Source of the DNA: Bacteroidota bacterium
Lineage (GTDB): Bacteria > Bacteroidota > Bacteroidia > NS11-12g > UBA9320
Assembly: GCA_013359235.1 (NCBI GenBank)
Contig: JABWCE010000007.1
Location: 90,609 to 142,953, forward strand
Length of the DNA: 52,345 nt
Direction: 5' to 3'
Part shown: one piece after another, positions 1 to 52,345 of the stretch
How positions within the stretch are numbered: position 1 is the stretch's first letter
How the letters are laid out: each line of letters opens with the position of its first letter
Program-made: the position numbers and the translations under genes
The notes under the pieces: generated by a model
Told to the model about the DNA's origin: nothing
Databases searched by the model: none
The model's input: only the letters and a program-made list of their open reading frames with translations

Positions 1-992
1 CTGTACATAGCCACAACGTTTGGATTCTCTCTGCGACATGGTCCACACCACGATGCCCAAAAATCAATCAATACTACTTTTCCTCTGAGAGATGATAGTT
101 TTACCATTTTACCATCAAAGTTTTGCAATTCTATTTCGGGAGCTAACCCTCCAACTTCAAGAGGCGATACAGAATCAATTGTTATTTTTAGGTCTTTTGT
201 GTATTTTGACGTAGGCATTGTTTTGTTTAATTTGCTGTATGCCGTTTCCATAAGTAATATATCAGGCTCTTCAAACAAAAATGTAACTGCAAAATACAAA
301 GCCAAACAACTTTCTTTGGTATTTATAAATTCTGAAATATCATCTGTTCTGTTTTTTTGCATTTGTTTAAATCTGTCTCCTACAACTGTTCTAAGGCTAT
401 CAGTCACCAGTGCTGGATCAATTTTTGAAACTTCGCGGTTAAAATCTTGAAGATTTTTATCGTGATTCAAATAAATTTTGTAAAGCTCATTTATCAAATT
501 GTTTTCTTTATCGCCTTTTACAGTATATGTAATCCAGCCATCGTTTTTAATTGCAAGGCTGAGTTTGGTTTTAGCACCAACAACTATGGGTATGCCTGGT
601 GGATTATTTGAATTTAAAGTTAAAAAACAAATTGTTGGAGTTGTAAATTTTGATACATTAAAACTAAAATTTCCATCATTGTCAACTTTTGTACTATCAA
701 CAAATACAAGTTTTTCTCTGGTAATTTCCTGCAAATAAATTGCCCTTGTATTTTTTCCTTCAATTTTGCCTTTGATAACCGAAGATTGTGAATTTTGCTC
801 AGCCAAACTCATTTCAGGAGGCAAAATTTCTGGAGAACTTAATACGGCATTAAATTGCCTGTTTAAAACGCTTACAAGTTTTAAATCGTTTGGGCTAATA
901 TTATTGTTTTCAGTAGTTTCGGTATTTTTTCCGGCACACGAAATAATTATAATACTGAATAAAACAAAAATCAATTCAAGTGATTTTTTCAT
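1..992 (-). CDS. TlpA-like thioredoxin-fold lipoprotein (partial, 3' end outside window)
   Basis: The minus-strand frame is open from an ATG at 992 to the window edge, giving about 330 residues without the C-terminus. The N-terminus is a lipoprotein signal: MKKS, then a hydrophobic run ending in the lipobox IISC. The middle resembles the DUF4369-type N-domain found in front of Bacteroidota TlpA proteins. The last visible part is a thioredoxin domain with the redox motif WCGPC inside [14 protein letters not shown]. TlpA/ResA-type proteins are envelope-anchored thiol-disulfide reductases, used in cytochrome maturation or general redox repair; the substrate cannot be told here. The next gene upstream on this strand (T9SS type A protein) ends only 16 bp before the start, so co-transcription is likely. 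Confidence 0.88.
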
Positions 993-1007
993 GCAAATTT
1001 TTATAGT

Positions 1008-1670
1008 TTATATTTTAATAAATCTTGTAAAAAACAATTTTCCACCACTTTCAATTTTGATACTATAGAGTCCTGGGGCAAACGATGAAATATCAATTTT
1101 GTGATTTAATCCTTCAACTTTGGTTTTCATAAGCAATTTGCCATCTGCTGTAACTACATTTAAAGTATATGGTTCAATTGAGCCAAAAGAAACCGTCAAC
1201 GAAGAATTTGATGGGTTTGGATATATTTTAATATCATTCATATCCATAAAGGATGACGATAGTCCCCAGCACGAAGCTCTGTACTCTCCAATTACAAAAA
1301 CCGATGCATTTGCAGTATCAAAAATTTTAATTTGAACCGAGCCTAATCCTTTTTTATTTGCAGGATAAAAATGCATCGAAGTAGTGCAAGAATCGCCAAC
1401 AGGAAGAATAAAATCAGCAGTATCAGTTTTTACATCTCTACAAAGTTCGCAATCGCAATATGCCGAAGTCCATGTACTTGTTAATATATTTGAAATTCTC
1501 ACAAATCTCAATTTGCTCGAAGTAAATTTATTTATAAAAGTGCTGTAAACAACAATTTCGGGCTCTGAACAAAAATGTTCGTTATATGCCAGTGCCGGAC
1601 GAAAAATAGACTGCGAAAATCCGCTAAAAGCTATAATAAAAGTAACAATAATTGTAAAATATCTTTTCAT
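1008..1670 (-). CDS. Small secreted protein with T9SS type A sorting domain
   Basis: This is a 220-residue protein with an N-terminal signal peptide (MKRY, hydrophobic run, cleavage near FSQS). The body of about 120 residues is not a family I recognise; it has a Cys-rich stretch (CDCELC, then DSC). From about residue 145 it carries a typical T9SS type A C-terminal domain: the IYPNPS motif, a beta-rich segment, and the end GLYSIKIESGGKLFFTRFIKI-like pattern. Proteins of this class cross the outer membrane through the type IX system and are released or anchored at the cell surface. It lies upstream of, and on the same strand as, the TlpA-like lipoprotein, and is divergent from the choice-of-anchor L gene. 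Function beyond secretion is unknown. Confidence 0.8.
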   Translation of the reverse strand: MKRYFTIIVTFIIAFSGFSQSIFRPALAYNEHFCSEPEIVVYSTFINKFTSSKLRFVRISNILTSTWTSAYCDCELCRDVKTDTADFILPVGDSCTTSMHFYPANKKGLGSVQIKIFDTANASVFVIGEYRASCWGLSSSFMDMNDIKIYPNPSNSSLTVSFGSIEPYTLNVVTADGKLLMKTKVEGLNHKIDISSFAPGLYSIKIESGGKLFFTRFIKI

Positions 1671-1828
1671 AAATGCAAATCTACTGAAATTAAATCTTAT
1701 GGTAATAAAAATATAAAAAATTGCGTCTATAAATTGTAATAAAATAACAAAAAGTGCTAATTATTAGTTTGAGAGGGTGTATTTTTAAAAAAAATTTGAT
1801 TTATTTTGTAAACGATATTATAAAGTTT

Positions 1829-3757
1829 TTGAGAAAGCTACCTAAGATTTCATTATTAATTATTACCATTTTACTTCAACAAATTGCAAAATCGCAATTG
1901 ATTGTTGGAGAAACCGATCCAATAATTCTTGTTTCAAACGTATTGGTTGGCAAAGGGCAGAATATAAAAATTTCAAATATCCAATATACTGGTTATAATA
2001 GGGCAAGTGGTTTTTTTGAGAATGGAAAATCAACAAAACTTAATATGGAAGCCGGAATTATTTTATCAAGCGGTGTAGCTATAGGAGCAAAGGGACCAAA
2101 TAATAATCCTTCAAAAACATCATTCGAAACAGGTTCGAATATGCCTGGAAGTGCCTTATTAGATGTTTTTGCCGTTGGCAAAACTTTTGATGCCGTAATT
2201 CTTCAGTTTGACTTTGTACCTCAAACCGAAGAAATTGTATTCAATTATGTTTTTGCTTCTGAAGAATACCTTGAATACGTTGATCAGAATTTTAGTGATA
2301 TTTTTGGTTTTTTTATAAGTGGCCCCGGCATTTCGGGCGAACAAAACGTTGCTCTTGTCCCCGGCACAAATTTACCAGTGTGTATTGATAATATAAATCA
2401 TCTACGAAATACTTCATATTTTATAAATAACCCTAATGGCGAAAAAACATTACAGGCTGATGGGCTTACAAAAATTCTCACTGCAACGTTAAAACTTGTT
2501 CCTTGCCAAACCTACACAATAAAACTTGCAGTAGCCGATGTGAACGATCGTTTATTAGATACTTATGTATTTATAGAATCAGGCAGTTTTAAACACAAAA
2601 CAAATATGGGACGCGATACTTTTATTTGCAAAGATGGTTTTGATGTGGAGCTTGATGCCGGAAATTATACACGAAAAGTGAAATGGACATGCAAAGACCC
2701 TAAAATAACAATTACTGATGATACAGCTCATAAAATAAGAGTAAATGCTTACGGTGAATATTGTGTTGAAGTGTTTACCGATTGCGGAAGTTTTATAAAT
2801 TGTAAAAAAATATTACCCGGAGTAGCCAATATCTCTATTGGAAATGACACCTTGTTTTGTGGAGATACTTTATCAAAAACACTTACAGTTGCAAATAGAG
2901 TTTTTGATTCATATCTTTGGTCTGATAGCTCAACCGATCCTGAACTTGTAGTAAACAAAAAGGGCTTATATTGGCTCGAAGTAAATAATGGCGGTTGTAT
3001 AAAACGCGATTCTGTATTTATTGATTTACAACCATTACCCAAAATAGATCTTGGAAACGATACTATTGTTTGCGGTGACTTTGATTTAATTATAGGTACT
3101 AATACTATTGCTGATAGATATTTATGGAACACTGGCGATACTCTTTCGCGAATTCATATAAATAAAGGGGGAAAATATATTCTTAAAGTTGAAGAAAGAA
3201 CTTGTAAAGCAATTGATTCAATAATTGTAACTAAAAGAAACAAATTCAACCTAAATATAGGTTCGCCCAGAACCGAAATTTGCAATAATGATACTTTAAC
3301 CCTTCGAACCGGCATATATGATACATTAAACTTTATAACTAAATGGAACAACGGAAGCAGCAACCCATCAATTACTATAAATCAAACCGGAAGATACACT
3401 GTGTGGGTAAAAGATAAATTGTGCAATTTTATTGCTTACGATTCTATGGATGTTGATGTTTACAAAGGATTAGGAAACGTATGGGTACCAAATGCATTTA
3501 CTCCCGACAATAATTTGTTGAATGATGTTTTTAAACCTGTTTCTGATATTTCAACTTTCAATTATTACAAATTCGCAATATTTGACCGTTGGGGGCAAAA
3601 GATATTTGAATCTACAAATCCACAAAGTGGTTGGGATGGTTTTATAAATAATAAACTTTCTCCAAATGATGTTTATATATGGACACTTTACATAAAGTCT
3701 AACTGTTCAAACGGAAATATTAATTTTTTAAAAGGAGTTGTTCATCTTGTAAGATAA
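1829..3757 (+). CDS. Choice-of-anchor L protein with T9SS type B (gliding-motility-associated) C-terminal domain
   Basis: The frame is open from GTG 1754, but I choose the in-frame TTG at 1829 because it gives a clean signal peptide (MRKLPK, hydrophobic ISLLIITILL, cleavage near AKSQ). No ATG is available. Residues roughly 35-245 form a choice-of-anchor L domain (typical features: SSGVAIGAKGPN, FNYVFASEEYLEY, FGFFISGPG, VALVPGTN). A middle region of repeated Ig/PKD-like segments follows, each with a GNDT motif and YLWNTGDT-type strands. The C-terminus (VWVPNAFTPDNNLLND to the end) is a T9SS type B signal of the CHU_C / gliding-associated class. It is a likely surface-attached, adhesin-like protein. 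The stop is 2 bp from the stop of the convergent nfu gene. Confidence 0.85.
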   Translation: MRKLPKISLLIITILLQQIAKSQLIVGETDPIILVSNVLVGKGQNIKISNIQYTGYNRASGFFENGKSTKLNMEAGIILSSGVAIGAKGPNNNPSKTSFETGSNMPGSALLDVFAVGKTFDAVILQFDFVPQTEEIVFNYVFASEEYLEYVDQNFSDIFGFFISGPGISGEQNVALVPGTNLPVCIDNINHLRNTSYFINNPNGEKTLQADGLTKILTATLKLVPCQTYTIKLAVADVNDRLLDTYVFIESGSFKHKTNMGRDTFICKDGFDVELDAGNYTRKVKWTCKDPKITITDDTAHKIRVNAYGEYCVEVFTDCGSFINCKKILPGVANISIGNDTLFCGDTLSKTLTVANRVFDSYLWSDSSTDPELVVNKKGLYWLEVNNGGCIKRDSVFIDLQPLPKIDLGNDTIVCGDFDLIIGTNTIADRYLWNTGDTLSRIHINKGGKYILKVEERTCKAIDSIIVTKRNKFNLNIGSPRTEICNNDTLTLRTGIYDTLNFITKWNNGSSNPSITINQTGRYTVWVKDKLCNFIAYDSMDVDVYKGLGNVWVPNAFTPDNNLLNDVFKPVSDISTFNYYKFAIFDRWGQKIFESTNPQSGWDGFINNKLSPNDVYIWTLYIKSNCSNGNINFLKGVVHLVR

Positions 3758-3759
3758 AT

Positions 3760-4323
3760 TTATCCCATTTCTGCTTCTACTGCCTGAACTTCGGGCACCA
3801 TACGTTTTAAAAGGTTTTCTATACCGGCTTTTAATGTAAGAGTAGATGAAGGGCAACCACTACATGCACCTTTCATTGATACAGTTACTATACCATCGCT
3901 AAAGTCAATAAAATCAATTGCTCCGCCATCCATCTCCACAGCCGGTTTAACATGGTCGTCAAGCAATTTTTTAATTTTTATAATAACTTCATTTTCTTCT
4001 TCAACAGTAAGTTCCTGTTTGGGTTCGATAATTGTTTTACCTGAATCTACGTACTTTTTTATAAATTCTCTAAGTTCGGAGGTTACTTCTATCCACTCTA
4101 CATTTTCTGATTTGGTAACAGAAACAAAATTGTTCATTATAAAAACACCGTTTACAAAAGGAAAATTAAACAATTCCTGTGCAAATGGTGAATTTGAAGC
4201 ATCTGATACATTTCTGAAATCTACGCTTTCATTTGGCAAAAGCATACAGTTCATAACAAACTTCATACTGTTTGGATTGGGTGTTGATTCTGCATAAACA
4301 GTAATATTTCTTTCTGTTGTCAT
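3760..4323 (-). CDS. NifU/Nfu-type iron-sulfur cluster scaffold protein
   Basis: This is a 187-residue protein with the two-domain Nfu layout. An N-terminal Nfu_N domain (about 8-95, with the ESTPNPNSMKF signature) is followed by a C-terminal NifU domain (about 110-185) with the cluster-ligating CxxC at C154 and C157 (GACSGCPSS). Nfu proteins carry and deliver 4Fe-4S clusters to client enzymes. It closes the minus-strand run that starts at purS. A client such as the divergent ferredoxin/KorAB complex is plausible but is inference. Start ATG at 4323. The coding region ends 2 bp from the convergent choice-of-anchor L gene, with no room for a separate terminator. Confidence 0.93.
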   Translation of the reverse strand: MTTERNITVYAESTPNPNSMKFVMNCMLLPNESVDFRNVSDASNSPFAQELFNFPFVNGVFIMNNFVSVTKSENVEWIEVTSELREFIKKYVDSGKTIIEPKQELTVEEENEVIIKIKKLLDDHVKPAVEMDGGAIDFIDFSDGIVTVSMKGACSGCPSSTLTLKAGIENLLKRMVPEVQAVEAEMG

Positions 4324-4396
4324 TTTGTTATTTAGAATTATTCTACAAAAGTAAAATTTTTAATTTTTAATTTCAAAAGGATTTTTTACAAAAATA

Positions 4397-4900
4397 TTAT
4401 TTGTGTTTTTCGTATTGTTGTATTTCGTCATGAAAAAACTCAAGCGAAACACCTGCATCCTTAAACATTTTTTCGCTTTCGCGGCCTGAATGGTATTTTC
4501 TTTCGCATACTACTCTTATTATTCCGCAATTTATTATTAGCATGGCACAAACTCTGCACGGGGTCATACGGCAATAAAGTGTTGAACCTTCTAAGGCTAC
4601 ACCTCTTTTTGCTGCTTGGCAAATGGCATTCTGCTCTGCATGTACGGTTCTTACACAATGCTCGGTTATAGAATCATCTTCGTGAATCATTTTTTTCATA
4701 AGGTGTCCTACTTCGTCGCAATGGGGTAAACCAATAGGAGAGCCAACATATCCGGTTACAAGCAATTGATTGTTTTTAGCAATAACACATCCGCTTCGGC
4801 CTCTGCCGCATGTTGCTCTTTTGCTTATTGATTCCATCACCTCCATAAAATACTCATCCCAGGTTGGTCTTATATATTTTGTTTCATTATTTTGGTTCAT
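4397..4900 (-). CDS. dCMP deaminase family protein (ComEB-like)
   Basis: A 167-residue zinc-dependent deaminase. The catalytic and zinc-binding motif HAEQNA (H87, E89) and the second zinc motif PCRVC (C115, C118) are intact. An extra N-terminal Cys/His set (around C31, H60, C61) matches the additional zinc site seen in deoxycytidylate deaminases. The expected reaction is dCMP to dUMP, feeding thymidylate synthesis. Its ATG at 4900 lies inside the end of the upstream P-loop kinase gene (14-bp overlap), which indicates translational coupling. ComEB homologues have the same fold and similar length, and a general cytidine/deoxycytidylate deaminase is the main alternative. Confidence 0.9.
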   Translation of the reverse strand: MNQNNETKYIRPTWDEYFMEVMESISKRATCGRGRSGCVIAKNNQLLVTGYVGSPIGLPHCDEVGHLMKKMIHEDDSITEHCVRTVHAEQNAICQAAKRGVALEGSTLYCRMTPCRVCAMLIINCGIIRVVCERKYHSGRESEKMFKDAGVSLEFFHDEIQQYEKHK

Positions 4901-5465
4901 TTTGCTTATGATTGTTTAAAAATTTCATTACATTATCTACGTTCAAATACAATTCGTCAACTTTTCCGTTATTTAAAAAACTGAAATCAGCAAGGCTCAT
5001 ACATGCTGATAAATTCTGCATATTGGGGTCGGTTGAGTGCATTTCGCGATTTTCGTTTTCAATAAAAGTTTCAAGGTTTATTTTGTCTGTTTCCGAAGCT
5101 CTTTCAGTTATTCTCGAATATCTCAATTTTATATCAGCATCAACTGCAAAAAGAATGAAATTGCCTTTTTTTCTTAATGATTCAATTTCGCCTACAGTTC
5201 TAATGCTTTCAATTATACAATTTGAATTAGTTTTTAAAGCTTTATTATAAAGTTCGTCAATTATAAATGAAGCTCCGTTTTTTTCTCTTAGTTCATTGGC
5301 TGTAGTAACAAAACTATCGCGATTGGGTTCTCCTCCTTTGCCTTTAATTACTTCTATCAAATAATTTCTCACAGAAAAATGGATGTATCCGAAATTTTTT
5401 GTAAGATAATCTACAATTGTACCTTTGCCGGCACCCAGTGTTCCTGTAATACCAATTATATTCAA
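4887..5465 (-). CDS. P-loop nucleotide kinase-like protein paired with dCMP deaminase
   Basis: A 192-residue P-loop protein. The Walker A motif GTLGAGKGT is at residues 8-16. The rest resembles the dephospho-CoA kinase / nucleoside monophosphate kinase fold (IESIRTVGEIESLR, FAVDADIKLRYSRI, ending in a DNVMKFLNN-type helix). The substrate is unknown. Its 3' end overlaps the dCMP deaminase start by 14 bp. In fungi the dCMP deaminase Dcd1 has a P-loop kinase-like N-domain, so this may be the unfused bacterial form and act on deoxynucleotides. The start is TTG at 5465; in-frame stops lie immediately upstream and no ATG is near, so TTG is essentially forced. Confidence 0.8.
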   Translation of the reverse strand: MNIIGITGTLGAGKGTIVDYLTKNFGYIHFSVRNYLIEVIKGKGGEPNRDSFVTTANELREKNGASFIIDELYNKALKTNSNCIIESIRTVGEIESLRKKGNFILFAVDADIKLRYSRITERASETDKINLETFIENENREMHSTDPNMQNLSACMSLADFSFLNNGKVDELYLNVDNVMKFLNNHKQNEPK

Positions 5466-5471
5466 TTATTA

Positions 5472-6356
5472 TTAATTTGAAGCCAAGCTCAAAACTTCTT
5501 TCATTTTAATTCCAATATCAGCAGGAGAATCAACCACAAAAATTCCGTTTTGTGATAGAATTTTCTTTTTGGCTGCGGCTGTGTCGTCACTTCCACCAAT
5601 AATAGCTCCTGCATGACCCATACGGCGACCCGGAGGTGCTGTTTGTCCTGCAATAAATGCCACAACTTTTTTTTGATTACCGTTTTTGCTAATCCATTTT
5701 GCAGCTTCGGCCTCATAATTTCCTCCAATTTCGCCTATCATAACAATAGCGTCTGTTTCGGGGTCGTTCATTAGCATTTCTACTGCATCTTTGGTTGATG
5801 TGCCAATTATTGGATCGCCACCAATACCAATAGCCGTAGAAATACCTAAGCCGGCTTTTACTATCTGGTCTGCTGCTTCGTATGTTAATGTTCCGGATTT
5901 TGATACAATTCCTATTCTTCCTTTTTTGAAAACAAACCCTGGCATTATACCTACTTTTGCTTCATCGGGAGTAATTACCCCAGGACAATTGGGTCCTACA
6001 AGTACACAATTTCTCTTTTTAATGTATGCTTTTGCACCAATCATATCTTTTACCGGAATGCCTTCTGTAATACAAACTATTACTTTTATACCAGCATCAG
6101 CCGCTTCCATTATTGCATCGGCTGCAAATGCCGGTGGTACAAATATTATTGATACATCTGCTCCTGTATTTTTAACTGCATCGCTAACGGTATTAAATAC
6201 CGGGCAACCCAAATGCGTTTGCCCGCCTTTGCCTGGTGTAATTCCACCAACTACATTTGTACCGTATTCTATCATCTGTCTGGCATGAAATGTACCTTCA
6301 TTACCCGTAAATCCTTGTACGACAATTTTTGAATTTTTATTTACTAATACACTCAT
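5472..6356 (-). CDS. sucD: Succinyl-CoA ligase (ADP-forming) subunit alpha
   Basis: A 294-residue protein of full family length. It has the CoA-binding N-domain ([16 protein letters not shown]) and the ATP-citrate lyase/succinyl-CoA ligase C-domain with the phosphohistidine H248 in [13 protein letters not shown]. It interconverts succinyl-CoA and succinate with substrate-level phosphorylation. The beta subunit gene (sucC) is not in the window. It lies between the MBL-rhodanese gene (30-bp gap) and the kinase gene (6-bp gap) in the minus-strand run, and a ferredoxin-dependent 2-oxoacid oxidoreductase is encoded divergently nearby, which fits the preceding TCA step. Confidence 0.97.
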
Positions 6357-6386
6357 TTTGTTGAATTATGATAATTTTTCATTTTA

Positions 6387-7772
6387 TTATTTTGAAAGTT
6401 TAACTCCTGCTTCATTTTTTATTTCTTCGTATCCTCCGTAAACATTATTAACCCTTACAAATCCATTTGCTTTAAGAATTGAAGACGCAACAACACTTCT
6501 ATAACCTCTTTGACAATATAGGTAGAGGTTTTTTTCTTTATCAATTTCGTCAAGTTTACTTTGTATTTGTGCAAGTGAAAAGTTTATAGCACCATCTACA
6601 TATCCATTTTCAAATTCAGAAGGTTTTCTAACGTCAATAATTTCAATACTTTTCCCATGTTTTTGTTCTAACCCCAATTCTTCGGGATATACAGATATAA
6701 GTAAATCTATTTCATTACCTTCATCAATCCAAGTTTTAATTCCACCTTTTATAAAACCTGCAATATTATCAAAGCCTACTCTTGCTAATCTAATAATACT
6801 TTCTTTTTCATTTCCTTCATCGCACACCAGTATAATTTTTCTATCTAAATCAAACAATGTAGCAGCCCAAATTGCAAATTGACCGTTTAATCCGATATTA
6901 ACCGACCCCGGTATAAAACCACTTTCAAAATCAAGGGGGTTTCGGCTATCAATTATCAAAGTTCCGTTTTTTTTAAGATTTTTAAAATCGGATGTTTCAA
7001 GGCTAACAAAACCTTTGTTTAAAATTTCGTCAATACTGCTGTATCCTGTTTTGTTTAAACGGGCATCGTTAAAAAAATATTCAGGGGGTGCAACAATTCC
7101 ATCTAATAAAGATTTTACAAAATCTTCTTTGCTAATATCAGACATTGCATAATTTTCAAGTTTTTGAGTTCCAATTGTACTTGATTTTTCTTTACTTAGA
7201 TTTTTTCCGCAAGCCGAACCGGAGCCATGAGCCGGGTATACAATAACTCTATCATTAAGTGGCTTCAATTTATTGTTTATTGATAAATATAGCATTTCAG
7301 CCATCGTTTTAGGTGATAAATCTGAATTTTTATCAAGTAAATCAGGTCTTCCTACATCTCCAATAAAAAGGGTATCGCCTGTAAAAACACAATAGTCATT
7401 ACCGTTTTCGTCTGTAACAAGATACGAAGTACTTTCAAGAGTATGACCCGGTGTGTGCAGGGCTTTTATGTTTATATTTCCAAGTTCAAAAACCTGATTA
7501 TCATTAGCAATAACAATTTCATAATTAGTTTTGGCTCCAGGACCAAAAATTATTTTTGCTCCGGTTGCATTTGCTAAATCAATATGTCCTGAAACAAAAT
7601 CAGCATGAAAGTGAGTTTCGAAAATGTATTTAATTTTATGTCCTTGGGCTTTTGCTTTTTCAATATATGTATAATAATCTCTAAGAGGGTCTATAATTGC
7701 TACTTCTCCATTACTTTCAACATAATATGTTGCCTGTGCAAGACAATCGGTATAAAGTTGCTCAACTTCCAC
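6387..7772 (-). CDS. MBL-fold hydrolase with two rhodanese domains (persulfide dioxygenase-like)
   Basis: A 461-residue protein. The N-terminal metallo-beta-lactamase fold carries the metal motif THFHAD (53-58), H63, TPGH (107-110), GDT (132-134) and AHG (181-183), as in ETHE1/glyoxalase II-like enzymes. Two rhodanese domains follow. The second (about 370-455) has a canonical active loop with C420 (CQRGYRS). The first (about 260-350) keeps a cysteine at C317 but in a non-canonical loop (CDEGNEK). The family oxidises glutathione- or other low-molecular-weight persulfides and moves sulfane sulfur. The start is GTG at 7772, with no ATG nearby. It sits 16 bp after purS. Confidence 0.9.
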   Translation of the reverse strand: MEVEQLYTDCLAQATYYVESNGEVAIIDPLRDYYTYIEKAKAQGHKIKYIFETHFHADFVSGHIDLANATGAKIIFGPGAKTNYEIVIANDNQVFELGNINIKALHTPGHTLESTSYLVTDENGNDYCVFTGDTLFIGDVGRPDLLDKNSDLSPKTMAEMLYLSINNKLKPLNDRVIVYPAHGSGSACGKNLSKEKSSTIGTQKLENYAMSDISKEDFVKSLLDGIVAPPEYFFNDARLNKTGYSSIDEILNKGFVSLETSDFKNLKKNGTLIIDSRNPLDFESGFIPGSVNIGLNGQFAIWAATLFDLDRKIILVCDEGNEKESIIRLARVGFDNIAGFIKGGIKTWIDEGNEIDLLISVYPEELGLEQKHGKSIEIIDVRKPSEFENGYVDGAINFSLAQIQSKLDEIDKEKNLYLYCQRGYRSVVASSILKANGFVRVNNVYGGYEEIKNEAGVKLSK

Positions 7773-7788
7773 TTTTAAATTATAAATT

Positions 7789-8040
7789 TTAAATTGAATG
7801 AATTGAAATTTCGTAATATTCCATTACTTGATTGGCGAGAAGTTTTTTGCATGCTTCGTCAGCTTTTTGGAATGCTTCATTTTCGTTTAAGGCTTCTATT
7901 TCGAGAGAAATATGTTTTCCCACTCTTACGTTTGAAACTTGTGGAAGCCCAATTGCAGCCATACTTCCACTCACAGCCTTGCCTTGTGGATCGAGTAAAT
8001 TTTTGTGAGGCATTACATTTATTTCTGCTACATATTTCAT
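7789..8040 (-). CDS. purS: Phosphoribosylformylglycinamidine synthase subunit PurS
   Basis: An 83-residue protein. It reads MKYVAEINVMPHK, then LLDPQGKAV, then VRVGKHISLEIEA, the usual PurS pattern. PurS bridges the small PurL and the PurQ glutaminase in the FGAM synthase complex of purine synthesis. The frame extends upstream to 8067, but the ATG at 8040 gives the normal family N-terminus. Neither purL nor purQ is in the window. A good promoter match ends 5 bp before the ATG, so the mRNA may have almost no leader. It is first in the run to MBL-rhodanese and sucD. Confidence 0.93.
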   Translation of the reverse strand: MKYVAEINVMPHKNLLDPQGKAVSGSMAAIGLPQVSNVRVGKHISLEIEALNENEAFQKADEACKKLLANQVMEYYEISIHSI

Positions 8041-8045
8041 TACTG

Positions 8046-8076
8046 CAAAAATATAACTTTGTTGCATTTTCTCAAA
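8046..8076 (-). promoter_or_regulatory. Candidate Bacteroidota promoter for purS run
   Basis: On the minus strand TTTG (8076-8073) is followed after 19 bp by TATTTTTG (8053-8046). This fits the Bacteroidota primary sigma consensus TTTG / TAnnTTTG. The predicted start of transcription falls about 0-2 bp before the purS ATG at 8040. Confidence 0.5.
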
Positions 8077-8166
8077 TTCAACAATAGAAAAAGCTAAATT
8101 GAAATTATTTGGAACTTAATGTTAATTTTCATTCAAACGATTTAAAAATTTAAGCTTTTTGATGCT

Positions 8167-8200
8167 TTTGATTTACATCATTGTAAAAAAGAATAATTTG
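8167..8200 (+). promoter_or_regulatory. Candidate promoter for ferredoxin-korAB operon
   Basis: TTTG at 8167-8170 and TAATTTG at 8194-8200 form an imperfect Bacteroidota promoter (spacing 23 bp, longer than usual; one base short in the -7 box). The predicted leader to the ATG at 8236 is about 30 nt. Confidence 0.3.
8168..8181 (+). promoter_or_regulatory. FNR/CRP-family-like operator
   Basis: The sequence TTGATTTACATCAT matches the FNR consensus TTGAT-N4-ATCAA at 9 of 10 defined positions. It overlaps the candidate -33 element of the ferredoxin-korAB-hemerythrin operon. No regulator gene is in the window, and the consensus for this organism is unknown. Confidence 0.35.
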
Positions 8201-8235
8201 ATGTTATTTTGAAGCCATTAAAACTATTAAATAAT

Positions 8236-8583
8236 ATGGCTATAAAAATAACTGACGATTGTATCAATTGCGGGGCTTGCGAACCCGAATGTCCAAATGG
8301 AGCAATTTATGAAGGAGGAAGCGAATGGAGATTTTCTGACGGCACCGAACTTTCAGGCACTTTTGTATCAAAAAGCGGTATGAACGTAGATGCAAGTGAT
8401 GCTCAAGCACCCGTTTCAAATGATTATTATTATATTGTTACTGATAAATGCACAGAATGTGTAGGGTTTCATGACGAACCACAATGTGCATCGGTATGTC
8501 CTGTTGATTGTTGTTTGCCCGATGAAGACAATGTTGAATCAAAAGAAGAACTTTCGGCAAAAAAAGCATCATTACATCCATAA
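8236..8583 (+). CDS. 2[4Fe-4S] ferredoxin (Alvin-type)
   Basis: A 115-residue ferredoxin starting at ATG 8236 (an upstream in-frame TTG at 8209 is less likely). The first cluster motif is CINCGACEPECP. The second is CTEC-x8-CASVCP, with the 8-residue insertion typical of Allochromatium-type low-potential ferredoxins. About 35 residues lie between the two motifs, which is usual in the Bacteroidota form. It is 28 bp upstream of korA, so it is the probable electron carrier, or delta-like partner, of the 2-oxoacid:ferredoxin oxidoreductase encoded next. Confidence 0.94.
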   Translation: MAIKITDDCINCGACEPECPNGAIYEGGSEWRFSDGTELSGTFVSKSGMNVDASDAQAPVSNDYYYIVTDKCTECVGFHDEPQCASVCPVDCCLPDEDNVESKEELSAKKASLHP

Positions 8584-8611
8584 AAAAATTTATTCTCATT
8601 AAAATTATTAA

Positions 8612-10486
8612 ATGAATTCAGGCGTTGATTTTACAGAAAATGCTTCTGTAAGTGAAGAATTAGAAAGTGTTGTTGTACGATTTTCGGGTGATTCTGGCGA
8701 TGGAATGCAATTAACCGGTATGCAGTTTACAGATACCGCTGCATTACTTGGAAATGATTTAAGCACATTTCCCGATTATCCGTCAGAAATACGGGCTCCA
8801 ATAGGTACTGTAGCCGGTGTTTCGGGCTTTCAAGTACATTTTGGAAGTAAAGAAATTTACACACCGGGCGATAGTTTTGATGTGTTAGTTGCAATGAATG
8901 CAGCAGCACTTAAAGTTGATTTACCAAAATTGAAACGCGGTGGAATTATAATTGCAAATATTTCGGGTTTTGACAGAAAAAACTTAGGCCTTGCAAAATA
9001 TCCTGAAGGGGCTGACCCATTGAACGATGGAAGTTTAGACAATTATGTTGTGCATAAAATTGATATTTCAAAACACACAAAAGATTGTTTGATAGATAGC
9101 GGTTTGGGGACAAAAGAAATAGAGCGTTCGAAAAATATGTTTGTATTAGGTTTGTTATTTTGGATGTTTGACAAACCCCTTGAACACACAATAGAATTTA
9201 TTGAGAGCAAATTTGCAAAAAAACCCGAAATAGCAAAAGCAAATATCAAAACACTAAATGCCGGATATAATTATTGCGAAAGCACAGAAATTTTTATAAA
9301 CAGATTTAAAGTAAGCCCGGCAAAATTACCGGCAGGAGTTTACCGAAATATCACCGGAAATCATGCTACTGCTATTGGTTTAATCGCCGCTTCGGAAAAA
9401 GCTGAATTACCCTTGTTTTTAGGTTCGTATCCCATTACACCGGCTTCAGATATTTTACATGAACTTTCAAAATATAAAGCAAATGGAGTAAAAACTTATC
9501 AGGCAGAAGATGAAATTGCCGGAATTTGCTCTGCTATAGGTGCTGCTTATGTGGGTAATCTGGCTGTTACTACTACATCAGGACCAGGTATGGCTCTTAA
9601 AACCGAAGCAGCAGGACTTGCAACAATGCTCGAAATACCACTTGTGATAATAAATGTTCAACGTGGAGGACCTTCAACCGGTTTGCCAACCAAAACAGAG
9701 CAATCAGACTTGCTAATGGCAATGCACGGAAGACACGGAGAATCGCCACTTGTTGTATTAGCAGCTACCTCACCTTCTGATTGTTTTAATGTAGTTTACG
9801 AAGCTTGTAGAATTGCTATTGAACACATGACTCCCGTAATTTTTCTTTCTGATGGATATATTGCTAATGGCTCTGAGCCTTGGAGGTTTCCGTCAGGAGA
9901 TAGTTTACAAAAAATCAAAGTTTCATTCTTAAAATCACCAAATGGTGACAATGGAGAAATACTTCCATACAAAAGAGATGAAAAACTTGTAAGACCATGG
10001 ATAATTCCAGGTTCAAAAGGTATGGAACACAGAATTGGTGGACTTGAAAAAGAAAACGAAACAGGAAATGTATCTTACAATCATCACAATCACGAACTGA
10101 TGGTTAACCTTAGAGCAGAAAAAATAAACAAAATTGCCGATTATATTCCACTTGCCAAGCCAGATACCGGAAATGAAAAAGCCAAACTGTTAGTTTTAGG
10201 TTGGGGTTCAACTTACGGTACAATTAAAACAGCCGTTAGAGAAGCTATAAAAGAAGGATACGATGTTGCACATATTCATCTTAAATACATTAATCCTTTC
10301 CCTAAAAATCTGGGAGAATTGCTTAATTGCTATGATAAAGTTTTAATTCCCGAAATGAATAAAGGACAACTTTTACAACTAATCAGAGCTAAATACATGA
10401 TAGATGCAAAAGGTTTTTCTAAAGTTCAGGGATTACCTTTTACAACAATAGAAATTAAAGAAAAAATTGCAGAAATGCTAAGTTGA
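8612..10486 (+). CDS. korA: 2-oxoacid:ferredoxin oxidoreductase, fused gamma-alpha subunit (likely 2-oxoglutarate)
   Basis: A 624-residue protein. Residues about 20-205 form the gamma domain ([14 protein letters not shown], then [11 protein letters not shown]). The alpha/pyrimidine-binding domain follows ([49 protein letters not shown]). The C-terminal domain resembles domain II. With KorB it oxidises a 2-oxoacid to acyl-CoA plus CO2 and reduces ferredoxin, or runs in reverse. The gamma-alpha fusion, the paired small beta subunit and the nearby sucD point to 2-oxoglutarate; pyruvate or branched-chain oxoacids remain possible. Confidence 0.93.
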
Positions 10487-10498
10487 AAATAATAAAAA

Positions 10499-11539
10499 AT
10501 GGAATCAGTTACAGAACAAAACATTAAACTTACATCAAAAGATTTTTCGTCAGACCAAGAAGTAAAATGGTGCCCTGGTTGTGGAGATTATTCAATATTA
10601 AAACAAGCTCAAACAATTTTTCCGGATATAAATGTACCTAAAGAAAATTTAGTTTTCATTTCGGGAATAGGCTGCTCATCAAGGTTTACATATTATATGG
10701 ACACTTTCGGAATGCACAGTATTCATGGGCGTGCAGCAGCAATTGCTTCAGGGGTAAAAGCTGCCAATCCTGAGCTAAGTGTTTGGATAGTATCAGGCGA
10801 TGGCGATTCTTTTTCAATTGGAGGTAATCATCTCATTCATTCATTAAGAAAAAATTTTAACTTCAATTACTTAGTTTTCAACAATCAAATTTATAGTCTT
10901 ACTAAGGGACAATATTCACCAACCTCAGAAAAATCAAAAATAACAAAATCTACACCTTACGGCTCTATCGAAGACCCATTTAACCCTCCCGAACTTGCAC
11001 TTGGAGCCAATGCAGCCTTTGTTTCGCGTACTATTGACCGCGACCCCAAACACATGCAAATGGTATTGCGTAGAGCAAATGATTTTAAAGGTACTTCGTT
11101 TGTAGAAATATATCAAAATTGCCCGGTTTTTAATGATGGAGCATTTTTTATATTCACCGAAAAAGAAACTAAAAAAGAAGAAGCTTTGTTCCTGGAACAA
11201 GGAAAACCTTTGATTTTTGGGCAGAATGACGAAAAAGGGATAATGATTACAGACAGTTTTACATGCAAAATAGTAAATTACAAAGAAGAAGGAATTGCCC
11301 CCGAAAATCTTTGGATACACGATGAAAAAAACAAAACCAAAGCGTTTTTACTTTCTCAATTTGTAAATATGGAACAAAATGGCGAAATGTTTCCAAGACC
11401 ATTCGGCATATTATATGCCGTTGAAAGACCTGTTTACGAAGAAAGTTTAATTAGTCAAATAAATGCTATACAAGCTAAAAAAGGGAAAATGACACTTGAC
11501 CGCATTTTGTCGGGAGATAAAACATGGGTAATTGCATAA
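10499..11539 (+). CDS. korB: 2-oxoacid:ferredoxin oxidoreductase, beta (TPP-binding) subunit
   Basis: A 346-residue beta subunit. It has the motif WCPGCGDYSIL near the N-terminus, GIGCSSR, and the thiamine diphosphate/Mg motif GDGDSFSIGGNH followed by NNQIYSLTKGQYSPTS. This pattern is characteristic of KorB-type subunits. It starts 12 bp after korA and ends 4 bp before the hemerythrin gene, so the four genes from ferredoxin to hemerythrin are almost certainly one transcript. Confidence 0.94.
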   Translation: MESVTEQNIKLTSKDFSSDQEVKWCPGCGDYSILKQAQTIFPDINVPKENLVFISGIGCSSRFTYYMDTFGMHSIHGRAAAIASGVKAANPELSVWIVSGDGDSFSIGGNHLIHSLRKNFNFNYLVFNNQIYSLTKGQYSPTSEKSKITKSTPYGSIEDPFNPPELALGANAAFVSRTIDRDPKHMQMVLRRANDFKGTSFVEIYQNCPVFNDGAFFIFTEKETKKEEALFLEQGKPLIFGQNDEKGIMITDSFTCKIVNYKEEGIAPENLWIHDEKNKTKAFLLSQFVNMEQNGEMFPRPFGILYAVERPVYEESLISQINAIQAKKGKMTLDRILSGDKTWVIA

Positions 11540-11543
11540 TATT

Positions 11544-12071
11544 ATGAATCCGGTAACATTATTAGTACAAGAACACAACATTATTAAAGAAGCAGTAAAT
11601 ATTGCTAAAAAATTAAGAATCAAACTTGGTGATACTGAGCATTACGAAAGTATAGCACGCCAGCTTATAGATTTTTTCAGAAATTATGCCGATACATATC
11701 ATCATCAAAAAGAAGAGTTAATTCTTTTCCCAGAAATGGTTAAAGCAAATGAAATGCTTGAACAAGGCATTGTATTCGAAATGTTTGAAAATCATAGTGA
11801 TTTTAGAGATACAATAGCTAATATAATTTCATTGCTCGACAATAAAAACTACGAAAAAGCTCAAGACAAACTTGAACAGTATTGCGAAGCTTTGCTCGAC
11901 CATATTGCTGTAGAAGATGACGAAGTTTTTGAAATTGCAAATTCATTGTTTGACGACAATGAACTTGAAAAAATATATTTTAGATTTATTGATTCTGACT
12001 CTGACTTGGGACAGCAAAGAAAAGAAGAACTTAAAAATAATCTCGAAGCACTATCTAAAAATCTTGAATAA
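11544..12071 (+). CDS. Hemerythrin-domain (HHE) protein
   Basis: A 175-residue all-helical protein. The start is ATG 11544; an upstream TTG at 11532 would overlap korB. Candidate di-iron ligands are in the usual order: H in QEHNII, H and E in YHHQKEE, H in ENHSDF, and H and E in LLDHIAVEDDEVF. HHE proteins bind O2 or protect and repair iron-sulfur enzymes (compare YtfE/Ric). Being last in an operon for an oxygen-sensitive ferredoxin oxidoreductase, a protective or O2/NO-sensing role is attractive but is inference. It converges on the phosphatase gene with a 7-bp gap. Confidence 0.88.
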   Translation: MNPVTLLVQEHNIIKEAVNIAKKLRIKLGDTEHYESIARQLIDFFRNYADTYHHQKEELILFPEMVKANEMLEQGIVFEMFENHSDFRDTIANIISLLDNKNYEKAQDKLEQYCEALLDHIAVEDDEVFEIANSLFDDNELEKIYFRFIDSDSDLGQQRKEELKNNLEALSKNLE

Positions 12072-12078
12072 TTGAGTT

Positions 12079-12699
12079 TTACCACAAATGCTCGATAGAG
12101 TTTTCCAATAAAATTTCAAATTCTGTTTCTGTTTTTTGCTTTAAAATATATAGGCAAAAGTTGCTGTGTTTAAAATCTTCCATTTTACTCAATGGCAATT
12201 TTAACATTAAACAAAGAAAACTTCTCAATGCTCTTCCGTGCATACAAATTAGTATTGTATTTTCATTGTGTTTTTTCATAATTTTTTCAAAACCTGCCTT
12301 TTGCCTATTTGCCAATTTTGCCGGCGATTCGCCATTTTCAACACATTTGTCAAGAAACCCGCTTTTCCAGTCTTCAATCATTTGGTTGTAATGAATTTGA
12401 TTTACTTTAGTTGGCATTGCTCCTTCCATCATTCCCCAGTTTATTTCATTCAACTCGTGCATTTTTTCATATTCAAAACCATCATTTATAAAAGGAAATA
12501 CACTTTGATAAGTACGGTTGAGCTCGGAAATATATATTTTATCAAATTTTATATGTCTATATGCCAAATGAAAAAGTTTAGCTTGTAATAATCCGTTTTC
12601 GTTCAGGTTTGAATTTATACCACTTCCTTGAATAATTCCGTTTTTATTATAATCGGTTTCTCCATGTCGTATCAAATAAATTGTTTTTTTTGTAGTCAA
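12079..12699 (-). CDS. Histidine phosphatase family protein (phosphoglycerate mutase-like)
   Basis: A protein of about 206 residues with the catalytic LIRHGET motif at the N-terminus and the second histidine in CMHGRALRSFL. I start at TTG 12699 because the family begins a few residues before RHGE. The frame runs back to an ATG at 12852, but that would overlap the divergent thioesterase gene by 143 bp and add a sequence with no family resemblance. The family includes cofactor-dependent mutases and small phosphatases such as CobC; the substrate here is unknown. It converges with the hemerythrin gene. Confidence 0.85.
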   Translation of the reverse strand: MTTKKTIYLIRHGETDYNKNGIIQGSGINSNLNENGLLQAKLFHLAYRHIKFDKIYISELNRTYQSVFPFINDGFEYEKMHELNEINWGMMEGAMPTKVNQIHYNQMIEDWKSGFLDKCVENGESPAKLANRQKAGFEKIMKKHNENTILICMHGRALRSFLCLMLKLPLSKMEDFKHSNFCLYILKQKTETEFEILLENSIEHLW

Positions 12700-12709
12700 A
12701 ATTATAAAT

Positions 12710-13132
12710 ATGAAATTTAACTGCAAAAATATTACACCCGAGTCATTAAATAAAAAATTAAATGACACACTTGCATCGCATCTGGCAATGGAAATAACTG
12801 AAATAGGCAATGATTTTGTAATAATGAAAATGCCTGTAGATAAACGCACCATGCAATATTTCGGAATACTAAACGGAGGGGCAAGTTTAGCACTTGCCGA
12901 AACCGTGGGCAGTATAGCATCAAATCTTGCAGTAAATTTTGAAAAAAATTGTATTGGATTAGAAATTAATGGAAACCATATAAAAGCAGTATCAAAAGGA
13001 TGGGTTTATGCAAAAGCCAGCCCTATTCACTTGGGTAAAAGCACTCATGTATGGCAGGTACTTATTACTGATGAAAACAAAAATACTGTATGTATTTGCA
13101 GGCTTACCATGGCTATTTTTGATAAAAAATAA
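12710..13132 (+). CDS. Hotdog-fold acyl-CoA thioesterase (PaaI/YdiI-like), candidate DHNA-CoA thioesterase
   Basis: A 140-residue single-domain hotdog protein. The active-site region reads GILNGGASLALAETVGS, with the catalytic Glu in ALAET, and ends with a VCICRLTMAIFDK strand. PaaI/YdiI/MenI relatives hydrolyse aryl-CoA or DHNA-CoA. The next gene, 3 bp downstream, is an isochorismate synthase, so a role in menaquinone synthesis (1,4-dihydroxy-2-naphthoyl-CoA hydrolysis) is the best guess. Start ATG 12710. Confidence 0.85.
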   Translation: MKFNCKNITPESLNKKLNDTLASHLAMEITEIGNDFVIMKMPVDKRTMQYFGILNGGASLALAETVGSIASNLAVNFEKNCIGLEINGNHIKAVSKGWVYAKASPIHLGKSTHVWQVLITDENKNTVCICRLTMAIFDKK

Positions 13133-13135
13133 TAT

Positions 13136-14122
13136 ATGAAATACCATGATTTTATTTATTGGAAGCCCGCTAGCACTAATGAAGTTTATACAATTATAAA
13201 ACCAAAAATTTTTGAAATTTCAATAGATAAAATTGGTAAAACAGGCTTTGTATTTTTTCCTTTCAACAAAGAAAATAAAGGTATTTTATTTGAAGGGAAA
13301 ATTGAAAGAACCGAAAAAATAAATGTTTCAAATTTTGAAAAAAATATTTCATTTACAGACCATGATATTTCGAAAAAAGAATATGTTGAACTTGTGAAAA
13401 AAGCCGTTAAAGCTATAAAAAACGGCAATTTTGATAAAGTAGTTCATGCAAGGTGTAAAACAATAACCTTACCCAATAATTTCAGCCTTGAGAATTTATT
13501 TATTTCACTTTGCAAAAACTATAAAAATTCATTAGTATATTGTTTAAAAGCCTATGATGACTTGTGGATAGGGGCAACTCCCGAATTACTTTTGAAAAAT
13601 GATAATAGCAAAATGAAAACTTTTGCCCTTGCTGGCACAAAAAAAAATACCGAAAATTATGAATTTGGCGATAAAGAAACAAATGAACAAAAATTAGTTA
13701 AAGACTATATCGTAGAAGTATTAAAAAATAACGGTTCAGAAAATATAGAAATAGAAAACAGTAAAAATTTAAAAAACGGCAATCTAACTCATATTATTAA
13801 TGAAATAAATTTCAGTAGTAATAAACCTTACCAATTACTCATTCAACTGCATCCAACGCCGGCAGTTTGTGGTATGCCTTATAAAAAATCATTTGATTTT
13901 ATTAAAAATTATGAGCAACTAAATCGTTCGTTTTATTCAGGCTTTTTGGGTAAAATTGATTCAATGAATAATTTTGATTTTTGGGTAAATCTCAGATGTG
14001 CAAAAGTTTTAAAAAATCAAATAAGATTATTTGCTGGTGCTGGCATAACTGCTCAAAGTAACCCAGACAAAGAATGGAGCGAAACCGAAAATAAAATGAA
14101 AATCATTGCAGATTTTTTATAA
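13136..14122 (+). CDS. menF: Isochorismate synthase
   Basis: A 328-residue chorismate-binding enzyme, shorter than most MenF/EntC (about 390-450) mainly at the N-terminus. It has GATPELLL, FALAGTKK, LHPTPAVCGMP and the C-terminal signature FAGAGITAQSNPDKEWSETENKM. It converts chorismate to isochorismate, the first step to menaquinone. The LHPTPAVCG and AGAGI motifs favour isochorismate synthase over anthranilate or aminodeoxychorismate synthase. It is co-transcribed with the upstream hotdog thioesterase (3-bp gap). The other men genes are not in the window. Confidence 0.9.
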   Translation: MKYHDFIYWKPASTNEVYTIIKPKIFEISIDKIGKTGFVFFPFNKENKGILFEGKIERTEKINVSNFEKNISFTDHDISKKEYVELVKKAVKAIKNGNFDKVVHARCKTITLPNNFSLENLFISLCKNYKNSLVYCLKAYDDLWIGATPELLLKNDNSKMKTFALAGTKKNTENYEFGDKETNEQKLVKDYIVEVLKNNGSENIEIENSKNLKNGNLTHIINEINFSSNKPYQLLIQLHPTPAVCGMPYKKSFDFIKNYEQLNRSFYSGFLGKIDSMNNFDFWVNLRCAKVLKNQIRLFAGAGITAQSNPDKEWSETENKMKIIADFL

Positions 14123-14175
14123 TTACAATTTAAACTTTGAAAAGCTAAACATGTAGCAAGCACTTTTTTAGGAGG

Positions 14176-14571
14176 TTACACAAACTTTTCGGATATTTTT
14201 TGAGCCATTTTTTTTAAAGTTTCCGAATCCATTTTGAGCTTTGGTTTTGAAAAATTAATATCATCAATTCTGTGTAATGGTATTAAATGGATGTGAACAT
14301 GAGGAACTTCTAATCCAATAACTGCTACTCCAACTTTTATGCAATCAACAGTCTTTTTTATTGCTTTTGCTACTCTTTGAGCAAATTTATTGAGGTCAGC
14401 AATTTCGGAAGGCTCAAGGTCAAAAATATAATCAACTTGTTTTTTTGTAATCACAAGCACATGAGCTTCTTTCAAAGGCATAATATCCAAAAAAGCAAGA
14501 TGATTTTCGTCTTCGGCTACTTTGTAGCATGGAATTTCGCCTTTTATAATTTTTGTAAAAATGCTATCCAT
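14176..14571 (-). CDS. HIT family protein (Hint-like)
   Basis: A 131-residue histidine-triad protein. The triad is H91, H93, H95 (HVHIHLIPLH). The N-terminus MDSIFTKIIKGEIPCYKV and FLDIMPLKEAHVLVITK are typical of Hint/PKCI-like nucleoside phosphoramidases or hydrolases. It is 3 bp downstream of greA on the same strand, so the two are probably co-transcribed, a common arrangement in Bacteroidota. Confidence 0.95.
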   Translation of the reverse strand: MDSIFTKIIKGEIPCYKVAEDENHLAFLDIMPLKEAHVLVITKKQVDYIFDLEPSEIADLNKFAQRVAKAIKKTVDCIKVGVAVIGLEVPHVHIHLIPLHRIDDINFSKPKLKMDSETLKKMAQKISEKFV

Positions 14572-14574
14572 TTT

Positions 14575-15048
14575 CTAAGGTAATGATATTTCAAGAATTT
14601 CAAAACTTATAGTGCCTGCTGGAATTTTTACCTCTACTTTATCTCCAACTTTTTTTCCCATCAGTCCCAATCCAATAGGCGATTTAGCTGATATTTTACC
14701 TGTTTTTACATCAGCTTCTTTTTCAGAAACTATTGTGTAGCTCACTTTTGCATTAGTTTTAAAGTTCATCACTGTAACTTTGGTAAGTACACCTACCTTG
14801 CTCAAATCAACCTTTGACTCGTCTAAAATCCTACTTTCGGCAAGCATAGCTTTTAGTTTTGCGATTTTCATTTCAAGCATACCCTGAGCTTCTTTTGCAG
14901 CATCATATTCTGCATTTTCAGATAGATCTCCTTTTTCTCTTGCTTCTGCAATTTGAGCACTAATTTTAGGTCTTTCTACTTTTTCTAAGTTATCAATTTC
15001 CTTAACTAATGCTTCGTAGCCTTCTTTTGTCATATAATTTATTGCCAT
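14575..15048 (-). CDS. greA: Transcription elongation factor GreA
   Basis: A 157-residue GreA/GreB protein. The coiled-coil N-domain carries the acidic tip GDLSENAEYDAAKE, which reaches into the RNA polymerase secondary channel. The C-domain is FKBP-like (SPIGLGLMGKKVGDKVEVKIP). It stimulates transcript cleavage in backtracked complexes. The ATG is at 15048. Upstream lie a strong hairpin (15080-15110) and a TATATTTG box, just after the end of the PorV-like gene. Confidence 0.97.
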   Translation of the reverse strand: MAINYMTKEGYEALVKEIDNLEKVERPKISAQIAEAREKGDLSENAEYDAAKEAQGMLEMKIAKLKAMLAESRILDESKVDLSKVGVLTKVTVMNFKTNAKVSYTIVSEKEADVKTGKISAKSPIGLGLMGKKVGDKVEVKIPAGTISFEILEISLP

Positions 15049-15079
15049 GTCTTAAATATTTTAATGTTATTATAAAACA

Positions 15080-15110
15080 AATTGCACCAACCGATGTGGC
15101 TGATGCAATT
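15080..15110 (-). terminator. Hairpin between porV-like gene and greA (terminator or leader attenuator)
   Basis: On the minus strand two 13-nt arms pair with a 5-nt loop, using two G-U wobbles; the plus-strand version has two mismatches, so the structure suits minus-strand RNA. A U-rich tail (TTTGTTTTAT) follows. It lies 27 bp after the PorV-like stop codon and 31 bp before the greA start. It most simply ends the TonB/T9SS/PorV transcript, but any read-through into greA would have to pass it. Confidence 0.6.
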
Positions 15111-15113
15111 ATG

Positions 15114-15121
15114 CAAATATA
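15114..15121 (-). promoter_or_regulatory. Candidate -7 box for greA
   Basis: TATATTTG on the minus strand exactly matches TAnnTTTG. No TTTG is visible at the expected upstream distance. Transcription would start inside or just before the hairpin at 15080-15110. Confidence 0.3.
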
Positions 15122-15137
15122 GTTAAATTTTGGTTAT

Positions 15138-16208
15138 TTACTCTTCTGATGCCCCTAACGACATTTTAATTCCAATAGAATGAGAACCGCTAAAAGGATT
15201 AGAGTCGCGATATGAATAATCTAATGCAAATTTATTACCGCTATTTTTAAATGGTAATTCGTATGTTAAACCTCCGCATAGTCCGGTATATGCAGAACGA
15301 CGAGTTGAATAATCAAAAATGCCTTTACCATATTCATATCCTGCTCTTATCATAAACATATTTTTATAATTGTACTCAAACCCAAGTGTTATCTGGTTTT
15401 GAGAAAATGCATTATATGTAAAATTAGCGTGTGTTGTAAGTTTATGAAATTTTGTTTCAGCAGTTTTATCTAAATACATATCATAAGCACCGCCAATATT
15501 CATTAAAGCAGGTATATTAAACTTAGCAATTCTCTGATTAACTCCTGATTCTTGATTATTATCAGGATTTATTCTTTTAATTGTTATTCCATCTCCAGAG
15601 TATTTCACATCTGGTCCAATGTTTCTAATTGACACTCCAAAATGAATATCATTTGTATTTTTCCAACTTGTAAGATATTGAATACCTGCATCAAAAGCTA
15701 CACCTTGCATTTTAAGGCTCGAAACATTTTCAGAAAATACTCTAAGCAAAACCCCACCATATATTCTCTCGGTAAATTTGCGGCTATAGCCAAAACCGAG
15801 ATTTGTAAGACGTGGCGAAAAAGTACCTAATCCACCATCAGGTTGTTCTACTGTAGTTCGTGTTATTTCGCCAAAACTAATTGAAGAAATACTAAGACCA
15901 AGAGCATTATCATTACCAAGATTGTGAGCAATTCCAAAATTGCTTACACTCAACCCTGACCCGGTCAACCAATTTGTTTGAGAAAAAACAAAATCAGTTT
16001 TTACAGTATGAACAAGACCACCTAGATTCATATACATTGACTCTACACCTTTAATTGAACTTTGTGCTGACCATCCAAGTCCTGACGAACGTGCCCAACC
16101 ATTAACTACAAGTTGAGTTCCGCTTGCTTGCCCACCTCTGTCAGGGTTTCCGGCAAAGCTGTTTAAACTTAATATACTAAATGCTATAATTATTGATTTT
16201 AATTTCAT
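15138..16208 (-). CDS. PorV/PorQ-family outer-membrane beta-barrel protein
   Basis: A 356-residue protein with a signal peptide (MKLKSIIIAFSILSLNSFAG) and alternating beta-strand pattern to the C-terminus. The layout (GGQASGTQLVVNG, then GVESMYMNLGGL, then GLSISSISFGEI, then GLGFGYSRKF-like strands) matches PorV/LptO-type, FadL-related barrels that shuttle T9SS cargo. PorV is needed for type A cargo in characterised systems. It is the last gene of a minus-strand operon after a TonB receptor and a giant T9SS cargo (24-bp gap), so it may be a dedicated shuttle for that cargo. Confidence 0.85.
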   Translation of the reverse strand: MKLKSIIIAFSILSLNSFAGNPDRGGQASGTQLVVNGWARSSGLGWSAQSSIKGVESMYMNLGGLVHTVKTDFVFSQTNWLTGSGLSVSNFGIAHNLGNDNALGLSISSISFGEITRTTVEQPDGGLGTFSPRLTNLGFGYSRKFTERIYGGVLLRVFSENVSSLKMQGVAFDAGIQYLTSWKNTNDIHFGVSIRNIGPDVKYSGDGITIKRINPDNNQESGVNQRIAKFNIPALMNIGGAYDMYLDKTAETKFHKLTTHANFTYNAFSQNQITLGFEYNYKNMFMIRAGYEYGKGIFDYSTRRSAYTGLCGGLTYELPFKNSGNKFALDYSYRDSNPFSGSHSIGIKMSLGASEE

Positions 16209-16232
16209 GTTGAAGTTTTTATGATTAATATT

Positions 16233-19200
16233 TTAAAATGAATCTAAATCCAATTCTCTTATTACGCCCATCCATTTAATTACTTTTTCACCTATACCTG
16301 GTGCCTTTACGTGTATTAAATAAATGCCACTGGCAATTGGTACTTTTGCATCATTTTTAAGATTCCATTCTAATTCTGTATTCGAGTCGTCTTTTTTAAT
16401 TCGTCGAACAAGCGTACCATCAACGGTATAAATTGAAATATCGCACCTTTCGGGTAGGTTTGTTATTTTAACTTTGTTGTCAACCGGGCTGGTTTCGTAA
16501 CTTGAGTAGGCATAATAAGGATTTGGAACAATATTTATAATGTCAAGTGCATTTTTTCCATTTTCAGAAGAAATTTCGTTAAATATACTATTTGTATTAA
16601 ATGTATATCTCGGATTATCGTAATTTGATGAGTTGTCCATAGTTTTAAAATAGCGGTATGGTTTTTTCACTCTTATTTTAAATCTTACCTCTGAAGGGGG
16701 AACAGGCATACCATTTTTTTCACTTAAAGTGTATCCTGTGTTCAAAAAAGCAGGGACAACCCACATACATTGATACATAACCTTATTTATAGCAAGTGTT
16801 CTGTTAAAATCTGATGTATTTCCGTCAATTGAATTTAAAAGATTAAAATAGGCATTTCCTTCATCGTAATTTGGCAAAAATGGCTGCGAAGTACCTGTGC
16901 CCGAATATGACCCCATGATATAAATATAATGTCGTCCACCATTGGCTAATATTCCCGAACCATTTCCATAAAAGCCGGCATCAGATGTTGGGTTCCATTT
17001 TAAATCTCTACCATTGTTGCTAAATTGGCGTGAATCTTCTCCGAAAATAATATTTAATCTCTCTCCTGTTTCTACATTTACTGCATATCCCGGGAACCAA
17101 CTTCTTCCTTTTTCTGATGTAATTTCATTTCCGTTAATGTCAATAGAATTATGCTTTCTTAAATGAAATTTTCTCGCTTTGCCTTGAGATAAAATTGAGT
17201 CATCACTCATTTCAAGAACACAAACTTTTGACCATTTTGTAATATCGGGGGTTATTACCAAATCTACACTTGAAAGATGGTTCAATCCCCAAGTATTATT
17301 AATAGGTGTACCATCATAAGCCACTCCTTGTAATGAAGTTGCAGGAATTTGTGCAGAGCCTCCACTGTTTATATACCTTGAAGCTAATCTATATGGTCCA
17401 ATTCTTCCTTCCCATAATTTTTCATAAGAATCAAATGGATCAATAGAATAACCATTTATTGCAAAATCGTGAATTGTAGGGTCTTTAAAATTGTCAGATT
17501 TACCATTATTGCCTGAATGTATCCAATTCCAGAAATAAATACCATCAACATCTCTCATAGCTGTAAGCCATTGTTTCCCGGTTACTGCAAATGTAACTTC
17601 TGCACCAAGCGAGCCATTAGTTTCATCAAAATCTGAATTTCCAGGATCTAAAATCTGGTTAATTGAAACTGCAAGTCCCCAGTCTAAAGCACCTTTTTTT
17701 CTGTAATATTTTGTTGCTGATTCTGTAATTAATTGTTCGTAATTGTTGTTAATAGTAGTTTCTGAATATACTGTATCATTAAGCCCATTTTGATTTTTCT
17801 TAACTAAAATCCAATTTGTAACATGTCCTTTTACTCCAGATTCTCTTTTCTTTATTGATGAAGAAATAGAATCTTTGTTTTCAAGCAATACTAGTTCAAA
17901 TTCTCCATTAGGCACTTTTAAAGGGTCAACGACCGAAACTTTTACAGGTCCCATTCCAATTTTATATGTTGGATTTTTCATAAAATATGGTGGATTGCTT
18001 ATTATTTCAAGCTCACTTTCAGGAGTTAAATCAAGATAATTTCCTCCATTTCCACTTCCTTCCATCCTTGTTATGTTGGGTGTATTGCCATAACTTGACT
18101 GTATTTTTGAACCACTGTATTTTGGCTCGGTATTGCGAGGTGAAGCAATTAATTTTTTGATAAATCTACCTGCAAGATATTGATCTTGTGTGCTATTTGG
18201 CTCGGCAGAATAAGATAAAATTATATAATAATATTTTTTAAAATTTACAAGTGTTTTATTTGATCCTGTAGCAAAAGCATCGGTTTTTAACGAAAATGAA
18301 TGAACTAAGCCTTTGTTTGGAGCATCTATCATTAATTTTGGTATTCTTTGTCCGAGTGAGGCATCAAATGGTTTATTTACAAGACGTATGATATTATTTT
18401 TCAAATCGCAGGTAAATACTTCACGTGCTTTATCAACATCTTCTAAATCTCCGGTACCGACTGAACCGTTTAACAACTGAAATACACGGTATCCTTCAAA
18501 AGCATATACCTGATTTTTATTGTTTTCGTCTAAAATTGTGTCTTTAAAACTTTCTATCTTTTTTGTGTTGCCGAATGTAAATACCAGTTCATTATCAAGT
18601 TCGTTTATTACCACATCCGGAGCCTCAGGTCCGTTTACAGGTTTAAAACAATTGTTGAATAAGGTTTGTGCCTTGTCACTTGCTAGTTTTAATAGAGTTA
18701 AAGAGCCATCAGCACCTCCCGAACTTGTTTTTGCCCAAACAACACCAACAGTAAGTTTATTAACTGCCCCAGGTTTTAGTGTAAAAGGACCGCTTGTTTG
18801 CAAAAATCTCCTGTCATTTGGTTGGTTGCCTGCAGTACGTTCATTCCAGTTGCCTGTTATTGTAGAATCTGTATCAAACGGGAAAAGAAAATTGGTACAT
18901 TTAAAAACTGCATCTCTTCCATTTTTGTTATCTGCCGTCATACATTTACCATTTGTCCATCTTCCGGTAAGGTAATAATAATAATGTATAGGTAATCGCG
19001 GATTACCATAAGGCGACCAGTCGTTGTCATAATATACAAACCTACTCATACCCAATTCAAAAATTGTATCTCTTCCGTTGATGGTTGTATCTTTTTTGGG
19101 TCCTTCAAAAAAGTCAACCCCAACTGAAGGAGGGTTTAATCCATATCCCAAAATTCCCTCGTCATTATCATCACCATTATAACAAAACCCAAGACTTCTT

Positions 19201-20147
19201 TTTACATCGCATCCTACATAATCGTCTCTATAATTGCCTAAATCTGCATCGACCCATTCGCCAAAATATGTATCGTATAAAGATTGAAAGCCACGGTTAA
19301 CTATACGTGTTGTATAAAAGGTCATATTGTTTATTTCGTCATTTGTTGCGTAAGCAAAAGCAGTAGTATGAAGCTCAAGCCCTATTGGGTCAGCACCGGA
19401 TTCTGCATGAAGATTTCCTTTATCATTATAAACAAAATACAACATTTTATCAGGTTGATCTTCAGGACTGTTGTCTTTAAGTTTTTTACCGCGACATTCA
19501 TTTTGCAAAACTGGATAATCGCCAGATATCGGATTATAAATTCCGTCATTATTATAATCAAAAAATGCTGCCAATGTAGGTTGATTAATACTTGTGCGAC
19601 CTGGCCAATTACTAATATCTTCAGTTAATGTGGGAGTACCATTTGTAATATTATTATAATGGTCAATAATGTCTTTTCTGTTTATTTTATAAATATTATC
19701 CCATTGTTTACATACTGATTCATCGGTATTGCCGGTAACAGGATCAAGTGGTCCGGGCCAAAAATCAGAACCACCTTGACGGTAAGTCATTGCAGCGAGT
19801 TTTAGATTTCCTGATCCACCTTTTTGAGAATAGCCTCCTACCCATATTGCACCCGAAAACAATGAATGTTTTTTGATGCTGTTTTGGTCATCTATCTTGG
19901 GTATTTCATATTTAGGATTTTTTAAATCCCACCACATATCGCCACCGTTTAGTATTTTGGTTCTTACGTTGTTCACGTCAAGATCGGCACTTGCTGTAGC
20001 TGGTTCGCAGCTTGCGGCGTATTTCATTAATTTATGACTTTTTTCTACAGGTTTAATATTTTTTTCTCCTTCGTTTTCTTTTGCTTTCAAGTTTATTGAA
20101 AAAAGAAGGGCAAATGATACAATTGCTGTTTTTATATTCAGTTTCAT
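16233..20147 (-). CDS. Giant secreted protein (1304 aa) with a conserved T9SS sorting domain
   Basis: A signal peptide (MKLNIKTAIVSFALLFSINL) is followed by a very long extracellular body. It is rich in Trp, Asn and Gly, with motifs such as SGAIWVGGYSQKG and FFDYNNDGIYNPISGDYP (calcium-binding-like). The C-terminus reads IVPNPYYAYSSYE, ITNLPERCDISIYTVDG, then IASGIYLIHVKAPGIGEKV and a final KWMGVIRELDLDSF. I recognise this end as a conserved form of T9SS C-terminal domain in Bacteroidota proteins encoded beside TonB receptors. No enzyme domain is recognisable. It sits between the TonB receptor (23-bp gap) and the PorV-like gene (24-bp gap). Confidence 0.82.
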   Translation of the reverse strand: MKLNIKTAIVSFALLFSINLKAKENEGEKNIKPVEKSHKLMKYAASCEPATASADLDVNNVRTKILNGGDMWWDLKNPKYEIPKIDDQNSIKKHSLFSGAIWVGGYSQKGGSGNLKLAAMTYRQGGSDFWPGPLDPVTGNTDESVCKQWDNIYKINRKDIIDHYNNITNGTPTLTEDISNWPGRTSINQPTLAAFFDYNNDGIYNPISGDYPVLQNECRGKKLKDNSPEDQPDKMLYFVYNDKGNLHAESGADPIGLELHTTAFAYATNDEINNMTFYTTRIVNRGFQSLYDTYFGEWVDADLGNYRDDYVGCDVKRSLGFCYNGDDNDEGILGYGLNPPSVGVDFFEGPKKDTTINGRDTIFELGMSRFVYYDNDWSPYGNPRLPIHYYYYLTGRWTNGKCMTADNKNGRDAVFKCTNFLFPFDTDSTITGNWNERTAGNQPNDRRFLQTSGPFTLKPGAVNKLTVGVVWAKTSSGGADGSLTLLKLASDKAQTLFNNCFKPVNGPEAPDVVINELDNELVFTFGNTKKIESFKDTILDENNKNQVYAFEGYRVFQLLNGSVGTGDLEDVDKAREVFTCDLKNNIIRLVNKPFDASLGQRIPKLMIDAPNKGLVHSFSLKTDAFATGSNKTLVNFKKYYYIILSYSAEPNSTQDQYLAGRFIKKLIASPRNTEPKYSGSKIQSSYGNTPNITRMEGSGNGGNYLDLTPESELEIISNPPYFMKNPTYKIGMGPVKVSVVDPLKVPNGEFELVLLENKDSISSSIKKRESGVKGHVTNWILVKKNQNGLNDTVYSETTINNNYEQLITESATKYYRKKGALDWGLAVSINQILDPGNSDFDETNGSLGAEVTFAVTGKQWLTAMRDVDGIYFWNWIHSGNNGKSDNFKDPTIHDFAINGYSIDPFDSYEKLWEGRIGPYRLASRYINSGGSAQIPATSLQGVAYDGTPINNTWGLNHLSSVDLVITPDITKWSKVCVLEMSDDSILSQGKARKFHLRKHNSIDINGNEITSEKGRSWFPGYAVNVETGERLNIIFGEDSRQFSNNGRDLKWNPTSDAGFYGNGSGILANGGRHYIYIMGSYSGTGTSQPFLPNYDEGNAYFNLLNSIDGNTSDFNRTLAINKVMYQCMWVVPAFLNTGYTLSEKNGMPVPPSEVRFKIRVKKPYRYFKTMDNSSNYDNPRYTFNTNSIFNEISSENGKNALDIINIVPNPYYAYSSYETSPVDNKVKITNLPERCDISIYTVDGTLVRRIKKDDSNTELEWNLKNDAKVPIASGIYLIHVKAPGIGEKVIKWMGVIRELDLDSF

Positions 20148-20170
20148 ATTTCTTACCTTTTTTTTAATTT

Positions 20171-23100
20171 TTATAATGTAAACCTCAAACCTAATCTAAT
20201 CAATCGCGGAGTACTGTAATTGTATGGGTTATTTACACTAATGTTGTATAAATCTATAAATGATTGTTGACTTACTTGTTGAGCAATTACCTGCTGACCT
20301 TCGGGTGAAGACAAAAATCCATCATCGTTGGGTAATCCTGAAAAAGCATAAACTCCTTCAACATTTTTTCTGTTGAAAATATTTTGAACCCATAGAAATA
20401 CAGTAATTTCTGTTACATTTATCCTATTGTCTTTTATTTGTTTTTTCTTAATTTCGAATGATTTGCTGAAATTAACATCAGCTTTGAACTGCCAAGGAAG
20501 ACGTGACCCAAAAGGATTACCTTTTATCTGGCTTCTGGTAACGGTACCAAGTGCAGCCTGTGCAGTAGATGTAGGACTTGCATTAGCTGTATAAGGTGAC
20601 CCCGAACGTGCTAACACTATAAAACTTGCATTTGAATTTTCAAATACACGCTTACCTTTCCATATTGGTCCATTGTAGTCTTTTCCACCTTCATAAGTCC
20701 ATGTAAATGTTGAATTAAAATTATGTCTAAAATCTACATCGAGTGGGTAAAGTGATCTTAAATTAGGCTGATTTGCCTGAATAAGTGCAGCTTGCGAATT
20801 TATATTAGAACCGGTACCATCAGCAAAAAGCAGGGTATAATTTGCTGATAATTGGAAATTTTTTACACCTCTGTATTGATACTCTGCTCTAAAAGCTTTA
20901 TTAGTTGAAAAATCAATATTTGAATAGCTTGTGTATGATACAGGATAGGCTTGATTGTATGCAAACTGTCCAAAGTCATTTCTGGTTTCAGAATAAGATG
21001 CTATAATGCTTATTGATGAAACTTTGCTTAATTTTTGTTTATAGCCAAGTTCATACATTGTTTTAACTCTGGGTTTTAATGCCGAATTTGCAATGAAACG
21101 ACTTTGGTCTGATTCTAATAAATAATATGAACTTATTGGACAAAATGTAGCTCCGTCAGTAGGGCGTTGGGTTAATACATCATAGTTTGCAAAAAACAAT
21201 GCTTCTTTATTTATAGGAAAAGAAAACCAAATTCGCGGTAATATATTTATTTGTGGCTCGTAATCTTTAAATGCTTCTTTGGCAATATCTTTGTTTGAAT
21301 AATCTACAAGATAAGGCTGTATCACACTGTTATTAGATAATTGAGCTATTATTTCAGGGTTTTCAACCTCTACTCCACTTGAGTTGTACCAAGTGTTTCC
21401 ATTTCTGTAACCTACAACTTTTGTTGGGCTTTTTGCACTATTTACATATATTGCATAGTCATTATCTATATTATCAGGATGGTTGATTTTAACACTATTT
21501 ATTTCGCTTACTTCTCCAACAGTTTTAATGGGATAAAGTGAATATGGATCTTTAAGAGTTGGTTGGTTTGCATCGTATCTTTCAATCCTCAAACCAACTC
21601 TGAAAATCATATCTTTTATAGCAAATTTATCTTGAAACCATGCAGCACTATATATTGGTGCAAAAGAGCCTAAACTTCTTTTTTCTTTATCATTCAAAAA
21701 GTCATTTATACCAAATTTTTTTCTTGTTCTGTTACCCAAATAATCATAACCGTAATAACTCACATACTGGTTATTTTTATTAAATAAATCATCTGCATTA
21801 AACATATCAAGGCTAAAATAATCGGGCGATAATGAATTTATATCAATGTATGATGTTTCGGTGATTTTGTTGCCATATACATCTACAGCACCATCGGCAA
21901 TTAGTTTTGCTCTGAGGTTTTTATCAAAAGTTGATTGTTGGTCTTTATCTAATCTCACATTATATTTTACAGTATCTAAAAATCTTCCCAGTTCGTCATA
22001 AGATTGAATACTATTTAAAATGTAATCGCCTTGTGTAATTTTATCAAGGCTTGAAATATGTTTGTTAGCAAGTTGAGGCATTAATACCCATAAACTATTT
22101 GCACTTATCCCATACGAACTTGCAATATTTTGTTCGTAAGTCATACCAAATTGAAGGTCGTGTTTGTTTTCTTTCTTTTTACCTGCATTAATTGATGCTT
22201 CGCCAATAGCATAAATTGAAAATCTTTCATATTGTCCTTTGCTGTAACCTGAAATTATTGTTCCCGGGTTGTACCAAAGAGAATATGTATTTGGCAGGTT
22301 GTATCCGTTTAATAGTCCGTTAAATGTTGAAATCATACCATCGCTGGTTGCTCCACGAAGCCCGAATGATTTAAAATAATCAAAAGCATTTTCGGTATAT
22401 TTGCTACGTAACGGGTTTTGGTCACCTGCTTCATAAGTAATCATTGTATCTTTAAATCCTGTAAGTTCCCAATATCCTTGACGTGTAACCGTGTCGTTTT
22501 TGGCTGTTTTAGAGTTGTAAACAATATATTTCTGTGTCTTATCCTGCCAGTCGTAAACAGGCGCTCTGTAATGTGTGAATTTTCCCAAATATCCGTAATC
22601 AAATATTTTATCTTTATGAACATTGTGTTCTGATTTGCTAATGCTGGTTTGGTAATCAACTCTTATTGAATAAAAAGCATCTGATACCAGAGGAGTTTTT
22701 GCGTCTTTTTCTTTTTTGGTACCGCTTTGATAGCCTATTTTTTGGGTATATCTTAAATACGCTCTATAAGTTTGATTTGTGCTAAGATTGTATTCTTCGG
22801 AGTTTAACAATGAAGAATAGTAATTGTAACCTCTGGCTTTTTGATAACTTCCACTTGCAAAAAACGTTAAAACTGATTGTTTTGATGGGGTAAACTCAAA
22901 TTTTGTATTTACAACACCTAAGTAGAAGGGAACATTTTGCCTTGCTTTATTTAATACTAAATCGTTTTTTGTAAGGTAAGATGAAGTAGGAATAAATCCA
23001 CCACCATTAGGGTTTTCGGTTAAAGGATTATTTTTAATATTTTCAAGTACATCATCTTTTACAGCCCACGAGCCCATTACAGTTGGCGAATTGTCTTTTT

Positions 23101-23956
23101 GATACTCTAAATGTCCTGAAATATTATACCCAAACAAAACTCTTTCTTTATCGCCTCCACCTATATTTATAACTTTTAAAGGTCCCGAAAAAGCCATTTC
23201 CAATGTATTATAATGCCATTTGTCAAACAAACTTGATGTTACATATTCAAAGTACTTTGAATGTAATCTACTTGGTCCTTTAGTGGTCATATTTATAGCT
23301 CCTCCGGTAAGGTCGCCAAACATTGCAGGAACCCCACTTTGAATAAGGTCTATTTGCTCTACACCAATTGTAGGCACTGTAGAATTTCCAATTACAGGTA
23401 CACCATCTATAAAAATTCTGGTACCATCAGTACGATTTCCCAAAAATGAAATACTTCCGCCTTTTACGTTTACACCTGATGACGTATTTGCAATTGCACC
23501 AATACCTCTTTGTGGCATTTTCATTATATCTTTTGATGTAATAGTATTTTTGTTTTCATCTTCTTCTACAAGTTTTTTCTTGTAATCAATTACTGTTACC
23601 TCGTCAATATCAACTCCTTTATCGCTTACTTCTTGTACTTCAATATTCCAAAAAGTAATTGACCCGCTTGTTACATTTATTTTATTGGCTACGTATTTTT
23701 TGTAACCAACATAAGTAACTTCTATTGAATACTCTCCGGGATCAATTGTTTTAAGATAATAGTTGCCATTTTCGTCACTTGCGGTAGATGTTTTTACTAT
23801 TCCCTCTTTTTTTAGTACTACTGTAGCATATTCAAGTGCCGAACGTGTTTTTTTGTCTGTTACTTTTCCTCTAATTTCTCCAAAATTTGATTGTGAGAAA
23901 GCAAATGATGAAATAGAAAGTAAAATTAAAACTCCAAAGTAATGTTTCAATCGCAT
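20171..23956 (-). CDS. TonB-dependent outer-membrane receptor with carboxypeptidase-regulatory N-domain
   Basis: A 1261-residue protein. It has a signal peptide, a carboxypeptidase D regulatory-like domain (about 25-110: GEIRGKVTDKKTRSALEYA), a plug domain (about 130-250, including GGSISFLGNRTDGTRIFIDG and GVPAMFGDLTGGAIN), and a long beta-barrel ending in LIRLGLRFTL. Such receptors use TonB/ExbBD energy to take up ligands or, in some cases, to assist surface proteins. No SusD-like gene is present. It is first in the operon with the giant T9SS protein and the PorV-like barrel; the ligand is unknown. Confidence 0.93.
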   Translation of the reverse strand: MRLKHYFGVLILLSISSFAFSQSNFGEIRGKVTDKKTRSALEYATVVLKKEGIVKTSTASDENGNYYLKTIDPGEYSIEVTYVGYKKYVANKINVTSGSITFWNIEVQEVSDKGVDIDEVTVIDYKKKLVEEDENKNTITSKDIMKMPQRGIGAIANTSSGVNVKGGSISFLGNRTDGTRIFIDGVPVIGNSTVPTIGVEQIDLIQSGVPAMFGDLTGGAINMTTKGPSRLHSKYFEYVTSSLFDKWHYNTLEMAFSGPLKVINIGGGDKERVLFGYNISGHLEYQKDNSPTVMGSWAVKDDVLENIKNNPLTENPNGGGFIPTSSYLTKNDLVLNKARQNVPFYLGVVNTKFEFTPSKQSVLTFFASGSYQKARGYNYYSSLLNSEEYNLSTNQTYRAYLRYTQKIGYQSGTKKEKDAKTPLVSDAFYSIRVDYQTSISKSEHNVHKDKIFDYGYLGKFTHYRAPVYDWQDKTQKYIVYNSKTAKNDTVTRQGYWELTGFKDTMITYEAGDQNPLRSKYTENAFDYFKSFGLRGATSDGMISTFNGLLNGYNLPNTYSLWYNPGTIISGYSKGQYERFSIYAIGEASINAGKKKENKHDLQFGMTYEQNIASSYGISANSLWVLMPQLANKHISSLDKITQGDYILNSIQSYDELGRFLDTVKYNVRLDKDQQSTFDKNLRAKLIADGAVDVYGNKITETSYIDINSLSPDYFSLDMFNADDLFNKNNQYVSYYGYDYLGNRTRKKFGINDFLNDKEKRSLGSFAPIYSAAWFQDKFAIKDMIFRVGLRIERYDANQPTLKDPYSLYPIKTVGEVSEINSVKINHPDNIDNDYAIYVNSAKSPTKVVGYRNGNTWYNSSGVEVENPEIIAQLSNNSVIQPYLVDYSNKDIAKEAFKDYEPQINILPRIWFSFPINKEALFFANYDVLTQRPTDGATFCPISSYYLLESDQSRFIANSALKPRVKTMYELGYKQKLSKVSSISIIASYSETRNDFGQFAYNQAYPVSYTSYSNIDFSTNKAFRAEYQYRGVKNFQLSANYTLLFADGTGSNINSQAALIQANQPNLRSLYPLDVDFRHNFNSTFTWTYEGGKDYNGPIWKGKRVFENSNASFIVLARSGSPYTANASPTSTAQAALGTVTRSQIKGNPFGSRLPWQFKADVNFSKSFEIKKKQIKDNRINVTEITVFLWVQNIFNRKNVEGVYAFSGLPNDDGFLSSPEGQQVIAQQVSQQSFIDLYNISVNNPYNYSTPRLIRLGLRFTL

Positions 23957-24082
23957 ATTATTTTTTTTTAAAAATTCTTTGTTTTCAAGGGTTAAACTCT
24001 TTTTTTAACAAACTTCAATAATTGTTCTTTTTTAAATAAATATCAAGGACTTTTTTATTAATATTTTTAAGTCTCATATTTC

Positions 24083-25063
24083 TCAACTTTTTATTTTTCT
24101 TTTAATACTTTTTTCTGTTAAAATTTCGAAAAATTCATTTATTTTTTCTGCAAGTACTACTGATATTTTTCTATATGATTCTTTTGTCCATCCTGCCACA
24201 TGTGGTGTAATTATTACATTGCTCATGTTACAAAGTTTTATAAAATCGTCTTCTTGTGTTTTTGTAAAACTTCCTATTTTTTCGTTTTCAAGTACGTCAG
24301 TTGCAAAACCTTTAATTTTTCCGGTTTCTAATGCATCTATCACATCGTGAGTATTAACAATTTCGCCTCGTGAAGTGTTCATAAGCCTAAAGGGATTTTT
24401 AAATTTATTAATAAATTCAGAATTTACAAGTTTGCGGGTTTCGCTTGTTAGAGGTATATGCAATGACAAAATATCTGCTCTGAAGAAAATTTCCTCTATT
24501 TCTGTTTCTTGAACAATATCGTTAGAAAAACCTGATTTGTATTTGTCATACGCCAATATTTTAACACCAAATCCGGAAATTACACGAGCAAATTCGCTAC
24601 CTGTGTTTCCAAAACCTATAATACCTAAAGTTTTGCCCGATAATTCTTCACCTCTGTTTCCTTCCCTGTCCCAAACTTTTGATTTAACTTCAATATTGCC
24701 TTTAACTATATTAGCCATCAATGCCAGCAGCATTCCCGAAGCTTGTTCGGCTACACTGGTGCGGTTTGCTTCGGGTGTGTTTATTACTTTTATTCCTTTG
24801 CTTTGTAGCCATTCAAGGTCTAAATTATCAAGCCCGGAGCCAGCACGAGCTACAAGTTTTAGCTTATTAGCATCATTACAAAGTTTTGCATCTACGTTTG
24901 TTTTGCTTCGCAAAATCAATACTTCACAATTATTAAGCAATTCGGGTATATTTTCTACTTTTGCAAAAGGTACATAATTTACATTGAAATACTCATTATT
25001 GATTTTTTCGAAAAAAACAGGATGTAAATCATCAATTATCAATATGTTTGTTTTTGCTTTCAA
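24083..25063 (-). CDS. D-2-hydroxyacid dehydrogenase (phosphoglycerate dehydrogenase-like)
   Basis: A 326-residue NAD-dependent dehydrogenase. The nucleotide-binding motif is LGIIGFGNTGSEFARV. The catalytic region has LHIPLTSETR, NTSRGEIVNT (Arg), DVLENE (Glu) and TPHVAGWTKES (His). It lacks an ACT domain, so it resembles the short SerA form. 3-Phosphoglycerate to 3-phosphohydroxypyruvate is likely; other 2-hydroxyacids are possible. The start is TTG at 25063, with no in-frame ATG. The 155 bp separating it from murI hold no gene that I can see. Confidence 0.88.
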   Translation of the reverse strand: MKAKTNILIIDDLHPVFFEKINNEYFNVNYVPFAKVENIPELLNNCEVLILRSKTNVDAKLCNDANKLKLVARAGSGLDNLDLEWLQSKGIKVINTPEANRTSVAEQASGMLLALMANIVKGNIEVKSKVWDREGNRGEELSGKTLGIIGFGNTGSEFARVISGFGVKILAYDKYKSGFSNDIVQETEIEEIFFRADILSLHIPLTSETRKLVNSEFINKFKNPFRLMNTSRGEIVNTHDVIDALETGKIKGFATDVLENEKIGSFTKTQEDDFIKLCNMSNVIITPHVAGWTKESYRKISVVLAEKINEFFEILTEKSIKRKIKS

Positions 25064-25218
25064 TTCTAATTACAAAATTTAGGTTCGAAGTTAATAAGAA
25101 ATATTTAATGTTAAATAATCAATTGAATAAAGGATATTCGAATTTTAAAAACGGAATTTTTTTTAGACTTGTTAAATCTAAAAATTAAGCTTTTGTGGTT
25201 TTGCAATATAATTTGTAA

Positions 25219-26067
25219 TTAAATAATCTCTAAATGCTTAGATTTTACTTTTTTACCAAAAAATGTATTTGCTGTAAAATCAAAACTTAAGCAATCATCG
25301 CTTGTATAAAATTTAATTTCGGCGTTTTTTGAGCAATATTTTTCAATTTCGGGATGTCTATAAAGATAATTACTTAGACTATTTGCTACAATTTTATTTT
25401 GTGAAATAAGTTTAACTCCTGCCGGTATATATTTCTTAATTTTTTTTATCAATAAAGGGTAATGAGTACAGGCAAGAATAATAGTATCAATATCTGCTGA
25501 TTGTTCAAATAATAAATCAAGGTATTTTTTCACAAAATAATCAGCTCCGTTGTCGTTGTGTTCATTGTTTTCAATAAGCGGAACCCACATTGGGCAGGCT
25601 TGCTGAAAAACATTGATATGAGGAGAAAAATGGTTTATTTCAATAGGGTAAGACATAGATGAAATTGTGCCTGATGTGCCTAAGATACCTACGTTGCCGG
25701 TTTTTGAGTAATTGCCTACTATTTCTGTTGTTGGTCTTAAAACGCCTAATACCTTTTTCGTTGGGAAATTTTCGGGCAAATACTGTTGCTGAATAGTTCG
25801 CAGCGCTTTTGCTGAGGCGGTATTGCAAGCTAAAATCACAAGATTACAACCTAAATCAAAAAGAGCTTTTACACATTGTGTGGTGTAATTGGTTACTACT
25901 TGATAAGACCTGTTTCCATAAGGGGCACGGGCATTATCGCCCAAATATATGTAATCGTATTGTGGGATTTGTTTTACAAGTTCTTTAAGAATTGTAAGAC
26001 CACCAAAACCAGAGTCGAAAATGCCTATCGGACCTTTTACGAGTGAATTTGTCTTTATATTTTTCAA
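25219..26067 (-). CDS. murI: Glutamate racemase
   Basis: A 282-residue protein with IGIFDSGFGGLTIL, the first catalytic Cys C81 (ILACNTASAKALR) and the second C200 (IILACTHYPLL). It makes D-glutamate for peptidoglycan in the cytoplasm. The start is TTG at 26067; there is no ATG before the catalytic domain. A minus-strand terminator lies just upstream (26108-26135), separating it from the OmpH genes, so murI must have its own promoter in the short gap or depend on read-through. Confidence 0.97.
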   Translation of the reverse strand: MKNIKTNSLVKGPIGIFDSGFGGLTILKELVKQIPQYDYIYLGDNARAPYGNRSYQVVTNYTTQCVKALFDLGCNLVILACNTASAKALRTIQQQYLPENFPTKKVLGVLRPTTEIVGNYSKTGNVGILGTSGTISSMSYPIEINHFSPHINVFQQACPMWVPLIENNEHNDNGADYFVKKYLDLLFEQSADIDTIILACTHYPLLIKKIKKYIPAGVKLISQNKIVANSLSNYLYRHPEIEKYCSKNAEIKFYTSDDCLSFDFTANTFFGKKVKSKHLEII

Positions 26068-26107
26068 ATATTTAAAAAAACGAAATTAGTATTTTTAAGT
26101 AATAAAA

Positions 26108-26135
26108 AAACCCGGCTGAATTTGTAACCGGGTTT
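26108..26135 (-). terminator. Rho-independent terminator of the OmpH pair
   Basis: Two perfect 8-bp arms (AAACCCGG / CCGGGTTT) flank a 12-nt loop. On the minus strand the stem is followed by TTTTTTTATT. It lies 24 bp after the stop of the second OmpH gene. Confidence 0.85.
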
Positions 26136-26158
26136 AATATTTCTATATACTTCAAAAT

Positions 26159-26662
26159 TTAATTTATACCTAATTTTTTCTTTACATCGTTCATCAAATC
26201 ATTTGCAGCATTTGTAACCAAAACGCCAAGTCCTTCAGAACTGTCGAGTACATAATCGAAACCTTTAGTTTTTGCAACTTCGTTTATAGCATTTTTGGCT
26301 TTTTTGTATATTGGCATATACAATTCTTCTCGCTTTTTTTGCATATCTTGTTCTGCGGTTTGAGTAAATTGTTGAATATTTGCCTGCAAATCTTCAAGTT
26401 TTTTTTTCTTAATTTCCATAATAGCAGGGGGTGAAACCGAGTCGTTCATGTAAGCATTATAATCTTTCTGCAATTCGGTTTGCATTTCTTCCAATTGATT
26501 TCTGAGAACTGTTTCGTAATCTTTAAGTTTTTTCTCAAAGTCTTTCATTTCTGGCATTGCATTCATCAGTTCAGATGTGTTAATGTGGGCAATTTTGCTT
26601 TGTGCATTCGAAAATGTTACCATTGCTATTGAAGCAATCAGAGTTAAAATTATTTTTTTCAT
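26159..26662 (-). CDS. OmpH/Skp-family periplasmic chaperone
   Basis: A 167-residue protein with a signal peptide (MKKIILTLIASIAMVTFSNA) followed by the Skp/OmpH layout. A short strand (KIAHINTSELMNAMPEM) leads into a long charged coiled coil and closes with a FDYVLDSSEGLGVLV strand. Skp chaperones carry outer-membrane proteins across the periplasm. It lies 23 bp after another OmpH gene. In many Bacteroidota the pair follows bamA; no bamA is in this window. Confidence 0.92.
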   Translation of the reverse strand: MKKIILTLIASIAMVTFSNAQSKIAHINTSELMNAMPEMKDFEKKLKDYETVLRNQLEEMQTELQKDYNAYMNDSVSPPAIMEIKKKKLEDLQANIQQFTQTAEQDMQKKREELYMPIYKKAKNAINEVAKTKGFDYVLDSSEGLGVLVTNAANDLMNDVKKKLGIN

Positions 26663-26685
26663 TTTTTCCTAATTATTTTATTTTT

Positions 26686-27300
26686 TTATCTTGGTGGTAC
26701 TCCGTCATTATCGGGCGGAAATTCATTGTTTTTCTTTTCTTTTGCTTTGTCTTTTTCTTCTTTGGTTGGTACTACTCCCAATGATGAAAGCACATTGTCG
26801 CTTTTATCATATTTTGCATTGCTAAAAAGCATTGTCATATCGCTTGATTTGTCGAAAATAAAATCAAACCCTTCATCTTTTGCTAATTTTTGAATAGCTT
26901 CAAAAATTTTATCTTGAATTGGTTTTACAAGTTCTTGTCTTTTTTTGAAAAGTTCACCTTCGTATCCAAATTTATCTTGTTGAAACTTTTTAGCTTCTTT
27001 TTCTTTTGTAATAATTTCATCTTCCCTTTGTTTTTGCTGTTCTGCCGTTAACAAAACCTTTTCTGCCTGATATTCTTTATACATTTTATCAATGTCGTCA
27101 TACTTTTTATCAATCTCTTTTTGCCATTGCTCGGCAAGTTCGTCTAATTTTTTTTGAGCAGATTTGTATTCGGGCAAAAGAGACAAGATGTATTCTGTGT
27201 CAACATAAGCAAATTTCTGTGCATAATTGGTCAAAGGTGTAATTAATAGAACATATAATACGATTAATGATTTTTGAAATATAGTTTTCATTGCTTTCAT
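26686..27300 (-). CDS. OmpH/Skp-family periplasmic chaperone (longer paralogue)
   Basis: A 204-residue paralogue of the downstream OmpH gene. It has a signal peptide, then KFAYVDTEYILSLLPEY, a long Lys/Glu-rich coiled coil, and FDFIFDKSSDMTMLF. It has an extra C-terminal charged tail (EEKDKAKEKKNNEFPPDND) absent from the shorter copy. The start is ATG 27300; a second ATG three codons later is equally possible. It is first of the tandem pair ended by the terminator at 26108-26135. Confidence 0.92.
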   Translation of the reverse strand: MKAMKTIFQKSLIVLYVLLITPLTNYAQKFAYVDTEYILSLLPEYKSAQKKLDELAEQWQKEIDKKYDDIDKMYKEYQAEKVLLTAEQQKQREDEIITKEKEAKKFQQDKFGYEGELFKKRQELVKPIQDKIFEAIQKLAKDEGFDFIFDKSSDMTMLFSNAKYDKSDNVLSSLGVVPTKEEKDKAKEKKNNEFPPDNDGVPPR

Positions 27301-27433
27301 TTTTTTAATTGTAATTTTCTATTGCAAATTTTTCTCCTTTGATAAATAAAAATGCAAACATACATATTTTTCGGGGGTTGAAAATATTTTTTTAAAATTT
27401 TGGATTTTTTTTAACTGAATTGTTTTTTGAACA

Positions 27434-27946
27434 TCAGTGTTTCAAAATTATTATATCGGTAGTTGCAAAATTGCTTTTATGCAGGCTACGGTCGCTTATC
27501 ATACATTCCATTCTTACACTATCGGGAAATATACCTGGATAGGGCGAAGCAGGTATGCGTACTTCAAATTCGCCATAAACTTTGCGTTTTTTTTTGCTTT
27601 CATTTAATCTTTTAAACCTTTGATTAAAATTTATTGTATCATTAGTTCCTGTTTTTAATACCTGTTGCCAAATGCCATTCTTATTTGTCAAATATTTTAT
27701 TTTCAAATTGTAAAAATATTCGTTTCCAAAGTTAAAAGGTGGTTGTGTATCGCTTTCTGATAAGCCTAAATCTCCATCGTTGTCAGAATATTTTATTGAT
27801 AATTTTATTATACTGTCGTTGCCCTTATTATTTTTGTACATTGTAATTTTGCCAATGCTTATTTGAGGTGCAAGAAGCCCGCTTGGCTCGTCTTTGCAGG
27901 CGTTGAGTATTAAAACAAAACACAGTATTTTGATTGATTTTTTCAA
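27434..27946 (-). CDS. Small lipoprotein of unknown function
   Basis: A protein of about 170 residues. From TTG 27946 it has a lipoprotein signal (LKKSIKILCFVLILNAC, lipobox LNAC), then a beta-rich domain with DNDGDLGLSESDT, which looks calcium-binding-like. Another in-frame TTG at 27976 would add ten residues; no ATG is available. I know this type as a common unannotated Bacteroidota lipoprotein but cannot name a function. Its 5' end overlaps that of the divergent LuxE-like gene by about 17 bp. Confidence 0.7.
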   Translation of the reverse strand: MKKSIKILCFVLILNACKDEPSGLLAPQISIGKITMYKNNKGNDSIIKLSIKYSDNDGDLGLSESDTQPPFNFGNEYFYNLKIKYLTNKNGIWQQVLKTGTNDTINFNQRFKRLNESKKKRKVYGEFEVRIPASPYPGIFPDSVRMECMISDRSLHKSNFATTDIIILKH

Positions 27947-28901
27947 ACAGAAAATATTTAACTCAGGTTTCGACAAACTTTGGTCAGAGATTTTTAAATT
28001 TCAGGTCAAAAATAATAAAGTTTACTCTAATTACCTCAAAAACCTTAATCTTGACGTTGAAAAAATCAGTAATTCAAATCAATTGGTTTTTCTTCCTGTT
28101 GAATTTTTCAAAAATCAAATTATTACTACATTAAACGATAAAAGTTTTGATTTTTGTTTCGAAAGCAGTTCTACAACAGGGAAAGGAGTGAGTAAGCATT
28201 TTGTGAGTGACATTGAGTTTTATAAACTTACAACTCAAAAATGTTTAGAATATTTTTATGGAGATATTAAAAACTTCAACTTCAGGTTTTTGTTACCTTC
28301 ATATTCTGAAAGAAAAAACTCGTCATTAATTTATATGTCAGATTTTTTTTGCAAATTATCGGGTAATGGCGGTTATTACCTGAACAATTATGATGATTTG
28401 ATAAATGATTTAAGAAAAGACAAGAAAAACGGAAAAAAATCAATTTTGTTTGGGGTGAGCTTTGCTCTTTTAGACTTTGCCGAAAAATTTGAGATTGATT
28501 TGAGTGATGTTATTGTAATGGAAACCGGTGGAATGAAAGGTCGCCGTAAAGAAATTACAAGTTTTGAAATTCATGATTTTTTGAAAAAACGCTTCAATTT
28601 ATCTAACATACATTCTGAATATGGTATGACTGAACTATTTTCACAGGCTTACTCAAAAGGTAATGGCAAATATGAATGCCCACCTTGGATGAAAGTTATT
28701 ATTACTGAACTTAACGACCCCTTTGCTATTCAAACTATTGGAAAAACAGGAATAATAAATGTTATAGATCTTGCCAATATTTACAGTTGTTGTTTTATAT
28801 CAACATCAGATATTGGTAAACTAAACGATGACGGAACTTTTGAAATATTAGGCAGGGCTGATTTTAGCGATATAAGAGGCTGTAGCCTTTTGTTTGAATA
28901 A
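27930..28901 (+). CDS. LuxE-like acyl-protein synthetase / acyltransferase family protein
   Basis: A protein of about 323 residues, from TTG 27930. This start matches the family pattern, in which an aromatic/Lys-rich helix precedes FKFQVKNNKVYSNYLKNL. Further family features are FESSSTTGKGVSKHFV, FLLPSYSERKNSSLIYM, METGGMKGRRKE and HSEYGMTELFSQAYSK, which resemble adenylate-forming LuxE/PaaK-like enzymes. The protein would activate an acyl or aryl acid. The substrate is unknown and no other lux-like gene is present. An upstream TTG at 27894 also exists but is less likely. The 3' end is 6 bp from the convergent CNNM gene. Confidence 0.82.
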   Translation: MIDFFKQKIFNSGFDKLWSEIFKFQVKNNKVYSNYLKNLNLDVEKISNSNQLVFLPVEFFKNQIITTLNDKSFDFCFESSSTTGKGVSKHFVSDIEFYKLTTQKCLEYFYGDIKNFNFRFLLPSYSERKNSSLIYMSDFFCKLSGNGGYYLNNYDDLINDLRKDKKNGKKSILFGVSFALLDFAEKFEIDLSDVIVMETGGMKGRRKEITSFEIHDFLKKRFNLSNIHSEYGMTELFSQAYSKGNGKYECPPWMKVIITELNDPFAIQTIGKTGIINVIDLANIYSCCFISTSDIGKLNDDGTFEILGRADFSDIRGCSLLFE

Positions 28902-28907
28902 AAATTT

Positions 28908-30158
28908 TTATTCTTCAAGAATTTTAATTCTCACAAGGTCTATTCTGGCTTCGTCAAGTTTCAAAATTTCAACCCTAAACTTATTAATTTTTAAAATTTC
29001 GCCTGTAGAAGGAAAACTGCCATGTTCGGCAATAATATATCCGGCAAGGGTTTCATATTCGCCTTCGGGTATTTTAAAATTGTATTTTTCGTTTAAATAA
29101 TCAACTTGAAGAGCGGCTGAAAATTCGAATTCATATTCTGAAAGTTGTTTTTCTACCAAATCAGTATTATCATCATGCTCATCTTCTATTTCGCCCAAAA
29201 TTTCTTCAATAATATCTTCAACTGTAATAATACCGGCGGTTCCTCCAAATTCGTCAACTACCAAAGCAATACTTTTGCGTTTTTTAACAAACTCATTTAA
29301 CATTTGCTGGGCTGTACGGCTTTCGTTTGTAATAAGTATCGGCACCATAATAGATTTTAATGAACGTGGTTTTTTAAACATATCTATTTGGTGAATATAA
29401 CCAACTATATTGTCAATACTATGCTTATAAATCAAAATTTTTGAATGACGGGTTTCGGTAAATAAATTGAGCAATTCTTCTATTGTCGATTCGTAGTCTA
29501 TTGCAGCAATCTCGGTACGTGGCACAATGCAATCTCTAACTTTTACATTTCCAAAATCAAGTGCGTTTATAAGTATTTCGGCATCTACTTCACTTTTTTT
29601 GTTTGACTGAAGAGTTTCGGTAATAAAATTTCCTAAATCTACTTTGCTAAATGCCGGACCTGTTTCTATAAAAATTTGCTTTGTAACTAACTTGAGAATT
29701 TGTTTCGAAAGCCATATAATTGAATGAACAACAGGATAAAGCAAATAATAAATTAATTGAAAAGGATAGATAAAAACCGAAAGAATAAGTTCCGGATTTA
29801 TCCTAAAAAGTGCTTTTGGAATAAAATCGGCAGCCAAAAGTGCGATAGCTGTTGAAAACACAGTACTTATTAGCAATTTGCTTATTTGCGAAAATTGAAA
29901 TTTATCCAACACTTCGTTCATCAATTTTCCTATAAAAACTCCGTAAATAACTAATGCAATATTATAAGCTACAAGAATAGTACTTATAAATTTTGAAGGA
30001 GTTTTGAAATATGCAGAAACTATTGAAGCCCACTTACTGCCTTGCTTGCTTTTGAGCTCTACCCGTAATTTGTTTGAAGAAATAAACGAAATTTCAAGAC
30101 CAGAAAAAAAAGCTGCCATCATTAGCGATATAAGTATAGAAGACAATGGCAAAAACAT
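28908..30158 (-). CDS. CNNM/CBS/CorC-type membrane protein (hemolysin family)
   Basis: A protein of about 416 residues starting at ATG 30158 (a TTG five codons upstream is less likely). The CNNM transmembrane domain (about 1-180; FFSGLEISFISSNKLRVELK) is followed by a CBS pair (about 190-315; RDCIVPRTEIAAIDY, and AQQMLNEFVKKRKSIALVVD, EFGGTAGIITVEDIIEEILG). A CorC_HlyC domain ends the protein (about 330-412). Members of this family are linked to Mg2+/Co2+ export. It is more like the general TlyC/CorC type than GldE. Confidence 0.9.
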   Translation of the reverse strand: MFLPLSSILISLMMAAFFSGLEISFISSNKLRVELKSKQGSKWASIVSAYFKTPSKFISTILVAYNIALVIYGVFIGKLMNEVLDKFQFSQISKLLISTVFSTAIALLAADFIPKALFRINPELILSVFIYPFQLIYYLLYPVVHSIIWLSKQILKLVTKQIFIETGPAFSKVDLGNFITETLQSNKKSEVDAEILINALDFGNVKVRDCIVPRTEIAAIDYESTIEELLNLFTETRHSKILIYKHSIDNIVGYIHQIDMFKKPRSLKSIMVPILITNESRTAQQMLNEFVKKRKSIALVVDEFGGTAGIITVEDIIEEILGEIEDEHDDNTDLVEKQLSEYEFEFSAALQVDYLNEKYNFKIPEGEYETLAGYIIAEHGSFPSTGEILKINKFRVEILKLDEARIDLVRIKILEE

Positions 30159-30170
30159 ATTTTTGTTCTG

Positions 30171-30178
30171 CAAATATA
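30171..30178 (-). promoter_or_regulatory. Candidate -7 box for the CNNM gene
   Basis: TATATTTG on the minus strand matches TAnnTTTG and lies 12 bp before the ATG at 30158. No clear TTTG at the -33 distance was found. Confidence 0.35.
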
Positions 30179-30261
30179 GTTCAAATTTGATTTAGCATTA
30201 ATAAAACCAACTTCTCAAATTATTTCTCAACTTTTTTTAAAGTAAATTTTCAATAATTTCT

Positions 30262-30269
30262 TACTTTTG
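30262..30269 (+). promoter_or_regulatory. Candidate -7 box for the oxoamine synthase-gcvP transcript
   Basis: TACTTTTG on the plus strand matches TAnnTTTG. It would give a leader of about 140 nt before the ATG at 30417. The upstream -33 region is only T-rich. I see no glycine riboswitch in the leader. Confidence 0.3.
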
Positions 30270-30416
30270 CCGACTCAAAATTTAAAATCATTATTTGTAC
30301 ACCAAAAAAGTGAATTTGTTTAATATCAACGATAATTTTATTATTTCACAAACAATTTCAATATTCTTTTTTTATACATTAATGCGATACTCTACATATT
30401 TTTTACAAAAGTTTAA

Positions 30417-31655
30417 ATGAAAATTACAGAAAAATTAAAAAACAAACTCGGCCCGCTTGGCGACCACGCACATTATGCTCATGGTTATTACACTTATCCT
30501 CGTCTCGAAGGCGAAATAAGCAATAAGATGATATTTAACGGAAAAGAAAAATTAGTTTGGAGCCTAAATAATTATCTTGGTCTTGCCAATCACCCCGAAG
30601 TGAGAAAAGCCGATGCCGAAGGTGCTGCAAAATACGGAATGGCTTATCCAATGGGAGCTCGTATGATGAGCGGAAACACAAAACTTCACGAAGAGTTTGA
30701 AGCTAAAGTAGCAGATTATGTAAAGAAAGAAGATGCTTTTTTAATGAACTATGGATATCAGGGAATGGTTTCAATAATTGATAGCATAGTTGACAGGCAT
30801 GATGTAATTGTGTATGACTCTGAATCGCATGCTTGTATTATTGACGGTATGAGATTACATATTGGAAAAAGGTTTGTTTTTAAGCACAACGATATTGAAG
30901 ATTGCAGAAAACAACTTGAAAGAGCCGAAAAAATAGTGAAAGAAACCGGTGGAGCTATTTTGGTAATTACCGAAGGAGTTTTTGGGATGAGAGGCGACCA
31001 GGGGAAACTAAAAGAAATTGCAGAACTTAAAAAACAATTTGAATTTACACTATTGGTTGATGATGCACACGGTATTGGATGTATGGGACCCACAGGAGCG
31101 GGAACCGGCGAAGAACAAGGAGTACAAAACGAAATAGACTTATATTTTGGAACTTTTGCAAAATCTTTTGCAGGTATAGGCGGCTTTGTGGCAAGCACCA
31201 AAGATGTTATTATGTTTTTGAAATATAATATGCGTTCGCAGATTTATGCAAAAGCATTGCCCATGCCAATGGTTTATGGTGCTTTAAAAAGACTTGAACT
31301 TATGCGTTCTCATCCCGAATACCGCGAAAAACTATGGCAAATTACCCGTGCATTACAAAACGGATTGAAAAATGCAGGTTTTGATATCGGAGTTACAAAT
31401 TCACCCGTTACACCTGTTTACTTAAATGGTGGAATTCCTGAAGCCACTGCCTTAGTAAGCGATTTAAGAGAAAATCACAATGTTTTCTGCTCAATGGTGG
31501 TTTATCCGGTAGTACCCAAAGGGATGATTATTTTGCGATTGATTCCTACTGCTGTTCATACCCTCGATGATGTTGAAAGAACAATTGATGTATTTAAAAT
31601 AATAAGAAAAAATTTAACAGAAGGAAAATATAGCCCACAAGCAGTTCAAAATTAA
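30417..31655 (+). CDS. Alpha-oxoamine synthase, PLP-dependent (serine palmitoyltransferase-like)
   Basis: A 412-residue fold-type I PLP enzyme. Features: LNNYLGLANHP, the stacking His H138 (DSESHAC), the Asp/His pair LVDDAHGIG (about 213-221) and the PLP lysine K249 in GTFAKSFAGIGGF. The family condenses an amino acid with an acyl-CoA. The KSFAGIGGF context resembles serine palmitoyltransferases (TFSKS...GGF) more than 2-amino-3-ketobutyrate ligase or AONS (TLGKALGG type), and Bacteroidota make sphingolipids. However, gcvP follows after 9 bp, so a glycine-forming ketobutyrate ligase role cannot be excluded. Confidence 0.82.
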   Translation: MKITEKLKNKLGPLGDHAHYAHGYYTYPRLEGEISNKMIFNGKEKLVWSLNNYLGLANHPEVRKADAEGAAKYGMAYPMGARMMSGNTKLHEEFEAKVADYVKKEDAFLMNYGYQGMVSIIDSIVDRHDVIVYDSESHACIIDGMRLHIGKRFVFKHNDIEDCRKQLERAEKIVKETGGAILVITEGVFGMRGDQGKLKEIAELKKQFEFTLLVDDAHGIGCMGPTGAGTGEEQGVQNEIDLYFGTFAKSFAGIGGFVASTKDVIMFLKYNMRSQIYAKALPMPMVYGALKRLELMRSHPEYREKLWQITRALQNGLKNAGFDIGVTNSPVTPVYLNGGIPEATALVSDLRENHNVFCSMVVYPVVPKGMIILRLIPTAVHTLDDVERTIDVFKIIRKNLTEGKYSPQAVQN

Positions 31656-31664
31656 TACCAACAA

Positions 31665-34511
31665 ATGAAAAATAACAGTTTTAAAAACAGACATAACGGA
31701 ACAACCGAATCTTCAATTACCGAAATGCTTAAAGTAATTGGAGTAAAAACAATAGACGAACTTATTGATAAAACAGTTCCTCAAGATATTAGACTCAGCA
31801 ATAAATTAGAACTTGGAGTTTCATTGAGCGAATATGAATACAACAAACACATCAGAGCGGTTTGCGAAAAAAATAAACTTTACAAAACTTACATCGGTTT
31901 GGGATATTACGGAACAATTATGCCGGCAGTAATTCAACGTAACATATTTGAAAATCCGGGATGGTACACCGCATACACACCATATCAGGCAGAAATTTCG
32001 CAAGGCAGGCTCGAAGCTTTATTAAATTACCAAACAATGGTAATGGATCTTACTGCTATGCCCATTGCCAATGCCTCATTGCTTGACGAAGCAACCGCTG
32101 CTGCCGAAGCTATGTTTATGTTTTACAGCAATAGAAGTAAAGAAAAACAAAAAGCAGGCTGCAACAAATTTTTTGTTTCAAATTTGTGTTTTCCTCAAAC
32201 AATTGATGTGCTTAAAACTCGCTCAACCCCATTAAATATTGAACTTGTAATAGGAAATGCCGATACAATTGTTTTTGATGAAACATTTTTTGGAGCAATT
32301 ATTCAGTATCCTGATATAAATGGCGAAATAAAAGATTTCTCATCATTTGTTGAAAAAGCTAAAACCTTCAATATTCAGATTTGTGTAGCAAGTGATTTAA
32401 TGGCACTTTCTTTAATAACACCTCCGGGACAATGGGGGGCAAATTGCGTTGTAGGAAATTCTCAGCGTTTTGGAATTCCAATGGGTTTTGGTGGACCACA
32501 TGCTGCTTTTTTTGCCTGTGCCGAAGAATATAAACGTTCTATTCCGGGTAGAATTATTGGAGTATCGGTTGACGCACATGGAAACACAGCATTTCGCATG
32601 GCTTTACAAATGAGAGAGCAGCACATCAAACGCGAAAAAGCTACATCAAACATTTGTACTGCACAAGCTTTGCTCGCTATAATGGCTGGGATGTATGCTG
32701 TGTATCATGGCGAAAACGGTATAAAAGAAATTGCTTCGCAAATACACAATCTCACTTTTACTCTTGCTTCGGAACTGAAAAAAAATGGTTTTAATGTAAT
32801 AAACAAAAGCTTTTTTGATACCATTAGCATAGAAGTAGATGACAGCAAAACTCTACAAAAAATTGCTGAACAAAATGAAATTAATTTAAGAGTAAGCGAC
32901 CACAAAACTATTTCTGTATCGCTTGACGAAACTTGTGATATAAATGATGTTTTAGCAATTTTAAATATATTTTTAAAATCAAAAAATATCAATAAAAATA
33001 GTTTAGAATTAGCTGTTTCAGATGTTTTAAAAAACAATGGTTTACAAAGAACAACAGACTTTTTAAAGCATCCTGTTTTCAATTCATATCACAGCGAAAC
33101 CGAGATGATGAGGTATATTAAACGCCTTGAAAACAAAGATCTTTCTCTTGTACATAGCATGATTTCATTAGGCTCGTGTACTATGAAATTAAATGCTGCA
33201 TCAGAAATGCTCCCTCTTACAATGCCTGCATTTGCCAATTTACACCCATTTGTACCACAAAATCAGTCAGAAGGATATAAAGAAATAATTGATGAATTAG
33301 GTAATGCACTATGTAAAATTACAGGTTTTGATGCAATAAGTTTTCAGCCCAATAGCGGTGCTCAGGGCGAATATGCAGGTTTGATGGTTATAAGAGCTTA
33401 TCATTTATCTAAAAATAATACCAAACGCAATGTAGCATTGATACCTTCGTCGGCACATGGTACAAACCCGGCTTCGGCTGCAATGGCAGGGATGGAAATT
33501 GTGATAATAAAATGTGATGAATATGGAAATATTGATATTAACGATTTAAGACAGAAAGCAGAAGAACACAGCCAAACTCTTTCTTGTCTTATGGTAACAT
33601 ATCCATCAACTCACGGGGTTTACGAAGAAGGGATAAAAGAAATAACTTCTGTTATACATCAAAACGGTGGTCTTGTATATATGGATGGTGCCAATATGAA
33701 CGCACAGGTAGGTTTGACAAGTCCCGGGAATATAGGTGCAGATGTTTGCCACCTTAATCTGCATAAAACATTCGCCATACCACATGGCGGTGGCGGACCG
33801 GGAATGGGACCAATAGCAGTTACTAAACAACTCGCACCATTTTTACCTGGTCATTTTTCTATAAATTCTGGTATAAATTCAGTATCGGCATCACCCTATG
33901 GCAGTGCATTAATTTTACTAATTTCATATTCATACATAAAAATGCTCGGTGCCGAAGGTCTTACCGAAGCAACAAAAGTTGCAATTTTAAATGCCAATTA
34001 CATTAAAGCACGCCTTGCTAATCATTACTCAACACTTTATGCCGGCAAAAACGGTTTTTGTGCTCATGAAATGATTTTAGATTGTCATTCATTTAAGAAA
34101 GATGCAGGAGTTGAAGTAGGTGACATTGCAAAACGCTTGATGGACTATGGCTTTCATGCCCCAACAGTTGCATTTCCCGTACACGATACATTAATGGTTG
34201 AACCTACCGAAAGCGAAAGCAAAGAAGAACTTGACAGATTTTGCGAAGCTATGATTTCTATAAAAAATGAAATTGACGAGATTGCCTCAGGTAAATATCC
34301 AAAAGACAATAATGTATTGAAAAACGCTCCACATACACATAAAATATTGATTTCAGACAATTGGCAAAACTCATATTCAAGAGAGAAAGCTGCCTATCCA
34401 TTAAACTGGTTAAAAAATAATAAGTTTTTCCCATCTGTTAGCCGAATTGACAATGCTTTTGGCGACAGAAACTTAGTATGTGCATGCCCTCCAACCGAAA
34501 GTTATAATTAA
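31665..34511 (+). CDS. gcvP: Glycine dehydrogenase (aminomethyl-transferring), P-protein
   Basis: A 948-residue single-chain P-protein of full length. The N-terminal half starts RHNGTTESSITEMLKVIG and has YTPYQAEISQGRLEALLNYQ. The C-terminal half carries the PLP lysine in LNLHKTFAIPHGGGGPGMGP, plus SSAHGTNPASAAMAGM. It decarboxylates glycine and passes the methylamine group to the H-protein lipoyl arm. The other gcv genes are not in the window. It follows the oxoamine synthase with a 9-bp gap. The AT-rich DNA after the stop gives way abruptly at about 34680 to the GC-richer island flank. Confidence 0.97.
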   Translation: MKNNSFKNRHNGTTESSITEMLKVIGVKTIDELIDKTVPQDIRLSNKLELGVSLSEYEYNKHIRAVCEKNKLYKTYIGLGYYGTIMPAVIQRNIFENPGWYTAYTPYQAEISQGRLEALLNYQTMVMDLTAMPIANASLLDEATAAAEAMFMFYSNRSKEKQKAGCNKFFVSNLCFPQTIDVLKTRSTPLNIELVIGNADTIVFDETFFGAIIQYPDINGEIKDFSSFVEKAKTFNIQICVASDLMALSLITPPGQWGANCVVGNSQRFGIPMGFGGPHAAFFACAEEYKRSIPGRIIGVSVDAHGNTAFRMALQMREQHIKREKATSNICTAQALLAIMAGMYAVYHGENGIKEIASQIHNLTFTLASELKKNGFNVINKSFFDTISIEVDDSKTLQKIAEQNEINLRVSDHKTISVSLDETCDINDVLAILNIFLKSKNINKNSLELAVSDVLKNNGLQRTTDFLKHPVFNSYHSETEMMRYIKRLENKDLSLVHSMISLGSCTMKLNAASEMLPLTMPAFANLHPFVPQNQSEGYKEIIDELGNALCKITGFDAISFQPNSGAQGEYAGLMVIRAYHLSKNNTKRNVALIPSSAHGTNPASAAMAGMEIVIIKCDEYGNIDINDLRQKAEEHSQTLSCLMVTYPSTHGVYEEGIKEITSVIHQNGGLVYMDGANMNAQVGLTSPGNIGADVCHLNLHKTFAIPHGGGGPGMGPIAVTKQLAPFLPGHFSINSGINSVSASPYGSALILLISYSYIKMLGAEGLTEATKVAILNANYIKARLANHYSTLYAGKNGFCAHEMILDCHSFKKDAGVEVGDIAKRLMDYGFHAPTVAFPVHDTLMVEPTESESKEELDRFCEAMISIKNEIDEIASGKYPKDNNVLKNAPHTHKILISDNWQNSYSREKAAYPLNWLKNNKFFPSVSRIDNAFGDRNLVCACPPTESYN

Positions 34512-35019
34512 TAATTTATGGATTATTGGAAAATATTTTGAAATAAATATAATTAAAGTGAGAACTAAATTTCTTAAATTTTTAATTTAATAATTTAAAG
34601 TCGGTTTTATTTGATTAAAATTGATTTATCTCAAATTTATCAATAATTTTAAATAAATAATTTTATTGTTTATCGGTTTTGGGCTTGGCGAAGGTGGCGA
34701 TTTTCACCACAAATGTTGATGCGGAGAACCAATGTTTGATTAACCACAAATGTGTCTTCGGAGCACTGAACCGCCACTTTTGCCAAACCCTTGTTACCAG
34801 CTGGCGTTCTGTCTGTCGGGTTACTGTATCTCTTGTCTGTCGTGGCTTTGACTGTCTTTTGTGTCGGTTTATGGGTTGGCGTTTTTAAAATTTTTAGAAG
34901 GGAAGGAGATTTTAAAAAATAATTTTTCTCGGGAGGGAGAGGTGGAAGCTCTTACCACAGCTTTGGCTTGTGAGTCGGCTTTAAGGGGCTGTGGTATGTG
35001 CTTACATCTGTGCATTGGC
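34512..35019. other. Gene-free region at left edge of the island
   Basis: These 508 bp hold no convincing gene. 34512-34680 is very AT-rich and resembles the host intergenic DNA. From 34681 the GC content jumps, and a structured repeat element (34681-34801) is followed by G/T-rich sequence. A 9-bp perfect inverted repeat (TACCACAGC at 34953-34961, GCTGTGGTA at 34988-34996) lies just downstream of the Res gene. It has no T-tract, so it is a weak terminator candidate. Confidence 0.7.
34681..34801 (+). repeat. Structured hairpin/direct-repeat element
   Basis: Two 19-nt arms (34681-34699 and 34772-34790) pair with 16 Watson-Crick pairs, two G-U wobbles and one mismatch. Inside the loop a 21-bp pattern occurs twice with identical internal spacing: ACCACAAATGT, 5 bases, CGGAG at 34706-34726 and again at 34743-34763 (37-bp period). 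The element ends with TTGTTACCAGC (34791-34801), the reverse complement of which ends the island at 40613-40623. Confidence 0.75.
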
Positions 35020-37533
35020 TTATTCCATTAATTCGTTAATCTTATTTTGCCACTCGTCCTCAAACACTACTTGAAATTCAAAGTCGTGGTCTGGAAATTC
35101 GTCAAAGAGTTCTTTCCAAGCTTTCTTTGCTCCTAATTCGTTGCAAAGTGCAAATACGTCTTGTTTGTATTTGGTGTCCTCATTTTTAAGGTGAATACCT
35201 TTTGTTTCCAAAACATACACCGTTCCGTAATCGTCTTTGGCTTCTTGTTTTTCTGCTGCAAGAAAGTCAGGATAGATTTTGTTTCGTTTCCAACCTTGTA
35301 TGTGATAATCCTGTCGGCTCATATTACGATACCACCACAATAATTTTTCTTGCTCGTCAAGGTAAATGGCAACCGATTTTTCAAGGTCGTTGATGTTTTC
35401 TTCTGGAACATAGTCGAACAATGATTTTTGAATGGGTGTGTTGTCATTACGCACCAACTGTTTGTTGCTCTTTACTTTTATTCTCGATGGTAATTCAAAA
35501 CCGCCTTTGTCAGTTATAAGGAAAAAGCAAAGTTTCTTGTTTGCTACCATTTTTCTAAAAACCTGTTCAGATAAACGGTTTCGCTCTTTCTCTAAAATCT
35601 TTTTGAGTTCTTCAATGATGAAAACAAAATTGGCTGCAACTGTTTCACGTTCGTATTTTTCCAAAAGTAATTGAATCGCTTTTTCTCCGATTTGGAAACA
35701 ATGCCAAGGATTGGGAATAATTTCCGTTATCTGTCTTGTTAGAAATACTTCGTCTATTTCTAATGTGCCTGATTTTTCCGCTCTACCTGTTTCTTTTAGT
35801 AATTCCTTTTCTTCATCACTCAACCCTAAGGCGATTTCCTGTTCTTGGTTTCGCTTATTTTGGAGAGAAAGATTTTTGATTTCATCAATGTGGATGCTTT
35901 CCCAATCTATTTCACTGAGAATATCAATTTCAAAATTCATATCTCGCCAACTTTCCTTTTCCTGAATGACAAATTTTGGCAAGTATATTTTTCCTTCAAA
36001 CTTTTTAAAGCCTGAACGGTATTGCATCACTCGGTCTTTTAAACCGCCTGTATCTGTCCCTGCCTCATCACTTACAATTCTTCCTGCAATATCGCCCAAT
36101 CCTTCATCCTCCAATCCTTTTTTAATGTCGCTTACTAACAATTTTGCATTTTGGCGGAATGTGTAAACATAGCACTCGTCCAAATCTGTTATTTTGGTTT
36201 TTCGTGCAAATGGTTGTCTTAAAATCCTTCCGACTAATTGTGTTATTCCTGTTGCTGATGATGGATTGGTAAGCACAGTTAACACATAAGCGAAAGAACA
36301 ATCCCAACCCTCTTGTAAAGCTTGCTTGGTAATAATGTAACGAATTTCGCAATCATTGGCAAATAGGTCAATTCCTTCAATGTCGTCTTTCTCGCTTGAT
36401 TTTATAGCAATATGACATTCAGGAACATTACATTTTTTGATTAAATATTCTTTGGCATCTTCTGCGTGAATGAATTTTTTATCTCGTTGGTCTTTACCTG
36501 TTCTTTCAACTTGTATAAGGCAAATCGGACGGATATATTCACCTGTGTTTCCTTCGTATTCTTTGGCTTTCTTCTCTAAATCGTTTCGCTTTTCAAAACT
36601 TGCCAACAGAGTATCTTGCCAATCTAAACTGGTTTTGTTGGTCAGGTGAATGTCCAACTTTATCATTTCTTCTTCGTGCAATTCCCGACCTGTAATTTTC
36701 ACCAACTCATTGCTGTTAGGTGGTGGTGTTGCCGAAAGTTCAAGAATAAAAGACGGATTGAAATTGCGTATTGTGTTTCTTGCGTTTTCGCCATAAGCAC
36801 GGTGTCCTTCGTCAATTACCACAAGCGGACGCAATACTTTTAATGTATTTCCAAGAGAAGTTTTGATTTGCGTTCCGAACACTTCCATTTCAGTTGTGAA
36901 GCAATCCAAATTCGGAATCAATTCTTTTAATTTCTTGTGTCCTTCAAAATCATCTTCACGAGGGAAAAAGTCGGTAAATCCGCCTTGGTCTCTGAAAACT
37001 TTTAGTGTTTCCTTGTTTTGACGGTTGGCAGATGGGAGCATTAACATTAGCACAACCAAATTTTCTTCAACGTCAAGGCGATTAAACATTTCTGTTTTTT
37101 CCTTGATGAGTGTTCTGCCACCGCTTGAAATGTCCAAAACCTGACGGTATGGATGTTCCCGATTTTTAAGTGCCGAAATAGTTTGTCGGTAAATTTGCGT
37201 GGATGGCACAACCCACAAAATCAATCCTGTTTGTTTATTGAGATATGTTTTTTGGATATTGTCTATAGCGTGGCAAGCCACCAAAGTTTTACCTCCTCCT
37301 GTGGGAACTTTCAGATAAATATCGGGCATAGGCTCATCCAAACCGTTTACTTTAGAACTGTAAACAATACGCCCTGTTGATTTTTCCCAAGCCTCTTTCG
37401 GAAAATTAATATGTTTTACCAAATGCGGTTTGAGTTCGGCAATTTCTTCAAACTCTTTTTTAGCATCAGTCAAAGCACTCAAATATTCTTTGAGTTCCTT
37501 TAAAACCTTTTCCTGATAGTGCTTTAGTCTCAT
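35020..37533 (-). CDS. Type III restriction endonuclease subunit (Res), DEAD-box helicase-nuclease
   Basis: An 837-residue superfamily 2 helicase. Walker A is PTGGGKT (77-83), the DEGH box is at 241-244 and SATP at 267-270. Further helicase motifs include LVGRILRQPF. The C-terminus has a PD-(D/E)xK nuclease signature: PD at 755-756 and ETK at 776-778 (VLETKG). This is the layout of Res subunits of type III restriction-modification enzymes, which translocate or slide on DNA and cut near unmethylated sites. The ATG at 37533 overlaps the mod stop by 4 bp, indicating translational coupling. All motifs look intact. Confidence 0.93.
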   Translation of the reverse strand: MRLKHYQEKVLKELKEYLSALTDAKKEFEEIAELKPHLVKHINFPKEAWEKSTGRIVYSSKVNGLDEPMPDIYLKVPTGGGKTLVACHAIDNIQKTYLNKQTGLILWVVPSTQIYRQTISALKNREHPYRQVLDISSGGRTLIKEKTEMFNRLDVEENLVVLMLMLPSANRQNKETLKVFRDQGGFTDFFPREDDFEGHKKLKELIPNLDCFTTEMEVFGTQIKTSLGNTLKVLRPLVVIDEGHRAYGENARNTIRNFNPSFILELSATPPPNSNELVKITGRELHEEEMIKLDIHLTNKTSLDWQDTLLASFEKRNDLEKKAKEYEGNTGEYIRPICLIQVERTGKDQRDKKFIHAEDAKEYLIKKCNVPECHIAIKSSEKDDIEGIDLFANDCEIRYIITKQALQEGWDCSFAYVLTVLTNPSSATGITQLVGRILRQPFARKTKITDLDECYVYTFRQNAKLLVSDIKKGLEDEGLGDIAGRIVSDEAGTDTGGLKDRVMQYRSGFKKFEGKIYLPKFVIQEKESWRDMNFEIDILSEIDWESIHIDEIKNLSLQNKRNQEQEIALGLSDEEKELLKETGRAEKSGTLEIDEVFLTRQITEIIPNPWHCFQIGEKAIQLLLEKYERETVAANFVFIIEELKKILEKERNRLSEQVFRKMVANKKLCFFLITDKGGFELPSRIKVKSNKQLVRNDNTPIQKSLFDYVPEENINDLEKSVAIYLDEQEKLLWWYRNMSRQDYHIQGWKRNKIYPDFLAAEKQEAKDDYGTVYVLETKGIHLKNEDTKYKQDVFALCNELGAKKAWKELFDEFPDHDFEFQVVFEDEWQNKINELME

Positions 37534-39158
37534 CTTTGAATCCTATAAATTTCGTAAGGCAATTGGCAAAAGTCAATTCGGTAATCCAACAAAGTATGGT
37601 CGTCCACATATTTGGCTGGGGCAAAAACTAAACGTTGTTTGTTTTTGAATTTTGGAAGGGACTTGCAAAGTTCTAAGGTCAAAGCGTTTTTCTTTAGCCA
37701 ATCCAATTCGGCTTTGTAAAACAGATACACTTCATAGTTTTTACTTTCTCCAATAAAGCCTGTTTTATCATTGATTGCCTTTTCGTTAAATTCTTCGCCT
37801 GTGGCGGTGTAGAAAAGGTATCGGGCAAATTCTGTGTATGACGGTAAATTTTTACCTCTCAACAAACTTTCCATTTCGATAGTGTCGCCCAACTCAAAGT
37901 AACTAAACGAACCGCCTGTACCTTTTTTCAGTAAATCGCTTTTGGCAGTTTTTACGCCTTTGATAACCCTGCGAACTCTTTCGGCTGTAATAGTATTGGC
38001 GTAATCTTCCTGTTCTACCAAAATAAATTTACGATTGCCACCGTCTTCTTTGTTGAGTTCTAAAACTGCGTGTGCTGTTGTTCCTGAACCTGCAAAGCTG
38101 TCGAGAATAATAGAGTCTTCATCAGTTGATAACTGTAATACTCTTTTTATTAGTGAAACTGGCTTTGGTGTATCAAAAGGCAAATCAACTTCATCAAATA
38201 ACTGCTTCAGTTCTTGCTTTGCTTGTTGATTATGCCCAACTTCAGAATGAAGCCAAATAGAAATTGGCACAATTCCATCTTGAACTTCGGATAAGAATTT
38301 TTTAATCCTTGGAACATTAGTTCCGCTTTCACCAAACCAAACTCTATTATCATCAACTAACTTCTGAAAATTATCTTTTGAAGTAAACCAACAGCGACCT
38401 TTAGTAGGTTTAATTTTATTTCCGCTTGGTGTTGTAATTTCATAATCATATTCAGCTGAATAGGTTTTTACGGTCATATCACTAGAAGTCCAAGCTCCTC
38501 TTGAATCATTGTCTGGATTTGAATATCTACTATCTTGTTCCTCTGTTCTCGGAATCAGGTTTCTAACCCATCCTGTTGTAACTTCGCCTTCAATTTTGTT
38601 TTTAGCATAACAAATAATAAAATCATGATTGTCAGAGAAATACTTTGCATCATTTTGGGGTGAAAATTTTTTCTGCCAAATAATATTTTGAATGAAATTT
38701 TGTTGCCCAAAAATCTCATCAAGTAAAACTCTTAAATTATGCTGCTCGTTATCATCACAAGAAATAAAAATTGCTCCGTCCTCGCTCAATAATTCACGCA
38801 ACAATTTCAAACGTGGCATCATCATACACAACCATTTATCGTGGCGTGTCATATCCTCTTTATCCACCACACTGCCCAACCATTCTTTAATCATCGGGCT
38901 GTTTACATTGTCATTATACACCCATTTTTCGTTTCCTGTGTTGTAAGGCGGATCTATGTAAATACACTTTACTTTCCCTGCATAAGTTGGAAGTAATGCC
39001 TTCAATGCTTTCAGATTATCACCTTTAATAATCAGGTTATCGTGCAAGGAAACTTTATCAGTCAGGCTCAATTCTTTTTTCGGCACCAATTGGTGATACT
39101 TCACCGCCAAATGGTGGTTTTGCACAAAAGTTTTTCCTTTGAAATGGAGTGTTGGCAT
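37530..39158 (-). CDS. Type III DNA methyltransferase subunit (Mod)
   Basis: A 542-residue beta-class N6-adenine methyltransferase. The catalytic DPPYNTG is at 69-75 and the AdoMet-binding FAGSGTT at 355-361, the order expected for type III Mod. The region between (about 150-340) should hold the target recognition domain, so the specificity cannot be read. No simple-sequence repeat tract that would give phase variation was seen. It is 6 bp after dinD and overlaps res by 4 bp. The res partner and its nuclease motif show a complete system. Confidence 0.94.
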   Translation of the reverse strand: MPTLHFKGKTFVQNHHLAVKYHQLVPKKELSLTDKVSLHDNLIIKGDNLKALKALLPTYAGKVKCIYIDPPYNTGNEKWVYNDNVNSPMIKEWLGSVVDKEDMTRHDKWLCMMMPRLKLLRELLSEDGAIFISCDDNEQHNLRVLLDEIFGQQNFIQNIIWQKKFSPQNDAKYFSDNHDFIICYAKNKIEGEVTTGWVRNLIPRTEEQDSRYSNPDNDSRGAWTSSDMTVKTYSAEYDYEITTPSGNKIKPTKGRCWFTSKDNFQKLVDDNRVWFGESGTNVPRIKKFLSEVQDGIVPISIWLHSEVGHNQQAKQELKQLFDEVDLPFDTPKPVSLIKRVLQLSTDEDSIILDSFAGSGTTAHAVLELNKEDGGNRKFILVEQEDYANTITAERVRRVIKGVKTAKSDLLKKGTGGSFSYFELGDTIEMESLLRGKNLPSYTEFARYLFYTATGEEFNEKAINDKTGFIGESKNYEVYLFYKAELDWLKKNALTLELCKSLPKFKNKQRLVFAPAKYVDDHTLLDYRIDFCQLPYEIYRIQR

Positions 39159-39164
39159 ATCTTT

Positions 39165-39998
39165 TTACTTATTTGTCTTCTTACTTTTTAAGGCTTTTTG
39201 TTTTTCACTTTCAATTTTTTTAACACTATCTTCTGTAGGTAAATCTTCGGGCATTGTTCCTCCTAATTCTTTAATGGTTTGACGCACTTTTTTGCCTACT
39301 TCATAGTGTGTTTGATTGGCTTTTTGTTTTCCTTTTATATTTTCACGCTTGAGTTTTTCTTCTGTTTGTGTAGCACGGAATAAATTGGCAGCTAATTCTG
39401 TACTTCCCATGTGGTCGAGTATGTTTTGATTTTTCTTTAATCCTTTTTTGGAATGAATTTCCTTTGCTCCTAAACCACTGTATAAGCCCATATAACCATG
39501 GTTTTGAAAAACAGCATATTCCCAAGGCTGTATGACTCCTGCTTTTTTGGCTGCGTCCGCTAAATGTTTGTTGTGTTCTGCCATTTCTTTTCTGAGAAAC
39601 AAACGCTTTTCTTCTTCCGATTGAAGTTTTCCAAACTGCTCTTCTAAAACTTCTTGTTTTCGGGTTTGAATGGCAAAATAAGTTTGCCCAAGAGCAACCA
39701 CTTCTTTCGATGGGTCAGCATTTTGCACTATCAAATAACACGCATATCTCGAAAGGTGAATATCACCAATATCTCGTTTAGCTCCTGAGCCAATTTCTAC
39801 CAATTTCTCCACACGGGGAAAATGGTCGTTTGGCTCTTGTCCTGAGTTAAGACAAGCTTGTTTGGCTTTGTCAATAACATTGAGAAATTTATCCCATTTG
39901 ATATATTCCAACACCTCATACAATTCCCTTGCACTCCAATATTCCTGTCCAATTTCATTGGTGTGTTTTATGTCTTCAAATTTTGAATGGGTTACCAT
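39165..39998 (-). CDS. dinD: DinD-like DNA damage-inducible protein
   Basis: A 277-residue protein. The N-terminal BRO/DinD domain has EYWSARELYEVLEYIKWDKF and DIHLSRYACYLIVQNADP. The middle (KQEVLEEQFGKLQSEEEKRL, GVIQPWEYAVFQNHGYMG) and LYSGLGAKEIHSKKGL match E. coli DinD. In E. coli DinD is LexA-controlled and inhibits RecA activities; the role in R-M loci is not settled. The C-terminal 50 residues are Lys-rich. It lies 1 bp downstream of the XRE gene and 6 bp upstream of mod, so the four genes form one operon. Confidence 0.9.
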   Translation of the reverse strand: MVTHSKFEDIKHTNEIGQEYWSARELYEVLEYIKWDKFLNVIDKAKQACLNSGQEPNDHFPRVEKLVEIGSGAKRDIGDIHLSRYACYLIVQNADPSKEVVALGQTYFAIQTRKQEVLEEQFGKLQSEEEKRLFLRKEMAEHNKHLADAAKKAGVIQPWEYAVFQNHGYMGLYSGLGAKEIHSKKGLKKNQNILDHMGSTELAANLFRATQTEEKLKRENIKGKQKANQTHYEVGKKVRQTIKELGGTMPEDLPTEDSVKKIESEKQKALKSKKTNK

Positions 39999-39999
39999 A

Positions 40000-40302
40000 T
40001 TATTTTCTTTTGGTCTTATTGTATTTTACTTTTTCCTCTGCCACTTGCAAGGCTTTCAACGCCACATCTTCGTCCGCTACTTCATAAACCAACTTGTCCG
40101 ATAGCCAAGAAACAAGCATGTCGGTTTCTTTAATCTTAAAAAACTCGGCAAGTTTTATCACCTGTTCACGGCTTGCATTCCGTTGTCCTCTCTCAATTTT
40201 GCTTAAAATTGCCTGGTCAATGTCGAGAAAAGCAGCAACTGTCCGCAAGGGCAATTCCTTTTCTTCCCGTAGTTTTCTTATCGTTTCGCCTAAGCTGTCC
40301 AT
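40000..40302 (-). CDS. XRE-family helix-turn-helix regulator
   Basis: A 100-residue protein. The N-terminal HTH (about 6-60) has LREEKELPLRTVAAFLDID and ILSKIERGQRNASREQV, the usual XRE signature. The C-terminal 40 residues are charged and may mediate dimerisation. As first gene of the XRE-dinD-mod-res operon it is a good candidate for a controller of restriction gene expression. Two TTTTGAA direct repeats (40326-40332, 40341-40347) upstream could be its operator. Start ATG 40302. Confidence 0.88.
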   Translation of the reverse strand: MDSLGETIRKLREEKELPLRTVAAFLDIDQAILSKIERGQRNASREQVIKLAEFFKIKETDMLVSWLSDKLVYEVADEDVALKALQVAEEKVKYNKTKRK

Positions 40303-40570
40303 ATTTCGGTTTTACTCAATACAAGTTTTGAACAATTCTATTTTGAATGATTTTGTCAAAAATACAAACTTCTTTGGGAAAATCTTCTGAAAAAGTCTCC
40401 AAAGTTTTCAACAGATTATCATTGTCAGGCGGGTGGGCAAAATTGGCTCTTTTGGGGTTTGCTTGGGTCGGCTTGTGCGGTGGGAAAATTTTTTAAAACC
40501 TTTTGGGTCAGCTTGAGTGTCGGAAAAGTCAGGTCGAATTGTGTCAAGGAACAGCGAAATGTTTGTCGAT
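40303..40570. other. Right flank of island with candidate promoter and operator of the XRE operon
   Basis: On the minus strand TTTG (40360-40357) and TAGAATTG (40340-40333; one mismatch to TAnnTTTG) form a weak promoter for the XRE operon with 16-bp spacing. TTTTGAA occurs twice on the plus strand, 15 bp apart, bracketing this -7 box. From about 40430 the DNA becomes strongly G-rich on the plus strand and holds no gene apart from the last codons of the transporter beyond 40570. Confidence 0.5.
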
Positions 40571-42040
40571 TTAAGGTCGGTCGTTTATGGTCGTGTCGGT
40601 CGTCCTACACTTGCTGGTAACAATGTAATTAACCCCTTGTATTTTCAATATTTTTTTAACTTTTAAAGCATAAAAAGCTAAATATAGAAAACAAATAACA
40701 CCCACTGTATAACTCCATTTAATACCCAAAATATGTGGTTCGGCTAAATAACCCTGAATCAAACTGATAATTCCACCGCCCATAATCATCATAATAAGAA
40801 AACTAGAACCTTGATTAGTTTTTTTGCCAAGCCCGGCAATGGCAAGAGTAAAAATACAGGGCCATAAAGTACTGCAAAACAAACCTACGCTGATAAATGC
40901 GTAAACGCTTACCATACCTGATGAAAATATACCTGTAAACAATGCAAGTATCCCCATAGCCGAAAATATAAAAAGTTGTTTTGCGGGGTCGCCCTTACTT
41001 GCAATATCTGCAACAATCAGTGCTACTATTACAAAAATATAAATATAAAAAGGTGTAATATCATGGTTTGCAATTTTATTAACCAATAAGAAAAAACCAA
41101 AAGCAATATATGGCATCAGAAACTGAACAATTTTTTTAATTCCACCTTTTAGATTAAAAGCATCAACCGATGATGTCCACCGCCCAATCATTAAACTTGC
41201 CCAATACAACGAAATATAAGGAGCTATTTTGCTCGCTGGCATTGCAAGTTCATATTTCATAAACTCGGGTAAATTGCTTGCCGTAGAAACTTCAACACCT
41301 ACATAAACAAAAATAGCAATCATTCCGTAAACTAACTGGGGATATTTTAATGCACTTGACTTTTCGTTTTTTTCATCAATATCAATTTCCTTAATGTTTT
41401 CGATTTTATCAGGTATTGATGAAAATTTAAATATTAAAGCAAAAACCAAAAAAGCAGCCCCTAAAATCAAATATGGAATTTTTATACTCTCTATGCTTGC
41501 AGAAATGTTGTTTGAATTTATTGAGCCAAATATTGCAAAGCTAATTAGTAATGGTCCAATTGTAGTGCCAATATTATTAATACCCCCAGCCATGCTTAGT
41601 CTCTGCGACCCTTTTGATGCATCACCCAAAATTATAGTTAACGGATTGGCAACTGTTTGTTGCAGAGAAAAGCCAAGCCCGACTATAAATAAACCTGTAA
41701 TCATAATCAAAAACGACTCGTTTTGGGCAGCAGGATAAAAAAGCAAAGTACCAAATGCTGAAATTACCAAACCAAGGGCTATTCCATTTTTATAACCTAT
41801 GCGGTTTAGTATATCTCCCTTTGAGGTTTTAGAAATAAAATAATATAAAACTGAGCCAACTGTATAAGCAACGTAAAAAGCAAAAGAAATCATTTGCGAT
41901 TGCCATTGCAGCAAGTGTAATCTCTCTTTAAAAACAGGAATTAGAATATCATTACTTGCTGCCACAAAACCCCAGAAGAAAAAAACAGAAATTATTATTA
42001 AAAATGGGGTATTTGAAACTGATTGAGATTGTTTGGTCAT
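40571..42040 (-). CDS. Sugar MFS transporter (FucP-like)
   Basis: A 489-residue, 12-helix major facilitator. It has FFFWGFVAASNDILIPVFKE and GFSLQQTVANPLTIILG, characteristic of the FucP/glucose-galactose family of H+ symporters. The fold ends with LAFYALKVKKILKIQGVNY. The remaining residues (IVTSKCRTTDTTINDRP) have no resemblance to the family and are encoded by the island's inverted-repeat end and the G-rich flank. The tail therefore looks like a replacement created by insertion into the 3' end. The core is intact, so transport activity may be kept. Confidence 0.9.
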   Translation of the reverse strand: MTKQSQSVSNTPFLIIISVFFFWGFVAASNDILIPVFKERLHLLQWQSQMISFAFYVAYTVGSVLYYFISKTSKGDILNRIGYKNGIALGLVISAFGTLLFYPAAQNESFLIMITGLFIVGLGFSLQQTVANPLTIILGDASKGSQRLSMAGGINNIGTTIGPLLISFAIFGSINSNNISASIESIKIPYLILGAAFLVFALIFKFSSIPDKIENIKEIDIDEKNEKSSALKYPQLVYGMIAIFVYVGVEVSTASNLPEFMKYELAMPASKIAPYISLYWASLMIGRWTSSVDAFNLKGGIKKIVQFLMPYIAFGFFLLVNKIANHDITPFYIYIFVIVALIVADIASKGDPAKQLFIFSAMGILALFTGIFSSGMVSVYAFISVGLFCSTLWPCIFTLAIAGLGKKTNQGSSFLIMMIMGGGIISLIQGYLAEPHILGIKWSYTVGVICFLYLAFYALKVKKILKIQGVNYIVTSKCRTTDTTINDRP

Positions 42041-42190
42041 ACTTTTTTATATTATAAAAACATTGCCGAAAATTACGGAAATATTGAATACTTATATGAT
42101 TTTGAATATTTTTTTTAAAAAAATATATAATTTATACAATAATAAAAGAAACGAGGCGTTTTAGACTTTACTTTAAAACTATTAAAAACA

Positions 42191-42604
42191 ATGAAAGTTC
42201 TATTTAAAACAACTGTGGTACTTTTTCTGATAAATGTATTTGCAGTAAACCTCTATGCTTCTAAAGAAGATGGAAATGAAGTAGTGATTAATGAATTGGT
42301 AAACAACCAAACATACACTATTGACGAGTTGATGAAAATTGAATTTTTAACTGCAAAATGTATTTCTGACGAAAGCGAACTTGCAAACAAAAATTTAAAA
42401 ATCACAAGGTACTCTGTTTCACTTGTGCCTAAGGGCGAAAGAGTTGAAACTTTTTTCGGAAGTTCACAAACAATTCCAAGTCAGTTTAAGGCTTGCCTTT
42501 CAAACCTAAAATCTGGCGATAGAATTGTAATTAAAGACATTTATTTTAAAACAAACGATGGTATTGCAGGCGGTTGTGGCGAAATTACAATTTACATAAA
42601 ATAG
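42191..42604 (+). CDS. Small secreted protein resembling the GldM C-terminal domain
   Basis: A 137-residue protein with a signal peptide (MKVLFKTTVVLFLINVFAVNLYA) and one beta-rich domain. The pattern KITRYSVSLVPKG, then TIPSQFKACLSNLKSGDRI, then VIKDIYFKTNDG resembles the C-terminal (periplasmic, Ig-like) domain of GldM/PorM, the T9SS motor protein. There is no GldM transmembrane or middle region. It could interact with the T9SS core or be a soluble regulator, but this is inference. It is a single gene with its own downstream terminator (42632-42661) and no T9SS gene adjacent. Confidence 0.75.
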   Translation: MKVLFKTTVVLFLINVFAVNLYASKEDGNEVVINELVNNQTYTIDELMKIEFLTAKCISDESELANKNLKITRYSVSLVPKGERVETFFGSSQTIPSQFKACLSNLKSGDRIVIKDIYFKTNDGIAGGCGEITIYIK

Positions 42605-42631
42605 TTTGCTTAAATACGTCATACTTTTGTC

Positions 42632-42667
42632 AAATCCGCTTTTGCTTAAAAAAGCGGATTTTTTTTT
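42632..42667 (+). terminator. Rho-independent terminator after the GldM_C-like gene
   Basis: Perfect 11-bp arms (AAATCCGCTTT at 42632-42642; AAAGCGGATTT at 42651-42661) with an 8-nt loop and a run of nine T at 42659-42667. Confidence 0.92.
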
Positions 42668-42768
42668 AAAATCAGCTTAGTGTAATTCATCAAAAGTATG
42701 TTCCAAAGTTGAAATATTTTATCTTAAATTCGCAACCTGTTTATTAAAATATTTTTATATAAAAAATT

Positions 42769-44724
42769 ATGAAGCATTTCGTATTTATTTTTCTTTTAAT
42801 TAGTAATTTTTGTGCTTTTTCTCAAAGCAAAAAACCTTTTGTTTTCACTTATGGAGTTGATACAGTTTACAACACAGAATTTGAAAGAGTTTACAGCAAA
42901 AACAACGACACAAAAAAGGTAAAACCAACAGACAAAGACATAAAAGATTACCTTGAACTTTACATCAAATTTAAACTAAAAGTGAAGGAAGCGTATAACC
43001 TTAAATTAGACACTAACGAAGCGTATATCAAAGAACTTGCAGGCTATAGAAAACAACTTGCTACTCCATATTTAACGGACAATAAAGTAACCGAACAACT
43101 CATTACAGAGGCATACAACAGAATGCAGGAAGATGTAAATGTAAGTCATATTCTGATATTAGCCTCAAAAGATGATTTGCCAAAAGATACTTTGGCTGCA
43201 TTTCAAAAAATTTCTGAATTGAGGAAACAAATTACAGAAAATAAAATTTCATTTGATTCGGCAGCTTTTAAATATTCAGAAGACCCTTCGGCAAAAACAA
43301 ATTATGGCAATTTAGGGTATTTTACTGCATTTCAAATGATTTATCCTTTTGAAAACGTAGCTTACAATACACCTGTTTCACAAATTTCACAAGTTTTTAG
43401 AACCCAGTACGGCTATCATATTATAAAAGTTAATAATCGCAGACCTAATCAAGGCGAAATAAGGATTTCGCATATAATGATTCGTTTTAATAATATAAAT
43501 AATAAAGCTGAAATTGATGCTGCAAAAGAAAAAATTGATGCTATTTATAAAAAATTGCAAGCCGGCGAAAACTTTGAAGAACTTGTAAAACAATACAGCG
43601 AAGATTATACAACCAAAGCAAACAATGGCGAAATGCAATGGTTCAAAAGTACTTCGCAACTTCCACAAGAATTTAAAGATGCTGCATTTAACTTGAAAAA
43701 TATTGGAGATTATTCATCACCTGTAAAAACTAATTTTGGCTGGCACATAATAAAAAAACTTGAAATTAAACCCAATCCACCATTATCAGAGCAAAAAGAA
43801 AATATTAAGTACAAAATAAGTAGAGACGAGAGGTCTCAGATTAGCAGCAAAGCCGTACTTGAAAGATTGAAGCAGGAAAACAAATTTGTTCATAATGAAA
43901 AAGAATTATTGAATTTTATCAAAACTATTGATACTACAATTATTAAAGGCACTTGGGTACCTGGAGCAACCTCTACTACTAGAAATGTATTGTTTACAAT
44001 AGGAAACCAAAAATATACATTCATTGATTTTAGCAATTTTGTTAAAGATTATCAAACTCCAAAAAAATCGGGCAAACCTGATTTAATTATAAGAGACTAT
44101 TACAACAGCTACGTTGAAAAAATGAATTTTGCTTATGAAGAAGACCGTTTAGAAGAAAAATATATTGATTTTAAATATTTAATGCAAGAATACAGAGATG
44201 GCATTTTATTGTTTGAATTGACTGATAAAATGGTATGGAATAAATCAGTAGAAGATACAATTGGTCTTAAAAACTTCTACGAAAAAAACAAATCGAAATA
44301 TATGTGGAAGAAACGTGCTGATGTAGCAATATTTGAATGCAGCAATGCATCGGTTGCTAAAAAGGTAAAAAAATTGTTAAAGAAAAATCCACCTGATAGT
44401 TTGATTTATAAAAAGATAAATAAAAAAGACCCTCTTGCATTGTCAATTGTTAGAGGTAAATACGAAGAAGGACAAAACGAAATTTTAAATAAAATTGATT
44501 GGAAAGAAGGGATAACAGATATTCAGAATAATGAACAGAATAAATTTACATTTGTTAAAATATACAGCGTAATACCACCTGTTCCAAAAGAATTAAACGA
44601 AACTATGGGTGTTGTCACGTCTGATTATCAATCTCACCTCGAAGATTCATGGATTACGGAACTTAAATCTAAATATCCGGTTATAATAAATAACGATGGT
44701 ATTTCTAAGCTATTCAAAGATTAA
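42769..44724 (+). CDS. SurA-like peptidyl-prolyl isomerase with two parvulin domains
   Basis: A 651-residue periplasmic protein with a signal peptide (cleavage near CAFSQS). Two parvulin domains lie at about 124-228 (NVSHILILASKDD, then TQYGYHIIKVNNRRP) and 229-336 (RISHIMIRF, then TNFGWHIIKKLEIKP). A C-terminal part of about 300 residues is not clearly assigned. SurA-type chaperones help outer-membrane proteins fold. It is first of three SurA-like genes in a row (7-bp gap to the next). Confidence 0.9.
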   Translation: MKHFVFIFLLISNFCAFSQSKKPFVFTYGVDTVYNTEFERVYSKNNDTKKVKPTDKDIKDYLELYIKFKLKVKEAYNLKLDTNEAYIKELAGYRKQLATPYLTDNKVTEQLITEAYNRMQEDVNVSHILILASKDDLPKDTLAAFQKISELRKQITENKISFDSAAFKYSEDPSAKTNYGNLGYFTAFQMIYPFENVAYNTPVSQISQVFRTQYGYHIIKVNNRRPNQGEIRISHIMIRFNNINNKAEIDAAKEKIDAIYKKLQAGENFEELVKQYSEDYTTKANNGEMQWFKSTSQLPQEFKDAAFNLKNIGDYSSPVKTNFGWHIIKKLEIKPNPPLSEQKENIKYKISRDERSQISSKAVLERLKQENKFVHNEKELLNFIKTIDTTIIKGTWVPGATSTTRNVLFTIGNQKYTFIDFSNFVKDYQTPKKSGKPDLIIRDYYNSYVEKMNFAYEEDRLEEKYIDFKYLMQEYRDGILLFELTDKMVWNKSVEDTIGLKNFYEKNKSKYMWKKRADVAIFECSNASVAKKVKKLLKKNPPDSLIYKKINKKDPLALSIVRGKYEEGQNEILNKIDWKEGITDIQNNEQNKFTFVKIYSVIPPVPKELNETMGVVTSDYQSHLEDSWITELKSKYPVIINNDGISKLFKD

Positions 44725-44731
44725 AATTTGA

Positions 44732-45625
44732 TTGAAAATTATTTATCCATACGGCAAAATTTGTCTGCTAATTATAATTTCAGGTATTAACTTTCTTTTT
44801 TATTCATGTAAAAATAAAACCTTAGAAAAAAATGATGAAAGCATTGTAGTTGCAGAAGTTGGCGAAAAAAAACTAACTTTTGAAGAAATAGAAGGTGTAC
44901 TTGGTAAGAATATGACAAAAGAAGATAGCTTTCTTATCATCAAAGAATATATTGACAATTGGATACAAAAACAAATAATGCTTAAAAATGCCGAAAAATA
45001 TGAAATTGGAAATAGTGATGAAATTAAAAAGCAAATTGATGAATATAGAGAAGATTTAGTTTTATACGAGTTTCAAAGAAGATTGTTAAGCGAAAAATTA
45101 GATACATTAATTCGCTTGGATGAAACTACCCAATATTATCACAACCATTCTGAAAACTTTGAACTGAAACAAAATATAATACGTTTCGTATTTATTAAAG
45201 TACATAAGACTGATGAAATTAAATACAAATTGTGGAACAAGTTTGCAAAATCAAAACCTGAAGAATTAACCAAAATGGCAATTTTTGCTATAAAAAGTGG
45301 TGGAAATGCATATATTGAACACGACAAATGGGTTGTGTTTGATGATATTTTGAAAGTAGTACCAATAAATACTTACAACCAAGAAAATTTTTTAAATAAC
45401 AATCGGAAATTTAAAATAGAAGATAAAAATTTTGTATGGTTGATAAATATAATAGATTTTAGGATTAAAGATAATATTTCGCCTTTTGAGTTTGTAAAAG
45501 ACAATATAAATGAGATTATTTTAAACAAAAGAAAAAAGGAATTATTAAACAAAATAGAGAAAGAGCTTGTAGAAAAAGCTAAAAAAGAAGAAATAATTAA
45601 AATAAATTTACAGCAGTATAATTGA
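44732..45625 (+). CDS. SurA/PrsA-like lipoprotein without an evident parvulin domain
   Basis: A 297-residue protein. The start is TTG at 44732, with no in-frame ATG near it. A lipoprotein signal (lipobox near LFYSC) is followed by a SurA_N-like helical region: VVAEVGEKKLTFEEIEGVLG and IKEYIDNWIQKQIMLKNAEKY. No parvulin signature (HILI...GYHII) is visible in the rest, so it is probably a chaperone-only member. It is framed by two bona fide parvulins with gaps of 7 bp and 1 bp, so it is part of the same transcript. Confidence 0.78.
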   Translation: MKIIYPYGKICLLIIISGINFLFYSCKNKTLEKNDESIVVAEVGEKKLTFEEIEGVLGKNMTKEDSFLIIKEYIDNWIQKQIMLKNAEKYEIGNSDEIKKQIDEYREDLVLYEFQRRLLSEKLDTLIRLDETTQYYHNHSENFELKQNIIRFVFIKVHKTDEIKYKLWNKFAKSKPEELTKMAIFAIKSGGNAYIEHDKWVVFDDILKVVPINTYNQENFLNNNRKFKIEDKNFVWLINIIDFRIKDNISPFEFVKDNINEIILNKRKKELLNKIEKELVEKAKKEEIIKINLQQYN

Positions 45626-45626
45626 A

Positions 45627-46979
45627 ATGAAAATCTTAAAAAAAGTAGCTTTAATCAGCATTATAATAATTTATAAAACTACTTTGATTTTTGCTCAACA
45701 CAAGCAGGTGATTGAAGATATTGCAGCGGTTGTTGGCGAAAATATTATAGTAAAATCTGAATGGGAAACCGAGTATTTACAAGCCAAAGAACAATACACA
45801 GAATATAATGGCGATTTGCATTGTGAAATATTAAATCAACTTATTTTACAAAAATTAATGCTACACAAAGCCGAAATTGATAGTATAGTAGTTAGCGATG
45901 AGCAAGTGGATTATGAAACAGAACGAAAAATGCGATATTTTATATCGCAAATAGGCGATGAAAAAAAACTTGAACAATATCTTGGCAAAACAATCTTGCA
46001 ATACAAGGAAGAAATAAAGCCTAAAATTAAGCAACAAATGCTAATTCAGGAAGTTCAAAAGTCATTACTTGACCCTGTAAAAGTTACACCTACTGAGGTA
46101 AAGAATTATTTTGATGATATACCTGCTGATAGCTTGCCATTATTCGGAGCAGAAGTAGAATTAGGACAAATAATAATAACCCCCAAACCCAACAAATACG
46201 CTAAAGAATACGCTTATACTTTAATAAAGAAATACCGTGATGATATAATTGCCGGTAAACGTAATTTTGAAATTACTGCAAAAAGTTTTAGCGATGATAA
46301 AACATCAGCAGTTAATGGTGGCGAACTTGGATTTTTTAAACGAGGTGAAATGGTGGCAACCTTTGAAGCAGCAGCTTTTAAACTTAAACCCGACTCTATC
46401 TCGCCAATAATCGAAACACAGTTTGGCTTTCATATTTTAAAACTAATAGAACGTAAGGGAGAACGCATAAATGTTAGGCATATACTTATTAAACCAACAA
46501 TAATAAATCAGGATTTGGTTGAAACAGAAAAATTACTAAACGAAATTATTGACAAAATTAAAAAAGACTCTTTAACCTTTTGTCAGGCAGCTAATAAATA
46601 CAGCGAAGATGAATTTACAAAATCAAATTGCGGATTTTTTAGTGATCCCAATTTGGGTTCAAGCAAAGTTGATATTGAATTGCTTGATAAAGATATAGCG
46701 TTACAAATCCAAAAAATGAAACCTGGTGAGTTTTCTGTGCCTGCACTTGTAAGTATGCCCGATGGTTCAAACGCTTTCAGAATATTGTTTTTAAAATCAG
46801 AAACAAAGCCTCATAAAGCAAATCTAAAAGACGATTATCAAAAAATACAGGCATTTGCCCTTGAAAAGAAGAAACAGAAAACATTAAACAATTGGGCAGA
46901 CAAATACAAAAAGAATGTTTATATTAAAATAACAGAAACATATACTAACTGTAAAGAAATTGAACATTGGTTAAAATAA
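45627..46979 (+). CDS. SurA-like peptidyl-prolyl isomerase
   Basis: A 450-residue SurA homologue with a signal peptide (cleavage near IFAQHK). The SurA_N chaperone domain (about 27-155) starts IEDIAAVVGENIIVKSEWE. Two parvulin-like domains follow, about 170-275 (IIITPKPNKYAKE, then TQFGFHILKLIERKG) and 277-390 (NVRHILIKP, then CGFFSDPNLG). The second is the less typical. It presumably acts with the two preceding genes on outer-membrane protein biogenesis. It is followed 15 bp later by a MoxR ATPase. Confidence 0.93.
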   Translation: MKILKKVALISIIIIYKTTLIFAQHKQVIEDIAAVVGENIIVKSEWETEYLQAKEQYTEYNGDLHCEILNQLILQKLMLHKAEIDSIVVSDEQVDYETERKMRYFISQIGDEKKLEQYLGKTILQYKEEIKPKIKQQMLIQEVQKSLLDPVKVTPTEVKNYFDDIPADSLPLFGAEVELGQIIITPKPNKYAKEYAYTLIKKYRDDIIAGKRNFEITAKSFSDDKTSAVNGGELGFFKRGEMVATFEAAAFKLKPDSISPIIETQFGFHILKLIERKGERINVRHILIKPTIINQDLVETEKLLNEIIDKIKKDSLTFCQAANKYSEDEFTKSNCGFFSDPNLGSSKVDIELLDKDIALQIQKMKPGEFSVPALVSMPDGSNAFRILFLKSETKPHKANLKDDYQKIQAFALEKKKQKTLNNWADKYKKNVYIKITETYTNCKEIEHWLK

Positions 46980-46994
46980 GATAAAAATAAATAC

Positions 46995-47960
46995 ATGCTA
47001 AAATATAAAGACGAAGTAGAAGCAGCAGAATCATTTGCAGAAAATGTAAAAAAATTAAAAAATGAAATTGCCAAAGTAATAGTAGGACAACAGCAAGTAA
47101 TAGATGGAGTATTAATATCCGTATTTTGTAAGGGTCATTGTCTATTGGAGGGTGTACCAGGTTTAGCAAAAACATTGTTGGTAAAAACAATTTCCGAATC
47201 ATTAAATTTAAGTTTTAACAGAATACAGTTTACACCAGATTTGATGCCAAGCGATATTACAGGCTCTGAAATACTTGATGAAAATAAAAATTTCAGGTTT
47301 ACAACAGGTCCTTTATTTGCCAACATAATTTTGGCTGATGAAATTAATAGAACTCCACCAAAAACTCAAGCAGCATTACTCGAAGCAATGCAAGAAAAAA
47401 CTGTAACGGTAGGAGGAAAATTACATATATTACCAGACCCATTTTTTGTTTTGGCAACACAAAATCCGATAGAACATGAAGGTACATATCCATTGCCTGA
47501 AGCTCAATTAGACAGGTTTATGTTTAAATTAAAATTAGATTATCCAACTTTTGAAGAAGAACTTGAAGTTGTAAAAAATACTACAACAAACGTTATTTCA
47601 CACCCATCTAAGGTTTTTGGAGCAGATGAAATAATTTATTTTCAAGATTTAATCAGAAAAGTTCCTGTTGCTGATAATGTATATAATTATGCTGTAACAT
47701 TAGTTAATAAAACAAGACCAAATACAGCATTATCAACCGAATATATAAATAAATATGTGAATTTTGGAGCAGGTCCAAGAGCAAGCCAATTTTTGATAAT
47801 TGGAGCTAAATGTCATGCTCTGATGAACAATAAATATTCTCCAGATATTGAAAACGTACAAGCTGTAACCGATTATGTTTTAAGGCATAGAATTTTGATT
47901 AATTACAAAGCTGAAGCTGAAGGTATAACAATAGAAAATATAATTAAAAAACTAATCTAA
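46995..47960 (+). CDS. MoxR-family AAA+ ATPase
   Basis: A 321-residue MoxR ATPase. Walker A is EGVPGLAKTLL, Walker B is ILADEINRTPPKTQAALLEAM, and it has the sensor region FVLATQNPIEHEGTYPLPEAQLDRF. MoxR proteins work as chaperones for metal or envelope enzymes, usually with VWA-domain partners (BatA/B-type), which are not in this window. It is last in the plus-strand run after the SurA-like genes and ends before a bidirectional terminator. Confidence 0.96.
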   Translation: MLKYKDEVEAAESFAENVKKLKNEIAKVIVGQQQVIDGVLISVFCKGHCLLEGVPGLAKTLLVKTISESLNLSFNRIQFTPDLMPSDITGSEILDENKNFRFTTGPLFANIILADEINRTPPKTQAALLEAMQEKTVTVGGKLHILPDPFFVLATQNPIEHEGTYPLPEAQLDRFMFKLKLDYPTFEEELEVVKNTTTNVISHPSKVFGADEIIYFQDLIRKVPVADNVYNYAVTLVNKTRPNTALSTEYINKYVNFGAGPRASQFLIIGAKCHALMNNKYSPDIENVQAVTDYVLRHRILINYKAEAEGITIENIIKKLI

Positions 47961-47975
47961 AATCAAAATCAATAA

Positions 47976-48006
47976 AAAAGGGGCTTAAATAATTTAAGCC
48001 CCTTTT
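47976..48006. terminator. Bidirectional terminator between moxR and PorP-OmpA gene
   Basis: The arms AAAAGGGGCTTAAA (47976-47989) and TTTAAGCCCCTTTT (47993-48006) are perfectly complementary with a 3-nt loop. A-runs before and T-runs after the stem allow it to work on both strands for the convergent genes. Confidence 0.9.
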
Positions 48007-48025
48007 ATTTTAAAAATTAATTAAA

Positions 48026-49492
48026 TTATTTCTCAATAACTTTAAATTCAACACGACGATTTGCATTTAAATCTTCAGAAATTGGTTTAGATTCACCATA
48101 GCTGTATGCTGTCAATCTATCTCTTGAAACTCCTTTTGAAACAATGTAATCAATTACCGTTTTACTTCTTCTCTCAGAAAGTCTTTGATTATATTCAGGA
48201 GTACCTCTGTCGTCGGTATGACCAGATATTTCAATTTTCAAAGAAGGATTTTCCTTCATTACATTTACTAATTGATCTAATTCGGTTTTTGCTTCGTTTG
48301 ATAAATCATATCTGTTTGTAGCAAAATATACATTTTTAAATTCATATACATCACCAACTTCAACAGATCCTTTTCCAAGTCTTGATTTCATTTCTTCAAA
48401 CATTCTTTTCAAGGTATTGATATCGTCAGACTGATTTGAGTTATCGTCAGAATTTTTCTTAATATCTTTCTTATTTTGCTCAATGTCATCAGAATTAGAT
48501 TTAACGCGTTTGTCTAAATCTTCGATTTTTGTCTTATCGTTATCTAATCTGTCATCTATACCTTTTAGGCGTTTTTTAAGTGCTTCATCATCAGCAGCAC
48601 TGCCACCAAATTGAAATCCGAATAAAACTTCATTAGCACCTCTTAAATATGTTTTGTTTGAATTTATGGTTAAATCATACGCATATCCCAAAACGAACTG
48701 TTTTGCTAATCTAACACCAGCCATCATACCAAAAGCATAAGCTGACCTGTACATTACACCTCCCCAAATCATATCTCTATAGCTGGCTATAGCAGATACA
48801 TCATATTGTAGTGGTGCATGCGGTGTTAACCTAACAAATGCCGATGGTTCAATTTTTAGTTTATCTTCCATTGCCTTAAACAAATAAGAGGCATTAAACT
48901 GGAAATGACGTGTATTTTTGTAAACCAAATCAGATTTGTTTGGTTGTTCATACTTTATATCTAAAGCTAAAACCTGAGGTAAAGAAACACCAAAATTGAA
49001 ATCTTTATAAGTATAATTCACGCCAAAATTGGCATCGAAACCAGTCTTATTATTATTGTTTAATTCTAATAATGGATCATCAGGGTGCTTGTAAGATAAA
49101 TCTGTTGTGCTTAATCTGTTATCAATAAAACCTAAACCCATACCTAATCTAAGCTTACTATCATCAGAAAAATTGATACCATAAGCATAACTTACCATTC
49201 CGCCTGTTCTATTGAACATACCGGCATTGTCTTGATACAAATTTCCACCGAGTCCAACATTTTTGGATTTAAGTGGACCATCAATAGTAAGTGACTTAGT
49301 AATTGGAGCTCCCGGTACTTGATTCCATTGATTACGGTAAACAAGATATGCTTGACCGTACTTCTGGAATCCTGCTAAAGCTGGGTTCCAAACAAATTTG
49401 TTATAGTAGTAATGACTTAACATAGGAACCTGTTGAGCTTTAACAGATATACCTGCTACTACGATACTTAGTGTTATTATTAATTTTTTCAT
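48026..49492 (-). CDS. PorP/SprF-family barrel fused to an OmpA peptidoglycan-binding domain
   Basis: A 488-residue protein. After a signal peptide (cleavage near VKAQQ) a PorP/SprF-type barrel occupies about 20-290 (MLSHYYYNKFVWNPALAGF, GQAYLVYRNQWNQVPGAP, and GLGGNLYQDNAG). A charged linker with coiled-coil character (about 295-365) leads to an OmpA C-terminal domain (about 375-485: EISGHTDDRGTPEYNQRLSERRS, split here over a few words, and NRRVEF). SprF proteins are needed for T9SS type B cargo such as SprB. The upstream gene on the same strand encodes such a cargo, 31 bp away. Confidence 0.9.
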   Translation of the reverse strand: MKKLIITLSIVVAGISVKAQQVPMLSHYYYNKFVWNPALAGFQKYGQAYLVYRNQWNQVPGAPITKSLTIDGPLKSKNVGLGGNLYQDNAGMFNRTGGMVSYAYGINFSDDSKLRLGMGLGFIDNRLSTTDLSYKHPDDPLLELNNNNKTGFDANFGVNYTYKDFNFGVSLPQVLALDIKYEQPNKSDLVYKNTRHFQFNASYLFKAMEDKLKIEPSAFVRLTPHAPLQYDVSAIASYRDMIWGGVMYRSAYAFGMMAGVRLAKQFVLGYAYDLTINSNKTYLRGANEVLFGFQFGGSAADDEALKKRLKGIDDRLDNDKTKIEDLDKRVKSNSDDIEQNKKDIKKNSDDNSNQSDDINTLKRMFEEMKSRLGKGSVEVGDVYEFKNVYFATNRYDLSNEAKTELDQLVNVMKENPSLKIEISGHTDDRGTPEYNQRLSERRSKTVIDYIVSKGVSRDRLTAYSYGESKPISEDLNANRRVEFKVIEK

Positions 49493-49523
49493 TTTTCTAA
49501 ATTAAATTAAGTTTTATTATTGA

Positions 49524-52345
49524 TTAATTTACTTTACCTCTTATTAAGTTTAAAGCACCTTTATAAATCTTATCGCTACCTTCCATAGTTATTATGTAAT
49601 AGTATGCACCATCAGGGAGGTTTTCGCCACCTGGGGCTTTATAAGTTCCATCCCATTCGTTTTTGTATCCCTTTTTATTGAATACCTCCATACCATATCT
49701 GTTTACAATGCTAACAACGGCGTCGGGATAAGCCTCAATATTATCAATAATCCATGTGTCATTCTTTCCATCATTGTTTGGAGTAACTACATTATGAACT
49801 TTTAATACAAACTCAGCTTTCACTGTTATTTTTATTGTGTCATAATCAATACATCCATTTTTATCAGTAACTAAAAGAGTGTAACTTATAGTTTGGTCTG
49901 GCTTACTAGTAACATTAGCTTTATCGCCAGTTGATGGAGTTAAGTATGTAGTTGGAGTCCATTGATATGTTCCACCTATACCAGCACCTTTACCTTTCAA
50001 TTCAACAGATTGTCCTTTATCAATTGCAGTATCGTTTCCTGCTATTGCAACCGGATTTGACCAAACTGTAATGTAAATTGAATCTTCATTTGAACATCCG
50101 CCTAATACAAATGGTGCGTAAATTCTCACTTTATACCAACCTGATTTCTTTACGGTAATGCTTTGTGTTGTAGCACCTGTTCCCCATAAATACTGTCTCA
50201 TATTAGCATTAGCAGTTAGTACAGCACTGTCTCCGTCGCAGAATTTAGCTTTATTAGTTGTAATAACTACAACTGGTAATGCATGTACTATGGCATTCTT
50301 TGTTACAGAATTGATACATCCCTTATCTGAAGTTGCTCTTAACAATACAGAATAAATACCACTCTTATTGTATGTATGTAATGGATCTTTACCTGTAGAG
50401 AATGTACTATCTCCAAAGTTCCAATAGTTTTCTAAAACTACATCGCTTGATCCAGTTGGCAATTTGCTAGCATTAATAAATCTGCTGGTTTCACCAATAC
50501 AAACATCTGCCACTGTAAAGTCAGCTATTGGATTAGCCCATACAGTTACAGGTTTTACAAGTGTTTTAACACAATTGTTATTGCTGATTGCTGTTAATGA
50601 AACATTAAATAATCCAAATCCTGTAAATGTATGAGTTGGATTAGTTGCTACAGAATTACCTTGACCTGCAAAATCCCATTTGTATGTTAATGCACCTACT
50701 CCTATAGATGAAGTATTAACAAATGTCATAGCATTATTCTGACAAACTGGATCTGCAACAAAGTTAGGTTCTGGTAACGACCATACAGTTACATTGTGAG
50801 TTATTGTAGAGGCACATCCATTATTACTTACAACAGTTAATGTTACAGTATATGTACCTGCTGCAGCATATTTATGTGATGGACTGGCTACTGAAGATGT
50901 TGAACCATCACCAAATGACCAGAAGTATGATTTAATTGTACCACCTGAACCGATTGATGAACCATCAGTGAATTTAACTGCTGTGTCTTGACATGTGTTT
51001 TTGAATGTAAATTCAGCAACTGGTCTTGGATTAACAGTTATAGTCTTAGTTATACTATCACGACATCCTTTTGCCGATACAGCTAATAATGAAACTGAAT
51101 AGTTACCTACAGCAGTATAAGCGTGTGTTGGGTTACCATCTTTAGATAAATTACCATCACCAAAATTCCAATTGTAAGATGCTATTGTTCCGGAAGAAAC
51201 AGTACTTGTATTGTTAAATACAGCAACTGAATCTTTGCAAGAATTAGCAAATGTGAAATTAGCAACAGGATTTGGATTTACAATAGCAAATGCTTGAGAT
51301 GATAAGCTATTATTAGTACAGCTATAAGTTGTATTTGTAATTGTTTCTAATTTTACAACTACTGTACCAGCAGCATTTGTTGCAGGAGGTCCTACGCTAA
51401 GTGGGAAATTTCCTGGTCCTTTACCAGTCATAGCTGTCTGCAATACACCATTAACTCTGTATGTTAATGACCAATTATCAGTTGCAGCTATATTGCTCAC
51501 CAAAATGTTAAACACTGCTGTTTTGTATTGACAAATTTCTGGTGTTCCGCTAATTTCAGCTTGAACTGTTGGTATTACAACAATTGTAGTTGTAGCAGAG
51601 TTTGCCGGATTACAAGGACCGCTTTGAATTAATGCTCTGTAAACTCTAGTCATAGACAAATTAGAAACTGTAATTGTTGTTGCAGTATTGCTTAATGTTG
51701 TCCATGTTGACATGTTATCATCAGAATACTCCCATCTAACTACTTTACCTATATAACCAGTAACAGTAATATCACTTGTTGTTGCTGAATTAGCACATAA
51801 TGGACTAACTGTAGCAGAAGTTGTACCTCCAACTGACTTTGGATAAACTTCAATTGTTCTTGTTTGAACAGTTGAACGTGTACATCCGGTTGAAGTATTA
51901 GTAATTGAAACTATCTTTATAGTATCAACTCTCATTGTAGAAGATGAATTGTTAAAGTTAGGAGAAGTGATGGTAAATATACCAGGTCCTGTTCCTGACT
52001 TGGTATTTATTGAACCAGAATTAATTGTGTAATTAATAGTCCAACCTTGTCCTACTAATACATCGTCAACATTTACAGAGAAATCAACCGGGCTGCCGTC
52101 ACAAACATCATTTGGAGCTGAATCGTGGGTAGCAGTAGGTAAAGCATTAACTGTAACTACACCTACACCTGTTAAATTATTAGAACATGTAACAGTTCCT
52201 GTTGTAATCACTATTGATTTCAATGAAATAGTTGTTGTTGTATATAATACATTAGTTTTTAATGAAAAAGTATCATTACCAGTTCCGGTTAAAGTACGTG
52301 TAGTTGAACCTTCAACAAATGTCAATGTCCAAGATTGACCATAAG
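49524..52345 (-). CDS. PKD-repeat adhesin with T9SS type B C-terminal domain (partial, 5' end outside window)
   Basis: The frame is open to the window edge, so the N-terminus is missing; about 940 residues are visible. The upstream half holds Ig-like/SprB-type segments. Four PKD-like repeats of about 83 residues follow (about 51290 down to 50280), each with a YxWxFGDG-type motif and a linker such as VNPRPVAEFTF. After further Ig-like domains the C-terminus (VVTPNNDGKNDTWII to LIRGKVN) is a gliding-associated type B secretion signal. It is probably a surface adhesin, secreted with help of the downstream PorP/SprF-OmpA protein. Confidence 0.92.
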   Translation of the reverse strand, partial: YGQSWTLTFVEGSTTRTLTGTGNDTFSLKTNVLYTTTTISLKSIVITTGTVTCSNNLTGVGVVTVNALPTATHDSAPNDVCDGSPVDFSVNVDDVLVGQGWTINYTINSGSINTKSGTGPGIFTITSPNFNNSSSTMRVDTIKIVSITNTSTGCTRSTVQTRTIEVYPKSVGGTTSATVSPLCANSATTSDITVTGYIGKVVRWEYSDDNMSTWTTLSNTATTITVSNLSMTRVYRALIQSGPCNPANSATTTIVVIPTVQAEISGTPEICQYKTAVFNILVSNIAATDNWSLTYRVNGVLQTAMTGKGPGNFPLSVGPPATNAAGTVVVKLETITNTTYSCTNNSLSSQAFAIVNPNPVANFTFANSCKDSVAVFNNTSTVSSGTIASYNWNFGDGNLSKDGNPTHAYTAVGNYSVSLLAVSAKGCRDSITKTITVNPRPVAEFTFKNTCQDTAVKFTDGSSIGSGGTIKSYFWSFGDGSTSSVASPSHKYAAAGTYTVTLTVVSNNGCASTITHNVTVWSLPEPNFVADPVCQNNAMTFVNTSSIGVGALTYKWDFAGQGNSVATNPTHTFTGFGLFNVSLTAISNNNCVKTLVKPVTVWANPIADFTVADVCIGETSRFINASKLPTGSSDVVLENYWNFGDSTFSTGKDPLHTYNKSGIYSVLLRATSDKGCINSVTKNAIVHALPVVVITTNKAKFCDGDSAVLTANANMRQYLWGTGATTQSITVKKSGWYKVRIYAPFVLGGCSNEDSIYITVWSNPVAIAGNDTAIDKGQSVELKGKGAGIGGTYQWTPTTYLTPSTGDKANVTSKPDQTISYTLLVTDKNGCIDYDTIKITVKAEFVLKVHNVVTPNNDGKNDTWIIDNIEAYPDAVVSIVNRYGMEVFNKKGYKNEWDGTYKAPGGENLPDGAYYYIITMEGSDKIYKGALNLIRGKVN

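Follow-up and report, generated by a model that had tools for sequence, protein, structure and literature searches.

A conserved transporter-cargo-barrel gene triad of Bacteroidota as a candidate TonB-dependent uptake module with a T9SS surface partner

What do a TonB-dependent transporter, a giant T9SS cargo and a PorV-family barrel do together in one operon? This question was raised by a locus in a 52,345-nucleotide stretch of a Bacteroidota genome (the whole of which is called the window here), where the three genes (T, G and V, respectively) span positions 15138-23956 as three open reading frames (ORFs) on the minus strand, with intergenic gaps of 23 and 24 bp (Table 1). A sequence-only reading had already placed three genes with gaps of 23-24 bp exactly there, and had described them as a TonB receptor without SusD, a 1304-residue T9SS protein with a strongly conserved C-terminus and no recognised enzyme domain, and a PorV-family barrel; each part of this description was borne out by the searches and models reported below. 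The hairpin 3' of V should be regarded as weak, since terminator-like sites numbered 6 in the region against 4.7 expected from shuffles. It is followed by a gene that appeared GreA-like by eye and then by a HIT gene, and a 2-hydroxyacid dehydrogenase gene lies upstream of the operon.

Table 1. Positions in the window of the three genes and of the features recognised within and beside them.
Feature	Coordinates	Strand	Basis
T: TonB-dependent transporter, 1261 aa; adjoining SusD gene absent	20171-23956	-	ORF, Pfam, AF2 model
G: T9SS cargo, 1304 aa, with three recognisable domain regions	16233-20147	-	ORF, AF2 model
G residues 105-503: beta-supersandwich-like, similar to GH116/GH94/GH65 enzymes in their N-terminal part	18639-19835	-	fold only
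G residues 504-671: FN3-like region	18135-18638	-	VIA, Foldseek
G residues 1196-1304: T9SS C-terminal domain (CTD), nearest to the PorZ CTD	16236-16562	-	HMM, Foldseek, VIA
Tail of about 8 residues (RELDLDSF) past the usual CTD end	16236-16259	-	alignments of G proteins
V: PorV/PorQ-family outer-membrane barrel, 356 aa	15138-16208	-	NF033709
Terminator-like hairpin with T run, 3' of V, before the GreA-like gene	15080-15110	-	consensus scan; weak

T carried a CarboxypepD_reg domain (PF13715, 52.8 bits) at its N-terminus, and its plug domain was sub-threshold in Pfam (20.7 vs 23.9). Against NCBIfam at E 1, T returned a weak siderophore receptor model alone and no SusC-type family was reported; the NCBIfam library presumably contains SusC models. 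A SusD domain was absent from G and V, the genes next to T, in both Pfam and NCBIfam, so T does not qualify as a SusC/RagA receptor. V scored 139.5 bits on the PorV/PorQ superfamily model NF033709, well above its cut-off of 90. More specific assignments of V to PorV (NF033710, 59.6 vs 250), PorQ (NF033711, 64.3 vs 220) and PorP/SprF (PF11751, 20 vs 22.3 bits) were ruled out, and the PorV2 model was not reported for it in the NCBIfam scan. Pfam and NCBIfam scans found no enzyme domain in G, and PDB sequence searches with the whole of T, G and V returned nothing useful.

The AlphaFold (AF2) model of T (residues 62-1261; pLDDT 84.7, pTM 0.81) is predicted to be clearly that of a TonB-dependent transporter, with a plug within a large beta barrel. 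It matched PirA (Z 31.8, 489 aligned of 499, 2.3 A) and BtuB (Z 31.0, 524 aligned of 549), as well as the BtuB-BtuG and XusA receptors; SusC was not among the fold matches listed for T, from which we draw no conclusion. The model of G (residues 105-1304; pLDDT 84.5, pTM 0.69) suggested two regions ahead of the CTD. The first, for which we take beta-supersandwich to be the appropriate domain name, aligned by VIA with TxGH116 (Z 13.8, 226 aligned, 3.5 A, 8% identity); in Foldseek it fell short of significance (E > 0.001). The second aligned by VIA with a phage lambda tail tip protein (Z 11.1, 96 aligned, 2.4 A), and its FN3 matches in Foldseek were weak. Judged by fold, these two regions hint at sugar binding. 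In Foldseek with the whole G model, PorZ (5m11) ranked first and was the sole match at E <= 0.001 (E 9.6e-6), and VIA aligned the G CTD with the PorZ structure (Z 10.3, 92 aligned, 28% identity); no beta-propeller was found for the G model among the matches listed.

Profile searches placed the CTD of G in the PorZ class. Scanned alone, it scored 26.4 bits on the T9SS type A model TIGR04183 (cut-off 23), with the whole of G just under the cut-off (21.6) and the CTD below that of PF18962 (24 vs 27). We compared 40 G-family CTDs, namely that of the window and 39 of 138 others listed: TIGR04183 was matched by 38 of them at E 0.01, the type B domain TIGR04131 was not among the 7 NCBIfam families that they matched, and 5 showed weak CHU_C matches in Pfam. 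The PorZ model NF052228 was matched at E 0.01 by all 40. On this model, the window G CTD obtained 36.6 bits (model positions 675-751), a better score than on the general type A model; G itself was ruled out as a PorZ, as the CTD part alone matched (36.6 vs 260 bits). Three of four other triad cargos matched PorZ best, and the fourth matched PorU best and not PorZ. In contrast, none of 26 control CTDs, from cargos other than the middle gene of a triad, matched PorZ at E 0.01, although these controls (20 from the window's own genome and 6 others) had been selected with the type A model (20), or with a CTD profile or as neighbours (6), which may favour ordinary CTDs. Searched against the PDB, the G CTD profile gave PorZ (E 0.0013) and PorU (0.018), both ahead of FlgD, as the only T9SS proteins among the matches listed, whereas RgpB and HBP35, whose CTDs also have reported structures, were absent. 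The roughly 8 extra residues at the C-terminus were kept across alignments of 62 and 40 G proteins from loci fetched via G searches; among the tails listed, for 34 of 135 triads, they were absent from 7 later triad cargos, although the G N-terminal profile is matched by 5 of these. PorZ has been described as keeping its CTD uncleaved, anchoring through a PorV-family barrel and binding carbohydrate (PMC8545088, PMC10202324). By analogy with this CTD class, the CTD of G may likewise stay uncleaved and bound to its barrel.

With regard to distribution, a G relative (E 1e-10, some matching part of G only) was found in 163 of 392 genomes of the phylum, 8 of them, with the window's own genome included, among the 105 of its class and 155 among the 287 of other classes; a single G match was present in 5 of the 8 Bacteroidia genomes having G. 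Gene order was analyzed in two samples, one of 60 regions picked across families among the matches listed, and one of 80 loci that were the best 80 of 574 confirmed. Contig edges were set aside, with adjacency counted only at loci with room for it, and triads were counted from all ORFs because a greedy ORF caller missed true genes in GC-rich loci, hiding them behind antisense or overlapping ORFs. T adjoined G at 55/59 and 68/75 loci, and V adjoined G at 54/57 and 66/75, in the first and second sample, respectively; median intergenic gaps in T-G-V loci were 21-39 bp. Across 141 loci, T immediately preceded G in 121 and V immediately followed it in 119. The sequence-only reading had named unlinked genes in most relatives as an outcome that would speak against a functional unit; when this check was run, the linkage of T, G and V exceeded chance and was near universal in the fetched loci. 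Exceptions did occur: among the 75 loci with room in the second sample, 7 were without T and 9 without V. G stood with neither neighbour at L099, L126, L131, L143, L153 and L172, although in two of these cases the isolate has a complete triad as well (L099/L100, L126/L128), and at L069 three G genes stood in tandem, with neither T nor V. There were also split cases (L164, L166, L169, L171) and further exceptions (L042, L047, L084, L092). The chromosomal site in Bacteroidia tended to be fixed, among housekeeping genes; in the 141 loci of all classes, a GreA-like gene was found at +2 in 62, a HIT gene at +3 in 59 and a 2-hydroxyacid dehydrogenase gene at -2 in 34.

The occurrence of G followed that of the T9SS. 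Each of the 163 sampled genomes having a G relative also had SprA, and G relatives were found in 0 of the 73 genomes lacking it (Fisher p 4e-20, kinship ignored). SprA, PorU, PorV and PorQ were all encoded in the window genome, where the type A sorting domain was matched at least 132 times at E 0.001. The four PorV-family genes of this genome were PorV, PorQ, PorV2 and V, the first three each passing their own model: the true PorV lies on contig C44 beside PorU (470 bits), and the true PorQ (339 bits) and PorV2 are both elsewhere in the genome.

PorV-family genes were more numerous in other classes (6-22 per genome in 14 genomes) than in the window's class (3-6 in five genomes). We examined 20 of about 52 non-top PorV-family genes from three genomes, picked by family score and not by neighbours, and 18 of these extra copies were the third gene of a T-cargo-V triad (V at L222 being positioned from family-search coordinates); the two others were a T and V without cargo (L208) and a V alone (L211). 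The cargo was either G-like or of a shorter type (661-805 aa). Within 4 genomes with 5-9 triads each, distances among T, cargo and V were correlated (r 0.41-0.97), and 18 of 20 tests of co-divergence gave p < 0.05, which adds to the outcome of the linkage check; V vs cargo body was not significant twice (p 0.064 and 0.078). This co-divergence could come from block duplication, not contact. In a tree of V proteins (94 rows, covering 61 of 135 triads), 35 V from triads fetched through G formed one clade (99/92), and a 23-row clade (98/95) held the window genome's PorV and PorQ and zero triad V. The remaining 26 triad V scattered over several groups, so triad V overall did not form one clade; a long PorV2 branch stood beside the G-type V clade, in an uncertain placement. 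An iterated V profile had given 187 hits, probably through drift, and a stricter profile was used in its place.

Gene neighbourhoods offered clues to substrate. Among the 18 other window genes scanned, Pfam revealed none related to sugars or other substrates, and on this basis the window triad does not qualify as part of a polysaccharide utilisation locus (PUL). In a mixed set of 109 triad neighbours with 124 families, GWxTD was the commonest (15/109) and PIG-L deacetylases occurred in 5/109; no glycoside hydrolase or lyase family was among the 25 commonest of the 124. Two Rhodothermus-like genomes of one genus, G003 and G008, the latter of which we take to be R. marinus, had a different context. 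In G008, 9 of 10 non-top PorV-family matches were fetched and 7 of the 9 were triads, of which 3 (a raw count) lay near same-strand polysaccharide genes: PL6 and alginate lyase genes (L237), two GH130 and a solute-binding protein (L234), and GH13 (L238). T, cargo and V were all absent by profile from 11 control regions of this genome (118 called genes). In G003, GH3 was near triad L241 and GH10 near triad L231, the latter locus having been fetched because of GH10. In the two genomes together, alginate lyase, GH130, GH13 or GH3 genes are neighbours of four triads, and some relatives of the module there can be regarded as parts of PULs. L237, where a sub-threshold FadL-family protein adjoins the triad V, matches the R. 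marinus alginate locus of PMC9530828, for which three consecutive entries are given there: tonB, one T9SS type A sorting protein and one PorV/PorQ protein.

T-G-V combines two known kinds of system, namely SusCD-like receptor-partner pairs and T9SS cargo-barrel pairs. On the cargo side, there is a close likeness to PorZ-PorQ of the T9SS attachment complex, where a protein with an uncleaved CTD, the nearest to that of G, sits on a PorV-family barrel (PMC8545088, PMC10202324). However, G matches the PorZ model in the CTD only, showed no beta-propeller among the matches listed and has a CTD about 8 residues longer; moreover, V is not PorQ, and the operon has a TonB receptor. Type B cargos with a cognate PorP/SprF barrel (SprB-SprF among others) also have the cargo gene followed by its own barrel as a dedicated shuttle and surface anchor (PMC9143113, PMC12618676), whereas the G CTD is type A and PorZ-like, V is of the PorV family and a TonB receptor heads the operon. 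On the receptor side, SusCD, BtuB-BtuG and XusA-XusB likewise pair a TonB-dependent transporter with a dedicated surface partner, and some T-G-V relatives resemble them in being multi-copy and in polysaccharide loci; unlike those partners, G is a T9SS cargo and not a lipoprotein and comes with its own barrel, and no SusC-type family was reported for T. The R. marinus tonB-hypA-hypB triplet (PMC9530828; L237) has the same order as T-G-V, but its cargo is of the shorter, non-G type.

Based on these results, we favor, with moderate confidence, the view that T-G-V is a TonB uptake module whose T9SS surface partner is held on a dedicated barrel instead of being a SusD lipoprotein. In such a module, Sec would carry G across the inner membrane and the SprA translocon, by way of the CTD of G, across the outer one, and V would take this CTD as PorQ takes that of PorZ, leaving it uncleaved, so V would be both shuttle and lasting anchor of G. 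The body of G would lie on the surface, over or beside T, acting as a binding lid; T would import the substrate bound by G with TonB energy, and G on the V barrel would play the role of the SusD lipoprotein in SusCD pairs. Gene linkage, co-divergence, the restriction of G to SprA-bearing genomes of the sample and the CTD class are observed, and the folds of T and G are predicted; the docking of G on V, the contact of G with T and import itself are inferred, and glycans would be the substrate for some Rhodothermus copies. The earlier proposal of a self-contained uptake or display unit with its own shuttle was supported in part: uptake is indirectly supported by the polysaccharide genes near Rhodothermus-like relatives and by the import-receptor fold predicted for T, and the PorZ-like CTD and the position of V outside the PorV/PorQ clade speak for a dedicated shuttle or anchor. 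Self-containment was lost, as every sampled genome with a G relative has SprA and T-G-V would still need the general T9SS. Several observations count against the favored view: the lack of substrate genes among the 18 scanned in the window, the usual site in Bacteroidia among housekeeping genes, the absence of glycoside hydrolases and lyases from the 25 commonest neighbour families, the G genes that stand apart from T or V, and the spread of triad V over more than one clade.

Several other explanations were weighed against this uptake module. It is unlikely, in our judgement, that V is a shuttle only, with PorU cutting the CTD of G, which would be released or A-LPS-linked like type A cargos, and T co-transcribed and independent. 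PorV-type shuttling is a known route of type A cargos (PMC12618676), the G CTD passes the type A cut-off, and PorU, PorV and PorQ are all in the genome. However, with at least 132 type A matches and one PorV in the genome, a private barrel for a routine cargo would be odd; in addition, the CTD falls in the uncleaved PorZ class, unlike the 26 controls, and T is kept in order as strictly as V. This strict order, with T preceding the cargo at most loci, might instead mean that T serves export or surface assembly of G and not import, as the TonB-dependent transporter Oar is required for secretion of PopC in Myxococcus (PMC6434023). We consider this quite improbable: G has a T9SS CTD, its relatives in the sample are confined to genomes with SprA, polysaccharide breakdown genes accompany some Rhodothermus triads, and the T model matches import receptors, though Oar would fit such a fold too.

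The fixed site in Bacteroidia beside GreA-like, HIT and 2-hydroxyacid dehydrogenase genes, the single G match in most Bacteroidia genomes having G and the lack of substrate genes among the 18 scanned by the window triad would all be in keeping with a housekeeping role at the surface, be it as a structure (adhesin or coat) or as an environmental sensor, where T would sense or stabilise and not import. Such a role has a low probability, as related triads are many-copy per genome, some with polysaccharide breakdown genes, as uptake modules would be, and T is predicted to have an import-receptor fold. A FadL-like role of V, as a channel for hydrophobic compounds with G and T as auxiliary binding parts and no T9SS handling, is highly improbable. 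FadL-type barrels do transport hydrophobic molecules (PMC12611786), and the sub-threshold FadL-family neighbour at L237 would suit them, but V scores in the PorV/PorQ family and its partner G has a T9SS CTD of the type docking on PorQ or PorV.

There is about an even chance that T-G-V represents a third general outer-membrane uptake architecture, with a TonB transporter and a non-lipidated T9SS lid permanently on a private PorV-family barrel, which would be ancient, multi-copy and widespread outside the well-studied Bacteroidia, and in which the CTD would be a docking clamp and not a disposable export tag. Type A CTDs have been described as all recognised by PorV, with private barrels belonging to type B cargos (PMC12618676). 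The claim that all type A CTDs rely on PorV would then need revision, as T-G-V points to PorV-family barrels private to PorZ-like CTDs, and such private barrels may explain the many PorV-family genes in genomes of other classes. Our results also suggest how Bacteroidota outside Bacteroidia could make SusCD-like uptake complexes out of secreted proteins. Cultured targets are offered by the alginate and GH13-linked loci of R. marinus, where a putative receptor, lid, barrel and substrate could be studied side by side.

Finally, a literature search, for the most part limited to the best-ranked matches and with subscription journals and preprints outside its scope, yielded no analysis of the T-cargo-V module and two annotations only. 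One is the R. marinus triplet, which in the relevant part of PMC9530828 is listed in a figure legend and not treated as a module. The other, also in a legend, names a T9SS-sorting and a PorV/PorQ gene near heme-uptake genes of Porphyromonas (PMC12106395).

Copies of the large T9SS cargo G were also found without the complete order of TonB receptor, cargo and PorV-family barrel (the triad). Two of them, at loci L169 and L171, lay on the same contig (PACT01000037.1) in opposite orientation and shared 83% protein identity; one was accompanied by the receptor and not the barrel, the other by the barrel and not the receptor, as if two triads had been split by an inversion or an assembly join. Neither receptor nor barrel adjoined the three tandem G-like genes of L069. 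The genome that carries the window also encoded a G-related protein at L002 (29% identity over G residues 100-437), for which NCBIfam gave no family, and neither receptor nor barrel was among the two ORFs listed in this 3.9-kb locus.

Features in the window and at other loci
Feature	Location	Strand	Details
Type B secretion-signal protein	window 1754-3757	+	CHU_C; 667 aa
ResIII restriction-type helicase and DNA methylase genes	window 35020-39998	-	
Type B cargo-barrel pair	window 48026-52325	-	PKD-CHU_C cargo gene, then PorP/SprF-OmpA fusion gene
Tandem G-like genes (n=3)	L069 7784-16181	-	892-908 aa
G-related protein	L002 1312-2817	+	501 aa; same genome as window

Within the window, a natural comparison for the PorV-type pair is the type B pair, which is of the classical kind and whose cargo scored 64.4 bits against TIGR04131.

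Outside Bacteroidia, GWxTD-domain proteins were the commonest triad neighbours (15 of 109 scanned). For the hmu regions of Porphyromonas, the figure legend to heme-uptake gene maps (PMC12106395) names one gene for T9SS sorting and another of the PorV/PorQ family, and on that legend such regions may be another substrate context for T9SS-cargo/PorV-type modules.

Finally, the helicase and methylase genes look like a type III restriction-modification system; a Bro-N protein ends this gene group.
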